Virus record (IMG/VR): IMGVR_UViG_3300040751_001964
Coordinates: 1-49,901 of that record
Source of the DNA: a virus
Strand: one strand, 5' to 3'
DNA: 49,901 bases
Shown: one piece after another, positions 1 through 49,901 of the stretch
Layout of the letters: the number at the start of each line of letters is the position of its first letter
How positions within the stretch are numbered: the stretch's first letter is position 1
Position numbers and translations under genes: made by a program
The notes under the pieces: model-generated
Database searches by the model: none
Seen by the model: only the letters and a program-made list of their open reading frames with translations
Told to the model about the DNA's origin: nothing

Positions 1-319
1 GATAATCTAAACGTTTCCACCTGTCATCTGAACGTTCTGTAATATCGCTATGCTGTACATTATTTTTTACAATACGATGCCACACCTTCCATCCGTTAGG
101 ATTAGATTTAGACTTATAGTTACCTACATAGCCGCTATCCATATAATAAAAAGTGTGATTGTTTTTCCAACACTCGTGTATAAGTTTACGTTTACCCATG
201 CTTCGTATTAGTATAGGTTTATTACCAAAGTCATAGTTGTAATCTTCTATAGGCAACCTAGCACCTTTGGCAAACATATTTACATATTCGTCTGTAAGAT
301 TTTTACTTAAACATATCAT
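1..319 (-). CDS. Conserved phage protein of unknown function, N-terminal part only
   Basis: An open frame starts at an ATG at 319 and stays open to the window edge, giving about 106 residues; the C-terminus lies outside. The start overlaps the last 17 bases of the upstream glycosyltransferase gene, typical of coupled genes in this operon; a second in-frame ATG at 280 is an alternative. The visible protein begins MICLSKNLTDEY and is rich in aromatic and basic residues, with a stretch IRSMGKRKLIHECW and then YYMDSGYVGNY. I do not recognise a domain. Its place at the end of a carbohydrate operon suggests a role in glycan or surface-sugar synthesis, but that is inferred only from neighbours. Confidence 0.6.
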   Translation of the reverse strand, partial: MICLSKNLTDEYVNMFAKGARLPIEDYNYDFGNKPILIRSMGKRKLIHECWKNNHTFYYMDSGYVGNYKSKSNPNGWKVWHRIVKNNVQHSDITERSDDRWKRLDY

Positions 320-974
320 ACAGTTCGTTTTTCCACAGTTCATTAAACTCGCAGTCTCTGTAATTTTCAAACCAAGGACCGCCTTCTGTATAATGTATCA
401 ACTTCGGTGTTTCGATATCATCATACACGCCAACAAGATAGTTCCATGTATGATCAAGCTCTCCAATTTCTTCGTCCTTTAACCAACTAAAGCGATGCAT
501 ATATGCACCATTTAGTTCTGTATCATTTACAAAGTCTTGTGTGACAACTCTGTTGCTAGGATGACCACAGTTCCATAATACTACACTTGACCAGTTTTTA
601 CGTGGATAAATGGTTTGCTTTTGACCATCCATTTTAATACCTTCACGCGGCGTATAATCATGCTGTACACACATTACAGCATACTTGTCATCTGCTTGAT
701 CAAACAACTCTTTTATATCTGTTGTAAGTATCATGTCGCAATCCATAAACACTGCCCAACCCTTAAAGTTCATAAGTTCAGGAATAAGAAATCGTGTAAA
801 CGTAAACTCTGTACTGGCTAGTTTATCTACTGGTCTTGAATACCAACCAGCATCACGTAGTTCTTTTTGTATTAGGGGACGTACTTCTGCTTTTGGTTGT
901 TTGTTTTGAATACTGTGTTTACAAACTTGATACGCTATATCTTCCCTTGGTTCGTAACCTACAAATACTTTCAT
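303..974 (-). CDS. Putative glycosyltransferase (GT8-like, DxD motif)
   Basis: A 223-residue protein with a GT-A type nucleotide-sugar-binding core. The metal-binding DxD motif is seen as MDCDM (D78-C-D80) after a predicted beta strand, and HYTEGGPWF near residue 195 resembles the C-terminal metal-binding His region of GT8-like enzymes. It would transfer a sugar from a nucleotide donor to an unknown acceptor in the infected cell. Its ATG overlaps the stop codon of the upstream cytidylyltransferase-cupin gene (ATGA), so the two are probably translationally coupled. The donor and acceptor cannot be read from the sequence. Confidence 0.75.
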   Translation of the reverse strand: MKVFVGYEPREDIAYQVCKHSIQNKQPKAEVRPLIQKELRDAGWYSRPVDKLASTEFTFTRFLIPELMNFKGWAVFMDCDMILTTDIKELFDQADDKYAVMCVQHDYTPREGIKMDGQKQTIYPRKNWSSVVLWNCGHPSNRVVTQDFVNDTELNGAYMHRFSWLKDEEIGELDHTWNYLVGVYDDIETPKLIHYTEGGPWFENYRDCEFNELWKNELYDMFK

Positions 975-1738
975 TGGTCTCTTCTTTCTATGTCTTCTTC
1001 ATAACAATCGCCCCATTGGACTTCTAATATGTGTGCGTTTTCATTTCCCGGGTTACTTGCTTTATGCCATACTTCTATGTCTATTTCATAAGGACGGCTA
1101 TGACGTTCAAGATAAACCTGTTCTTGTCTACTTTCAAATTCTGTTTGCATCTTAACTGTACCTTCTAGTACTGACCAAACCTCGCTACGTTTGAAATGTC
1201 GCTGATCACTTAAACTTTTACCTGGATAAATTACAAGCTCTTTTACCTTATAACCTTTGGACGGCTTGTCGTCTAATACCCGCCAATATCCCCAGTCACG
1301 TTCTGTCTTTTGTGTTTTCCATTCGTCTAGTATCCAACTTGAACTATTAGCTTTATTTGATCCTCCGACTCCGAATGCAAATTCAACATCCGGATGGCCA
1401 CCGTATTGTTTGTATTCTGGGGTTGTGGTATTAGTTCTGTCGCCGCCATTAGCAAATATTATTTTACTAGATTCTGTTGACAGTGTATGGAATATTGCTT
1501 GACAAGCACTGTCGTCACTATCTTCGAACCCGATAACTTTATCAACTACTGCAAGTTCTTTAATAAGTGCTGCACGTTCTGTAAAGGGCATAAACGGCCT
1601 GCCTTTTTTGCGTGTAAGCCAGTCATCGGAATTCACTCCTACAATCAGCTTATCACCTAGTTTTTTTGCTTCTTTGAATAATTCAATATGTCCTGAGTGT
1701 AGTGGATCAAAGCCACCTGTGACTAGTATTACTTTCAT
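971..1738 (-). CDS. Cytidylyltransferase-cupin fusion (nucleotide-sugar enzyme)
   Basis: A 255-residue, two-domain protein. Residues 1 to about 140 form a nucleotidyltransferase of the cytidylyltransferase/RfaE-C type, with the HxGH signature H14-S-G-H17 and a later NGGDR motif near residue 97. Residues from about 148 to the end form a cupin like the C-terminal domain of type II mannose-6-phosphate isomerase/GDP-mannose pyrophosphorylases (WGYWRVL, PGKSLSDQRHFKRSEVW, then the HKASNPG strand). The first domain should activate a sugar or polyol phosphate with CTP or ATP; the cupin may isomerise or epimerise it. The start is set by a T4 late promoter exactly 5 bases upstream. A separate small cupin at 28332-28670 resembles the C-terminal half. 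Confidence 0.8.
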   Translation of the reverse strand: MKVILVTGGFDPLHSGHIELFKEAKKLGDKLIVGVNSDDWLTRKKGRPFMPFTERAALIKELAVVDKVIGFEDSDDSACQAIFHTLSTESSKIIFANGGDRTNTTTPEYKQYGGHPDVEFAFGVGGSNKANSSSWILDEWKTQKTERDWGYWRVLDDKPSKGYKVKELVIYPGKSLSDQRHFKRSEVWSVLEGTVKMQTEFESRQEQVYLERHSRPYEIDIEVWHKASNPGNENAHILEVQWGDCYEEDIERRDQ

Positions 1739-1743
1739 AAAGA

Positions 1744-1751
1744 TATTTATA
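1744..1751 (-). promoter_or_regulatory. T4-type late promoter TATAAATA, 5 nt before the start codon
   Basis: A perfect T4 late-promoter octamer on the minus strand ends 5 bases before the ATG at 1738. It would drive the five-gene-plus carbohydrate operon leftwards. No Shine-Dalgarno sequence fits between the motif and the start. Confidence 0.75.
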
Positions 1752-1769
1752 GCAATAGGTTAATGTAAA

Positions 1770-2426
1770 TTAAGGAATTGGTATACCAGTTACATCTATA
1801 AATCTTAGTATCTTTCCTTCTTTATTAGTGCCTGTGATATGGGCAATAGGAGGCTCTGTTTCTAAGAATTTTTTCCGTTGCTTAAATGTGATTTCATGTG
1901 CGTTAAATCCAGGATATTCTAAAATTTTAACTGCATCTTGATAGTAAAGTTGTGTTAGGTAAATCATTCTAGGCTGATCATTACCTTCTAAAGGTCCCCA
2001 GGATTGATTCCAATTAGCTTGCATATCTTTCCAAGAAGTGTTAGGTATTTTTTCAAATAAATCTCGCATTTTATTTGTATTTCTTATAAACATAACACCA
2101 TTGTTAAAAAGAGTTATTCCAGACTTTTTATTTGTTCTTCCTTGTGTTACAATAACATCTTCAGCATACTCTTTCCAAATATTTAAGCAATTCCAATTAG
2201 GATTTATAAAAAATGCATCATCGTCTATCCATAAAACGTATTCGTATCCTTTTTCAAAACTGTCTAAGATAGCATAACACTTAGTAAAAAAAGGGTTTGC
2301 AAGTCCGCTACTTAAATGGAATTTATAATCAATGCCTCTAATGTCTGCATATTTTTTATGATTAATATGAGCACCGTATCGATGTGAATCTGCCCCACTT
2401 ATAATTATTGTTTTATTTTTCATCAT
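1770..2426 (-). CDS. Putative glycosyltransferase (GT34-like)
   Basis: A 218-residue protein resembling the galactosyl/mannosyltransferases of the GMA12/MNN10 (GT34) type. The donor/metal-binding acidic motif is WIDDDAFF (D68-D70), preceded by a strand typical of GT-A folds. A conserved block GPLEGNDQPRMIYL follows near residues 143-156. It would add a hexose to a glycan acceptor, which is unknown. The ATG overlaps the stop of the methyltransferase upstream, as in coupled operon genes. There is no signal peptide or membrane segment, so it acts in the host cytoplasm. Confidence 0.7.
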   Translation of the reverse strand: MMKNKTIIISGADSHRYGAHINHKKYADIRGIDYKFHLSSGLANPFFTKCYAILDSFEKGYEYVLWIDDDAFFINPNWNCLNIWKEYAEDVIVTQGRTNKKSGITLFNNGVMFIRNTNKMRDLFEKIPNTSWKDMQANWNQSWGPLEGNDQPRMIYLTQLYYQDAVKILEYPGFNAHEITFKQRKKFLETEPPIAHITGTNKEGKILRFIDVTGIPIP

Positions 2427-2983
2427 ACTCTCTCCAACACCATGTATCCAGGAGTCTCTTTTTGTTCTTCTATAAGTTTCCAGTTGGTATTAGAATTTAA
2501 AAAATCTTTTACAGCTTGTCCCACTCCAGGAAAGCCAAAAGTGTCATGAAACATCATATACTTCTTAGTGAGAGGTTCGTATAATTTTATTTCTGAAGAA
2601 ACATGTTTGTATTTGTGTACACTATCTATTAGTATAAAGTCTGTCTCTATATTAGTATCAACATCTAACGAACTCATTTCGTGGTATATAATATCAATAC
2701 TATTTTCTTTAACGTAAGCATCGACATGTTTTTTTATTGGACTAAAATTTTTAAAACTTTTATCAACTAATTCATAGTAAGAAAGATTTTCTAATATTGC
2801 AACTGATGCAGATCCGCCTTGATTAGTGCCTAGTTCTCTATAACTACTACACTTAGATAAAAACTTAGGAAGTTGTCTTATGTACTCTGGAAACGCTTCA
2901 TGATAAACTTCTGATAAACCTGTAAGTGTTGTTTTTGCTATCTCATGTAAGTTAGCACATGAACTATAATCTACTTGTTGCAT
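2423..2983 (-). CDS. Class I SAM-dependent methyltransferase (Methyltransf_24-like)
   Basis: A 186-residue protein with a Rossmann methyltransferase pattern: the SAM-binding strand-loop YRELGTNQGGSASVA at residues 48-62, an acidic residue after the second strand (YELVDKSF), and a core ETDFILIDSVHKYKHV near residues 113-128. The combination ELGTxxGGSA plus IDxxHxYxxV is typical of the small phage and surface-sugar methyltransferases related to cephalosporin-hydroxylase-like proteins. It is probably an O- or N-methyltransferase for a sugar. The start has an AGGA ribosome-binding site 7-10 bases upstream, just after the stop of the next gene in the operon. Confidence 0.7.
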   Translation of the reverse strand: MQQVDYSSCANLHEIAKTTLTGLSEVYHEAFPEYIRQLPKFLSKCSSYRELGTNQGGSASVAILENLSYYELVDKSFKNFSPIKKHVDAYVKENSIDIIYHEMSSLDVDTNIETDFILIDSVHKYKHVSSEIKLYEPLTKKYMMFHDTFGFPGVGQAVKDFLNSNTNWKLIEEQKETPGYMVLERV

Positions 2984-2992
2984 ATTTTTTTC

Positions 2993-3865
2993 CTAATATA
3001 ATTTTTGATTATCTATACACCATATTGGTATCTTAACCAGTTGTGACATAATCTTAGCCTGCTTGGGATCGCTTTCTATATAAAAAATTACATCTGACAA
3101 ATTATTTAATGTATTAGCTTTATACTCGGCGTGAGATTGATTGCCGCCAGGATTGCTGGTAGGTTTCATTATAAGTTTTTCATAGGCTATATTATTTTGC
3201 GACAACCATTCTTCTGTAACTTTTCTAAAACGTTCTTCTCTAGAAGTAATAATATACTTAATAGGTTTAGTGAACAAAAACTTTGTATCTGCTGTTTTAT
3301 AAAACTGTTCTAAACGAGGACCCTTGTCGTTTTCTTTTTTGTTAGGGTCGCGACACAATACACCGTCCATGTCTGTTGCCCAATTTTTAGCGTCATTGTG
3401 TTTCCATATGTTCCATTGGAATGCTCTAGGTAAAGGACATTCTTCACAAACAAAGTCAATATCTTCAGATTTGTTTTTAGGTGAACCGTATACTGCAAAT
3501 TTTATAACTGTGTCATTACTTTTACGTAACGATCCTAACACATTACGCATAGCATTTCCAGTATTAATACTATCGTCAACTAGCAATACCCTTAACGGAT
3601 TACTAGGAATGTCTGATGGCACTGTAACTTTTTTATTTCTAATATACCATCTGTTAGAATTATAACCATCAACGTCAACGAATGGTAATTGTAAGTGTGT
3701 AGCAATTAAACTTGCAGGCAACATTCCTGAACGAGGTATGCCTACTACTAAGTCAATATTCAAAGAGCGTATTTTATCTAGCTTGTTTACAATTGCTAAA
3801 TTTAAATGTTCTATAGACCTAAAGTTTAACACCACAAACCCCCATATTGATCCAGCCGTGGTCAT
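2993..3865 (-). CDS. Phosphoribosyltransferase-HAD phosphatase fusion
   Basis: Two domains are clear. Residues about 15-140 are a type I phosphoribosyltransferase with the PRPP-binding loop VLLVDDSINTGN (93-104) and the pyrophosphate-loop IPRSGML (43-49). Residues about 160-290 are HAD-like, with the nucleophile motif DMDGVLC (D165, D167), TSREER as the motif II region and a later IESD acidic motif. A PRTase that binds phosphorylated ribose fused to a phosphatase suggests nucleotide or nucleotide-sugar metabolism; the substrate is unknown. The listed ATG overlaps the upstream gene by 47 bases. GTG codons at 3835 or 3832, preceded by a GGGGG run, give a shorter and perhaps truer start just before the conserved NFRSIEHL segment. 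Confidence 0.75.
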   Translation of the reverse strand: MTTAGSIWGFVVLNFRSIEHLNLAIVNKLDKIRSLNIDLVVGIPRSGMLPASLIATHLQLPFVDVDGYNSNRWYIRNKKVTVPSDIPSNPLRVLLVDDSINTGNAMRNVLGSLRKSNDTVIKFAVYGSPKNKSEDIDFVCEECPLPRAFQWNIWKHNDAKNWATDMDGVLCRDPNKKENDKGPRLEQFYKTADTKFLFTKPIKYIITSREERFRKVTEEWLSQNNIAYEKLIMKPTSNPGGNQSHAEYKANTLNNLSDVIFYIESDPKQAKIMSQLVKIPIWCIDNQKLY

Positions 3866-4400
3866 AACCTCTTACTTCACTACTATCCATATCTCTAATA
3901 TTTTTTAAGCCTGCTTTTTCAAAACATTGTTTTAAAAATTTAGGCGTCCATATTACTCTATGTAAGTTCGAGTCATAATCACCAGATCTTGGATAACTCA
4001 TTATCCGACCACTTGCCCACAAATAAGGATCGTCCTTTAGCATAGCAAGTACTTTTTTATTATTCCATTCCTTAATAGGAGGGCCTATCCATTTTCCTGT
4101 TTCTTCGTATTCTACTAATGATTTAGCAATAGCATACCCGTTCACAGTCCAAACTTCTAAGGAACCTCCAGGCTTAACTACCCTTGCCCATTCATTAATA
4201 GTATCTTCAACTTGATACCATTGTATATGTTCAATACAATGTGAACTATACACAATGTCAAAAGTTTTATCACTAAATGGTAGCTTTCTAGCGTCACCTT
4301 CGTGGTCTGCTCCGCCTTCGGTACGTTGTCCTTCACCTAGATTTAAACTTTCAAATCCTTTGATCGGTTTTTTTCCCGGTCCTATTTCTAAACATCTCAA
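3819..4400 (-). CDS. SAM-dependent methyltransferase (Methyltransf_11-like)
   Basis: A 193-residue class I methyltransferase. Motif I is CLEIGPGKKP at residues 3-12, the post-II region is HEGDARKLPFSDKTFDIVYSS (begins near 33), and HCIEHIQW with VVKPGGSLEVW completes the typical type-11 core near residues 54-84. Such enzymes methylate small molecules or sugars. Its ATG overlaps the stop of uvsY (ATGA), so the carbohydrate genes may also be fed by transcription coming through uvsX-uvsY. Confidence 0.8.
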   Translation of the reverse strand: MRCLEIGPGKKPIKGFESLNLGEGQRTEGGADHEGDARKLPFSDKTFDIVYSSHCIEHIQWYQVEDTINEWARVVKPGGSLEVWTVNGYAIAKSLVEYEETGKWIGPPIKEWNNKKVLAMLKDDPYLWASGRIMSYPRSGDYDSNLHRVIWTPKFLKQCFEKAGLKNIRDMDSSEVRGYDHGWINMGVCGVKL

Positions 4401-4852
4401 AGACTTGCATCCTCCATGCCCGCTACACGTAGTTTAACTACGTTTGTAATTTGCCACTGCTTTTGATCGAGTGCTTTTAGGACACCTAGCCATTTATTAC
4501 GTAGTAGTGCAAATTCGTTAATAATTTTTTCATAGTCAACAACGTCTGCCTCACCGTCAACGTATTTTTCAACGTCACGGCTTGACAGAGCTCGTTGATA
4601 ATTTTCAAGATATTTTTTGAAGTATGAACTACGCAATCTACGTAGTTCTATATTGAGATAGTTTAGTATAGCTTCAATCTCTTGTAGTTGATTAAAGCGA
4701 TGCTCTACGATACCAGGCATAGCTGCTGCTGACTTTTCAACATTACCGACAAGTTTACATTCTTGTTTTGCGTCTGATAGTTCTTTTTCGTAGTGTGCTA
4801 CTGCATTTGGTATTTTACCAACATCACGAGATATCTCGCTATACCAACCCAT
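4397..4852 (-). CDS. uvsY: UvsY-like recombination mediator
   Basis: A 151-residue helical protein. T4 UvsY is 137 residues and loads the UvsX recombinase onto gp32-coated single-stranded DNA. Support here is positional (same operon, just downstream of uvsX) and by pattern: a basic helical middle (LRRLRSSYFKKYLENYQRAL, near residues 70-89), an acidic linker, then a C-terminal helix with WQITNVVKLR matching the place of T4 IKHIQDMR. Sequence similarity to T4 is weak by eye, so the assignment leans on synteny with marine T4-like phages. Confidence 0.75.
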   Translation of the reverse strand: MGWYSEISRDVGKIPNAVAHYEKELSDAKQECKLVGNVEKSAAAMPGIVEHRFNQLQEIEAILNYLNIELRRLRSSYFKKYLENYQRALSSRDVEKYVDGEADVVDYEKIINEFALLRNKWLGVLKALDQKQWQITNVVKLRVAGMEDASL

Positions 4853-4855
4853 ATA

Positions 4856-5080
4856 TCAATCCCATTCTTCGTCTATTTCATCTTCTTGGTCAATATCTAA
4901 ATAATAATTTATAGCATGATCGAGATGTGTATCTGTGCCTAATAGTTCTGTAAAAGTCACATCGCTAATTCCATAATCTGCAAGTAAATCTACAAATCTT
5001 TCGGCTGCCATTTCGATATGTTTTTTATCTAGATACTCTTTAAAAAGCATCCATACGTCTGCAATTTGTTCTTCATTCAT
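4856..5080 (-). CDS. Small acidic protein between uvsX and uvsY, unknown function
   Basis: A 74-residue acidic protein with no recognised domain, predicted mostly helical, ending in a run of Asp and Glu (DIDQEDEIDEEWD). The ATG overlaps the end of uvsX, and the stop is 4 bases before uvsY, so it is part of the recombination operon. A small ORF in this position is, as far as I recall, conserved among marine T4-like phages. A role as an accessory factor of UvsX/UvsY is possible but not shown. Confidence 0.7.
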   Translation of the reverse strand: MNEEQIADVWMLFKEYLDKKHIEMAAERFVDLLADYGISDVTFTELLGTDTHLDHAINYYLDIDQEDEIDEEWD

Positions 5081-6167
5081 TAGTGACTGGTTCCTCGGTT
5101 AAATTATCATCAGTTGCTTCATCGTCAACCTCAGCGGTATTTACCACAGATGCTTCTTTTACCAAGTAATCTGACATTACAGTATCAAGTAATGCTCCAG
5201 TCCATTTCTTACGGTAGTCTAGTAGTTCTTCGCCTTCGCTTGTAACATATTTTAAACGATTACCGCTCTTTTCAATTACACCCTTTGCTTCAAACAAATC
5301 TACTAGTCCACTGTAAGGGTTCATACCAGTTTCATAAGGAATCTTAACCTGCACACCTTCAAACGGTTTTGCATAGCGTGTCTTCATTACTTTACAACCA
5401 GCACGAATACCCATAACTTGACTAATCTTATTGCCATCTTCATCTTCTTTTAGTTTCAATTTCTTCATTGCAACTACGATACTTGATGCATAGATAAAGC
5501 CTTGTCCGCCACTGATCTTATCATCTGGATCAAACATATCCTGTGACGCATAAGTGTGGTTAGTACATACTAAGCCTACGTTGTGTGAGCCAATCATGTT
5601 AACTGTGTTACGTACAAGTGATGTTAGTGCTTTAGGCTTACGACCCATATCGCCTTTCATATCGCCTTTGTTAAACTGATCAACGTCTGTAGGTGTTAGC
5701 AACATACCCAAACTATCAATTACAAACAATACTTTAGGACGGTCTTCTTCAGGCATAGCCTTATAGTCTGTCATAAACGTACTGATAGTCTTTGCTACAT
5801 CGTCAATCATTGACATGTTTAGTTTAAGTAGTTTTTCTTCTGATGTGTCTACGTCTAGTGCGTGTAGCCACGATTCATCAAGTGCGTTCTCTGAGTCAAT
5901 AAGAACTACAAAGATGCCTTGCTGTTGTGCTTCTTTTACAATGTTGCCTGCACAGATATATGATTTGCCTGCGCCAGACTCTCCTGCAAAAACAGTTACC
6001 TTACCCATTGGAACACCTTTGTTAAAGTCTCCTGAGATAAGATAGTTGAGTGCAAAGTTACCTGTACTAATCCAATCAGTAGGGTCATTAAAACCTGCAC
6101 TCATACCTGTAATGGATTTAGTTAACGAAGTTCTAAACTTCGTAGGATCAAATGCTTTTGATGCCAT
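5073..6167 (-). CDS. uvsX: UvsX RecA-like recombinase
   Basis: A 364-residue RecA/RAD51-family ATPase; T4 UvsX is about 390 residues. Walker A is GESGAGKS at 62-69, the Walker B strand is VLFVIDSLG with D151, and TNHTYASQD plus GGQGFIYASS correspond to the L1/L2 DNA-binding region of the family. It forms filaments on single-stranded DNA and drives strand invasion for recombination-dependent replication. The gene has its own ribosome-binding site (AGGAG about 9 bases before ATG) and lies just after the gene 32 terminator. The C-terminus is acidic. Confidence 0.95.
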   Translation of the reverse strand: MASKAFDPTKFRTSLTKSITGMSAGFNDPTDWISTGNFALNYLISGDFNKGVPMGKVTVFAGESGAGKSYICAGNIVKEAQQQGIFVVLIDSENALDESWLHALDVDTSEEKLLKLNMSMIDDVAKTISTFMTDYKAMPEEDRPKVLFVIDSLGMLLTPTDVDQFNKGDMKGDMGRKPKALTSLVRNTVNMIGSHNVGLVCTNHTYASQDMFDPDDKISGGQGFIYASSIVVAMKKLKLKEDEDGNKISQVMGIRAGCKVMKTRYAKPFEGVQVKIPYETGMNPYSGLVDLFEAKGVIEKSGNRLKYVTSEGEELLDYRKKWTGALLDTVMSDYLVKEASVVNTAEVDDEATDDNLTEEPVTNE

Positions 6168-6197
6168 GTGTTTCTCCTATCTAAAAAGTTGGGCAAC

Positions 6198-6232
6198 TAA
6201 AAAGGGTTGCTTTATAAGGATGCAACCCTTTT
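6198..6232 (-). terminator. Rho-independent terminator after gene 32
   Basis: On the minus strand, an 11-base-pair stem AAAAGGGTTGC / GCAACCCTTTT with an 11-base loop is followed by a T run. It lies between the gene 32 stop and the uvsX start, so it would limit read-through from the strong gene 32 promoter into uvsX. Confidence 0.85.
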
Positions 6233-6244
6233 AGCTTGCTGTTA

Positions 6245-7234
6245 TTACTGTCCTTGACGTGCTCTAATCATTGCTAGAATGTCTTGAGCGTTGCCACCTT
6301 CTGCTGGAGCCGCTTCAGCCGCTGGTGCTGGAGTTGCTGCCGGTGCTGCCTCTGCTACTGGAGCAGGTGCTGCCTCAGGTGCTGGTGTCGCTGCTGGAGC
6401 AGGTGTAGTAGCCGCAGGAGTCGTGTTAGGATCACCTGTACGCTGTGCCATACCTGCTGGACGGAAGTATTGTCCCCAACGATCCATATCAAATGCTTCA
6501 CCGTCTACTGACGCTTCAAACATTTCTTGCATGACCTTTAGTTCTACTTCGCCTGGCTTTTTAGGTAGGAAGTCTGACATATTAAACAGACCATGTGTAT
6601 TGACTGCTTGCATTTCTGCATCATTTAGTGGACGCTCTCTACGTGCCCAGTTTGATGTTGAGTAATCTGCATAACCGCCTTTTGAAGTTTTGTTAAGACG
6701 GAAGTCTACACCTGCTGTGTAATCTGTTGGTAACTCTTCCATATCAGGATCCATAAGAGCCTGTTTAATGATCTGGAAGATTTGTGGACCAATGATAAAT
6801 CTACGGATTGGATTTTCCGGAGTTTGGTCGTCTGCTAGTGGATTATCCACTACAAAGCCTTGGAAAATATAAGAACGTTTCTTCCAATACTTACGACCCA
6901 TGTCTTCTAAACTTGGATCTTTGAACCAGCCACGTACTTCATTAAGAATGTTACATGTCTCGCCGTACATTTCCATACATGGGATTTGTACTTGTACTGG
7001 ACGTGAATCAGTTTCGCCTTTTACGCCTGCGAACGGAAGTTTAATTACCAAACGCTCTTTCCAAAAGAAAGTATTGTCTGAATCGCCATCAGGAAGGAAA
7101 CGTAGCGTTGAGCTATCGCCTTCTTTCATATTCCAAAATGGGTAAATTCCGTTATCACCGCCGCCTGAGCTATTACCGCTTGTGCGTGATTCTTGTTCTT
7201 TGAGCTTTGCTCGGATTTCTGCTAATGATGCCAT
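6245..7234 (-). CDS. 32: Single-stranded DNA-binding protein gp32
   Basis: A 329-residue homologue of T4 gp32 (301 residues), which coats single-stranded DNA during replication, recombination and repair. The N-terminus MASLAEIRAKLKEQE is the LAST-type basic region for cooperative binding. The core includes YPFWNMKEGDSSTLRFLPDG and the CMEMYGETCNILNEV region that replaces the zinc subdomain; a complete zinc ligand set is not visible. Residues about 265-315 are a low-complexity Ala/Pro/Glu repeat, followed by a short conserved end DILAMIRARQ. The linker replaces the acidic tail of T4. A perfect AGGAGG ribosome-binding site precedes the ATG. Confidence 0.93.
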   Translation of the reverse strand: MASLAEIRAKLKEQESRTSGNSSGGGDNGIYPFWNMKEGDSSTLRFLPDGDSDNTFFWKERLVIKLPFAGVKGETDSRPVQVQIPCMEMYGETCNILNEVRGWFKDPSLEDMGRKYWKKRSYIFQGFVVDNPLADDQTPENPIRRFIIGPQIFQIIKQALMDPDMEELPTDYTAGVDFRLNKTSKGGYADYSTSNWARRERPLNDAEMQAVNTHGLFNMSDFLPKKPGEVELKVMQEMFEASVDGEAFDMDRWGQYFRPAGMAQRTGDPNTTPAATTPAPAATPAPEAAPAPVAEAAPAATPAPAAEAAPAEGGNAQDILAMIRARQGQ

Positions 7235-7296
7235 AGTTGTGCCTCCTATATGTTTTGCCTATTGCATTGTGCCTTATTTTGTATAGCACATTACAT

Positions 7297-7325
7297 ACTA
7301 TACAGTGTTATTTATCAAATGTCAA
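7297..7325 (-). promoter_or_regulatory. Strong sigma70-type promoter of gene 32 with embedded late motif
   Basis: On the minus strand, TTGACA (7320-7325) and TATAGT (7297-7302) are separated by exactly 17 bases, a near-consensus host sigma70 promoter. The spacer also contains the late octamer GATAAATA (7309-7316). Gene 32 may therefore be transcribed both early and late. The leader to the ATG at 7234 is about 55-70 bases depending on the promoter. Confidence 0.85.
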
Positions 7326-7353
7326 GTGTTTTTTTTAAAAAAAGACTTTATTT

Positions 7354-7764
7354 TCAAGGATATTCAGTTGCACCAGTAGCATCAATAGCTTGTGCACCTG
7401 CTATAGCTGCTGCTCCTGCTGCTGCGTTACCGCCTATGTCAGCATCTGATGTTCTTTTTCTTGCTGCTGCCCAAAGTCTGCGGAAAGTATTAAATGTCAT
7501 TGCAGCTACTCTTGTTACTCCGTAAAAGATTACAAAATCACGAATTGCTATTGCTGCTTCTGGACCTACTTTTTCTTTTAATTCTTCATAGTCTGTAAGT
7601 GATCCGCCGCCGTCGACATATTCTTGTATTGCGTAATATATGTCCACTGCTGTCCATATTGCTCCAATTGCCGTTACAACAGGCACGATATAAGGAACAA
7701 GCGCCATAAAAGCAATCTCGTCTATACGTTCTTTATTTTCAGATATTATCTCTCTAACAAGCAT
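7354..7764 (-). CDS. Hypothetical protein with hydrophobic segments and Ala-rich tail
   Basis: A 136-residue protein beginning MLVREIISENKERID, an N-terminal pattern shared by several small marine-phage proteins. Residues about 18-46 are strongly hydrophobic (FMALVPYIVPVVTAIGAIW), consistent with a membrane or buried helix pair, and a second hydrophobic stretch lies at 76-95. The C-terminal 35 residues are Ala/Gly-rich. It follows the LysM protein by 3 bases with a GCAGGA ribosome-binding site, so it is in the same late transcript. A virion or membrane-associated role is possible, but no family is recognised. Confidence 0.6.
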   Translation of the reverse strand: MLVREIISENKERIDEIAFMALVPYIVPVVTAIGAIWTAVDIYYAIQEYVDGGGSLTDYEELKEKVGPEAAIAIRDFVIFYGVTRVAAMTFNTFRRLWAAARKRTSDADIGGNAAAGAAAIAGAQAIDATGATEYP

Positions 7765-7767
7765 TCT

Positions 7768-9867
7768 TTATAGTCCTGCTAGTCTTTTCAGTTCGTCTGA
7801 TTCTTTTTTGTATTCATCTTTGATACGACCTAGTTCTTCTTCGCTTGCTCCTTCGCGACCTGCTTGTGCAAGTTTGGCCATACCTTCTTTGCCGTATTTC
7901 TTTTTTCCAGTGTAATACTGTAAACCTGACTCGTCTACATCAGTATCTCTGTACCCCATAACTTCTGCTACTTTGTTATTAATACGCTCTATAAATTGTT
8001 TAGCAGGTTCAATAAATTTTTCACCATAGTCTTTTTCTACCATAGTAAGAACTGCTGTTTCGCCTTTTGGAAACTGTCCAGTTGTATAATCAAAATAGCT
8101 AAGAATAAATTCTCCTAAAGGTGTTTTAGGATTATCCGCTACTACTTCTGCTTCGTCTTTTTTCATTTCTTTATATTTTGCAGGATCTCCCGTGCCACCG
8201 CAGTCCGGACAACTCTTAGGACATGTTGAATCACAGTCATTTGATTCACTAAACTGACCCATCATTTCTTCGAATGCATTTTCAATCTGTGATTCATAAT
8301 TTGAAAATCCTCCCGGTGGCAAACCTCTGCTTGCACCGTCTGGTCCTGTTCCCATAGAATATGGCATTTTTAAAATTTGTCCAACTTGTAATTGTTGCGG
8401 ATTAGAAATTTTATTCATCTTCATAATTTCTTTAACAAATTCTTGCACATCACCGCCCATGTTATTTTGATCGTTAAACATTTGTGCAATACTAAAAATA
8501 GTCATACCTTGACGTACCTTAACAGTTTCAGCAGGACCTTGAATATTATCTAAATTACCTTGTCCTTCATCTGTTATTGCTTCATCTGTTGTACCGCTAC
8601 GTGTAGTAAATCCGCTTTTTAATTCTTGGTATACATCTTGTAGTTCATTATGGAACTGATGTCCAAAGCCGCTCTTTCTAATATGATTGTACATACATAC
8701 ACGAGGATCATTTAAACATCCGTCAATAATACGTCTAATTGCAAAATCATCCATACCGTTATCTTGCATAATTTGAGTCATCATCTGTAACTGCTGTTCG
8801 TATTGCGCTCTTCGGTCTGCTCTTGCTTGTTGAAATTCTTGCCACTGGCTCTTAATCCAATCAACAATACCTTCTTCTAATTGATCAGGGCCTAACTCTT
8901 TTGCTTTGGTTGCTTCACTTACAAGATTGTAGATGTATGGAAAAACATCTTGTAGTTCTTCGTTAAACTGTTTAATAGTAAGTTGATCAATCCAATTTTC
9001 AGCAACGTCTGCAGGTACATCTTCTAGCACAGGTGCTTCGTAAGAGCCTACTGCTTCTTTATAAAAACTTTCTTTTTGTAAGTTTGCAATTTCTTTTTTG
9101 ATAGAATTTGCACGTTCTTTTACAACATCTAAATAACCTGCTAGGCTTTCTGCCATTACAGCTGAACGTTTCATATACGAATTAAATTTACGCAATTTTG
9201 AAAGTTCTTCACTAAGTCCTACAATGTGTTTACCAAAGTCGTCATATGGTGTGCCGCCTTCTGCAACATGACGTGCCATTGCTCTAGCACCGCTTAGATG
9301 TTTATAAGGATATTTAAATTTTTCACCTTCTGGACTTTCAATGAATATTTTACCAATTTTTTGGCTACGTGCTAATGAACTTTCAGTATTAATAATTTGT
9401 GAATGTTTTATACTTAACTTAGCACTTCCTATTTTTTGGAAACTTGTTTTATTAGTTCCATACATTTGTGACTCATTCATTTGTTCTTCCCCAAGGCGAT
9501 TTGTTGCTAAAAAATTATAGTCTCTTTTATCTAAATTTGATTTAGTAATATTTCTTGTATCAAAATTTAGCATTCTTTTTTTACTAAATTGACGTAATTC
9601 TTTTAAAAAGTCATACCAGTTGTTTTGAGTAACAGTGTTCTCTGTAGCAACGAAATTATCATTATACATTACACTTAAACTATTTTCATCAATTGATATA
9701 CTTACTTTACCTAAAGTTCTATCGGCTTCTTTATAATCAAAATCAAAATATCTTGCATCTTCAGGTACATTTGTCACCTGGCCATTTTCATCTCCAATTG
9801 TTACACTCGGAAATCTTCCTCTAATTTTATTAAACAGATCTTCTGCAATGTTCTCTAGGTTTTTCAT
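7768..9867 (-). CDS. LysM-domain virion-type protein
   Basis: A 699-residue protein using the ATG at 9867; the longer frame starts at 9882, but that ATG lies inside the late-promoter octamer. The N-terminal 300 residues (FDFDY near 45, then NNWYDFLKELRQFSKKR) resemble a structural protein I recall as conserved in T4-like cyanophages. A LysM peptidoglycan-binding domain is clear near residues 448-503 (VRQGMTIFSIAQMF ... LQVGQILKMPY). It is followed by a four-Cys cluster CDSTCPKSCPDCGGTG near 545-560 that could bind zinc. The protein is probably a virion component contacting the cell wall; its exact location in the particle is unknown. Confidence 0.75.
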   Translation of the reverse strand: MKNLENIAEDLFNKIRGRFPSVTIGDENGQVTNVPEDARYFDFDYKEADRTLGKVSISIDENSLSVMYNDNFVATENTVTQNNWYDFLKELRQFSKKRMLNFDTRNITKSNLDKRDYNFLATNRLGEEQMNESQMYGTNKTSFQKIGSAKLSIKHSQIINTESSLARSQKIGKIFIESPEGEKFKYPYKHLSGARAMARHVAEGGTPYDDFGKHIVGLSEELSKLRKFNSYMKRSAVMAESLAGYLDVVKERANSIKKEIANLQKESFYKEAVGSYEAPVLEDVPADVAENWIDQLTIKQFNEELQDVFPYIYNLVSEATKAKELGPDQLEEGIVDWIKSQWQEFQQARADRRAQYEQQLQMMTQIMQDNGMDDFAIRRIIDGCLNDPRVCMYNHIRKSGFGHQFHNELQDVYQELKSGFTTRSGTTDEAITDEGQGNLDNIQGPAETVKVRQGMTIFSIAQMFNDQNNMGGDVQEFVKEIMKMNKISNPQQLQVGQILKMPYSMGTGPDGASRGLPPGGFSNYESQIENAFEEMMGQFSESNDCDSTCPKSCPDCGGTGDPAKYKEMKKDEAEVVADNPKTPLGEFILSYFDYTTGQFPKGETAVLTMVEKDYGEKFIEPAKQFIERINNKVAEVMGYRDTDVDESGLQYYTGKKKYGKEGMAKLAQAGREGASEEELGRIKDEYKKESDELKRLAGL

Positions 9868-9872
9868 ATTAG

Positions 9873-9880
9873 TATTTATC
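9873..9880 (-). promoter_or_regulatory. Late promoter GATAAATA, 5 nt before ATG 9867
   Basis: The minus-strand octamer ends 5 bases before the chosen start of the LysM protein and overlaps the stop codon of gene 17. This spacing matches four other starts in the window and argues for ATG 9867 over ATG 9882. Confidence 0.75.
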
Positions 9881-11459
9881 AATAGTTACTGCTAATGAAG
9901 ATTGGCATTGGTGTTTCGTAATCTTCTAAATCTTGTGTCTGATTGAATGTATTGTATACCCTAGGATCCCAATCTTTTAGAACATCCATCATTCTTATAG
10001 CAAGTAATGTTGCACTAATTAAATCATCTGAATGTCCTACTTTAGCTTGATAACTTGATCCCGTAGCAATGTATGCTTTTAATTCACTAATAAAGGGTTT
10101 GGATTTAAAAATCATTTTATCGTTTTCGATCATTGTTTTTAAACGACTACATGCTGTAATTTTAGTACTGTGTGTTGTATTAAATCCTTTACGGAACTTA
10201 CGAACATGTCCTTTGCGGATTGGTTCACTTACAAACAAGCCTGGTATATTTTCTTCGCCAAAATCATTAATAACAATCAATGCTGCTTCACCAATGCCGT
10301 TGTTTTCTACACTCCAATATATGCCTGTAGGATTTTTTGTTTCTTGTTCTAGGTACTTACATATATCCGCAAGCACTCTAATCTGGCCGGGTATTGCAGT
10401 TTGGTTATGTTGCCACTCTGCTACTTGCTCATAACTAGGTAATTCAAACACTTGTATTGCAGCAAAATCGCCGCCTGTTCCCATACTGGGATCGAGTGAT
10501 ACACAATAGGTGTATTGGCTGGTAGGTTTCTTGTACCAACGAGTCTGACCCATATTTAATATAGGACTAGAACCCTCCATCGTTGCTAATTTTATTGAGT
10601 TGATAAGTGTTTCATCAAATACTAAAAATTCACAGCCATATTCTCGTCTAAACTTTTCTTCACCGATACGTCCAATTTCTGCTTCTTTCCATTCCTCGTC
10701 TCTGTCAGGATGCTCGTCCCATGTTGCTACAAAACTGTGAAACCCATTAATTCCTACTGCTTGCTCGTTGCCGTGTTGGTCAAACTTTTGTTCTGCTTGT
10801 TTCCAAATAGTGGCAAAGGTATCTTCGTCACTATTAGGTGTGCTAGTAATAATAGCACGACCACCTGTTGCTAGTGTAGGTGATATTGAAGTCCAAAACT
10901 CTTCAGCAATGTTAGGTTGCACAAACGCAAACTCGTCACAGTATAGTAGCGAGATAGACATACCACGTCCTGTGTTGCCTGTTGTTGTTTGCGATACAAT
11001 ACGTGAACCATTCTCAAACTCTATGCTACCTTTGTTATAACTTGTAACACCAGCTCTAATATGATCAGGACACGTTTCATACACATAGCGTATACGTGCC
11101 ATAATTTCCTGAGCACCTGTATACTTGTGTGCAGCAATTAGTATTGTCTGATCTGGATTGAACATTGCATACCAAGCAAGATAGATCGCAGCACAGGTAG
11201 TTTTACCTGTCTGTCTTGGCATCATGTTGATATTAAAACGATAGCTATGATAACTATGCATCAAACGTAATTGATATTCATAAGGGTCGAACAACAACTT
11301 GCCTTGCACAGGATGCTGAATAAACGCAAAATGTCTAGCAAAATACAAATATCCTTCGTCAGGATCCATACATGATGATAGATCTTGTATTTGTGCTTCA
11401 GTAAACTGTTCTCGTTGATTGGCTTTCTTGGTTAAAACACCATCTAAACTTTTACTCAT
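9879..11459 (-). CDS. 17: Terminase large subunit gp17
   Basis: A 526-residue packaging motor protein (T4 gp17 is 610). It has an N-terminal ATPase with Walker A MMPRQTGKTT at residues 79-88 and Walker B LLYCDE at 171-176, then a motif III-like TSTPNSDED. The C-terminal RNase H-like nuclease has its first catalytic Asp in VSLDPSMG (D323). It cleaves concatemeric DNA and pumps it into the prohead with gp16 and the portal. A longer frame begins with GTG at 11486, but that codon lies inside a terminator hairpin, so the ATG at 11459 is preferred. The late-like motif GTTAAATA ends 4 bases before this ATG. Confidence 0.96.
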   Translation of the reverse strand: MSKSLDGVLTKKANQREQFTEAQIQDLSSCMDPDEGYLYFARHFAFIQHPVQGKLLFDPYEYQLRLMHSYHSYRFNINMMPRQTGKTTCAAIYLAWYAMFNPDQTILIAAHKYTGAQEIMARIRYVYETCPDHIRAGVTSYNKGSIEFENGSRIVSQTTTGNTGRGMSISLLYCDEFAFVQPNIAEEFWTSISPTLATGGRAIITSTPNSDEDTFATIWKQAEQKFDQHGNEQAVGINGFHSFVATWDEHPDRDEEWKEAEIGRIGEEKFRREYGCEFLVFDETLINSIKLATMEGSSPILNMGQTRWYKKPTSQYTYCVSLDPSMGTGGDFAAIQVFELPSYEQVAEWQHNQTAIPGQIRVLADICKYLEQETKNPTGIYWSVENNGIGEAALIVINDFGEENIPGLFVSEPIRKGHVRKFRKGFNTTHSTKITACSRLKTMIENDKMIFKSKPFISELKAYIATGSSYQAKVGHSDDLISATLLAIRMMDVLKDWDPRVYNTFNQTQDLEDYETPMPIFISSNY

Positions 11460-11463
11460 ATTG

Positions 11464-11471
11464 TATTTAAC
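11464..11471 (-). promoter_or_regulatory. Late-like promoter GTTAAATA, 4 nt before gp17 start
   Basis: A variant late octamer on the minus strand lies between the upstream terminator and the gp17 ATG (11459), so transcription of gene 17 would restart here. The same GxTAAATA-CAAT-ATG arrangement precedes the HNH gene at 23418. Confidence 0.5.
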
Positions 11472-11500
11472 CAAAAAAATAGGCACCTAAGTGCCTATTT
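11472..11500 (-). terminator. Rho-independent terminator between the gp16-side genes and gp17
   Basis: On the minus strand a perfect 10-base-pair stem AAATAGGCAC / GTGCCTATTT with loop TTAG runs directly into a T tract. It separates the transcript of the upstream genes (gp4, gp16 and two unknowns) from gene 17. Confidence 0.9.
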
Positions 11501-11525
11501 GATTCCGCTCCCCATCGTAGCTATT

Positions 11526-12257
11526 TTATTTTTTTCTGCAAGAGCCTGGCTCGCCTCTTTTCTTTCCTGGAACTTTTTCGTAACCGTCCCAACATTTGTC
11601 ATATACTTTGCTGTTACCGTGTGCTTCGTCTACGTCTGACTCATTCTTTTTTTTTGACTTTGCTGCGTGTACTGCTTTACGCTGTGCATCGTTTTTGTAT
11701 TCGCCTTCTTTAGCCTTCATACGTTTTGACGAACAACTTTTCTTTTCTTGTAGAGCTGCCCATAGTTGTTTTTTAATTGATTCAACTGCCATTGCATTAT
11801 CGCCTGGTTGAGCTGCTTTATATGCTTTCTTTTCTCTATTAATTCCGCCTGAAAGATCTTTAGTCATAAACTTGTGATCTCTATAATCTTCGTCTGGTTC
11901 GTTAATGTAATCTTCTTCAACATCTAAATCTTCCATGCTACCACATGCAGATTCGTCTTCCGGCTCAGGGTCTGACACAATTTGACGTAGCATATGCATA
12001 TCCATATCCTGATCACTATGACTAGGAGATTCAGGTGCTGCGCTGTTTCCCATAACTTTTAATAGTTGTGCAAGTTCATCGGGTGAGTCAGAAGTTATTG
12101 AAACTGCTTCGTTAACAATTTTTTTATCTTCTTTTGTATTAGCTGAGTAAAACGATTCTAAAATACTTTTCATTCCGTTTTTATCTTTTGATGCTACTGA
12201 TGGTCTATTGCCTGATACAGCCTCGTCCATGTTAGATAGTATTTTTTTCATATCCAT
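11526..12257 (-). CDS. Conserved hypothetical protein with Cys/Gly/Lys C-terminal motif
   Basis: A 243-residue, highly charged and probably disordered protein. The middle (residues about 70-130) is strongly acidic; the last 80 residues are basic and end in a compact motif YDKCWDGYEKVPGKKRGEPG then SCRKK, a tail I recall in many marine phage proteins. No catalytic motif is seen. It lies between gp16 and gp17 genes and starts with GGGAG upstream, so a late role in packaging, scaffold or head assembly is plausible. The ATG overlaps none of its neighbours (5-base gap). Confidence 0.65.
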   Translation of the reverse strand: MDMKKILSNMDEAVSGNRPSVASKDKNGMKSILESFYSANTKEDKKIVNEAVSITSDSPDELAQLLKVMGNSAAPESPSHSDQDMDMHMLRQIVSDPEPEDESACGSMEDLDVEEDYINEPDEDYRDHKFMTKDLSGGINREKKAYKAAQPGDNAMAVESIKKQLWAALQEKKSCSSKRMKAKEGEYKNDAQRKAVHAAKSKKKNESDVDEAHGNSKVYDKCWDGYEKVPGKKRGEPGSCRKK

Positions 12258-12262
12258 ATCAA

Positions 12263-12820
12263 TTAACTCCCTACAGCACTTGTGCTGTTTTCTGTGTTGT
12301 TTATGTCTTTAGAATCGCCTGCTTCTATTCCTGCTATTGGACTGTTTGTGTTTTCTTTACGAGCTGTTTCTAATTCTTTTAATAAATCCATTACTCTGTT
12401 TCCGCCAACTGATTCCTGTGCGCTTTCGCCGCCCATATCTTCTTGTGTTAGCATTGGTTCGTATGCATTGTCTTCTGGTTTAGATTGATCTAATTCTACA
12501 GGTTCTCCTGGTACTCTTACAATAATATGTGTATGATCAATACCACAGCAGTCTGAAAGATAATGTTCTAAAACATGTGCAACTGTTGGATAACCTACTT
12601 CTGCCTCAAAGTGATGTACTTCCATATTTTGTAATTGTGGGAAATCCATTGGCTTTTCCGCAATAGGAGTACGTTTTGGACCTGTTAAACTAATAAGATC
12701 AAATTTTTCTAAGTTGACTTTTAAGGTATCTGCGCAACCTTCTGGCAGATCTCCTGCAACTCGTATAATAAAATTATATGTCTTCTTTGATTCTGTTAAT
12801 ATTTCATTAAATGTGCGCAT
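12263..12820 (-). CDS. Conserved hypothetical protein, gp16-gp17 interval
   Basis: A 185-residue protein. The N-terminal 100 residues look folded and include FIIRVAGDLPEGCADTLK and a Cys-Cys-containing segment HYLSDCCGIDHTHIIV; the rest is acidic and low complexity. I recall relatives in T4-like cyanophages, where they are unnamed. It lies directly downstream of gp16 with a late promoter in front. A virion or assembly role fits its position, but the sequence gives no function. Confidence 0.65.
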   Translation of the reverse strand: MRTFNEILTESKKTYNFIIRVAGDLPEGCADTLKVNLEKFDLISLTGPKRTPIAEKPMDFPQLQNMEVHHFEAEVGYPTVAHVLEHYLSDCCGIDHTHIIVRVPGEPVELDQSKPEDNAYEPMLTQEDMGGESAQESVGGNRVMDLLKELETARKENTNSPIAGIEAGDSKDINNTENSTSAVGS

Positions 12821-12840
12821 TTTTGTTATCCCGTTATATG

Positions 12841-13344
12841 TTATTTATCTTTATCCAAGCCTTTTAGACGTTCTAACAGACTATTACGGTCAGTGACTAC
12901 ATATCCTTCGCCATTTATCATGCCGTCATCACCTGCACCTGCATCTTTATCCATTTTCTCTTTTTTAAGTTGTAGCTCGATCATTTTTAATTTTTTATCT
13001 AATTTAGCAGTTTTTGCATCTAAACCAGTTTTTAACATACTACCTGCAACTTCAAACACTCTGCCACTATAACGACTTTCTACATTCATACCTAAGTCCA
13101 TTAAGTCTTCGTATGCTGATAAAGCACGTTGTGCAATATCTTCTAATTCGCTATCTGCTTTATCCCCTAGACCTTTTACAGCAGGTAATGCACTTGCTAT
13201 TTTATCAAATTCAGCAATGTCACGCATAGTTTCTTGCTGTCTCTCTAGTTCGTGACTTTTTTGTTCATTTTCTTGTTCTTGTGCTTTATCAAGAATGTCT
13301 TGATTTTCTGGCAAGTTTAGTAATTCTTCTAATTTTTTAGTCAT
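12841..13344 (-). CDS. 16: Terminase small subunit gp16
   Basis: A 167-residue protein, close to T4 gp16 (164). It starts MTKKLEELLNLPENQD, has a long helical centre with an ESRYSGRVFEVAGSMLKTG segment matching in place the T4 region around SPRHMEVFATLMGQM, then a basic coiled coil (KLDKKLKMIELQLKKEKMDK) and a Gly/Asp-rich linker. gp16 binds DNA and regulates gp17 cleavage and ATPase. Its position next to gp4 and near gp17 agrees. Identification is by pattern and synteny rather than by a catalytic signature. Confidence 0.8.
   Translation of the reverse strand: MTKKLEELLNLPENQDILDKAQEQENEQKSHELERQQETMRDIAEFDKIASALPAVKGLGDKADSELEDIAQRALSAYEDLMDLGMNVESRYSGRVFEVAGSMLKTGLDAKTAKLDKKLKMIELQLKKEKMDKDAGAGDDGMINGEGYVVTDRNSLLERLKGLDKDK
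12842..12849 (-). promoter_or_regulatory. Late promoter GATAAATA before the 185-residue gene
   Basis: A minus-strand late octamer overlaps the end of gp16 and lies 21 bases before the ATG at 12820, giving a predicted leader of about 16 bases. Confidence 0.55.
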
Positions 13345-13370
13345 AGGAGTTATCCATTATATGCTACTAT

Positions 13371-13378
13371 TATTTATC
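13371..13378 (-). promoter_or_regulatory. Late promoter GATAAATA before gp16
   Basis: A minus-strand late octamer overlaps the stop codon of gp4 and lies 26 bases before the gp16 ATG (13344). The leader has no clear Shine-Dalgarno sequence. Confidence 0.55.
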
Positions 13379-13811
13379 TTCTTTTTCCTGTATGAAAAAT
13401 ATCATCCTCGGTAACAATACGAAAGAATAAACCCTTCTGCTTGCACCAAGCTCTTGCAGCTTCCCATTTAGCCTGATTTATTATCCAATGTGCTTGGTTA
13501 GCTCGACTGCGTCCTGTTTTTTCTCTAATAGCCTGATTTGCAGGTTTAACTTCAATTAGTTCAACACGTTGTTTGCCACCTTTGTCGCCGTAAGCAATAA
13601 AAAAGTCAGGAACGTAAATTGTATACTTTCCTGTTAATGGATTTCTATACGGAATTTGTATTGCTTCACTTGCCCATTGTGTAACACTTGCATGTTCGTC
13701 ACAAAATTTCATAAAAGCAAATTCCCAACTTGATCTATATGTAGGCGTTTTAGTACCTACATATTTGTCAGGGTTTTTTAGATTAAATTTACCTTGGGCA
13801 AATCTAGGCAT
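13374..13811 (-). CDS. 4: Head completion protein gp4
   Basis: A 145-residue homologue of T4 gp4 (also called gp50/gp65; 150 residues), needed to finish filled heads. The family pattern is obvious: GKFNLKNPDKYVG at residues 7-19, YRSSWEFAFMKFCDEH at 25-40, IPYRNPLTGKYTIYVPDFFI and LIEVKPANQ. The PDF...(E)VKP arrangement is that of a PD-(D/E)xK nuclease-like fold. The gene overlaps the end of the protease gene region by a coupled TGATATG arrangement. Confidence 0.92.
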   Translation of the reverse strand: MPRFAQGKFNLKNPDKYVGTKTPTYRSSWEFAFMKFCDEHASVTQWASEAIQIPYRNPLTGKYTIYVPDFFIAYGDKGGKQRVELIEVKPANQAIREKTGRSRANQAHWIINQAKWEAARAWCKQKGLFFRIVTEDDIFHTGKRR

Positions 13812-13812
13812 A

Positions 13813-15885
13813 TCATTTCCTAAACCTAATTGTTAAGCCGCCTGATATGTTTAATGGTCCTTTTAATATGCGCTTCTTTATAGCGGAACTAGGATGAGGC
13901 GTTGTAATCGGATAAGCAGCTAGATATGCAACTCTAGCATCACCGCCTTGTAATCTATTACGATCGCTCCATTCTGTGCCTTCTGCTGTAGTGCCTCTAG
14001 TATCATCATAAAAGTCTGCACTATCTTGGATCTCTACATTGTTTTGTATCCAGTTGCGTATATCATTATAATTCCAGCCTCTGTTATATTGTAACACTGT
14101 AGCTAAAAAACCTGCTGCTACAGGACAGGCTGCTGAAGTTCCGCTAAACCGTGTATCTCTACAATCACTTGATGTTGATAGCCCAGTATAACTATCATCA
14201 TAACGTGCAACATCTGTGCCGTATGTTCCTACTGTTGCAGCTAACGTACCATCTGCAGGTGCATATAAATCAATAGCATTGCCTGTATCGCTGTAATTAA
14301 CTTTACGTTCCTTTCCACTACCAAATGCATCATCTAATGCACCGATATTGATTACAGGAAATTTTACAGTAGTATTTCCTTGGCTAGTTTGAATTTCTGT
14401 TTTGCCTAGGTGTTGTGGAAATCCTCGTCTATTTGTAGTTCCAGTAACAGAGTAGCCAAATTCACTAAATGAATTTTCATATATGCCTTCGTCAACAGCA
14501 TCGCCAATATGATTATCATAATTTGGATCGTCTGGATCGACCTGCATTTGTCCAGAATTACCTGCTGCTGCTACAAAGATAAATCCACTATCCACAAGTT
14601 CTTTACCTGCCTGTGTCATAGAGTTGTCATACATTTCTGATTTCCAACGTCGAGTGCCTAGAAAAGTATCTCCGTCCAATCCCATGTATTTCATAAACTC
14701 TGGTTCATCATTTACTCCGGAGTAAGTAGTACCAGTGGCACTTTGAAAGAAATAATGACTTGCTACTTTTCCTGCTCTATATCCCCAACTGTTTGATCCT
14801 ATAGTTGGATCTTGTGTGCCATATAACGGATTCACAGGTTTATATTGATGAAATAATTTACATAGATCAAACCCTCTTTCTATACTGCCTGCACTTCCTG
14901 AACCGTAAAGATTTAAATGCCATTTATTACAATTATATGCCCAGCCATGTGTTCTTCCGAATATTAAACTACCACACTGTGTTCCATGATCTGCTGTGGC
15001 AGTTGAAGGGTATGCTGTGTTAGATCCGTGAACGCCTGCCCTAGTATAACTACTACTTACAGTTACAGTACCAATGCTTGAAAAAGCCGCAGAACGTTCA
15101 CTGCTATTTCCCCACCAAGTTCTTGCAACACTTTCAACAGGCACAATAGTACCGTCCCAACGTGTTTCTAATCTGTTGTCAGGGTCAGCATCAAACCAGT
15201 CTGGATCTATATAGTATGGGCCATCTAATACAACATCTAATACATCGCAGTATCCATTACCTGGTAATACATTCCCGCCCACATAGTCAGTTGGATTCAA
15301 TGGTGTGCCTGCATCAAAATTTACTCTATTTGGATTAATAAATTCAACGTGTCCTATCCAAGTACCGTTGTCCATACATATTACATCAACATGTTCTCCT
15401 GCACCTTGTTGTACAGGATCCCTATCAATATAATCAAAATTATTTAAACCACCGCTTATCCAAGGATTTCTTTTTTGTTTACAACGTATCAATTGATTGC
15501 TTGCACGGCTTACGTCTGCTGATCCGTCTTCAGTAAAAGATCCTAGTATAGCACCATTATTTGCCCAGAATTGCCAGTTTTTAACTGTTTGTCCATAACG
15601 AGAATAATTTTCAGCGTTAATATCTAATCTTAAGTCGTCATCAGTTGCATTAAAAATTTCAGGATATCTTGCAGGCGTTAAATTTATAAAATGTATTCTT
15701 GCATCTTCGCCTACCGTGGCAGCTTCTTCGTCTGTTAATAAAAACTCACCTCTTGTAGGACTATGATCTTTATGGTCTTCACAAGAAACATTTCTACCTA
15801 ACCAGCTGCCGTCTACTAATGCATCGTGTACTTCATCAAACAGCTCAGCTGAGTGTGTTGCAAGTGTATAATATTTTTCGCTCAT
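13813..15885 (-). CDS. Subtilisin-like serine protease (S8 family), virion-associated candidate
   Basis: A 690-residue protein with a complete subtilase triad: Asp172 in ICMDNG, His300 in DHGTQCGSLIFG, and Ser584 in SGTSAACPVAAGFL. The oxyanion Asn is N443 in VAAAGNSG. There is no signal peptide. About 165 N-terminal residues precede the catalytic domain, a large insert separates Asp and His, and the basic tail KRILKGPLNISGG follows the domain. It lies between gp4 and a repeat-rich fibre protein in the late structural block, with ribosome-binding site AAGGTGAT. It could mature virion proteins or digest host surface proteins on entry; the T4 prohead protease gp21 is a different family. Confidence 0.88.
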   Translation of the reverse strand: MSEKYYTLATHSAELFDEVHDALVDGSWLGRNVSCEDHKDHSPTRGEFLLTDEEAATVGEDARIHFINLTPARYPEIFNATDDDLRLDINAENYSRYGQTVKNWQFWANNGAILGSFTEDGSADVSRASNQLIRCKQKRNPWISGGLNNFDYIDRDPVQQGAGEHVDVICMDNGTWIGHVEFINPNRVNFDAGTPLNPTDYVGGNVLPGNGYCDVLDVVLDGPYYIDPDWFDADPDNRLETRWDGTIVPVESVARTWWGNSSERSAAFSSIGTVTVSSSYTRAGVHGSNTAYPSTATADHGTQCGSLIFGRTHGWAYNCNKWHLNLYGSGSAGSIERGFDLCKLFHQYKPVNPLYGTQDPTIGSNSWGYRAGKVASHYFFQSATGTTYSGVNDEPEFMKYMGLDGDTFLGTRRWKSEMYDNSMTQAGKELVDSGFIFVAAAGNSGQMQVDPDDPNYDNHIGDAVDEGIYENSFSEFGYSVTGTTNRRGFPQHLGKTEIQTSQGNTTVKFPVINIGALDDAFGSGKERKVNYSDTGNAIDLYAPADGTLAATVGTYGTDVARYDDSYTGLSTSSDCRDTRFSGTSAACPVAAGFLATVLQYNRGWNYNDIRNWIQNNVEIQDSADFYDDTRGTTAEGTEWSDRNRLQGGDARVAYLAAYPITTPHPSSAIKKRILKGPLNISGGLTIRFRK

Positions 15886-15893
15886 GTATCACC

Positions 15894-17534
15894 TTAAACT
15901 ATTGGACTTGTATCAACAATCTTCCATGCCCCATTGACATACATCTCAGGGCGGTTGTTTGTTGTGTTATAAATCATATCTCCGTTTTCAGCTGTAAGTG
16001 CGTCACGTTCGGCATCAGTAAAACTTGCAAGTTTAAACGGACTTTGAGTAACTGTTACCCTAGTTGCAGCAGTTAATAATATATCACTTTCAGAAACAAT
16101 TTCTGGATCACCTATTGCTCCTGTAACTATGTCTCCATTAACTCTTAAGTCATTATTTACAATTATATCATTTTGAACAGTTAGATCACTACTCATTACT
16201 ACGGCTGGTGTTATTGTTATTGCACTCGAGTCGTCTGTATCAATAACACTTGCAGCTAGAGTAAAGTTTCCAATTTGATCTCCAGGATCTTGGAATGTAA
16301 ATGATCCAGCGCCATTAGTAGTAAGTACTTGACCGACAGTACCGTCACTTATTCCTAGATCTGTAATGGTTGTAGGAGAATCAGTAATACCATAACCTGC
16401 TAATGTAGTTGGGGTAGATGTTAAGTCTGCAAATGCAACACTAGTAAGGTAAGAACTTAAATCAGGTGGAGTATAAGTAAAAATGCCACTAATGTTGTTA
16501 TAGCTCAAATCGGCAGTGCCTACACTATTAACAACTACTCCTAAATCTGTAAGACCTATTCCTGCATCTAATACTCTATTATCAATGTAGCTTTTTACAG
16601 CAAATTCTGTAGGTAATGTTGTTGTACTTGCATCTGCTAAACTTGCATCATTTGAAAATTCGTCAACGCTAATTCCTAGTCCCATCGATAATGCTGTTAA
16701 TCCACTAAATGATGTAGGCTTATTTGTTAAATCTGCATAACTTCCACCAAATAACAATCCCTGCGTATCATTTAATTGATTTATATCAGAAGGAATAGTT
16801 GGTCTTCCAGTTAAACTTAGATATTCTCCATCAAACAATAAACTTGTATTATCAGTTAAATCGCTTAAATCAACTGGTATTGTAGGTGCATTTTCTAGGT
16901 CGCTGTAGTCTCCTGAAAATATTGCAGGTTTGTTTGAAAGATTAGCGTAGTCTCCATCAAACGCATCTTGTATTCCATACCCAGCAATCGTTGTTGGTTT
17001 ATTTGTAATGTTACCAAATTCGATTGTAGAAGCAGTGATATCTCTAAACGTAAAGTTACCAGTACCGTCTGTAATCAATGCTTGACCTGCATTACCATCT
17101 ACTATACCTGATAGATCAGTTAAGTCTGTTGGTACAGATGGTCTATTTTGTAGATCATTATAATCACCTGTATAGGATACAGTTTTTAGGTTATCTTGAT
17201 AATTTACAACATTGTTAGCAGAATTGTCTGCTAACAATTTAAACCATCTACCTGAGTGAGCATAATATAATGCGCCAGTATCTTGAACAAGCACAACTAA
17301 TCCATTATATGTATTAACGTTTATATCTTGTAAGCCGCCTACATTTGTAACACTATTACTGTGTAAAAGTTTGTTAGGACCAAAATCAATATCGTTTGAA
17401 AGTAAATTAGTTCCGTCACCTAATAAACTGTAAACTTCATTAAAGTTACTGTTTATTTTTTCGCCACCTGTTCTTAAACCGTCACCAGAACCATCATTTG
17501 GTTGTAACCCTGTATTTAAAATTTGTTTGGCCAT
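15894..17534 (-). CDS. Repeat-rich tail fibre/structural protein
   Basis: A 546-residue protein. It begins MAKQILNTGLQPNDGSGDGL, a start I recall for marine phage fibre proteins. The middle carries about six imperfect repeats of the type Y-x-x-L-x-N-x-P-T (for example YNDLQNRPS, YANLSNKPA, YSDLENAPT, YADLTNKPT), each about 30-40 residues apart, as in many phage tail fibres. The C-terminus (residues about 440-546) ends with a TERDAL-type segment and NNRPEMYVNGAWKIVD, a common fibre-tip motif. It is probably trimeric and exposed on the virion. It ends 9 bases before the protease gene and is likely co-transcribed with it. Confidence 0.75.
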   Translation of the reverse strand: MAKQILNTGLQPNDGSGDGLRTGGEKINSNFNEVYSLLGDGTNLLSNDIDFGPNKLLHSNSVTNVGGLQDINVNTYNGLVVLVQDTGALYYAHSGRWFKLLADNSANNVVNYQDNLKTVSYTGDYNDLQNRPSVPTDLTDLSGIVDGNAGQALITDGTGNFTFRDITASTIEFGNITNKPTTIAGYGIQDAFDGDYANLSNKPAIFSGDYSDLENAPTIPVDLSDLTDNTSLLFDGEYLSLTGRPTIPSDINQLNDTQGLLFGGSYADLTNKPTSFSGLTALSMGLGISVDEFSNDASLADASTTTLPTEFAVKSYIDNRVLDAGIGLTDLGVVVNSVGTADLSYNNISGIFTYTPPDLSSYLTSVAFADLTSTPTTLAGYGITDSPTTITDLGISDGTVGQVLTTNGAGSFTFQDPGDQIGNFTLAASVIDTDDSSAITITPAVVMSSDLTVQNDIIVNNDLRVNGDIVTGAIGDPEIVSESDILLTAATRVTVTQSPFKLASFTDAERDALTAENGDMIYNTTNNRPEMYVNGAWKIVDTSPIV

Positions 17535-17537
17535 TTA

Positions 17538-18005
17538 TTATTCTCCGTCCCAGGTAATTGTATCTGAATCAAATGTAAATCCAGTGCTACTAAAGTTTTT
17601 CGAACTACCAATATTTATAACTATAGGCGCAGGAGTACCTTCAATAATATTTCTTGATTCAAATTTAGAAGTTGTTTTTTCTTTTTTAAATCCTACAACA
17701 CTTGTCCTTTTTCTATTATAATTAAGTACTTCAGCAACTACATAGGTTAACTGGGCATTATCTATACCTTTTAATGTATCTAATAAACTAAAAACTTTTA
17801 TTCCGTCTGTTTTTGCTTGATTTAATAATGTAATACTAACAGCCTTTGCTGCTGTTTTGTCAAAACCTCTACTTGTAAAAAATCCTTCTACTGCTGTATA
17901 CTCATTATCATTAAAATTTATATTAGACGTAAAATAAGTGTCGAAATATAACTGTATATCTCTATCTGATCTTTTTGATATATTTTTTATAGGTAACCCG
18001 CTCAT
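17538..18005 (-). CDS. Conserved phage structural-region protein, unknown
   Basis: A 155-residue protein beginning MSGLPIKNISKRSDRDIQLYFD. The first 110 residues are helical with DTLKGIDNAQLTYVVAEVLNYNRKRTS; the last 45 are beta-rich. I recall homologues in T4-like cyanophages at this position, but no named function. It overlaps the upstream tail-tube-like gene (ATG inside its end) and is followed after 3 bases by the fibre gene, so it is a tail or baseplate candidate. Confidence 0.65.
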   Translation of the reverse strand: MSGLPIKNISKRSDRDIQLYFDTYFTSNINFNDNEYTAVEGFFTSRGFDKTAAKAVSITLLNQAKTDGIKVFSLLDTLKGIDNAQLTYVVAEVLNYNRKRTSVVGFKKEKTTSKFESRNIIEGTPAPIVINIGSSKNFSSTGFTFDSDTITWDGE

Positions 18006-19225
18006 ACTGCATTTTCCAATACTTGTCTTCTATACGATTCTCGTTGTGTTTCTGATAAAGACGACCATGCAATCGAAATACCATTAGTCCCACCGGAACC
18101 ACCGTCCGCTAAGAAATCATTTTTAAATTGTTGTTTTGCTAAGTTATCTAACTCAGCAGGATTATTTTGTAAGTCTAATCTGTTGAGTGTGGTAGAACTT
18201 GAAGAATTAGTTACAGATACTGCTTGTGCAGATGCTATATTTTGTATGCCTCCAGTTCCTTGATTTTTAGGAAAATTATAATTTGATAATCCTCCTACAA
18301 TAGGTGATTTAGAAACTAAATTTGTTAAACTAAAATTAGGGTTAGTTGGAATATTAGATAATGATGTTTGATTTTGGTCGAAGTCTTCTGGTTGTGTATT
18401 ATTATAATTTCTGTTGTCTTGTGCTATAAGATCTGTTCCACTTGTATCTGTATTATCTTTATCTATTGCTAATATACTAGGTCTACTATCGTAATGCACA
18501 GATCCAAATCCTGTTGGTTCGCCATCGTCGCCAATAGTAACAGTACCTCTATCATAATGTACAGCTTCGTATTGAATTGTAATTGTATTTTGCATAAATG
18601 AATTATCACTACTATCAAGATTGTCATGTTGCCAGTTAGTAATAATCGGATTTACTAAGGTGTATGTAGTAAATTGAGATCTTGATAATTGACTTAATTG
18701 TATATTCCTAAAAAATGGAACACTAATATTATTATCTAAGCCATATCTAAACTGATGTCTAGCAGAACCTTTAAATGTGTTATCGCCATCTAACTTACTA
18801 TATGCTCCTGGTTGATCTCCATGCCAGGCGTCTGCATAATAAAAACGGTAGTAGGCTTCTAATAATGCACTGGTTATTCCATGATTATCGTCATGAAAAG
18901 TAATTGTAATAGGATCATATTGAATTTGTGTCTGTATATTTTTTTTCCTATTGTACTTATTTCTTGTTTCTACTTGTGCTGTGTAGCGAGGTAAGTCTGC
19001 TGTTTTAACTAGCATTCCAATTTCAGTTGTATATTTCTGTGTTAAAGATCTTAACACATTACCTACTGATGGATCTAAAGCAAAAAAACAATGATATAAG
19101 AATCTTGTTTTAGGTGCAAATTTTAAATTATTATTTAAAAATAATCGACTGGCATGATTATAATCACGTAAAGTGACACCATCTTGCTTCGAATTTAGAT
19201 TGTCTGAATATGCTCTACTTGCCAT
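18002..19225 (-). CDS. Tail-tube-fold structural protein (gp19/gp54-like)
   Basis: A 407-residue protein. Residues about 38-230 have the layout of the T4 tail-tube and tube-initiator fold: FLYHCFFALDP, then MLVKTADLPRYTAQVETRNKY near residues 71-91, QYDPITITFHDD near 101-112, and NTITIQYEAVHYDRG near 213-227. These mirror the strands of gp19 and gp54. The C-terminal 170 residues are low-complexity Asn/Ser/Thr-rich. It may be the baseplate tube initiator (gp54 equivalent) or another tube-like component. It starts a transcript at a late promoter 5 bases upstream of its ATG. Confidence 0.65.
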   Translation of the reverse strand: MASRAYSDNLNSKQDGVTLRDYNHASRLFLNNNLKFAPKTRFLYHCFFALDPSVGNVLRSLTQKYTTEIGMLVKTADLPRYTAQVETRNKYNRKKNIQTQIQYDPITITFHDDNHGITSALLEAYYRFYYADAWHGDQPGAYSKLDGDNTFKGSARHQFRYGLDNNISVPFFRNIQLSQLSRSQFTTYTLVNPIITNWQHDNLDSSDNSFMQNTITIQYEAVHYDRGTVTIGDDGEPTGFGSVHYDSRPSILAIDKDNTDTSGTDLIAQDNRNYNNTQPEDFDQNQTSLSNIPTNPNFSLTNLVSKSPIVGGLSNYNFPKNQGTGGIQNIASAQAVSVTNSSSSTTLNRLDLQNNPAELDNLAKQQFKNDFLADGGSGGTNGISIAWSSLSETQRESYRRQVLENAV

Positions 19226-19230
19226 ACTAA

Positions 19231-19238
19231 TATTTATC
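19231..19238 (-). promoter_or_regulatory. Late promoter GATAAATA, 5 nt before ATG 19225
   Basis: The minus-strand octamer ends exactly 5 bases before the start of the tail-tube-like protein. There is no ribosome-binding site. It lies just downstream of the gp19 terminator, so it restarts transcription. Confidence 0.75.
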
Positions 19239-19263
19239 TATATTAGTAATGTGCGTAGATAAT

Positions 19264-19289
19264 AAAAAAGGGGACATAAAGCCCCCTTC
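19264..19289 (-). terminator. Rho-independent terminator after gp19
   Basis: On the minus strand, AAGGGG and CCCCTT form a stem around a 9-base loop and are followed by a T run. It closes the gp18-gp19 transcript. Confidence 0.85.
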
Positions 19290-19309
19290 TCTAATTGTCT
19301 TAAAAAATA

Positions 19310-19936
19310 TTAAGATCCACCGCCAGTGATAAGCGAACCTGTACCGCGTGGTACGCTTACACCAATGCCGCCTTCTGCATCTGTTTGAATTGCATTGTCG
19401 TACTGCATTTCTAAAGTAACAGTAACTGGTTCATTGTTTTGATATGCTAAAGTGTTATAATTAGCATTGGTAATAAAACAACCATATAGTTCAAATGTTT
19501 CTAAAACATTTGGAGTATATACACCGTTACCACCGTCTAGTATTTCAATACGTGTAGTAAACTTGTAATCTTGTCCTGATACTGGGCTTGATTGTTCCAT
19601 GAAATCAAACTGTTTCTGTAATTGTTCGCCAACTAGTTTTTGAACTGCATTGTTTACATCTTCACGTAAGTTAAGTGTAATTGGATTCCATGTATGCTTT
19701 CCAGCTAAGTATGCTTTCGAGTTATACGCATGAATCTCCATTGGTTCAAATGCAACTGTTGGTCTAGTTACATCTACAACTTGTTTCGTAAGTTCCGTTG
19801 TCGGTGTTGATACACCAAAGTTTTCCAGCGACACTCTAAAGCGGTACTGGAGCTTCGGCATCAACAGGCCCTGGCTAGCAGCACTATCGCCGCTTGCTAG
19901 TGGAACTGTTATTTTTGATAATGATGAGATTGCCAT
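19310..19936 (-). CDS. 19: Tail tube protein gp19
   Basis: A 208-residue protein, near the 163 of T4 gp19 with an N-terminal extension and a Gly/Ser-rich tail. The characteristic segments are PKLQYRFRVSLENFG near residues 27-41, VTRPTVAFEPMEIHAYNSKAYLAGKHTW (starts near 55), and PITLNLREDVNN near 84. It polymerises into the inner tube for DNA passage. A good ribosome-binding site (AGGAGC) and a late promoter upstream suggest strong late expression, and a terminator follows. Confidence 0.93.
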   Translation of the reverse strand: MAISSLSKITVPLASGDSAASQGLLMPKLQYRFRVSLENFGVSTPTTELTKQVVDVTRPTVAFEPMEIHAYNSKAYLAGKHTWNPITLNLREDVNNAVQKLVGEQLQKQFDFMEQSSPVSGQDYKFTTRIEILDGGNGVYTPNVLETFELYGCFITNANYNTLAYQNNEPVTVTLEMQYDNAIQTDAEGGIGVSVPRGTGSLITGGGS

Positions 19937-19958
19937 TTAATTTGCTCCTAGTTAATAG

Positions 19959-19966
19959 TATTTATC
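19959..19966 (-). promoter_or_regulatory. Late promoter GATAAATA before gp19
   Basis: A minus-strand octamer overlaps the gp18 stop codon and lies 22 bases before the gp19 ATG; the leader contains AGGAGC. Confidence 0.7.
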
Positions 19967-22900
19967 ATCCCGCCGATGCTATCTCGCCTGTGTTTTTAAG
20001 TCTTAATGGAATGTATATAAATTCAATTGACTTAACAGGTTCTATAGCAATATCTACGTAAAGTTCATTACGATCGATTCTCGAAGGTGTATTGTTTGTC
20101 TCGTCACATACAACTAAGAAGTCATACAGTGCTCTTTGACCTACAAGTTCTAATAGTAAACTTTCAACTTGTTGCTTAATCTCATCTCTAGTGATCTTGT
20201 CATTAGGTTCAAAGATATAAGGTTTTGCAAGACTGTTTAGTTGGCTACGTAAGTATACAACTAATCTTGCAACGTTGATTCTATCTAAAGAACTTGCACC
20301 TCTTGCACGAGTTTTTTGTCCATAGTTAACAAGGCCTGCACCTGTGATAAATGTAATTGGATTAACACTTTGTGCATAAAGTGTGTCTCTTTGTCCTTCA
20401 TTAAGTGCTACACTTACAAATTCTCCTTCGCTATTAATATAGCCTGTTGAACTTGCATTAGTAATGCCGCCACGTCTTGTACCTGCTGGTGCAAACCATG
20501 GATAAGAAACTTGATCGCTTAGTGCAATAGTTCTTAGCATCATGTGGCTTGGTGGAACAACTACATTGTTACCTGCATTGTCGCTTGTAAAGCCCCATGG
20601 GTAAAATACACCTAAGTATTCATCATTAGTAACAAGTCCGGTGTCGTTATCTTCGACTGCTACACGAACATTAGTTGCCCATTCATTTAATGAAGTTGCA
20701 TCAGGTAGTAATCTTGCTGGTGAATCACCTACAACAAATGCTGTTAATCCTCTATCAGCATTAAGAGTAATTAATTCTCCAATTAATTCTGAATAACCTG
20801 GTGCTGCAATTAGGTTAAATCTGCGAGCATCTTCGTTTCTAATTTCGTCGTTGCTGTTAACAACTGCTTGTAGTGCTTGTACAACAACTTTACGTTGTGC
20901 TTTACGCCCAAAGCTACCTGACCCATCTTCATTATTTCCGCTTACTGTAACCCAACGATCTTTTGCATAACCAGACATAAGTTCATCATTAAATCTTGCA
21001 TTAATGTCATTTACATCAATATAATTTTTATTGAATTGTTTTACGTTAAATCCGCTTCTGCGAGTATTGAATAACAGTGTTCCTTTTGGATACAGTGCTG
21101 GGTCTGGAGCATCTGGATCTAAGTAATTACTAGTAAGTAATGATTTAATAGTTGCTTTTGTGTTGCCTGTAGCACCACTAGATCCGTAACGTGCATCAGC
21201 AAATAAGATACCATTTTCTGTAGTTTGATCTCCGTTGTCTACAAGTGCCCATGTATCTGTAGCTTTCTTGTAGCGATAAATTACAGGATAGTTTTCTAAG
21301 TCTGAAGTATCTAACCATAAGTCACCGTCAACTAGTGCAGCACCGTCTGATTGTACAGTTGGTTGACTTGCACTTACAATTGGTCCGTTTACATCAGTAG
21401 GATCAGTTAGCGAATATACTGGGCTAGTACTGTCTTTATAGCCTACCCATACACTACCGTTATTGATCATAACATCAACTTCGTCAACAATTGAATTGTA
21501 CCATAATGTTCCCTCAGTTGAAGCTTGTGTAACTTCTGTAGCAGATGCAGTATAGCTTAATTCTTCCCAGTTACTTGCACGATATTGTTTTTGTACTGCT
21601 ACACTATTATCTACACCAGGTTCTGCAGAAACAAATCTTGTTCCTGTTTTTGCTGTGTAGTTATATTCTGAAATACCTAAACGAGAAATAACATCGCCGC
21701 CTGGGCTATCAGTTCTTTCTGTAAATCTAATTTCTCCGCCAGCGGAATGTTTGATTACAATTCTGTTACTCGAATCTACTTCAGCATTTACATACGGTAT
21801 TTTAGCACTTGTAATTGCTTCAGCAATTGCTGCTGCTAAAGCTGTAGCATCTAAACTGCCTGGAAAATCGATACTTGTTATACCCGGTGCTGTTGCACCA
21901 CTGAAAGTATCTGATCCTGGAGATGTTGATTCAATATCAAATTTGTAATTGCCTAATGGAAAACTAGTTGTGTCTATTATTCCTGAAGTAACTGTTGTTG
22001 CTCCAACTGCTCCTCTACGTAATACTTTAAAAGTTGCTAAAGGAACTGTATCTCCTGCAACATTACTGTTTACATACAAGTCGCCGATGTTTAAAGAATC
22101 ACCGCCGCCTGTTCTATCTAACTCTAATAAAGCAGCTTCTGCTGTAGGATAAATTGGAGCTTCAACAGAATCCCATAGTGCTGTATTTGAATTCCAAAGT
22201 TTTACTCTCCAGCGAGCACCTAAATTAGGAGTAGTAGTTTTTAACCAAACACTACCTGTTGCTCTACCATTATATCCTGAAGTTGTTTTAAAGCTATCAG
22301 GAACATTTGTGTGCTTACTAATTTGTAATAGTGGGGGTAAATATGTTCCGGCTGTTATGCCTAATTCTGTAAGTGCTACTATATCTCCACCTGTGCCTGC
22401 TGCAATAACAATTTCGCCTGCTTGTGTACTGTCGCCTGATCCTGAGCTTGTACCATCGCTGTATAACTCAAGTTCGCCGTTTACTTCTTCTGCACTAACG
22501 CCTGAAATTGATAAGCCATTAATTGTAGTAGCTAATGTAGCAATACTACCACTAACGTTCACTGTAGTACCGTTAATTGTCATTGTCGCACTTGTAAGTG
22601 TTCCTGTAGTTTTAGAACTTGTAATAGTTGGCCAAGATTCTTGCCAACCGTCGCTACCAACTTCAACCCAACCTGTTGTAGCTCTATACCAAATTCTGTT
22701 TATTGTTGAAACTGAAACTACAGCATAATCACCTATTGTGCCTACACTGTTTTTAGGAGCATACGGTGCGCTTCCTGATGTTTGGTTAACATCTGTAATT
22801 ACCAATGGAACTTTGTTTGTAAATGTTTGACCACCGGTTGTACTTTCTGCGTTGTTATTCCATTCTTGAATACCGTATAATGACGCTGTAGTATCTAACC

Positions 22901-23306
22901 AATATGTTCCATCTTCTGGATTAGCAGTAGGTGTGTCAGATCTTGGTGTTAGTTGTCCTAAGTCTACATCTGCTCTTACTACCCATGCTCTGTTGCTTAC
23001 TCCTAAGTACGAGTATGCTGCTTGTAAGCCGTATTCATTTAGTTCAGAACCATGAATTGGACTGTTGTTTGTGTCTACTTGGAATGTAGGATCGCCAAAT
23101 GTTTCAGCTAGGTCGCGCTGCGATGTAAGCAAATATGGTTTACCAGCATTTGCCTTTAGTGTGCCTACCGCAGTACCCGAACCTGAAGCATTTAATTTAT
23201 TTTGTGCCGATGCTACAAAAATTACTGGTACTGTACCTGGTTCAGCGGGTGTGTAGAAACTTTCATCTACTACGCTAACCTGTACACCTGGTGATGTTAA
23301 TGCCAT
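19965..23306 (-). CDS. 18: Tail sheath protein gp18 (extended)
   Basis: A 1113-residue contractile sheath protein; T4 gp18 is 659. The N-terminus MALTSPGVQVSVVDESFY is the typical sheath start with the PGV motif. The C-terminal core (residues about 800-1113) includes DRGLTAFVVGDSPARLLP, PPSHMMLRTIALSD and FEPNDKITRDEIKQQVESLL, and ends with YVDIAIEPVKSIEFIYIPL. Residues about 135-700 contain several beta-rich insertions (for example repeated DGTYWLDT/GDLWLDTSD-type elements), probably exposed on the outside of the sheath. An AGGAG ribosome-binding site precedes the ATG. Confidence 0.93.
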   Translation of the reverse strand: MALTSPGVQVSVVDESFYTPAEPGTVPVIFVASAQNKLNASGSGTAVGTLKANAGKPYLLTSQRDLAETFGDPTFQVDTNNSPIHGSELNEYGLQAAYSYLGVSNRAWVVRADVDLGQLTPRSDTPTANPEDGTYWLDTTASLYGIQEWNNNAESTTGGQTFTNKVPLVITDVNQTSGSAPYAPKNSVGTIGDYAVVSVSTINRIWYRATTGWVEVGSDGWQESWPTITSSKTTGTLTSATMTINGTTVNVSGSIATLATTINGLSISGVSAEEVNGELELYSDGTSSGSGDSTQAGEIVIAAGTGGDIVALTELGITAGTYLPPLLQISKHTNVPDSFKTTSGYNGRATGSVWLKTTTPNLGARWRVKLWNSNTALWDSVEAPIYPTAEAALLELDRTGGGDSLNIGDLYVNSNVAGDTVPLATFKVLRRGAVGATTVTSGIIDTTSFPLGNYKFDIESTSPGSDTFSGATAPGITSIDFPGSLDATALAAAIAEAITSAKIPYVNAEVDSSNRIVIKHSAGGEIRFTERTDSPGGDVISRLGISEYNYTAKTGTRFVSAEPGVDNSVAVQKQYRASNWEELSYTASATEVTQASTEGTLWYNSIVDEVDVMINNGSVWVGYKDSTSPVYSLTDPTDVNGPIVSASQPTVQSDGAALVDGDLWLDTSDLENYPVIYRYKKATDTWALVDNGDQTTENGILFADARYGSSGATGNTKATIKSLLTSNYLDPDAPDPALYPKGTLLFNTRRSGFNVKQFNKNYIDVNDINARFNDELMSGYAKDRWVTVSGNNEDGSGSFGRKAQRKVVVQALQAVVNSNDEIRNEDARRFNLIAAPGYSELIGELITLNADRGLTAFVVGDSPARLLPDATSLNEWATNVRVAVEDNDTGLVTNDEYLGVFYPWGFTSDNAGNNVVVPPSHMMLRTIALSDQVSYPWFAPAGTRRGGITNASSTGYINSEGEFVSVALNEGQRDTLYAQSVNPITFITGAGLVNYGQKTRARGASSLDRINVARLVVYLRSQLNSLAKPYIFEPNDKITRDEIKQQVESLLLELVGQRALYDFLVVCDETNNTPSRIDRNELYVDIAIEPVKSIEFIYIPLRLKNTGEIASAG

Positions 23307-23342
23307 TTTTTATCTCCTGTTGGATGGGTTATCTATTATATG

Positions 23343-23350
23343 TATTTACC
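23343..23350 (-). promoter_or_regulatory. Late-like promoter GGTAAATA before gp18
   Basis: A variant late octamer on the minus strand lies 36 bases before the gp18 ATG at 23306. A TATAAT hexamer (23333-23338) lies just downstream of it, so the exact promoter type is uncertain. Confidence 0.45.
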
Positions 23351-23405
23351 AATTAGCAAGAAAAATATACTACAAACACTGGTAAAAAAGGTACCAAAAA
23401 GGTGT

Positions 23406-23413
23406 GGTAAATA
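23406..23413 (+). promoter_or_regulatory. Late-like promoter GGTAAATA, 4 nt before ATG 23418
   Basis: A plus-strand variant late octamer followed by CAAT and the ATG of the HNH gene. This is the same layout as at gp17. Confidence 0.45.
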
Positions 23414-23417
23414 CAAT

Positions 23418-23753
23418 ATGAGACCTTTATGCAAGTGCGGTAACAGACCTGCTGCTATTAATTATAAAAAAGATGGTAAAACTTACTATAGAAGTTTGTG
23501 CGAACGCTGCTTACGTAACGGAATAGGTCATGGTATTCCTAAATGGAAAAAAGCAGGATATATTAAAAAAGATACTTGCGAAAAATGCGGATTTAAATCT
23601 AAGCATTCAGAACAATTTAACGTTTTTCATATAGACGGAGATTTAAACAACTGTCGTCCAACTAACCTAAAAACTATTTGTGCTAACTGTCAGCGTATTC
23701 TTCAAAAACACGGGGTGCGTTGGAAGCAAGGTGATCTAGTCCCCGATTTCTAA
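23418..23753 (+). CDS. HNH-like zinc-finger protein
   Basis: A 111-residue protein using the ATG at 23418. A longer frame from 23340 adds 26 residues with no similarity and would place the promoter inside the gene. Two four-Cys sets are visible: C5, C7, C28, C31 and C54, C57, C88, C91. Between them FHIDGDLNNCRPTNL carries the His-Asp/Asn core of HNH nucleases (H71, N83). I recall a conserved cyanophage protein with this architecture. It may nick DNA or bind nucleic acid. It is the only plus-strand gene in this stretch, and its 3' end overlaps the convergent dNMP kinase gene by 71 bases. Confidence 0.7.
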   Translation: MRPLCKCGNRPAAINYKKDGKTYYRSLCERCLRNGIGHGIPKWKKAGYIKKDTCEKCGFKSKHSEQFNVFHIDGDLNNCRPTNLKTICANCQRILQKHGVRWKQGDLVPDF

Positions 23754-24243
23754 AGATAGTACGAATTAAAGTATCAACATTCTTTTGCAATCTTTTTAAG
23801 TCGCCATTGTTATCAATTGTATAATTGCACATCCATTGTTCAATACTCATAGAGCTCGGATCTTCTGTGGGCAAATGATCTGTACGATCTACCCAAATAG
23901 CATAATCAAAAATTTCTTCGTTCTGCATTGCAAAGAATTCACGTTTGTTACGCAAACCGCAGTAGATGTTATTTTGTGCAAATAGATTGCGTCCAAGACG
24001 TGCTAAATCGTCACGACAATAATCGTGTATCATATTATACCATTCAGTACGATGATTATGGCGATCTGCATAACATTCTTCTTCGTTTGCATATCCGTAC
24101 TCGTGTTTTAGTTCTTCAAATATAAAAAGCTCTGAACAGAACTTAGAACTTGATTGAAATGTATAACCATACTTTTCTAGCATTTCACAGACGGTATCTT
24201 TGCCATGCCTGCCGTGTCCAACAACAAGTAGTTTAGGTAACAT
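23683..24243 (-). CDS. Deoxynucleoside monophosphate kinase-like P-loop protein
   Basis: A 186-residue P-loop kinase-like protein. The Walker A is GHGRHGKDT at 9-17, a form used by phage dNMP kinases (T4 gp1 type), with LID-like Arg-rich segments (DRHNHRTEWY; DDLARLGRNLF) and DYAIWVDRTDHLP as the second core strand. It would phosphorylate dNMPs to feed DNA synthesis. The gene has its own sigma70-type promoter, consistent with early expression. Its last 23 codons overlap the HNH gene on the other strand, so the C-terminal end may be less conserved. Confidence 0.75.
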   Translation of the reverse strand: MLPKLLVVGHGRHGKDTVCEMLEKYGYTFQSSSKFCSELFIFEELKHEYGYANEEECYADRHNHRTEWYNMIHDYCRDDLARLGRNLFAQNNIYCGLRNKREFFAMQNEEIFDYAIWVDRTDHLPTEDPSSMSIEQWMCNYTIDNNGDLKRLQKNVDTLIRTIFRNRGLDHLASNAPRVFEEYADS

Positions 24244-24271
24244 AAATTATCCTTTGCACAATATACTTTAC

Positions 24272-24300
24272 AGTATATAGAATAATTACGTTTTTGTCAA
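24272..24300 (-). promoter_or_regulatory. Strong sigma70-type promoter of the dNMP kinase gene
   Basis: On the minus strand TTGACA (24295-24300) and TATACT (24272-24277) are spaced by 17 bases. The -10 box is part of an inverted repeat ATATACT-TTAC-AGTATAT (about 24261-24278). It lies inside the end of the small ORF upstream. Confidence 0.8.
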
Positions 24301-24510
24301 GTATTTTTTACTTTTTTTGGCTTGTAGTTCTGCCCAGGCTGCTTCAAAACCAAGTGTGCTATACTCAGCTCGTTCACAATTACCCCATAATCTAGTCATG
24401 TAGGAATCATATGTTTTTTCAATATCTTTTTCGCTCCATGATTCTGGGATAAGGTGACCTTTAACCATCCAGTACAAACGATTTGCTTCTTTGTGTTGAA
24501 AGTATGTCAT
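24286..24510 (-). CDS. Small hypothetical protein
   Basis: A 74-residue basic, Trp- and Tyr-rich protein (MTYFQHKEANRLYWMVKG...), with a charged Lys-rich end. No domain is recognised. The reading frame lies between gp13 and the dNMP kinase, and its end overlaps the kinase promoter. A late-like motif ends 4 bases before the ATG. Confidence 0.6.
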   Translation of the reverse strand: MTYFQHKEANRLYWMVKGHLIPESWSEKDIEKTYDSYMTRLWGNCERAEYSTLGFEAAWAELQAKKSKKYLTKT

Positions 24511-24527
24511 ACTGTATTTACAGTATG
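24508..24527. repeat. Perfect 20-bp inverted repeat over the start of the small ORF
   Basis: CATACTGT-AAAT-ACAGTATG (read on the minus strand) has an 8-base stem and includes both the ATG at 24510 and the late-like TGTAAATA (24515-24522). It could be an operator or mRNA hairpin that hides the start codon. Similar half-sites (TATACTGTA) occur at the dNMP kinase promoter. Confidence 0.55.
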
Positions 24528-24547
24528 TTTAGATTATAGCGTTAACA

Positions 24548-25306
24548 TTAACCAATAGTAAAGCCGTAACCTACACCGCCTGCTACCTGTTGAATAACTT
24601 CTTGCTCAAGTTTTTCCATCTCTTGCATTGCTTCATTTTTAAGATCATTACCGTTAAGCGTTGATCCTCCTTGTGGGCCTGCAATAGTAGCAAATTTTGA
24701 ACGTGCTTCACCTAGCATATATTTGCAACTAGCAAGTGTATAATCTTTAATCCATTGTTTTGCTAAGTAATCGCTCAACAATTCACTGTTAGGGCGATAG
24801 TTATATGCATAAAGCAATAAAGTTTCGTCTGTTCTAGGACGCTGTAACAATGTCAATTTTTTAGTTGTAGAGTTCCATTTAAATTCAATAAAACTTCCAA
24901 ACATACGTCCAACAAGTTCTTGATACTGCGAGAACAGATCGTACGTTGCTAGGCCGCCCATGTTACTAGTAGATAACAGATATGTATTTGTATATGCAAG
25001 GTTAAACGGTTCAAACAATGTTCCGCCATCGCCGCCGCCTGTTCTAGAACCTATACTTCTACGAAAAAGTCTACGCACTTCGATAACTTCATTTGGCAGA
25101 GTATATTCGTTTACATCTTCTATAGTTTCCATAAACAAGTATGATTCTTCAACTGCATTGTCACTTCTTTGTCTAAATCGTGTTAAGGCTTTGTCTAATG
25201 CAGTTTCGTAATGAACTGGATCAAGTTCAACATCAATCATACCACCGCCCAGCATAGTATGAACGTAGTCAAAAATTTCTTGTTTTTGTGTTGCTAAGTC
25301 TGCCAT
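24548..25306 (-). CDS. 13: Neck protein gp13
   Basis: A 252-residue homologue of T4 gp13 (309 residues), which with gp14 forms the neck that closes the filled head and joins the tail. Typical segments are FDYVHTMLGGGMIDVEL near residues 12-28, HYETALDKALTRFRQRSDNAVEESYLF, and the C-terminal LAKQWIKDYTLASCKYMLGEARSKF. It is divergent from gp14, with back-to-back late promoters between them. The ribosome-binding site is GGAGA. Confidence 0.9.
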   Translation of the reverse strand: MADLATQKQEIFDYVHTMLGGGMIDVELDPVHYETALDKALTRFRQRSDNAVEESYLFMETIEDVNEYTLPNEVIEVRRLFRRSIGSRTGGGDGGTLFEPFNLAYTNTYLLSTSNMGGLATYDLFSQYQELVGRMFGSFIEFKWNSTTKKLTLLQRPRTDETLLLYAYNYRPNSELLSDYLAKQWIKDYTLASCKYMLGEARSKFATIAGPQGGSTLNGNDLKNEAMQEMEKLEQEVIQQVAGGVGYGFTIG

Positions 25307-25325
25307 ATATAGTTCTCCGTACTAC

Positions 25326-25333
25326 TATTTATC
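25326..25333 (-). promoter_or_regulatory. Late promoter GATAAATA before gp13
   Basis: A minus-strand octamer 19 bases before the gp13 ATG (25306), with GGAG in the leader. It is 4 bases from the opposing late promoter of gp14. Confidence 0.7.
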
Positions 25334-25337
25334 ATAG

Positions 25338-25345
25338 CATAAATA
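25338..25345 (+). promoter_or_regulatory. Late promoter CATAAATA, 5 nt before gp14 ATG 25351
   Basis: A plus-strand octamer that ends 5 bases before the conserved start of gp14 (MPRLSLYK). It is divergent from the gp13 promoter. Confidence 0.75.
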
Positions 25346-25350
25346 TGTAT

Positions 25351-26454
25351 ATGCCAAGACTAAGTTTATATAAACCAGAAAAGGGTAAAGATTACGAGTT
25401 TCTAGACAGACAAATTCTAGAAATGTTTACTGTAGGCGGAACTGACGTTCATATATACAAATATACAGGAACTGATGACGGAACTACAGTAAAGGATCAT
25501 ACTCAAATACAAGATGTACTATTTTTAGAAAATAGAGATAGAAAATATGATCCGGATATCTACCGTATGCGCTGTATATACAACGTGCAAGATATTGATT
25601 TTGATTTAAGCCAGTTTGGTTTGTTTTTAAGTAACGACACACTGTTTATGACTATACATATAAGGAGTAGTGTAGAAACTTTAGGTAGAAAAATAATGCC
25701 TGGAGATGTTTTTGAGTTACCTCATCTTATTGATGAATATGCAGAAAACAATTACGATGTAGGACTAAAAAGGTTCTATGTAGTAGAAGACATTAATAGG
25801 GCAGCAGAAGGCTTTTCACAAACTTGGTACCCACACTTATATCGTGTGAAATTAAAACAAATATACGATGGTCAAGAATACAAAGATATTTTAGATTTAC
25901 CGGCTGAGGAAGAAAATCCTAGTGGTAACACTCTGAGAGATATACTATCTACTTACGAAGCAGAAATGAATCTTAATAATGCTGTAATTTCTGAAGCAAT
26001 AACTAATACAGAAAAAAGCGGATATGATATCAGTCATTACTATAGTGTTAGTGTAAACGAAGAAGGAAAAGTAAATCTAACAACCTTAAAAGATGCTGAC
26101 GGATTAAGCATCATGGAACCGCCAGACAGGGCTGGTTATAGGGGTTATATAATAGGTGACAGAACTTCGCCAAACGGAGATGTATTTGGCTTTGGTGTAG
26201 CATTTCCTAATGCGCCTCAAGACTTTGATTATTTCTTAAGAACAGATTTTTTACCTAATAGACTATTCCAATTTAAAAACAATAAGTGGAACAAGATATA
26301 CGATGTTTCTCGTGCAGAAGTTTATGGTAGTGATTTAACAAACACACAAAAAGGCACGTTTATCAATAATACAAATACAAACAACATTGGCGGCGAACAA
26401 GTTGAAGAGCGTCAAGGACTTTCTAAAGCACTACGACCTAAGGCAGACAACTAA
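25351..26454 (+). CDS. 14: Neck protein gp14
   Basis: A 367-residue protein with the sequence pattern of cyanophage-type gp14: MPRLSLYKPEKGKDYEF at the start, ILEMFTVGGTDVHIYKY, LFLENRDRKYDPDIY near residues 60-75, QDIDFDLSQFGLFL, and GRKIMPGDVFELPHL near 125. It forms the neck with gp13. The frame is open further upstream (to 25288), but the ATG at 25351 matches the family start and the late-promoter spacing. Its stop overlaps the gp15 ATG (TAATG). Confidence 0.92.
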   Translation: MPRLSLYKPEKGKDYEFLDRQILEMFTVGGTDVHIYKYTGTDDGTTVKDHTQIQDVLFLENRDRKYDPDIYRMRCIYNVQDIDFDLSQFGLFLSNDTLFMTIHIRSSVETLGRKIMPGDVFELPHLIDEYAENNYDVGLKRFYVVEDINRAAEGFSQTWYPHLYRVKLKQIYDGQEYKDILDLPAEEENPSGNTLRDILSTYEAEMNLNNAVISEAITNTEKSGYDISHYYSVSVNEEGKVNLTTLKDADGLSIMEPPDRAGYRGYIIGDRTSPNGDVFGFGVAFPNAPQDFDYFLRTDFLPNRLFQFKNNKWNKIYDVSRAEVYGSDLTNTQKGTFINNTNTNNIGGEQVEERQGLSKALRPKADN

Positions 26455-27887
26455 TGCAACATTTTTACGATGCACAAATAAGAAGATACCTTGTTCAAAT
26501 AGTAAGACTGTTTGGACAATTTAGTTATCAAGACGGTAAAGGCAATAAAGTACAGGTACCAGTAACTTATGGTGATTTAACTAGACAAGTTGGTTCAATT
26601 ATTAGAGATAACTCAGAAAACAAAATACCAAGTGCACCTAGGATGGCTGTTTACATTACTGGCCTAGAAATGGATACTACAAGATTAGCAGACTCCAGCT
26701 ATATTAACAAATTAAATATTAGAGAACGTGCTTTAAATGCTGCAGGTGATGAATATTTAAATAAAGCGGGAAAAAATTATACAGTAGAACGTATTATGCC
26801 TACACCTTATACATTGTCAGTAAGTGTAGATATTTGGAGCACTAATACAGATCAAAAGTTACAAATAATGGAACAAATTTTAATGTTGTTTAATCCTAGT
26901 TTAGAAATACAAACTACGGATAACTATGTTGATTGGACTAGTTTGAGTGTCCTTGAAATAGATAACATTAATTTTAGTAATAGAACAATACCCACAGGAA
27001 CAGACTCTGAAATAGACATAGGAACTATTGGGTTGAAAACACCTATATTCATAAGTCCTCCTGCAAAGGTTAAAAAATTAGGTGTTATTACAGAAATTAT
27101 TACAGCTATTTTTAATGATAACGGTTTAGAAGTAAATATCCAAGATGACGCTTATGCTCAAAGTTTAATTCAACAAAAACTTGTAGACTCAAATGAAGGC
27201 ACTGAAACTCAACAAGGGCCTAGAGCTTCGTTGACCACTGAGGATGCTCTAGTAGCAACCAGCTATCAGAATTATGATATTGTAGTATTAGGTAATAAGG
27301 CTACATTGTATAAAAATGGAGTTGCAACAACTGACACTTGGACCGGATTTATTGCTGCGCAACCATTTAAATTTGAACCAGGGCTAACAGAGTTAAGATT
27401 ACAGCGTAACAACGATCTTGATATAATCATAACTATAGATAAAATTAATCCTGATAACGAATCGGAATTATTATTACTAGATGCAGATTCAGAAACCCTG
27501 CCTTCAAATACAATCATTTCAGGACCAGGTGGTGATAAAACATATGTTGAGTATATAATTGATCCGCAAAGATTTGACCCAAAATCAATTCAAGATTCAT
27601 CAACATATGTAAGACTACTATTATTAGGTAACATAGGTAATGTTAATAATACAGACGGTGCTGCTGCGTGGAAAAACAACGATAATACAGACTTTGTAGC
27701 AAGTGAAAATGATATTATTGAATGGGATGGCAACCGTTGGAATATTGTTTTTGATGCAAGCGAAACAAGTTCTGAAGCGTTTGTTCTTAATGCGAATACA
27801 GATACACAATACAAATGGACTGGGGAAATTTGGATATTATCGTACGAAGGTGAATATCCAAATGGCACGTGGCGTTTCGCATACTAA
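26454..27887 (+). CDS. 15: Tail completion/sheath stabiliser gp15
   Basis: A 477-residue homologue of T4 gp15 (272), which caps the tail tube and sheath at the head-proximal end. The first 230 residues contain the family pattern: YDAQIRRYLVQIVRLFGQF, TPYTLSVSVDIWSTNTDQKLQ near 115-135, EQILMLFNPSLEIQT, and TPIFISPPAKVKK. The C-terminal half is an extension ending KWTGEIWILSYEGEYPNGTW, similar in type to marine-phage gp15 proteins. It is coupled to gp14 by overlapping stop and start. Confidence 0.9.
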   Translation: MQHFYDAQIRRYLVQIVRLFGQFSYQDGKGNKVQVPVTYGDLTRQVGSIIRDNSENKIPSAPRMAVYITGLEMDTTRLADSSYINKLNIRERALNAAGDEYLNKAGKNYTVERIMPTPYTLSVSVDIWSTNTDQKLQIMEQILMLFNPSLEIQTTDNYVDWTSLSVLEIDNINFSNRTIPTGTDSEIDIGTIGLKTPIFISPPAKVKKLGVITEIITAIFNDNGLEVNIQDDAYAQSLIQQKLVDSNEGTETQQGPRASLTTEDALVATSYQNYDIVVLGNKATLYKNGVATTDTWTGFIAAQPFKFEPGLTELRLQRNNDLDIIITIDKINPDNESELLLLDADSETLPSNTIISGPGGDKTYVEYIIDPQRFDPKSIQDSSTYVRLLLLGNIGNVNNTDGAAAWKNNDNTDFVASENDIIEWDGNRWNIVFDASETSSEAFVLNANTDTQYKWTGEIWILSYEGEYPNGTWRFAY

Positions 27888-27900
27888 CATAATTAATTAT

Positions 27901-28332
27901 ATGAAGGATATAGTTTGTAGCGGTGCATTGTTTTATGCATTAGATCAAAAAAGATTTTTATTTTTACACAGAGCAAATAACAAACGAAATAATGTTTGGG
28001 GACTTGTTGGCGGCACCAATGAAGGTAAAGAAACACCTTGGGAAGGCTTACGTAGAGAAATTACCGAAGAAATAGGTGAAATAGAAATTAAAAAAACTAT
28101 ACCTCTAGAAACTTTTGTTAGCAATGATACAAAATTTCATTTCCATACATACTTGTGTTTAGTAAAAAACGAATTTATTCCTAAATTAAACAGCGAACAT
28201 GACGGATATGCATGGGTTAGTTTTGGATTATGGCCTAAGCCTTTGCATTATGGTTTACAGAATACCTTGACAAGAAAAAGTAATATAACAAAATTAAAAA
28301 CAGTATTTGAAGTAATAGATTTGGTAAACTAA
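27901..28332 (+). CDS. NUDIX hydrolase
   Basis: A 143-residue NUDIX protein using the ATG at 27901; the open frame extends back into gp15 and is not coding there. The NUDIX box is complete: G-x5-E-x7-REITEE-x-G, read from GGTNEGKETPWEGLR followed by REITEEIGE. Such enzymes hydrolyse nucleoside diphosphates linked to another group, for example oxidised nucleotides, nucleotide sugars or RNA caps. The substrate cannot be told. The stop overlaps the ATG of the cupin gene. Confidence 0.88.
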   Translation: MKDIVCSGALFYALDQKRFLFLHRANNKRNNVWGLVGGTNEGKETPWEGLRREITEEIGEIEIKKTIPLETFVSNDTKFHFHTYLCLVKNEFIPKLNSEHDGYAWVSFGLWPKPLHYGLQNTLTRKSNITKLKTVFEVIDLVN

Positions 28333-28670
28333 TGGACAATATAAAAGAAAAAGAATGGGGGTATGAGCTTGTCTGGGCAGACAACGAATATTATTGTAGT
28401 AAAATATTAGTGTTTGAAAAGGAAGGTATGAAAACTCAATTGCACTTTCACAAAGACAAACACAAAACCTGGTTTGTTAATGCAGGTAAATTTGAAGTAC
28501 AGTGGGTAGATCCTAAAGACGGTAAGGCATATTCTAAGGAGCTGCCTGAAGGTTCGGTATTTGACATTCCTCCATTATTTCCTGTCACATTAAAAAGTTT
28601 ATTACCCAATAGTGCTATGGCAGAAACTAGCAATAACAATATAGATGATGACTATTATAGGTTAAACTAA
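28332..28670 (+). CDS. Small cupin protein
   Basis: A 112-residue single cupin with a KEWGYELVWADNEYY start, QLHFHKDKHKTWFV (metal-binding His cluster near residues 37-46), and a second motif EGSVFDIPPLFPVTL. It resembles the C-terminal domain of the cytidylyltransferase-cupin at 971-1738 and type II mannose-6-phosphate isomerase tails. A role in nucleotide-sugar metabolism with the neighbouring NUDIX gene is possible. It overlaps its neighbours by 1 base at each end. Confidence 0.75.
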   Translation: MDNIKEKEWGYELVWADNEYYCSKILVFEKEGMKTQLHFHKDKHKTWFVNAGKFEVQWVDPKDGKAYSKELPEGSVFDIPPLFPVTLKSLLPNSAMAETSNNNIDDDYYRLN

Positions 28671-28930
28671 TGTTAAGAATAAGTCAATCCAAACAATTTA
28701 AAAAAGACTTTGCACGATATAAACGAGATATTGAAAAAATTTCAAATGACCGTGTAAAAGAGGAATGCAATGCTATCTTAAACAAATTGCTTAATGAATG
28801 TAGTTATATCGATGCTGTCCACGATGTAATCAACAAGTCGATTGATCCTACTAAGGTTAGAGAAAATATCGAACATAGTATTGTTCTACGTCAAAAATTA
28901 AATAAAATAATTAAAGATTCTAAAAATTAA
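28670..28930 (+). CDS. Small basic hypothetical protein
   Basis: An 86-residue, Lys-rich, helical protein starting MLRISQSKQFKKDFARYKRD. It is the last gene of the gp14-gp15 transcript and overlaps the stop of the convergent fibre gene by 4 bases. The first residues and the spacing of basic residues are faintly like RelE-type toxins (RISQSKQFKKDFARYKRD), but the catalytic pattern and the rest of the fold are not visible. Function is unknown. Confidence 0.6.
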   Translation: MLRISQSKQFKKDFARYKRDIEKISNDRVKEECNAILNKLLNECSYIDAVHDVINKSIDPTKVRENIEHSIVLRQKLNKIIKDSKN

Positions 28931-29769
28931 ATTAAACTTAATCTTTTAATAGTAATAGGACCTACCATTGGAGCATGAGACTGACATTGGTATCTATAGT
29001 TTCCGTTTAAAGTTTCTGGTATTCTCCAATATAACGTTCCGCTATCTTTTCCCTGGGCGTCTTCTCCGGTGCTAACAGTTCCATCTGTTGCAACATGAAC
29101 TAATCCTGTATTATACGGATCTCCAATTGGGCTTTGTATTTCAAAAGGATGTCCGGGTACTGCTGTTAAATCAAAAGCAATAGTTGTGCCCGAAATAGCA
29201 TATATATTTGGATTACTTCCTGTATAATGACTATTAAATGTATAAGAACTGGTTCCTACATTGTCTACTCTTAACATAACAATAGCAGGTTCGTATACTT
29301 TATCTACTGTAAGATTTGCGCTAGATGAATCTGTTAATTCTTGAAATGATATACTAGAACCAGTACTAGTTATAGTAAGTGTATCTGTTCCACTATTAGT
29401 TGTTATTGAAATGCCTGCACCTGCTGCAATATTAAGTGTATCTGTTATAATATCTGCCTGTAATGTATTTTGACCTGTAACAGCAATATTAGAAAATGCA
29501 TTTTGATTAACTTCGCCGCTACCGCCACCACTTACTGTACCTGGTTTCCATAGGCTGTTTGCATTATCCCAAACTAAACTTTGTCCGTCAGTAGGGGCAA
29601 CACTTGTTGTATCAACATCGTTAAGAGAATCTATGCTTGCAGATGATAGCGTAACAATTGCGTTATAACTAACAACGTTCCATGCTGCTCCGTCATACTC
29701 CCAAATGGTATCATTTTCGGTGTATGTATCGCCTTGTGTAGGACTATTTGGAAAGTTTATTGCTGCCAT
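28927..29769 (-). CDS. Fibre-like protein with C-terminal cupredoxin-like domain
   Basis: A 280-residue protein. The start MAAINFPNSPTQGDTYTEND and WEYDGAAW are typical of phage fibre adaptor segments; residues 45-130 are Ser/Thr-rich beta structure. Residues about 175-280 look like a cupredoxin: a possible first ligand H207 (PGHPFEI) and the cluster C262-Q-S-H265-A-P-M268 near the end, the same CxxHxxM spacing as in amicyanin. If folded, it could bind a type 1 copper ion. It follows the next fibre gene by 12 bases, in one late transcript. Confidence 0.72.
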   Translation of the reverse strand: MAAINFPNSPTQGDTYTENDTIWEYDGAAWNVVSYNAIVTLSSASIDSLNDVDTTSVAPTDGQSLVWDNANSLWKPGTVSGGGSGEVNQNAFSNIAVTGQNTLQADIITDTLNIAAGAGISITTNSGTDTLTITSTGSSISFQELTDSSSANLTVDKVYEPAIVMLRVDNVGTSSYTFNSHYTGSNPNIYAISGTTIAFDLTAVPGHPFEIQSPIGDPYNTGLVHVATDGTVSTGEDAQGKDSGTLYWRIPETLNGNYRYQCQSHAPMVGPITIKRLSLI

Positions 29770-29781
29770 AATTTACCTATT

Positions 29782-30933
29782 CTATCCGTATGTATTTGAA
29801 CTTGCAATCACTGTCCATGCGTTGCCTGTTCTGATTAATGTAAAACTTACTATATCTAGTTTATTACTTGTTCCTGCAGGAGCACTTCCCCCTATCCAAT
29901 TTATAGTTTGCGTAACTCCGTCAATTTGTGCACCTAAACTCATATAAGGTGTAGATCCTTGATCTAATATAAGTGCAATACTTACAGTTCTATTATTTGT
30001 GGTAGGCACATTGGTAAAGTTAGCAATGAAATTTCCTGCAATGTTAGTATGAGAAAAAACTGCGGAAGAGGAAAGATCATGCACAACAGTGCTTGTAGCA
30101 TTTGCTAGGCTTGTTACTATTTCTGTAGTTGAGCCAAATGTAGTTGATCCTGTTAGAGTAATATTTTGGTAATTTGTAGGAAGGTTAGTAAAATTATCAT
30201 AATTTAGATAATATGTTCCTTCTTGTCCGTCTAAAGTGTCTGCATCTGTTCCTGATCCACCGCTGGTAATGTCAGCAGAAGGTATCCAGTTTGTTCCATT
30301 CCATTTTAGTACTTGACCGGTTTCTGGCGCGGCTGTTTCAGTATCAACATCAGACAGATCATTTATAGATGTTGCTAGCGTAGGAAGGTTTGTTAAATCA
30401 TTATAGTCGCCACTAAATGTTGGCATTGCAGGTTGAACCCATTGACTACTATCTGCGTCTTGAATATAGATGTATAATTTTCCGTTAAGTGTATTGAGCC
30501 ACAAGTTCCCTACACTAGGATCTGACGGTGCTGATGCACCTATGTCTACACTTGCTCCGCCGCCGGAGTTTGATAATTCATCTAACCTTGCTAGTGCTAT
30601 CCAAGATCCTGTTTCTGAAGCAAAATATCCTCTATCTTCGGATTCTACATATGCAAACATTCCTACATTATTAGATGCTGTAGGTAAATCATTTACTGTT
30701 GCATAAGATTCCCAGGAAATATCTTCATTTGACAAATTTAAATTTGATAAGTTAACGTTACTTAGATCCGCTCTTGCTATTTCGAATCCACTAACATCTT
30801 TACCGCTGTATACACGTAAACTGCTTGTTTCTCTATTGAAGAATACTTCACCACTAGATCCTACGTTTCGATCTAAAAAATCGCCCGGTCTTGGTATAAT
30901 TCGTATTCTATCTACTATTGGTGCTGATGACAT
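29782..30933 (-). CDS. Fibre-like structural protein
   Basis: A 383-residue beta-rich protein. It starts with a baseplate-like segment (IRIIPRPGDFLDRNVGSSGEVF), followed by repeats seen in fibres: SAPSDPSVGNLWLNTLNGKLYIYIQ, then YNDLTNLPT and YDNFTNLPT. The C-terminal domain NRTVSIALILDQG ... VVSFTLIRTGNAWTVIASS is like the tips of other marine phage fibre proteins. It is probably a virion surface protein and is divergently transcribed from groEL. Confidence 0.72.
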   Translation of the reverse strand: MSSAPIVDRIRIIPRPGDFLDRNVGSSGEVFFNRETSSLRVYSGKDVSGFEIARADLSNVNLSNLNLSNEDISWESYATVNDLPTASNNVGMFAYVESEDRGYFASETGSWIALARLDELSNSGGGASVDIGASAPSDPSVGNLWLNTLNGKLYIYIQDADSSQWVQPAMPTFSGDYNDLTNLPTLATSINDLSDVDTETAAPETGQVLKWNGTNWIPSADITSGGSGTDADTLDGQEGTYYLNYDNFTNLPTNYQNITLTGSTTFGSTTEIVTSLANATSTVVHDLSSSAVFSHTNIAGNFIANFTNVPTTNNRTVSIALILDQGSTPYMSLGAQIDGVTQTINWIGGSAPAGTSNKLDIVSFTLIRTGNAWTVIASSNTYG

Positions 30934-30956
30934 GAGTTGTTATTCCTAGTTAAATA

Positions 30957-30964
30957 TATTTATC
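30957..30964 (-). promoter_or_regulatory. Late promoter GATAAATA for the fibre genes
   Basis: A minus-strand octamer 23 bases before the ATG at 30933, with AGGAAT in the leader. Confidence 0.7.
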
Positions 30965-30987
30965 AGTATAAGTCAAACGATATGCCG

Positions 30988-31015
30988 TTATATCTACTTC
31001 GCTGATAAGTACAAT
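30988..31015 (+). promoter_or_regulatory. Weak candidate promoter of groEL
   Basis: TTATAT (30988-30993) and TACAAT (31010-31015) with a 16-base spacer precede the groEL ribosome-binding site. No late octamer is seen on this strand, so early or middle expression would fit, but the boxes are poor. Confidence 0.3.
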
Positions 31016-31017
31016 AA

Positions 31018-33200
<2,183 letters not shown>

Positions 33201-33226
33201 TATTAAATCCTTCTGTTAAAGCGTTA

Positions 33227-33240
33227 TATAAATATTTATA
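33227..33240. promoter_or_regulatory. Palindromic bidirectional late promoter TATAAATATTTATA
   Basis: A perfect 14-base palindrome made of two overlapping late octamers. The plus-strand copy (33227-33234) ends 5 bases before the ATG at 33240, and the minus-strand copy (33233-33240) lies 32 bases before the GTG at 33200. Confidence 0.75.
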
Positions 33241-34004
33241 TGTTGTTCAAGAAGAGAGAAATAAAAATTGTTTTTAAGACGTTTGATCCGTTTGTGCTAA
33301 AAAATTTAGCACCGTCACAGCGTAAAAATAAACATCCAGACTGGTTTAAAAACACTCCGCCCTTTCAAGAAGGCGGATCAGTGTCTAGCAATTTTGATAG
33401 TATACCTGCTCCTACTATTAGAAGATGTCCTGCATTAAATGATTACTTTTCTACCGGAGTTACAGTTCCAAATTGGACTGATCTTGAATTTTTTGTCGAC
33501 GGTCCGAAAAGATCAATCGAATGGAGATATTCAAATGATTACCAATCAATGGAGCTAGTTCAGCCGCACGATTCAAGTCAATTTCCCACGTTATCTAAAA
33601 AATACATGCATGCCAAAATAATTAGTCCTTGGATTGCTGAGTGTAATTCAGATATAAATTGGTTGCTAACAAAACCTAGTTATTTTTCCGAGTTTGACGA
33701 TCAAGATGTTATCTTCTGCGACGGTGTTGTACAATTTTATAACAACTTTGTTACAAATGTAAATTTATTTTTTCCGATACGAGATTCAAGTTACACAGTA
33801 AAATTTACAGCAGGAGAACCATTTCAGAAGTATATAGCACTCACCGAACAACCAATAAATATTGCTACTGAGTATTGCACCCAAGAATATTATGATTTAG
33901 CAGCGATGAAGGGTAGAAAAATTTCATATCATCTAGGAACGCTGTATAATATTTTTAAAAGAAATAACCGTAAGGAGAAAGACAATGGCAACAAAAAAAG
34001 TTAA
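33240..34004 (+). CDS. Conserved phage protein (DUF6065-like), unknown function
   Basis: A 254-residue protein that starts the long plus-strand tailoring operon. It contains a W-rich motif set: HPDWFKNTPPF near residues 32-42, RRCPALNDYFSTGVTVPNWTDLEF near 61-84, and IEWRYSNDY. I recall proteins of this pattern (tentatively DUF6065) beside 2OG oxygenases in marine phages, but no biochemical role is known to me. There is no signal peptide. The start is set by the late promoter 5 bases upstream. It overlaps the next gene by 20 bases. Confidence 0.65.
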   Translation: MLFKKREIKIVFKTFDPFVLKNLAPSQRKNKHPDWFKNTPPFQEGGSVSSNFDSIPAPTIRRCPALNDYFSTGVTVPNWTDLEFFVDGPKRSIEWRYSNDYQSMELVQPHDSSQFPTLSKKYMHAKIISPWIAECNSDINWLLTKPSYFSEFDDQDVIFCDGVVQFYNNFVTNVNLFFPIRDSSYTVKFTAGEPFQKYIALTEQPINIATEYCTQEYYDLAAMKGRKISYHLGTLYNIFKRNNRKEKDNGNKKS

Positions 34005-34353
34005 TGGAGTAACATATCAAATACCTCCAGGCACAGAACACGTTTGGACTCCCCCAGAAGATGTTGTAGTTACCCCGCCGCGTGATGAAGTTGACGTTGC
34101 GGATGCTATTCACGGATTAAGAGTTCAAGGATTAGTTAGAAATCAAGATCAACAAAAAGTTGAAGAGTTATCTGACGGTCTTGGTTTGCTTTGGACAAAT
34201 TTTAAAGCAGGAAAATCTAGTAAAGATCAATTAACTAATCAACTTAGTGCATTTAGAAATAACAATTTGGTAAACGTAGAAGGTATAGACGATATTACTG
34301 TTCAGATCTTTGAAACAGTGATTATAAAAATATTAATGGAGAGCAATCTGTGA
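33985..34353 (+). CDS. Small Pro-rich-N-terminus protein, unknown
   Basis: A 122-residue protein with a good ribosome-binding site (AAGGAGA). Residues 14-33 are rich in Pro, Val and Asp (PPGTEHVWTPPEDVVVTPPR); the rest is helical. It is encoded directly before a halogenase with an overlapping GTGA start/stop, so the two are coupled. The Pro- and Trp-containing N-terminus would suit a carrier or substrate for the hydroxylases or halogenases, but this is only a guess from position and composition. Confidence 0.6.
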   Translation: MATKKVNGVTYQIPPGTEHVWTPPEDVVVTPPRDEVDVADAIHGLRVQGLVRNQDQQKVEELSDGLGLLWTNFKAGKSSKDQLTNQLSAFRNNNLVNVEGIDDITVQIFETVIIKILMESNL

Positions 34354-35954
34354 TCAAACCTGTCCAAAGAATTTTAATAGTCGGTGGAGGAAGCGCAGGT
34401 TGGATGAGCGCAGCTGCCTTAATAAAGGCATATCCTGAAAAGGAAATACTAGTTATTGAAAGTCCTGATGTGCCTATTGTCGGAGTAGGCGAAAGCACAC
34501 TAGGAGGCATTAATGACTATTGTAAGTTTTTAGGTATAGATGAAAAAGATTTTATGACTTACACTGATGCTAGTTATAAAATGAGTATAAAATTTACTGA
34601 CTTCTACGAAAAAGATGCTGGTGGATTTCATTATCCATTTGGAAGACCGCTTACTCAAGATACAGCCCACGGAATGGATGATTGGTTAGTTAAAAAAGCA
34701 TTATATCCGGATACTCCTCTTAACGATTTTGTACAGTGCTTTTTTCCAGGAGCAGCATTATGGGATGAAAACAAATTTTCACTAAACAAATATGGGATGT
34801 TTGACAACTACAACCCAGACAATGATGTTGCTTATCATTTTGATGCTACTAAATTTGGCGCCTGGCTAAGAGAAAGATACTGTAAGCCAAGAGGTGTAGT
34901 TCACATACAAGCAACTGTTGTAGATATTAAAACAAATGACAATGGCATCGAAAAACTAATATTAGATTCCGGTGATGAAATAAGTTCAGATCTTTACGTC
35001 GATTGTACAGGATTTAAAAGCCTGTTGTTAGGAAAAGCACTAGAAGAACCGTTTATTCCATATAACGATATGTTACCCAACAACAGAGCCTGGGCTACAC
35101 GAGTGCCATATAAAGATAAAGAAAAAGAATTAGAGCCGTTTACTAATAGCATTGCTATTGAAAACGGTTGGGTATGGAATATTCCTAGCTGGGAAAGATT
35201 AGGTACAGGTTATGTATACAGTGACAGATTTGTTACTCCGGAAGAAGCACAAGAAGAATTTAAACGCCACTTAATGAGCGATAAAATGATTTGTCCTCGC
35301 ACAAGAGAAGAAGTAGATGCCTTAGAGTTCAAAGATATTCAAATGCGAGTTGGTATACATGAAAGAACTTTTGTAAAAAATGTAGTAGCTATAGGATTAT
35401 CTGCTGGATTTATTGAGCCGCTGGAATCAAACGGACTATACACTGTACACGAATTTCTTTTCAAGCTAATAAAAACTTTAGAGCGGCCAGCTATTACGCA
35501 ATGGGATAAGGACGTATATAACTCAGCAGCATTTGGCATGTGGAGAAACTTTGCACAGTTTGTTGCAATGCATTATGCATTAAGTATAAGAAACGATACA
35601 GAATATTGGAGGGCAAATGCAAACAGAACATATTCTCCAGGAATGCCAACACTAGAGCCAGAAACTGCAATCGGATTTTATAGATTACAAGGTTCTAAAA
35701 TGTTTGAGTATACCCATAATTCTGATATTGCAGGAATTAACTGGATTAGTGTAGGTATGAACTATTTTGTTTCAGACAAAACAACAATTGAAATGCGACA
35801 AAATACTACCGGAGAAAATTTTAGAATATCTTATGATCCGATTTTTAGAATGTGGGAAGAAAGAAAAGCTCGTTGGAGAGAGACAGCAAAGAACTGCCCA
35901 AGTTTATATCAGTATCTTAAAGATAATATTCATAATAATGAAGGACAGGAGTAA
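34350..35954 (+). CDS. Flavin-dependent halogenase-like protein 1
   Basis: A 534-residue 'tryptophan halogenase' family protein with a GTG start. The FAD-binding GGGSAG is at 12-17, and the conserved catalytic Lys is K77 (DASYKMSIKF). The halogenase WxWxIP motif is at 274-279 (WVWNIP), and the GFIEPLES block contains E359-S360, matching the Glu/Ser pair of PrnA. Such enzymes use FADH2, oxygen and halide to form HOCl or HOBr that is guided by the Lys. A related cyanophage enzyme (VirX1) halogenates, and iodinates, diverse substrates. A flavin reductase is not in the window and would come from the host. Confidence 0.88.
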   Translation: MIKPVQRILIVGGGSAGWMSAAALIKAYPEKEILVIESPDVPIVGVGESTLGGINDYCKFLGIDEKDFMTYTDASYKMSIKFTDFYEKDAGGFHYPFGRPLTQDTAHGMDDWLVKKALYPDTPLNDFVQCFFPGAALWDENKFSLNKYGMFDNYNPDNDVAYHFDATKFGAWLRERYCKPRGVVHIQATVVDIKTNDNGIEKLILDSGDEISSDLYVDCTGFKSLLLGKALEEPFIPYNDMLPNNRAWATRVPYKDKEKELEPFTNSIAIENGWVWNIPSWERLGTGYVYSDRFVTPEEAQEEFKRHLMSDKMICPRTREEVDALEFKDIQMRVGIHERTFVKNVVAIGLSAGFIEPLESNGLYTVHEFLFKLIKTLERPAITQWDKDVYNSAAFGMWRNFAQFVAMHYALSIRNDTEYWRANANRTYSPGMPTLEPETAIGFYRLQGSKMFEYTHNSDIAGINWISVGMNYFVSDKTTIEMRQNTTGENFRISYDPIFRMWEERKARWRETAKNCPSLYQYLKDNIHNNEGQE

Positions 35955-35956
35955 CA

Positions 35957-36586
35957 ATGTTAATAAACAATATTTTTTCTGGCAGATTAGAGCCATCTGC
36001 TACAGTGGGCGGATGCATTGATATATTCGAAAATGCATGGCCCGACCCTGAGTTAACAATTGCTAGAATTGAACAAGAATGTTCAGATGTTAATTCAGGT
36101 GTAGGCTGGAGTAGAGCAGGAACTGTTGGTCAAGGTCATCGACAGAATGCACGAACAAACCTAGGGCTAGGAGTTACGTTAGCCGGCGAATCTGTAGACA
36201 GTCAAGCAATGAAAGATATACACAATCAAATGTATTTCTTATTATTAGCAACAACTATTCCTTATACAGAAAGATATGAGATGAATGAATACTTGTATCA
36301 TGAACAATATCAAGCATTAAAGTACAGAGGCGGCGAAGAATACAAAGCTCATTATGACGGTGGTACAATGTCAGGGAGAGCTGTTAGTGCTGTTGTTTAC
36401 TTAAACGATGATTATGTAGGCGGTGAAATAGAATTTCCCAACTTTAAAATAAAACTTAAACCCGAAAAAGGAATGCTAATTTTATTTCCTTCTAATTTTG
36501 CTTATAGACACATTGCACATCCAGTTACCGAAGGAACAAAATACAACTTGGTAACATGGATACATGATCGTCCAATCGAAGGTTAA
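35957..36586 (+). CDS. Prolyl-4-hydroxylase-like 2OG-Fe(II) oxygenase B
   Basis: A 209-residue protein of the PKHD/P4Hc type. The triad is H132-Y-D134 and H185, and the 2-oxoglutarate-binding basic residue is probably K195 (GTKYNLVTW). GRAVSAVVYLNDDYVGGEIEF is the central part of the double-stranded beta helix. It has a strong ribosome-binding site (CAGGAG) and follows halogenase 1 directly. It differs from the other oxygenases here by its 100-residue N-terminal part. The substrate is unknown. Confidence 0.85.
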   Translation: MLINNIFSGRLEPSATVGGCIDIFENAWPDPELTIARIEQECSDVNSGVGWSRAGTVGQGHRQNARTNLGLGVTLAGESVDSQAMKDIHNQMYFLLLATTIPYTERYEMNEYLYHEQYQALKYRGGEEYKAHYDGGTMSGRAVSAVVYLNDDYVGGEIEFPNFKIKLKPEKGMLILFPSNFAYRHIAHPVTEGTKYNLVTWIHDRPIEG

Positions 36587-36591
36587 GTTTA

Positions 36592-37239
36592 ATGGATAAT
36601 GTTGTATTTTTTAAAGAAAATAAGTATGTAGAAGTAAAAAATGTATTAACTACAGAACTAATTAATATCGCAACTACATATGCATTGCTGGATGAAAGAA
36701 ACGACCTCTCATTAGAAGAAGGAGACACTCCGCAAATCCTTAATTCTCACAGTAAATATGCAGATACACTAATGGAAAGTTTTTTATTGTATTTGCAACC
36801 TATATTAGAAGAAAATACAGGCTTAGAATTATTGCCAACTTACTCTTATTATAGAGTATATAAACCAGGCGCAGATTTAAAAAAACATATAGATCGCCCT
36901 GCTTGTGAAATTTCAACAACTGTATCCTTAGGATTTGATTATAAAGGATCAGACTACAATTGGCCTATATTTGTAGGTGATAGCGAATGTTCTATGAATC
37001 CTGGAGATCTTGTAATTTACAGAGGCTGCGAAGTTGAACACTGGAGGGAAGTTTTTGAAGCACCTGAAGGATCATGGCATGTACAATTCTTTTGTCATTA
37101 TGTTGATGCAAACGGGCCAAATAAAGATTGGAAATTTGATCAGAGACCGTTTATTGGTTACGACAGGGAAGGTAAAGTACATAAAATTGTAAGCAAGTAT
37201 TATTATCCAACTAAAAAATATTTAACGTTCACAGGGTAA
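36592..37239 (+). CDS. 2OG-Fe(II) oxygenase-like protein C
   Basis: A 215-residue protein with H99-I-D101 (LKKHIDRPACE) and H150 (CEVEHWRE) as likely iron ligands inside a double-stranded beta helix: ISTTVSLGFDYKG, then MNPGDLVIYRGCEVEHW. The usual C-terminal Arg for 2-oxoglutarate is not obvious (SWHVQFFCHYV). I recall very similar proteins in T4-like cyanophages. It lies between two other oxygenase genes in one operon, with gaps of 5 bases on each side. Confidence 0.75.
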   Translation: MDNVVFFKENKYVEVKNVLTTELINIATTYALLDERNDLSLEEGDTPQILNSHSKYADTLMESFLLYLQPILEENTGLELLPTYSYYRVYKPGADLKKHIDRPACEISTTVSLGFDYKGSDYNWPIFVGDSECSMNPGDLVIYRGCEVEHWREVFEAPEGSWHVQFFCHYVDANGPNKDWKFDQRPFIGYDREGKVHKIVSKYYYPTKKYLTFTG

Positions 37240-37244
37240 AATGA

Positions 37245-37814
37245 ATGATAGAGGTGTTCGATAACTTACTTACTAATGACGAAAGTGAGCATATTGAAGC
37301 TTTTTTGTCAGACCCTAAATTTCCGTGGTTCTTGTCTGTAGAGGACAATCACTACACTACTAGTAAAGAAAACATAATAAGAAACAGTAATCAGTTTTCT
37401 AAAGAAGCTGTATTATTAGGTCATACGTTTTATTTAGACACTCAAAGAAATTCAGAAAATTATTTGCTTTCTGATTTTATACTTAATAGATTTTTAGATC
37501 GAACTAATATTGGATTTCAAGCTCTAATAAGATCTAAAGCAAATCTACAAATGCCTGCGGATACTGATAATACATATTTGTATACTACACCGCACATTGA
37601 TAGCTTCGATAATCACAAAGTTCTTATTTACTATGCAAATAACAATGACGGCAATACTTATATCTTTAAAGATCATAACCTAGGTCAAGTGCAGCAACAA
37701 ATAGAGTCAAGAAAGGGAAGATTCGTTTTATTTGATGGTGATTTATTTCATGCAGCAGGACATACTAAAAATTCTGCTTTCAGATTAAACGTAAACTTTA
37801 ACATACAAATATGA
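37245..37814 (+). CDS. 2OG-Fe(II) oxygenase-like protein D
   Basis: A 189-residue member of the YYxNxxDGxT paralogue group. Likely ligands are H117-I-D119 and H169, with R180 for 2-oxoglutarate; the shared block is IYYANNNDGNTYIF at 128-141. The N-terminus FPWFLSVEDNHY is like the other members (PWFYLKS, PWYYQP). It overlaps the SGNH gene by 4 bases (ATGA). Confidence 0.8.
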   Translation: MIEVFDNLLTNDESEHIEAFLSDPKFPWFLSVEDNHYTTSKENIIRNSNQFSKEAVLLGHTFYLDTQRNSENYLLSDFILNRFLDRTNIGFQALIRSKANLQMPADTDNTYLYTTPHIDSFDNHKVLIYYANNNDGNTYIFKDHNLGQVQQQIESRKGRFVLFDGDLFHAAGHTKNSAFRLNVNFNIQI

Positions 37815-38524
37815 AAAGTAAAATTGAAGATTTTATAGGTATATATGAAAATGATATAAAGCTAGGCATTTTTGGTGATAGTACAGCAGACCCAGTTGAG
37901 TGGTTAAACCACAGTTGGGTTGAATTATTAGCAAAAGAATATAAATTTACAAATTTTGCTAAACAAGGTAGCTCACTACTTTATACATATAACAATATTT
38001 GTATTGAACACCATCAATTTGATAAAATAATTGTATTCATTCCTCCTGTTGGTCGTCTTTGGGCGCCTAATTGTCTTATAAATCAGCATTTCTTAAATCA
38101 CAGAACAGTAGAATTATATTACGAAAATGCAGATTATTCTGATAGAAAAATATTAGATTCAATAAAAAATTATTTTATATATGTATCAACGTTTGAAAAA
38201 GAAATTTTGCAGCATAACGCAATAGTAGATAGTATAAAGTGTAAAATTCCAAACGCACTAATTATTCCTGTTACTAAACATTCGATAGAAAATTTTGAAG
38301 GTGTTTGTATGCACGACATAAGTATAATTGATTATGAATTTTATAATGTACATCCGTATACTCCAGATTTTGGAAGGACTTGCCATATGAATAAAGAAAA
38401 TAATCAAATTTTTTATCAAAAGATAAAACAATGGTTAGATAGCAATGATTTTATTTTATCTATAGATGATTTTACAACTCCAGTAGAGACAAAAGAGGAA
38501 CTATTTCCAAATGAAAAATATTGA
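37811..38524 (+). CDS. SGNH-hydrolase-like protein
   Basis: A 237-residue protein. The block I-like GIFGDSTADP (residues 18-27) has the nucleophile Ser of the SGNH/GDSL family; FAKQGSSL and IIVFIPPVGRLW follow as in blocks II and III, and DFGRTCHMNKENNQIF near residue 190 provides a late His. It might remove or transfer acyl groups on glycans, as SGNH O-acetylesterases do. It is embedded between oxygenase D and halogenase 2 with overlapping ends. Block III is weak, so enzymatic activity is uncertain. Confidence 0.6.
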   Translation: MKSKIEDFIGIYENDIKLGIFGDSTADPVEWLNHSWVELLAKEYKFTNFAKQGSSLLYTYNNICIEHHQFDKIIVFIPPVGRLWAPNCLINQHFLNHRTVELYYENADYSDRKILDSIKNYFIYVSTFEKEILQHNAIVDSIKCKIPNALIIPVTKHSIENFEGVCMHDISIIDYEFYNVHPYTPDFGRTCHMNKENNQIFYQKIKQWLDSNDFILSIDDFTTPVETKEELFPNEKY

Positions 38525-40073
38525 TCAAAATTTTAAATTTGTAATTGTTGGTGGCGGAAGCGCAGGTTGGATTTCTGCTCTTTTTGTTAGAGCAAACTTT
38601 CCTAATAGTAAAATCACTGTAATACAAAGTAGCGAAATTGGAATATTAGGTGCAGGCGAAGGAACTACTCCTCACATAATAGATTATCTAGACGAAATCG
38701 GTGTTCCTATTAGTAGACTCGTTAAAGAAGCCAAAGCAGTTCTTAAAAGCGGAATAAAATTTTCTAATTGGAACGGTGATAGAAAATATTACTATCACTC
38801 TTTTATGGATATACCAGATTTAGACCATACAATTGCTAGCGAGCTAAATCACACTAGATATCCTTTATTAGACTTAGAAGTAATTGCAAACAGAGGTTCA
38901 TTAGACGACATTGGATTTAATGCATTAGCTAGCGACAGAAACTGTGTTAGATTTGTTCCAAATGCAGATGCTACAAATAAAGATTTAGATCCCATTTTAC
39001 ACTTTACTAGACTAGGGAGAACATCATTACACTTTGATGCTAATCTACTAGCAGAATGTTTAGAAGGCATAGGTAAAGAAAGAAATATCGAAGTTATTGA
39101 CGGCATTGTTTCTGATTTTACATTGGATAACAATGGTAATATTGTAACTGTTAATATCGGAGAAAGACAGATTAAGTCAGACTTTGTATTTGACTGTTCG
39201 GGATTTAAACGATTAATTATAGGTAATTTATATAAAACTCCTTGGAAAAGCTATAAAGACTATCTTCCGGCAAAGCGAGCTATGCCATTTTTTATCCCGA
39301 ATAATTCTCAAGTTATTCCTCCATACACCGATTCAACTGCAATGAAGTGGGGGTGGATGTGGAAGATCCCTGTGCAGGGAAGATTTGGATGCGGTTACGT
39401 TTATGACAGTGACAGAGTAACTGACGATGAAGCTAAATTAGAATTAGATCAAGAAATTGGTTTTGAAGTTGAAGTTCCTAGATTAATAAACTTTGAACCA
39501 GGACGATACGAAAAAATTTATGAAAAAAATTGTTTAGCTATTGGATTAAGTTCAGGATTTATCGAACCCTTGGAAGCTACATCTATTTGGACATCTTTAA
39601 TGATGCTGAATGCATGGATTGAAAATCCATCTGCTATTACACACGATGATGAGTTGGCAAGAGATAAAGTAAACAAACGCCACACTGATATGAACGATAA
39701 TACTTTAGGATTTGTATACTTTCATTATATAACAAAAAGAGAAGACACAGACTTTTGGAAAAAATTTACTGTGGACAACAAAATACCAGAATCATTGCAG
39801 AAGTTAATAGAAGAATCAAATCATACTATACCAAGCTATGATATGTTCTCAAATATCGGACTAGACTGGGCTGCAAAAAGTTTTCTTGCCTGTGGAAATG
39901 GACAAAAGTTTTTTAATCCAGAACATGCTAAAAAATTATTTGAATCTTTCTACAATGGTAGACGAAAAGACGAATATGATCTTTTAAAATATCAATATTT
40001 TAAAAATTTAAATTTAAATTTACCTTTAGTTACTGATCATTATTCGTTTATAGAATATTTAAGGAATAACTAA
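38511..40073 (+). CDS. Flavin-dependent halogenase-like protein 2
   Basis: A 520-residue halogenase-family flavoprotein. GGGSAG is at 14-19, the catalytic Lys is K79 (KAVLKSGIKFSNW), WMWKIP is at 282-287, and E355 lies in FIEPLEATS. It is closer to halogenase 3 than to halogenase 1 (shared GIKFSNW, RFGCGYVY/RHGCGYVY and EPGRYEK/DPGRSEK blocks). The start overlaps the SGNH gene by 14 bases, and the stop overlaps oxygenase E (TAATG). Confidence 0.88.
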   Translation: MKNIDQNFKFVIVGGGSAGWISALFVRANFPNSKITVIQSSEIGILGAGEGTTPHIIDYLDEIGVPISRLVKEAKAVLKSGIKFSNWNGDRKYYYHSFMDIPDLDHTIASELNHTRYPLLDLEVIANRGSLDDIGFNALASDRNCVRFVPNADATNKDLDPILHFTRLGRTSLHFDANLLAECLEGIGKERNIEVIDGIVSDFTLDNNGNIVTVNIGERQIKSDFVFDCSGFKRLIIGNLYKTPWKSYKDYLPAKRAMPFFIPNNSQVIPPYTDSTAMKWGWMWKIPVQGRFGCGYVYDSDRVTDDEAKLELDQEIGFEVEVPRLINFEPGRYEKIYEKNCLAIGLSSGFIEPLEATSIWTSLMMLNAWIENPSAITHDDELARDKVNKRHTDMNDNTLGFVYFHYITKREDTDFWKKFTVDNKIPESLQKLIEESNHTIPSYDMFSNIGLDWAAKSFLACGNGQKFFNPEHAKKLFESFYNGRRKDEYDLLKYQYFKNLNLNLPLVTDHYSFIEYLRNN

Positions 40074-40663
40074 TGATTGCTACAGTAGGTAATATACTTC
40101 CAAAAAAATTAGAAAATGACATCGAACATGTTGTTACAGAAATACCGTATTATTACGGATCTAATACTTCATATGGTAAAGAAGATCCGTTTTTTGATCA
40201 TTACTCTAAACTTACACAAAACATTAATATTGTAGAGAACGGACAGTTTGTACATTCAGTTTTAGACGAAGGAGTAATTGTTTCTAATTTACACGGACTC
40301 TTATATCCTGTTTTATATCAATTCGCCGATAAAGCGGGAATTACTGTTAATGCTATTACTAGAATAAAGATTAATCTTTTATTACGAGATAAAACGTTTA
40401 AAGAATTTAACTATAATTTTCCTCATTCTGACAGAGGTAACGGAGAGAAAGTTTTTATATATTATGTAAATGATAGTGACGGTGATACTGTCATGTTTAA
40501 CGAGTATGATGATTACAAAACTATACCCGATACATTTACAATTGTAGATAGAATTACACCTAAGAAAGGTACTGGTGTATTTTTCGAAGCAAATAGATTT
40601 CATGCTAGTTGTAATCCTGCAATTTCTCAACATAGATATATTATAAATTACAATTTCAAATGA
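40073..40663 (+). CDS. 2OG-Fe(II) oxygenase-like protein E
   Basis: A 196-residue protein of the YYVNDSDGDT group. Likely ligands are H118-S-D120 and H177, with R188 anchoring 2-oxoglutarate; the shared block is IYYVNDSDGDTVMFNE at 129-144. Together with oxygenase F it is a tandem paralogue pair of equal length (196 residues each), coupled by an ATGA overlap. Confidence 0.8.
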   Translation: MIATVGNILPKKLENDIEHVVTEIPYYYGSNTSYGKEDPFFDHYSKLTQNINIVENGQFVHSVLDEGVIVSNLHGLLYPVLYQFADKAGITVNAITRIKINLLLRDKTFKEFNYNFPHSDRGNGEKVFIYYVNDSDGDTVMFNEYDDYKTIPDTFTIVDRITPKKGTGVFFEANRFHASCNPAISQHRYIINYNFK

Positions 40664-41250
40664 TATTAAAAAATGTTTTAAAAGATAACGATTACTATAA
40701 CCTGAGTCAATTATTGTCAGGAGTAGATTTTCCTTGGTATTATCAACCTGACATTGCGTTTACGAACTTTGATGATCATACAAATGATCCAAATGTTTTT
40801 TCAAGCTACGGTTTTACTCATGTAGCATGGGATTGTGATCACGGCAAAGTTTCTGATGTTATACACTTAATTTCTCCAATTGCTGAAAGTTTTGAAGAAA
40901 CAACTAGAATTAAAATCAATAACTTTCTTAGAATTAAAATAAATCTTCAGACTCCGTTGATAGACTATACATATGATAACTACAATGGCGCTCACATTGA
41001 TAGGTTCGAACCACATAAAACGATTATATATTATGTAAATGATAGCGACGGTGATACTGTTATTTTTAACAACATATACGATCCTAATGATAAGACTACA
41101 TGGCATCTGAATACAGACTTAAAAATTAAAGAAAAGATAACTCCTGTTGCAAACTCTTTATACTATTTAGAAAACGGATTAACTTACCATTCAGGTAGTA
41201 ATCCTATCAAGTCGCAAAGAAGAATAACAATTAATATTAACTTTAATTAA
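40660..41250 (+). CDS. 2OG-Fe(II) oxygenase-like protein F
   Basis: A 196-residue protein with H112-I-D114, H177 and R188 as likely active-site residues and the shared block IYYVNDSDGDTVIFNN at 123-138. It is the tandem duplicate of oxygenase E. The N-terminal half (PWYYQPDIAFTNFDDH) differs most and may set substrate specificity. Confidence 0.8.
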   Translation: MILKNVLKDNDYYNLSQLLSGVDFPWYYQPDIAFTNFDDHTNDPNVFSSYGFTHVAWDCDHGKVSDVIHLISPIAESFEETTRIKINNFLRIKINLQTPLIDYTYDNYNGAHIDRFEPHKTIIYYVNDSDGDTVIFNNIYDPNDKTTWHLNTDLKIKEKITPVANSLYYLENGLTYHSGSNPIKSQRRITININFN

Positions 41251-41251
41251 C

Positions 41252-41842
41252 ATGAATGATATAATAATAGATAAATGGTTTTCAAATCCTGTATGGGAAA
41301 CATCGATAGATATTAACAATGCTGATCTTATTGATTATGCATATGATTTAAAATCTAAAAAATCTGGAATTCAAAAGTCAAACAGAGGAGGATGGCAATG
41401 TGCTGATATAGAAAATCCTCCAGTAGAATTTACTCGTCTTATAGATACAATTAATGAGACATTAATTAGAGTACACGAGACTATGGGATTAAAGAAAGAA
41501 TTTCCGTCTTATGTAACAGAAAACTGGATTAATATTAATCAGCCTCAAAGTTATAACCTTAGACATTTGCATCCTAGAAGTTTGTTTAGCGGAGTATATT
41601 ATACCAAGGTTCCAGAAGGTGATTGCGGCGATATTATTTTTTATAGAGATAATCTTATGCTTAGTTATTTGCCAAGTTATATCGTTGAAACATGGAATGA
41701 TCTTACAAGCGGTACTGCTACATATAAGCCTAAAGAAGGAATGTTGCTAATATTTCCTAGTTGGCTTGAACATTCTGTAACTGCTAATTTTACAAACGAG
41801 GATAGAATTAGTATTAGTTTTAATACTAATTATGATTTTTAA
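41252..41842 (+). CDS. Putative 2OG-Fe(II) oxygenase G (TIGR02466-like)
   Basis: A 196-residue protein of the phage/marine-bacterial family of putative 2OG oxygenases. Key parts are WININQPQSYNLRHLHPRSLFSG (begins near 92; H105, H107), GDCGDIIFYRD, then MLLIFPSWLEHSV (H174) and R185 in EDRISISFN. It is the last plus-strand gene of the operon and converges on its paralogue H with a 17-base overlap. The iron triad is less certain than in the other oxygenases because an Asp is not at the usual HxD place. Confidence 0.72.
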   Translation: MNDIIIDKWFSNPVWETSIDINNADLIDYAYDLKSKKSGIQKSNRGGWQCADIENPPVEFTRLIDTINETLIRVHETMGLKKEFPSYVTENWININQPQSYNLRHLHPRSLFSGVYYTKVPEGDCGDIIFYRDNLMLSYLPSYIVETWNDLTSGTATYKPKEGMLLIFPSWLEHSVTANFTNEDRISISFNTNYDF

Positions 41843-42389
41843 TCACTTTTGAATTAAATGCTATAGAAACTCGTGAAGTATTTGGGGCAGTAGTACGAAC
41901 ATAATGTTCTAGATGAGATGGAAATATTATTAAGTTTCCTGCTTTAGGAATAGTTCTATAATTATGCGAATTAAATGCATTAAACTCTTTTACTAATATT
42001 GGGTGAATGCTATGACAAAGACCCTTATCAGGATTTGTAAAAATTAAATCTCCACAGTTATTGTCTGCTATAACATAGTATACAGCCGAAAATACGTTTC
42101 CAGGGTGACAATGTACCGAATCAATATTGACGTTATTATTAATGTTTATCCAAGCATCGTTTATAACATGATAATATTCTGCAGACAGTCCTATAGTTTT
42201 ATGTAATTCATTAAATTTATCTTGTACCATTAATGATAATGATTTTATAGGATCAACACTTAAATCTAGAAAATCAGACTGCATTGCATTTTGTTTTACT
42301 ACACTGTTTGCATATTCTAGTAAGCTGTTATTGTCAAAATTTAATTGTTCGACTGCTAAAAAATTTGAAAATATTGTCTCTATAACCAT
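41826..42389 (-). CDS. Putative 2OG-Fe(II) oxygenase H (TIGR02466-like)
   Basis: A 187-residue protein related to oxygenase G: WININNNVNIDSVHCHPGN (begins near 80; H93, H95), NNCGDLIFTNP, LIIFPSHLEHYV (H162) and R173 in SRVSIAFN. It is the third gene of the minus-strand halogenase 3 transcript, and its ATG overlaps the stop of the 133-residue gene. The two paralogues G and H now face each other, pointing to a duplication with inversion. Confidence 0.72.
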   Translation of the reverse strand: MVIETIFSNFLAVEQLNFDNNSLLEYANSVVKQNAMQSDFLDLSVDPIKSLSLMVQDKFNELHKTIGLSAEYYHVINDAWININNNVNIDSVHCHPGNVFSAVYYVIADNNCGDLIFTNPDKGLCHSIHPILVKEFNAFNSHNYRTIPKAGNLIIFPSHLEHYVRTTAPNTSRVSIAFNSKVIKNHN

Positions 42390-42790
42390 CAGATAATTTT
42401 CTTGTTTTCTGCATGTCCTAAATTTTGGTCGTTAAACTTATCCATAAATCTAAAATAGGAACTTTTGCTGTATGGAATTTTTAACTCGTCTAATCTTTCT
42501 AAAACTTGAGGCTGAACAAATCTACCATAGAATGCTTCTAAATCTTCTCCCCAATTATGTCGAATAACATAATACTCTGCATACGGACACCAAGCAGCAT
42601 AAACAGCTACTCCTCCTCCACGTTCCAGGATTACTTCCCAAATTTCAACGTCCTCTATATCCATAACCCTATCATAGCTCCAGTCTGGACTAGGAGGTAG
42701 GATAACTTTATCCGAATCCATATTATTATCATTCCAAACTTCGTCGCCAAAATCTTTAAATATGTTCTGAGTAGTTTTAAATTGGGGCAT
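42389..42790 (-). CDS. Conserved hypothetical protein
   Basis: A 133-residue acidic protein with an IWEVILERGGGVAVYAAWCP segment at residues 49-68, then a helical end. I recall this pattern in several T4-like cyanophages, without a function. It lies between halogenase 3 and oxygenase H with a ribosome-binding site AAGGAAT. It could be a small accessory subunit, but nothing in the sequence proves it. Confidence 0.65.
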   Translation of the reverse strand: MPQFKTTQNIFKDFGDEVWNDNNMDSDKVILPPSPDWSYDRVMDIEDVEIWEVILERGGGVAVYAAWCPYAEYYVIRHNWGEDLEAFYGRFVQPQVLERLDELKIPYSKSSYFRFMDKFNDQNLGHAENKKII

Positions 42791-42798
42791 GTTATTCC

Positions 42799-44220
42799 TT
42801 ACTGATAATTAGTAGACATATGTCTAATAAATTGTGTTTCTGCTGTATTGTACATATTAGTTTGTATTAAATCTATATACGCTGATTCTTCATTAAGCAT
42901 ATCTAGCCCAGCCATACTCCAATTCCATAAGCCTATTGCAGGTGCACCAAAGTTATTTGCTATTTCAAAATAACTTACTAGTTTATTCTGTGACCTTTTT
43001 ATAATATGTTCAGCAAAGGGGCTAATAATAGAATTTTCTTTTATGTGCTTCCAGAAAGGTGTATCGTTTCTGGGTCCTTGATAATGCATTGATACAAAAT
43101 CTAAATTTAAATCATAAAAATGGGCTGTTCGTCGATTATATGATTCTTGGTTTTCTTTTGTAATTGTTTTAGATGCATCGATGTCTAAAAAGTCGTTTAC
43201 AAACAATAATATTTGTGCAACAGTTGTATGAATGGAAGTAGCTTGCAAAGGTTCAACAAAACAACTTGCTAGACCCAAAGACAGTACATTTTTCTCCCAA
43301 AACTTTTCTGATCTGCCAGGATCAAATTGAATATTTTTTATAGGAGTAATTTCTCTTTTTAATAATTGTTCTACTTCTTGCTTTGCTTGATCTGCAGATA
43401 TAAAATTATCGTTGTATACATACCCACAGCCGTGTCTAGTTTGTAAAGGAATATCCCACATCCAACCTGACGACAATGCTGTTGCGGTTGTCCACGGTTT
43501 ATTTTCAATCTCATTGTCTCTTAATATAAACGGAATTGCTGCGTTACAAGGTAAGTATTTACTATACGATTTCCAGCCTATATTTAATTTTTTCATCAAT
43601 ACCCTAGCAAATCCGCTACAATCGATAAAGAAATCAGCGTCTAGCTTTCTACCATTATCTAAAACAAGTGACGTTACGTGTCCTGTTTCACTGTCTAAAA
43701 TACTATCTTTAACAGTTGCATCAATATGTGTAACATTTTTTTGAATACATTTTTCTTTAAAGAATTGTCCTACCTTATGGGCGTCAAAATGAAATGCATT
43801 AAATATATTATAGTTACGTTCTAATTCGTAATCAAGACCTATTTTAGAAGCTAGATGAGCTTTATCTTTTCCAAATTTGTGTAATGTATATTTAAAGACA
43901 TAATCATCCATTAACCCGGCTGTGGGGCTTCCGTCAAGGGGGGTAAAAAAAGAAGTATTATTTCCTGTCCAATTACTAAACTTTATGCCTATTTTATTTG
44001 TAGCATCGGTTCTAGCAACAAACTCGTTTATATCTATACCAGTATGAAAATATCTTCCTGCTATAAGATCAGTAAAAAATCCAGTAGAACCTTCGCCTGC
44101 TCCTATAATTCCTATTTCTGATGAGTCTACAACGGTAATAGTATGACCTGGTCGCGACATACATAATGTATATGCCGCTAACCAACCTGCTGTTCCGCCG
44201 CCTAAAATTGTAATCTGCAT
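42799..44220 (-). CDS. Flavin-dependent halogenase-like protein 3
   Basis: A 473-residue halogenase-family flavoprotein with GGGTAG at 7-12, catalytic Lys K76 (DATNKIGIKFSNW) and WMWDIP at 253-258. In the block that is EPLES or EPLEAT in the other two, it reads FVEPLQATS, so Q326 replaces the conserved Glu. The protein is shorter at the C-terminus. It begins its own transcript: the late-like ATTAAATA ends 5 bases before the ATG. It is directly downstream of the glycine-rich adhesin genes on the same strand. Confidence 0.88.
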   Translation of the reverse strand: MQITILGGGTAGWLAAYTLCMSRPGHTITVVDSSEIGIIGAGEGSTGFFTDLIAGRYFHTGIDINEFVARTDATNKIGIKFSNWTGNNTSFFTPLDGSPTAGLMDDYVFKYTLHKFGKDKAHLASKIGLDYELERNYNIFNAFHFDAHKVGQFFKEKCIQKNVTHIDATVKDSILDSETGHVTSLVLDNGRKLDADFFIDCSGFARVLMKKLNIGWKSYSKYLPCNAAIPFILRDNEIENKPWTTATALSSGWMWDIPLQTRHGCGYVYNDNFISADQAKQEVEQLLKREITPIKNIQFDPGRSEKFWEKNVLSLGLASCFVEPLQATSIHTTVAQILLFVNDFLDIDASKTITKENQESYNRRTAHFYDLNLDFVSMHYQGPRNDTPFWKHIKENSIISPFAEHIIKRSQNKLVSYFEIANNFGAPAIGLWNWSMAGLDMLNEESAYIDLIQTNMYNTAETQFIRHMSTNYQ

Positions 44221-44225
44221 ACTGT

Positions 44226-44233
44226 TATTTAAT
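44226..44233 (-). promoter_or_regulatory. Late-like promoter ATTAAATA, 5 nt before halogenase 3
   Basis: A minus-strand variant octamer that ends 5 bases before the ATG at 44220, in the 44-base gap after the last adhesin gene. No ribosome-binding site is present. Confidence 0.5.
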
Positions 44234-44264
44234 TTATTTCTAAATTAAAATAAACAGAATTGAC

Positions 44265-45461
44265 TTATTGATTTTTATATCTAATGACTACTAAACCAGG
44301 ACCACCTTCGCCAGATTGTGTGTTTGACCAAAAGCCGCCTCCGCCGCCACCGCCTGTATTAGCAGTACCTGGATTCCCCGCGTTAGAACCTGTTCCAGCT
44401 TGTCCGCCACCAAAAGCATTTAGTCCGCCACCGTGTGCTCCAGATAGCCCATAGTGACCGTACCCACCGGGACTGTGGGTGCCTGCGCCGCCGCCGCCCG
44501 CATAACGAGTGAGTGTTCCTGATATTTGACTTGCTAGTCCTGAGCCACCGGTGCCCATTTCGTTACCGCTAGATGTTGGCTTACCTGAACTACCTGCGCC
44601 ACCGCCGCCACCGCCGCAGTGAATAGTACTAGAACCAGCTGCCCAACCAAATCCGCCTCCGTGTGCTCCAAATCCTCCTGGGTGTCCTTGTCCAACTGTT
44701 CCGCTACCGTAACCGTTTCCTTCCATACTAATATGGTCGTTATTGTTTCCAGTAGGTGTTCCTTGTAGGGTTTCGTTTGGCATTCCTGCTAGCCAAGGAT
44801 GTGCTGCGCCTTGACTTCCATGACCGCCAGGTGCTTGTGGCCACCAACCGCCTTCGCCACCGGAACCTGGAGCATGTCCTCCTGGACCACCGCCTCCAGA
44901 ACCTCCACTACAAAATCTAATAACACTATGATTTGATGTGTAAGAACTTCCTCTACCGCCGCCGACAGCATTATATTGTTGAGGTATGCCTGGACCTACA
45001 ACACTGCTAGGATTGCCCGGATTCTGATTATTAGCGTTGTGTTGAGTTTCACGTGATCCGCCAGTACCAACATTTATAGTATAGTTGCCTGCTGGTAAAC
45101 TAGCTTGTGATTCGTATATCATGCCGCCAGCGCCGCCGCCTCCACCGATCTGTGCGCCACCGCCACCGCCGCCTACAACTAGCACTTCTACTTGTCCTGG
45201 ATATTGCATAGTAAACGTTGTAGATCCACTAGTAAATGTGTGTATTCTGTAGCCGCCACTTGTTGTTATAGATCCGCCAGTAGCATATGCAGAACCTTCT
45301 AATGTAACCCATTGAGTACCATTGTATACTTCGTTTCTAGCAGTATCTGTATTATATCTCATCATTCCTGGTTGAGGTGTGCTAGGTCTTTGAGAAGTAT
45401 TACCGCTCGGTAACTGTATAAATCCTGTATCGTTTACTGTAACATTTTTTAATTGTGCCAT
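44265..45461 (-). CDS. Glycine-rich adhesin-like fibre protein 1
   Basis: A 398-residue protein. The N-terminal 70 residues (LKNVTVNDTGFIQLPSGN ... VYNGTQWVTLEG) form a fibre-attachment module; GSITTSGGYRIHTFTSG follows. From residue about 90 the sequence is dominated by Gly runs (GGGGGG, GGGGGAGG and others) ending in GPGLVVIRYKN. Poly-Gly regions of this type form the tip adhesins of T-even phages (gp38) and related receptor-binding proteins. It is the third of three tandem paralogues. Confidence 0.8.
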   Translation of the reverse strand: MAQLKNVTVNDTGFIQLPSGNTSQRPSTPQPGMMRYNTDTARNEVYNGTQWVTLEGSAYATGGSITTSGGYRIHTFTSGSTTFTMQYPGQVEVLVVGGGGGGAQIGGGGGAGGMIYESQASLPAGNYTINVGTGGSRETQHNANNQNPGNPSSVVGPGIPQQYNAVGGGRGSSYTSNHSVIRFCSGGSGGGGPGGHAPGSGGEGGWWPQAPGGHGSQGAAHPWLAGMPNETLQGTPTGNNNDHISMEGNGYGSGTVGQGHPGGFGAHGGGFGWAAGSSTIHCGGGGGGAGSSGKPTSSGNEMGTGGSGLASQISGTLTRYAGGGGAGTHSPGGYGHYGLSGAHGGGLNAFGGGQAGTGSNAGNPGTANTGGGGGGGFWSNTQSGEGGPGLVVIRYKNQ

Positions 45462-45464
45462 TTT

Positions 45465-46553
45465 TTAAACCCTATACTTTACTATTACTACACCTGGACC
45501 GCCTGAACCTGCAGGGTTTTCGCCGCCTGGATGACCACCGCCACCGCCACCGCCACCGCGATTTACACCGCCAGCAGTTGCCACTTGTGCTCCATTTTTA
45601 CCACTATTTCCGGTGCCATCTTCTGCACCTCCTGGATCAGGTCCGTGACCGTATTGTGGAGCAATGTGTTGGCCACCTGCTCCGCCAGCAGCATAAATTA
45701 CGTTACTACCACCGATTGCATTAGTAATTCCTTTACCACCAACAACACGCACCCAGTTTGAATATCTACTAATACCTCTAGATCCTGCGCCGCCACCTGC
45801 ACCGCCTGCGTGTGTTGCGCCTGAGCCTTGGCAACCTGGATTTGGATAGCCTGGACCACTACCATGGTGTCCATAACCTCCTGGATGTCCTTGTCCTATT
45901 TGACCTGTGCCGCCTGGGTGTTCTCCTGGGTAACTAGTATATACTGTACCAGAACTACCATTGCCGCCTGGCCCGCCACCGCCAGAACCTCCGCTCATAC
46001 CTCCAACTGGGGTTCCGCCAGCATAGTATCCGCCTTTGCCACCGCCTGTAGCAGTTATGCTTGCTGTAGGTCCGACAAACGTTGATGGACCGCCTGGTGT
46101 GCCTTCGTCTGAATAGTGGTGGTTGCCGCCATTACCGCCGCCACCTCTAGTAATATTATAACTGGCTCCACCTTCAATTTTCATAGCTGATTCGTATACA
46201 TAACCGCCTGCACCGCCGCCGCCACCGATAGGGGCACCACCACCACCAGCGCCTACAACTAGTATTTCTGCTCTTCCAGTGTAGGGTGCTGTAAATGTAC
46301 CGCTATTAGTAAATGTGTGTATTCTGTAACCGCCTGCTGTGGTTATGCTTCCTCCAGTTGCAATAGTACCGCCGCTCGAAGAACTGATGCTACCATCTAC
46401 TGATCTCCATACTCCGTTAGTGTATTGTTCAACTTTATTTGTATCAGTGTTATATCTTAGATCGCCATTAACACTAGCTCTTTGTGCAGTATTTCCGGTA
46501 GCTGCTTGTAAAGATCCTGTATCGTTAACCGTTAAATTTTTTAGTGTTGCCAT
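45465..46553 (-). CDS. Glycine-rich adhesin-like fibre protein 2
   Basis: A 362-residue paralogue of the flanking genes with the same layout: LKNLTVNDTGSLQAATGN, then VEQYTNGVWRSV, GSITTAGGYRIHTFTNSG, and Gly-rich repeats to GPGVVIVKYRV. The Gly-rich loops differ from the neighbours in composition (His, Tyr and Pro placement), which is where receptor contacts would be expected. The ATG follows the upstream stop by 2 bases with ribosome-binding site AGGGAT. Confidence 0.8.
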   Translation of the reverse strand: MATLKNLTVNDTGSLQAATGNTAQRASVNGDLRYNTDTNKVEQYTNGVWRSVDGSISSSSGGTIATGGSITTAGGYRIHTFTNSGTFTAPYTGRAEILVVGAGGGGAPIGGGGGAGGYVYESAMKIEGGASYNITRGGGGNGGNHHYSDEGTPGGPSTFVGPTASITATGGGKGGYYAGGTPVGGMSGGSGGGGPGGNGSSGTVYTSYPGEHPGGTGQIGQGHPGGYGHHGSGPGYPNPGCQGSGATHAGGAGGGAGSRGISRYSNWVRVVGGKGITNAIGGSNVIYAAGGAGGQHIAPQYGHGPDPGGAEDGTGNSGKNGAQVATAGGVNRGGGGGGGGHPGGENPAGSGGPGVVIVKYRV

Positions 46554-46555
46554 GA

Positions 46556-47581
46556 TTAATCCCTATATCTTACAATAACTACGCCAGGTCCACCCGGGCC
46601 ACCGCCTTGTGGTTCTGGACTGTACGGGCCGCCACCTCCACCGCCACCTAAGTTTGTTCCGCCTGCTTGACCGTTTTGTCCTGGTAATGTGTTTCCTAAA
46701 CTTCCTCGTCCTGCGAGAGTAGCAACGCCGTGATTAGGGCTGTGATAACCTCCACCACCGCCGCCAGCTCTCCAAACTACACTGCCGCCGATATTAGAAG
46801 CCATTCCTTCGCCGCCGCGACCTTGTTGGTTTCTATTAGATCTACCATATCCCATAGTTCCGGCTCCTCCACCACCGCCTCCGCCGTAGTGTGTTCCGGT
46901 AGGTGTGCCATTGTAGTGGACGCCTATTCCTCCTGGGTGGCCTTCGCCTGCTGTACCAGCTGCTCCTAGATGATAAGTCTGTGGGCCGCCGTTCCAGCCC
47001 GGGCCGCCGCCACCTGAGCCGCCGCCGCTATTAGGTTGGCTGCCTGGCGGATAGTGACAACCTCTTCCGCCGCCTGTTGTAGTAATTCCGACTGGGGTCC
47101 CGCCGCCGAATGTTGACGGATTACCTGGAGTTGCGTTGTTAGCACTGTGACTAGAACATCCGTTGCCGCCTGTTCCAATTACAGTTGGGTATGATGTTCC
47201 GGCTACTACGGGCACCCCGCTTACGTAAGCATAACCGCCTGCGCCACCACCGCCACTAATACTATGGCCGCCGCCACCTCCGGCAACAACTAGCACTTCT
47301 ACTACACCGTCTTTCGATGGAACAAATGTATCAGTGCCGCTAGTAAATGTATGTATACGGTATCCGCCACTTGTTGTTATGGAGCCGCCTGTACTACCAC
47401 TACCTGCGGCTGCTTCTTCAACCCTAACCCAGGCAGTTCCGTTCCAATATTCGTTTGAAGAAATATCAGTATTATATCTTAACATTCCGACTGTAGGACT
47501 GCCCGGTCTTTGAGCACTATTACCACTTGGTAATCTAATAAATCCTGTATCGTTAACTGTAAGATTTTTTAACTGAGCCAT
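46556..47581 (-). CDS. Glycine-rich adhesin-like fibre protein 3
   Basis: A 341-residue paralogue, first in transcription order of the three. It has LKNLTVNDTGFIRLPSGN, YWNGTAWVRVEE, GSITTSGGYRIHTFTSG, and the Gly-rich region ending GPGVVIVRYRD. The start overlaps the stop of the S74 fibre gene by 1 base. All three share the same N-terminal module, so they probably attach to the same place on the virion. Confidence 0.8.
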   Translation of the reverse strand: MAQLKNLTVNDTGFIRLPSGNSAQRPGSPTVGMLRYNTDISSNEYWNGTAWVRVEEAAAGSGSTGGSITTSGGYRIHTFTSGTDTFVPSKDGVVEVLVVAGGGGGHSISGGGGAGGYAYVSGVPVVAGTSYPTVIGTGGNGCSSHSANNATPGNPSTFGGGTPVGITTTGGGRGCHYPPGSQPNSGGGSGGGGPGWNGGPQTYHLGAAGTAGEGHPGGIGVHYNGTPTGTHYGGGGGGGAGTMGYGRSNRNQQGRGGEGMASNIGGSVVWRAGGGGGGYHSPNHGVATLAGRGSLGNTLPGQNGQAGGTNLGGGGGGGPYSPEPQGGGPGGPGVVIVRYRD

Positions 47582-48453
47582 TACGTTTTCCTTTTTAGGG
47601 TTTCTATTTCGTTGTTAAGTGTTTTTATTGCTTCAATAAGATACGCAGTTAGTTTAGTATATTTAATACCTACAACATCACCATTAGTATCTCGTGTAAC
47701 TAACTCTGGTAGTACTTTTTCAGTCCATTCAGCAATTAGTCCACTTTCGTGTTCTTTACTGTCTAAACGATCGTATGTAACACCTTTTAATTGTAAAATT
47801 TTATCTAGGGCGTCTTGTATAGGATTAACATTTTCTTTTAATGCAATACTTGAAGTTTCAACAATACTTACTGCTGTCATTTGTCCGCCGATTCCAGCGC
47901 CGCCTGCAACGATTAACGCACCTGTACTAGTTGAACTTGACGCTGTACTTGCTGATAATGTAGTATTACCAACAGTCAATCTACCTGTTGCGGAGCTTGC
48001 ATTAGGAGTATAATAAAATCTAGTGCCGTCTGCTACACTTAACGTATTTTCAGAACCGGTACTTTGATCTGACATTGCAATAAAATAATTATTGCTATCT
48101 GCTGTAGTTCTATTTGTAACTGCTAGTCCAGCTGCGGTCCAACTTAAATTTCCGTTGCCGTCAGTTTTTAATACTTGATTAGCATCGCCGTCATCTGCTG
48201 GCAATGTTAGGGTATAGTTTGCTGACAGTGCCGACGGTGCTTTAATAGCTGCATAGTTAGTATCGCTGTCGCCGAATCTAAAACCAGCATTTGAACTGGT
48301 ATACAAGTCTTTAGTAAACTCTGTAACACCTGTACCGTCTGGAGTAAAAACAATATTTGTGTTAGCTTCAACTGACTCAAATGCGTTAGCTAGTGTAGCC
48401 AAGTTTCCTAACACTTGGCCTCCTACTCTTCCTGATGTAATTCTTCTTGGCAT
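47581..48453 (-). CDS. Fibre protein with C-terminal S74 intramolecular chaperone
   Basis: A 290-residue fibre. The middle carries TLTLPADDGDANQVLKTDGNG-type repeats. The C-terminal about 90 residues are a peptidase S74 (endosialidase-type) chaperone: S201-x4-K206 in SSIALKENV fits the Ser-Lys dyad, followed by LKGVTYDRL, SGLIAEWTEKVLPELV and KLTAYLIEAIKTLNNEI. This domain helps the fibre trimerise and then cuts itself off. The gene precedes the three adhesin genes. Confidence 0.88.
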   Translation of the reverse strand: MPRRITSGRVGGQVLGNLATLANAFESVEANTNIVFTPDGTGVTEFTKDLYTSSNAGFRFGDSDTNYAAIKAPSALSANYTLTLPADDGDANQVLKTDGNGNLSWTAAGLAVTNRTTADSNNYFIAMSDQSTGSENTLSVADGTRFYYTPNASSATGRLTVGNTTLSASTASSSTSTGALIVAGGAGIGGQMTAVSIVETSSIALKENVNPIQDALDKILQLKGVTYDRLDSKEHESGLIAEWTEKVLPELVTRDTNGDVVGIKYTKLTAYLIEAIKTLNNEIETLKRKT

Positions 48454-48463
48454 GACTTATTCC

Positions 48464-48799
48464 TTACGCTGTTGCGGTTTCTATACCGTATACCATTACT
48501 GCTGTGTTTGCAGCAGACGAACGTGCATATACTTGTCTGCTTGCATCAATAACAAGGCCAGTTCTTTCTAATACACCGTTTGGTAGTATTTCTGTTTCGT
48601 ATTCTAAATAATCATCCGCAGCAGGTATTGTAACACCTAATGGGTCTGTTTTTGCTACTGCTAGTCTAACAGTAATGCTAGTTGCATTTTTATTACAGAT
48701 ACTTACAGTAACAACACTGAACGTATCTGCTGGTACAAGATAAATTCCTGTGTATGTTGTTGCTGCTAGATCCGCTGATCCTAAAATTCCGTTTGCCAT
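48464..48799 (-). CDS. Small virion structural protein
   Basis: A 111-residue beta-rich protein (MANGILGSADLAATTYTGIY start) with a hydrophobic core VVTVSICNKNATSITVRLAV. I recall proteins like it in T4-like cyanophage virions, unnamed. A good ribosome-binding site (GGAGA) is present, and it lies in the fibre transcript between a large structural gene and the S74 fibre. Confidence 0.65.
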   Translation of the reverse strand: MANGILGSADLAATTYTGIYLVPADTFSVVTVSICNKNATSITVRLAVAKTDPLGVTIPAADDYLEYETEILPNGVLERTGLVIDASRQVYARSSAANTAVMVYGIETATA

Positions 48800-48819
48800 T
48801 TTTTTATCTCCAATTTAAA

Positions 48820-49901
48820 TTATCTCAAGAAGTAGTTGTATGCTAGCGGTAGTCCAAGTACTGTTCCGTTAAACACTACGTTTGCATTAATATTTATCGG
48901 ACTTCCGCTAAGTGTTGTAATAGTGTTACCGCCAACAAATATATCGCCAGCTGTAACGCTATTTACGTTTAGTGTTGCACCACCGCCACCAATTTGTGAC
49001 TCAATATATGCTTTAATTGCACGTTGAGTTGGTACTACGGTATCACTGTTTGCAGTAAAGAACGGGTCTGTACTAAACTCGTTAATACTTGCCGAGTTAC
49101 CTCCTAGTGTAACTTCACCTAGACTTAGTTCTTGTAGACCTGCAATGTTAAATGCATCAGCATTCAATGTTGCAACACCAGTCGATTGCTCAATTGTAAA
49201 CAAGTCACCTACTCTAAAGTTACCGTCTTGGTCAGTAGCAGTGTAGAATACTCGTCCGCCGTTAAAATCATTAGTTTCTTTGGCTTGGTCTGGTGTGTTA
49301 ACAGGTATACCTGGGTAATTAGTTTCTGTAAATCCTCCAGTACCGATATCTAAGAAATCGTGTCCTGTTAGACGTACTTGCGAGAATCTAATACGCATTT
49401 CTACATCATCACCGTCAGGTAAATCATCTTCTACTGAAATATTTGGTGATATTTGTAAGAAGCCGGTATAACTGCCGTCTTCTGTACCTAAGAAGCTAAC
49501 AACATTAACAAGTTTATAAAACTCTCCAGGTAAGTTAGCAAACTCAACGTTTGAACCATTTACTGGACGAGATGTCATTCTACGTACAGCAATGAATGCT
49601 CCAGCTTGTGGGAAGTCTGCATTACCGTTTGAATTCTGTCCATCAATTTCGGCGGCTGCACTAATAAATCCTGTTCCTCTATTAACAAATGTTGGATTAG
49701 CTAATACTCCACTTCCAATTTGCGGAGTTAGAACAACGTTGTCAACGTTGTTAGGATCTACTATAGTAACTGTCGGTGCGCTTGTGTATCCGCTGCCAGG
49801 TTCTGTAATTCTAATAGCAAAAACTTGCTCGTTTGCTACGCTTGCTCTTGCTTTTGCTGGTGTATTAATCTTAGCAGTATTACCGCCTGTTCCTGCTGCG
49901 T
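48820..49901 (-). CDS. Large structural protein, 3' part
   Basis: The frame is open from the window edge to the stop at 48820, with about 360 residues visible; ATG 49578 is internal, because the frame continues upstream without a stop. The part seen includes ITEPGSGYTSAPTVTIVDP, a Gly-rich beta repeat common in marine phage fibre and baseplate proteins, then YTATDQDGNFRVGDLF, PTQRAIKAYIESQIGGGG and the end YNYFLR. The N-terminus is outside the window. It is probably a baseplate or long-fibre component. Confidence 0.72.
   Translation of the reverse strand, partial: AAGTGGNTAKINTPAKARASVANEQVFAIRITEPGSGYTSAPTVTIVDPNNVDNVVLTPQIGSGVLANPTFVNRGTGFISAAAEIDGQNSNGNADFPQAGAFIAVRRMTSRPVNGSNVEFANLPGEFYKLVNVVSFLGTEDGSYTGFLQISPNISVEDDLPDGDDVEMRIRFSQVRLTGHDFLDIGTGGFTETNYPGIPVNTPDQAKETNDFNGGRVFYTATDQDGNFRVGDLFTIEQSTGVATLNADAFNIAGLQELSLGEVTLGGNSASINEFSTDPFFTANSDTVVPTQRAIKAYIESQIGGGGATLNVNSVTAGDIFVGGNTITTLSGSPININANVVFNGTVLGLPLAYNYFLR

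Follow-up and report, generated by a model that had tools for sequence, protein, structure and literature searches.

Phage fibres often bear Ig-like β-sandwiches, and structural metal ions are known at the fibre tips of other phages, with iron present in some tail tips. Phage-encoded cupredoxins are also known, in the form of the plastocyanin gene petE of cyanophages (PMC3037559). The product of petE is a free electron carrier of the host type, whereas the cupredoxin domain considered here lies within a predicted virion protein. The nearest described relatives of that protein are tail proteins of T4-like cyanophages. Mass spectrometry of purified virions detected one of them, S-SZBM1_206, through 9 peptides that cover 24.9% of it (PMC9146016). 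The same protein (SSZBM1_206) carries the cupredoxin domain with its ligands intact. A search of open papers for cupredoxins or type 1 copper linked to phage tails returned nothing relevant. Neither the fold nor the site is new, but none of the open papers found describes them on phage tail proteins or the retention of the ligands there across marine T4-like phages. Individual sequences may already carry such an annotation in domain databases.

The locus and its virus

The window, by which we mean the whole stretch of DNA analysed, is a 49,901-base virus record with T4-type genes for tail sheath, tube, adaptor, sheath stabiliser and large terminase, and it also encodes UvsX and gp32-like proteins. 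The nearest relatives of its terminase are found in PA5oct-like Pseudomonas jumbo phages, at 53%. The open reading frame under study, at 28927..29769 on the minus strand (stop codon 28927-28929), encodes a predicted tail-type virion protein of 280 amino acids. In our working picture it belongs to the tail, or to the periphery of the baseplate, of a marine myophage related to T4.

Three parts can be distinguished in this protein, all encoded on the minus strand. Residues 1-35 (29665..29769) form a small β module of the NFPxxPxxGDTYxxxxTxWxWDGxxWN type, for the most part predicted with a pLDDT of 84-95, and many relatives of the protein begin with the same module. Residues 36-110 (29440..29664) make up a low-confidence linker or shaft, rich in serine, threonine, asparagine and aspartate, which contains the repeat motif LNDVDTT..GQSLVWDN, has a mean pLDDT that is mostly ~44-57 and gives PHROG tail matches. 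The C-terminal cupredoxin domain, residues ~163-276 (28942..29283), is supported by a profile match, an AlphaFold2 model, fold matches and sequence profile matches in the PDB. The first of its predicted copper ligands is H207 (codon 29149..29151), in a G-H-P-F motif that aligns with the G-H-S-F histidine of rusticyanin. Sequence and alignments give the other three as C262, the predicted thiolate ligand and the sole cysteine of the protein (28984..28986), H265 (28975..28977) and M268, the predicted axial ligand (28966..28968). These four residues had been proposed as a copper site in an earlier note on this DNA, and all are present in the translation at the positions it gave.

The adjoining upstream gene (29782..30933, minus strand) encodes a protein of 383 amino acids with an N-terminal SAPIVDRIRIIPRPGDFLDRNVGSSGEVFF module. 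In at least four relatives this module is joined directly to a cupredoxin domain, and the fusion therefore suggests that the two window proteins may share one assembly.

Adjoining this pair, and divergent from it, is a phage-encoded GroEL chaperonin (31033-32628, plus strand; PHROG 5725, E 3.9e-171). Beside the gene for the 280-residue protein lies a small ORF that appears cupin-like by eye (28332-28670, plus strand; QLHFHKDKHKTWFV), and a further adjoining ORF (27703-28332, plus strand) is NUDIX-hydrolase-like, also by eye. Elsewhere, the window contains three separate tryptophan-halogenase-like genes (PHROG 2928) at 34350-35954 (plus strand), 38511-40073 (plus strand) and 42799-44220 (minus strand), and close to these halogenase-like genes are a 2OG-Fe(II) oxygenase match (35957-36586) and a PHROG match to 'ferrochelatase' (36592-37239). 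The tail sheath protein (19965-23306, minus strand) is long, with 1113 residues against the 496 positions of the PHROG 23 sheath profile, and its match to the common sheath core in that profile is limited to its C-terminal half.

Identification of the cupredoxin domain

A phmmer search of the full 280-residue protein against the PDB gave no match, and a profile was therefore needed. When a 19-row profile of the phage domains was run against all PDB sequences with hmmsearch, the matches were almost exclusively blue copper proteins. Plastocyanin 2plt is the best of these (E 2.9e-6), rusticyanin 1a8z (E 3.2e-5) and amicyanin (E 4.6e-4) are also matched, and further matches include copper nitrite reductases, pseudoazurin and azurin. 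One cytochrome c oxidase subunit 2 entry, likewise of the cupredoxin fold, is found among them. In the rusticyanin alignment GFGHSFDI stands opposite the phage GHPFxI, and in the plastocyanin alignment the phage cysteine and histidine stand opposite those of plastocyanin.

Matches from single sequences are weaker, and comprise Copper-bind, amicyanin and plastocyanin models. In Pfam, the whole protein gives a sub-threshold match to MBB1 only. The domain sequence by itself scores 13.8 bits (E 0.08) against Copper-bind (PF00127), under the gathering score of 21.2, and by that score it is outside the family; 9 of 19 relatives also match the family weakly, with a best E of 0.0011. In an alignment of 28 phage domain sequences H207, P208, Y260, G194 and F199 are invariant; the rows were chosen by C262, H265 and M268, which are not counted as conservation there.

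The spacing of the ligands had been likened to that of amicyanin, and this proves right for the C-x2-H-x2-M cluster and wrong for the first histidine. With a ligand-masked profile, C92, H95 and M98 of amicyanin (sequence as in 1aac) fall opposite C262, H265 and M268 without a gap. In the same alignment the first histidine is shifted by two, because proline pairs with proline, and the distance from this histidine to the cysteine is 55 residues in the window protein (H207 to C262) as opposed to 39 in amicyanin (53 to 92). The corresponding distance in rusticyanin is 53 (85 to 138).

With an input of 84 sequences drawn from viral contigs and the window, AlphaFold2 models residues 150-280 with a pLDDT of 92.8 and a pTM of 0.85. 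Save for short helical turns the domain is all-β in the model, which bears out the β-rich background described before. H207 is placed just ahead of a strand, C262 ends the penultimate strand and M268 is just ahead of the last one, which is, as modelled, the cupredoxin arrangement. Both homology to cupredoxins and the ligand order His...Cys-xn-His-xn-Met in the right strand context are thus found. In a model of the full-length protein (pLDDT 83.1), the small β module is seen at residues 1-35, the stretch ~40-100 is predicted unreliably and the C-terminal domain reaches ~98.

The best PDB matches of the model in Foldseek are rusticyanin, laccases, amicyanin and pseudoazurin, with E values of 9e-6 and up and modest TM-scores of 0.4-0.54. 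VIA-align matches copper nitrite reductase with Z scores of up to 11.2 (rmsd 2.4 Å over 109 residues); for the N-terminal cupredoxin domain of the three-domain Hyphomicrobium nitrite reductase, Z is 9.9. The model and both fold comparisons agree on a Greek-key β-sandwich of the cupredoxin type. The best-scoring stretch of nitrite reductase (residues 163-312) is presumably the domain that lacks a type 1 site, and the fold alone is therefore no proof of copper. Taken together, the profile matches, the predicted fold and the conservation of the ligands strongly support residues ~163-276 as a real cupredoxin domain with a complete set of type 1 copper ligands, as had been proposed from the residue spacing. 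The degenerate fold offered as an alternative in the earlier note does not fit the window protein; degenerate copies sit in other proteins.

Distribution and probable virion location

The earlier note had considered a site of this kind unusual on a phage, an expectation that the distribution overturns, since the domain recurs across marine T4-like phages. By tblastn, 288 phage records match at E 0.01 or better, nearly all of them cyanophages, with Methylophilales and marine single-cell viruses in addition, and each of the 16 phage genomes examined has between one and five copies of the domain. Of 100 open frames of the window-protein type, 90 have the domain at the C-terminus, as do 80 of 81 cyanophage connectors. 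In a third protein group it is mostly internal and occurs in up to four copies. The labels 'tip' and 'fibre', which had been applied to the domain, are unproven, given that it is C-terminal here and internal or repeated in other relatives.

Two related architectures were seen in passing. Four viral-contig loci, and others similar to them, encode large marine phage fibres with up to four cupredoxin domains, and among these copies are some without copper ligands or with glutamine in place of the axial methionine. In the window itself, the protein encoded at 13813-15885 (minus strand) matches PHROG 9158, a profile whose end (591-695) is a cupredoxin domain in other phages. The window protein ends before that part, so that the domain has been gained or lost between relatives.

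Detection of S-SZBM1_206 is accompanied by a second indication from cyanophages. The S-SCSM1_231 record bears the tag '(virion protein)'. In that phage ORF213 and a D-alanyl-D-alanine carboxypeptidase, which are named as detected by mass spectrometry (PMC9602691), carry this tag as well, and other proteins, such as the short tail fibre, are without it; the tag thus probably records detection. By analogy, the 280-residue protein of the window would also be located in the virion.

Beyond phages, genome contigs contain secreted-type proteins of marine Flavobacteriaceae that are 50-58% identical to one phage domain sequence and thaumarchaeal proteins at about 30-35% identity, forming a series from phage towards cellular proteins. 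The likeness to Flavobacteriaceae suggests that the cupredoxin domain may have been exchanged between phages and bacteria. The Flavobacteriaceae proteins (loci L270 to L288) are large, with the cupredoxin domain at their end.

Proposed copper binding and alternative explanations

The reading that we favour, at a probability of roughly 0.7, is that this genuine C-terminal cupredoxin domain most likely binds one copper and is displayed on the tail for docking or stability. One copper ion would be bound through H207, C262, H265 and M268 within the C-terminal ~115 residues. The N-terminal module and the linker would anchor the protein to the tail or to a neighbouring protein, with the C-terminal domain facing outward as a compact β-sandwich. 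At one end of this sandwich, the copper site would pin the G-H-P-F strand, or first histidine loop, to the C-x2-H-x2-M loop, and the metal may in this way lend the domain stability and shape. The exposed face around a copper-ligand histidine, which serves for docking in other blue copper proteins, may do so here as well, with a host surface molecule or another tail protein as the partner. Copper occupancy, a single-site geometry and a role in docking or stability are what we infer for the window domain; more broadly, the conserved ligands suggest that phage particles carrying this domain may contain copper.

Conservation of the ligands was assessed on domains gathered, to avoid circularity, with a profile in which the columns of the four ligands had been masked; they came from the window and 349 loci, some of which had been obtained with search patterns containing H207 or C262. 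All four ligands are present in 222 of the 262 distinct phage domains in this ligand-masked collection, and in 111 of 130 at 80% redundancy. By column (n = 262), C262 is conserved at 96%, H265 at 94%, M268 at 91% and H207 at 91%, which places all of them among the nine most conserved columns, while identity over most of the domain falls to ~30%.

This contrast bears on the best-surviving alternative, in which the cupredoxin fold is metal-free, serves solely as an Ig-like adhesive or spacer β-sandwich and retains its ligand residues as a frozen relic. We consider this improbable. Such sandwiches are frequent in phage fibres, and ligand-less paralogues (YCYY, YSSG, TNNY and FGMM at the four positions) still match the fold profile, as the metal-free reading would have it. 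The same paralogues indicate that copper is not simply needed for folding, and it can therefore be argued that the metal has a selected role in the copies that keep the ligands. Also against a relic, the ligands tend to vanish jointly, two to four of them being lost together in some internal repeats of large fibres, and in a few phage domains methionine is replaced by glutamine, which is the axial ligand of stellacyanin. Apparent losses of H207 in a few domains (e.g. TCHM) resemble short alignment shifts. Joint loss is significant by a Fisher test on related sequences (p 8e-7); on a tree built without the ligand columns there are 4-5 independent pairs for it and 0 against, too few for significance. 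Because of the relatedness of the sequences and the non-significant tree signal, joint loss is used as supporting evidence only.

A metal other than copper, such as zinc, or whichever metal is available, may instead act as a structural staple, comparable to iron in some phage tail tips. Zinc and further metals are taken up by cupredoxin sites in vitro, the VIA-align fold matches include a nitrite reductase mutant that contains zinc (1ntd), and the structural ions at the fibre tips of other phages provide a precedent. The retention of soft cysteine and methionine ligands with two histidines and the exchange of methionine for glutamine are, however, typical of copper sites, and the profile matches are to copper proteins, so that we regard this possibility as quite unlikely.

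Still harder to sustain, and in our view very unlikely, is a redox role, in which a copper centre on the virion swaps electrons at the host surface or senses redox conditions, and thereby triggers or tunes infection. The ligand set is complete and includes an axial methionine, the loop around that methionine is conserved, and copper redox proteins are familiar to cyanophages, which also have free plastocyanin genes. Against this, no partner, electron path or conserved second centre was found, and the domain forms part of structural proteins, which have one to several copies of it, some of them ligand-less. That several redox-active type 1 copper centres on the tails of marine T4-like phages recognise a partner on the host surface or react with it, and that the availability of copper in the sea affects infection, is an improbable proposal.

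That the spacing of H, C, H and M arose by chance in a β-rich protein, a concern as long as copper binding was read from spacing alone, can be dismissed almost entirely, given the homology to blue copper proteins, the motif's retention across non-redundant relatives and its rarity: of the window's 57 ORFs with 100 or more amino acids, the one for the 280-residue protein alone contains C-x2-H-x2-M, where 0.056 occurrences would be expected by composition and 0.095 by shuffles, and the motif appears in 41 of 200,000 shuffles of that protein.

If the preferred reading is right and copper is indeed bound, a large proportion of the phages in the ocean would be particles that carry copper. There would then be a clear handle for asking what a metal does on a phage tail. 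A tail protein that is widespread and has been annotated mainly by analogy with T4 would also gain a hypothesis on its function.

Comparison with known systems

Profile similarity to established cupredoxins, including plastocyanin, rusticyanin, amicyanin and the N-terminal domain of three-domain copper nitrite reductases, extends over residues ~187-275 of the window domain, which also shares with them the β-sandwich, the His...Cys-x2-His-x2-Met order and a Cys-His-Met loop ahead of the last strand. The window domain differs from them in its long insertion between residues ~216 and 240 and in its position within a phage tail protein whose N-terminus has no apparent secretion signal. The context of the first histidine also differs, being G-H-P-F rather than the P-H-N of amicyanin and plastocyanin. 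Although the C-x2-H-x2-M loop is that of amicyanin, the spacing and context of the first histidine indicate that the domain is not an amicyanin, and in this feature it resembles rusticyanin.

Among phage protein families, residues 36-275 match PHROG 677 (E 1.8e-41), a tail family annotated 'baseplate wedge tail fiber protein connector' and comprising gp9/gp10-like proteins of T4-like cyanophages. The matched part, positions 172-409 of the 412 in the profile, includes the C-terminal cupredoxin domain. The N-terminal part of the family (profile positions 1-141), which is presumed to mediate baseplate attachment, is absent from the 280-residue protein and is matched instead by a separate window protein of 546 amino acids (15894-17534, minus strand). 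The label 'connector' therefore needs care, and only the shared domains are claimed here. The closest counterparts are the cyanophage tail proteins S-SZBM1_206, S-SCSM1_231 and, in P-SSM2, PCMG_00028 and the proximal tail fibre, which have the same domain with all four ligands intact where read. Unlike the window protein, in which the domain is C-terminal, these cupredoxin-bearing tail proteins vary as a group, with the domain at the C-terminus, internal or repeated.

Follow-up and report, generated by a model that had tools for sequence, protein, structure and literature searches.

Most phage fibre tips of solved structure are either homotrimers or a trimer capped by one adhesin. Glycine-rich fibre heads and S74 fibres are already familiar, and so are adhesin genes in tandem. 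The tail fibre gp24 of cyanophage Pam3, the product of a single gene, is a homotrimer with an alpha-helical N-terminus whose TNF-like strands continue distally as a glycine-rich lattice, and which has a separate chaperone, gp25 (PMC9608196). In T-even phages such as S16, T2 and PP01, the adhesin gp38 is encoded by one gene behind the fibre gene and has glycine-rich motifs and loops at the fibre tip, these loops being hypervariable (PMC12892980). The D4 domain of CBA120 TSP3 is the C-terminal end of a homotrimeric glycosidase spike, in which three D4 copies build a beta-prism II round the threefold axis, with a core of Asn, Trp and Pro (PMC6517402). Three consecutive gene products of mycobacteriophage Mysterious, gp35, gp36 and gp37, form one heterotrimer docked by its N-terminal arms (PMC13252515).

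The window analysed here, by which we mean the entire 49,901-bp IMG/VR virus fragment, carries three tandem genes for glycine-rich proteins, A, B and C. Unlike Pam3 gp24, this array has three genes, a beta-rich N-terminal module (N-module) and an S74 fibre gene upstream; it differs from T-even gp38 in having three genes instead of one and loops which are conserved. The literature that we searched, with most subscription journals outside its scope, yielded no description of this cassette or of a heteromeric glycine-rich tip.

The source is a large environmental phage with a contractile tail. Encoded in the window are a terminase of the T4 type, a tail sheath of 1113 aa and a gp9/10-like protein, and a T4-type gp23 capsid gene is present on a 185-kb sister contig. 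The tail sheath (19965-23306) is very long and is matched over its whole length by phrog_10581, and a 690-aa protein encoded amid tail and packaging genes (13813-15885) contains a subtilase (S8) domain. A nucleotide search of phage records gave no match. psbA, a sign of a cyanobacterial host, is absent from the window and four sister contigs, all of which are fragments, and a host search through genome contigs returned only glycine-rich relatives scattered in MAGs. Among these are relatives of B on Parcubacteria and Elusimicrobia MAG contigs (L135-L148), several per bin, in which the match covers the first strands and parts of the module.

Layout and predicted folds of the array

The original prediction of three tandem glycine-rich paralogues was borne out, as the ORFs occupy exactly positions 44265-47581 on the minus strand (Table 1), glycine makes up 29-31% of each protein, and full-length pairwise BLOSUM62 scores are 730-781, far beyond chance. 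The intergenic gaps are 3 nt and 2 nt, each gene is preceded by a Shine-Dalgarno-like sequence, and promoter-like matches are no more frequent than expected by chance. All three proteins match PF21722 (Gly_rich_2) with 56.1 bits for A (residues 82-340), 39.4 for B (83-361) and 50.3 for C (78-344), against a curated cut-off of 24.3, as well as phrog_2295 (E about 1e-40 to 1e-55). The trio accounts for all PF21722 genes on the 185-kb sister contig, which has one S74 gene.

Table 1 Features of the array and of the fibre genes upstream, in window coordinates.
Feature	Position	Strand	Evidence
Gene A, 341-aa glycine-rich putative fibre-tip protein	46556..47581	-	ORF; PF21722 E 6.8e-15; AF2 model; Pam3 gp24 fold match; orthologues in seven distinct arrays
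Gene B, 362-aa glycine-rich putative fibre-tip protein	45465..46553	-	ORF; PF21722 E 9e-10; AF2 model pTM 0.81; fold match to Bxb1 tail tip and Pam3 gp24
Gene C, 398-aa glycine-rich putative fibre-tip protein	44265..45461	-	ORF; PF21722 E 4.1e-13
N-module of A, residues 1-54	47420..47581	-	Module alignment; local fold match to TSP3 D4
N-module of B, residues 1-52, divergent	46398..46553	-	Alignment; local fold match to TSP3
N-module of C, residues 1-54	45300..45461	-	Alignment
TNF-like/glycine-rich head of A, residues 72-341, from GGYRIHTFT	46559..47368	-	Pfam; strands in model
TNF-like/glycine-rich head of B, residues 74-362	45468..46334	-	Pfam; strands in model
TNF-like/glycine-rich head of C, residues 69-398	44268..45257	-	Pfam; alignment
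290-aa fibre protein, C-terminal S74 endosialidase-type chaperone domain	47581..48453	-	PF13884 E 1.3e-11; fibre/baseplate PHROG matches
111-aa fibre-related cassette protein	48464..48799	-	phrog_11338 tail fiber E 2.9e-9; position conserved
Large fibre protein, C-terminal part, runs off window	48820..49899	-	phrog_9851 tail fiber E 1.1e-51; relatives

The array closes a fibre cassette in which a large fibre gene, encoding about 2100-2256 aa in relatives, is followed by the 111-aa gene, the S74-chaperone fibre gene and A-B-C, with gene A directly downstream of the S74 gene and without a gap. Beside the cassette lie a tryptophan-halogenase gene (PF04820, 42799-44220), its relative at 38511-40073 and, within 38511-44220, several small genes including 2OG-Fe(II) oxygenases; halogenase/oxygenase-like genes also adjoin the array in many relatives.

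An identical N-terminal module of 70 residues had been proposed for the three proteins. A shared module does exist, but it comprises about 54 residues and is homologous rather than identical, with mean within-genome identities of 67% for A-C, 48% for A-B and 51% for B-C. The module of B is the odd one out, lacking the RPxSP segment and having a conserved signature of its own. The GGYRIHTFT block is, as predicted, identical in A, B and C, and lies outside the N-module, in the strand with which the glycine-rich TNF-like domain opens.

In the AF2 models of A (pLDDT 71, pTM 0.66) and B (pLDDT 82, pTM 0.81), the N-module finds a local fold match in TSP3 D4 (5w6f, 6nw9; probability 1.00 for A and 0.96-0.97 for B), with 5w6f superposing over 40 residues at 1.2-1.6 Å, while the sequence match is weak (E 0.19). 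In the module alignment N37 and W51 are invariant and P26 and P29 nearly so, which is consistent with a core of the TSP3-D4 type but does not prove it. Given this likeness to a trimeric beta-prism cap, the N-module is probably a trimerising foot, located at the N-terminus, in contrast to the C-terminal D4. On the contig of one relative (G001, L006 contig), the N-module is present twice in each of two ORFs of great length, 2111 and 1711 aa (54351-54956 and 60825-61421), indicating that it is a general fibre module serving more than one place. In a 335-kb virus contig (G008, L121 contig), six N-module matches lie at 161453-173084, apparently in two groups of three.

A Foldseek search of the PDB with both models placed the Pam3 fibre and the Bxb1 tail-tip protein at the top, followed by the TNF-like glycine-rich domains of LTK/ALK. 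The Pam3 fibre (7ypx, 7yfw), TNF-like and glycine-rich as A and B are, was the best match of A and the second-best of B (7ypx: E 5e-6 and 1.9e-4, respectively; probability 1.00), with TM-scores of only 0.31-0.36. The match to Bxb1 (9d93 chains Qa/Qb, E 2.9e-5) rests on the glycine-rich body, this protein being the siphophage tail tip of a phage with a mycobacterial host. 'Gp49' of 9d83 was also matched (E 5e-5). The best PDB-chain sequence match of A and C, a Kelch-like designed protein, was judged to be due to chance, and the sequence search gave nothing useful otherwise.

Because of their position behind the large fibre and S74-chaperone fibre genes, their shared N-module and the Pam3-fibre-like fold of A and B, A, B and C look like tail-fibre tip proteins, in agreement with the adhesin identity originally assigned to them. 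The more specific analogy with T-even gp38 was not supported, although the array shares with it the glycine-rich motifs with loops and a position behind a fibre gene. A search of the window and two sister contigs for PF05268 (gp38) returned nothing at E <= 1, S16 gp38 was absent from the 50 best PDB fold matches of the A or B model, and the conservation pattern described below also argues against membership of that family.

Conservation in close and distant relatives

The window's family provides seven distinct complete arrays (window/L001, L002/3/6, L004, L005, L007, L008 and L060), the last from a sister line in which B is 58% identical and the same A-B-C set is present. In 7/7 the three genes occur 1:1:1 and in fixed order, and their lengths are nearly constant (A 341-346, B 356-370 and C 396-407 aa). 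In this family the A-B-C set thus behaves as one fixed unit, and such constancy of genes and order suggests that the three are assembled together into one tip instead of serving as exchangeable spares.

Identities outside shared glycines were computed on six genomes. Between orthologues they reach 0.71 (A), 0.65 (B) and 0.69 (C) in the N-module and 0.78, 0.64 and 0.62, respectively, in the glycine-rich body, so that conservation of the bodies is similar to that of the module. Between paralogues they are 0.44-0.64 in the N-module and 0.23-0.26 in the body, which confirms that the glycine-rich regions differ and indicates an old divergence of the bodies, which have been maintained ever since. 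The conserved residues include paralogue-specific ones, the heads being conserved yet distinct, and comparison of orthologue identities revealed no hypervariable loops of the gp38 kind in the family bodies. Body dN/dS is mostly 0.05-0.17, these ratios being approximate since dS is near or past saturation in several pairs; A, B and C are each under strong purifying selection. In a tree of the bodies of 16 glycine-rich trios, A, B and C are each monophyletic (support 100/98, 100/100 and 100/99). This tree was used instead of a best-hit position matrix, which had many off-diagonal entries, mostly glycine-rich matches across distant clades.

The original prediction called for variation among related phages and swaps of the glycine-rich regions, and allowed for possible recombination between the copies. 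Given a collinear trio, separate A, B and C clades and conserved bodies, variation is largely lacking, which the original prediction itself had named as a refutation, and no swap was found among the seven close arrays. Recombination or gene conversion between the copies was likewise rejected: the longest exact shared DNA is 16-22 nt, the permutation effect is tiny, and paralogues are only marginally closer within genomes than between them, so that homogenisation is negligible. Body exchange does take place over long time scales, as distant phages have different bodies, glycine-rich or not, at the same cassette position.

Tandem genes that begin with the N-module are found in many phages, and isolates with such an array include the cyanophages S-ShM2 and S-MS29 and the Methylophilales phage Melnitz. 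When gaps of at most 400 nt were allowed, the 55 dereplicated multi-gene arrays comprised 34 with three members, 15 with two and six with four or more, and three stays the commonest multi-gene size under other gap and edge settings. Grouped into lineages by body identity (shared 6-mers put nearly all arrays in one group and were therefore not used), the arrays comprise 12 trios, 10 pairs and 4 larger sets, so that the preference for three is not significant (p = 0.42). In 36/55 arrays by hand count, no more than about 25 nt separate the array start from the end of a gene for a relative of the S74 fibre protein, often preceded by the large fibre and ~110-aa genes, whether the bodies are glycine-rich or not.

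In two arrays (L029/L062) B is absent and two A-type genes accompany C, three genes thus being kept despite the replacement of B. According to the body tree, L070 and the clade of L026/L073/L074/L075/L079/L082 each have separate trios of their own, which would reflect separate expansions or strong homogenisation. The trio is not universal, as there are arrays of two, two cyanophage arrays with five and seven module genes, and arrays mixing glycine-rich with other bodies of very different lengths. The second gene of one two-gene array (L027, 7003-8967) is twice as long (654 aa, glycine-rich) and may hold two heads.

Possible composition of the fibre tip

The reading that we prefer, with a probability of roughly 0.45, is a single tail-fibre tip to which A, B and C contribute as co-expressed but non-equivalent subunits in a fixed ratio, the simplest form being an A-B-C heterotrimer. 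The N-modules would trimerise, probably as a beta-prism, and dock on the fibre whose end is formed by the upstream S74 protein, while the TNF-like/glycine-rich heads, of the Pam3 gp24 kind, would show their conserved loops to the cell surface, the three proteins acting jointly. The proteins would be present in the virion, and receptor binding by the heads is inferred from fold and cassette context. The observations behind this reading are the constant gene order and joint conservation of the trio, purifying selection, the fold class of A and B, the cassette context, the 2-3 nt spacing of the genes and the predominance of three-gene arrays. A heteromeric tip is favoured because the module probably trimerises and the heads belong to a trimeric fold class, and also by the repeated return to three genes and the odd N-module of B. 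The Mysterious heterotrimer, a siphophage baseplate accessory complex, offers a precedent. Several points weigh against a heterotrimer: counted by lineage, trios hardly exceed pairs, cyanophage arrays reach five and seven genes, and mixed bodies of unlike length do not suit a packed heterotrimeric head. Moreover, the analogues Pam3 gp24 and TSP3 are homotrimers, and the low TM-scores to Pam3 and the weak sequence match of the module to TSP3 also count against it.

A rather unlikely alternative, equal to the original proposal without the swapping, is that homotrimers of A, of B and of C compete for one docking site, so that each particle would bear tips of different kinds, directed at three receptors. 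The homologous N-module common to all three, the adhesin-type fold with conserved and distinct heads, and the replacement of bodies between distant phages at the same cassette position would all suit competing homotrimers. Against them, the seven related arrays show no turnover, loss or change of order, and hypervariable loops are absent; a conserved signature particular to the module of B is unexpected if all three fit one site equally, and the recurrence of trios also speaks against them.

Three homotrimers could instead each have a fixed place or role of its own, for instance as a stack along a single fibre or on separate appendages, with only some of them binding the receptor. One-to-one conservation with paralogue-specific conserved residues, the presence of the N-module within very large ORFs and the mixed-body arrays that have two members or exceed three are in line with such an arrangement, which we nevertheless regard as unlikely, as it explains neither why three is the commonest number nor why three are kept when an A-type gene replaces B. 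That A, B and C are not virion tips but assembly factors, as T4-type gp38 is, or non-expressed duplicates or decoys, is highly improbable in view of strong purifying selection on all three, the fold match to virion fibre proteins and a layout suited to co-transcription with the fibre genes.

A wider version of the heteromeric reading, which we put forward as doubtful, is that obligate three-chain heterotrimers of three tandem paralogues form a type of fibre tip with three different fixed heads each, the trio state having been reached several times independently. If the heteromeric reading is true, a conserved three-gene tip whose number is kept after the replacement of a member would amount to one tip with three fixed, different heads, and multiple adhesin genes of environmental phages would often be parts of one device rather than spare tips for other hosts.
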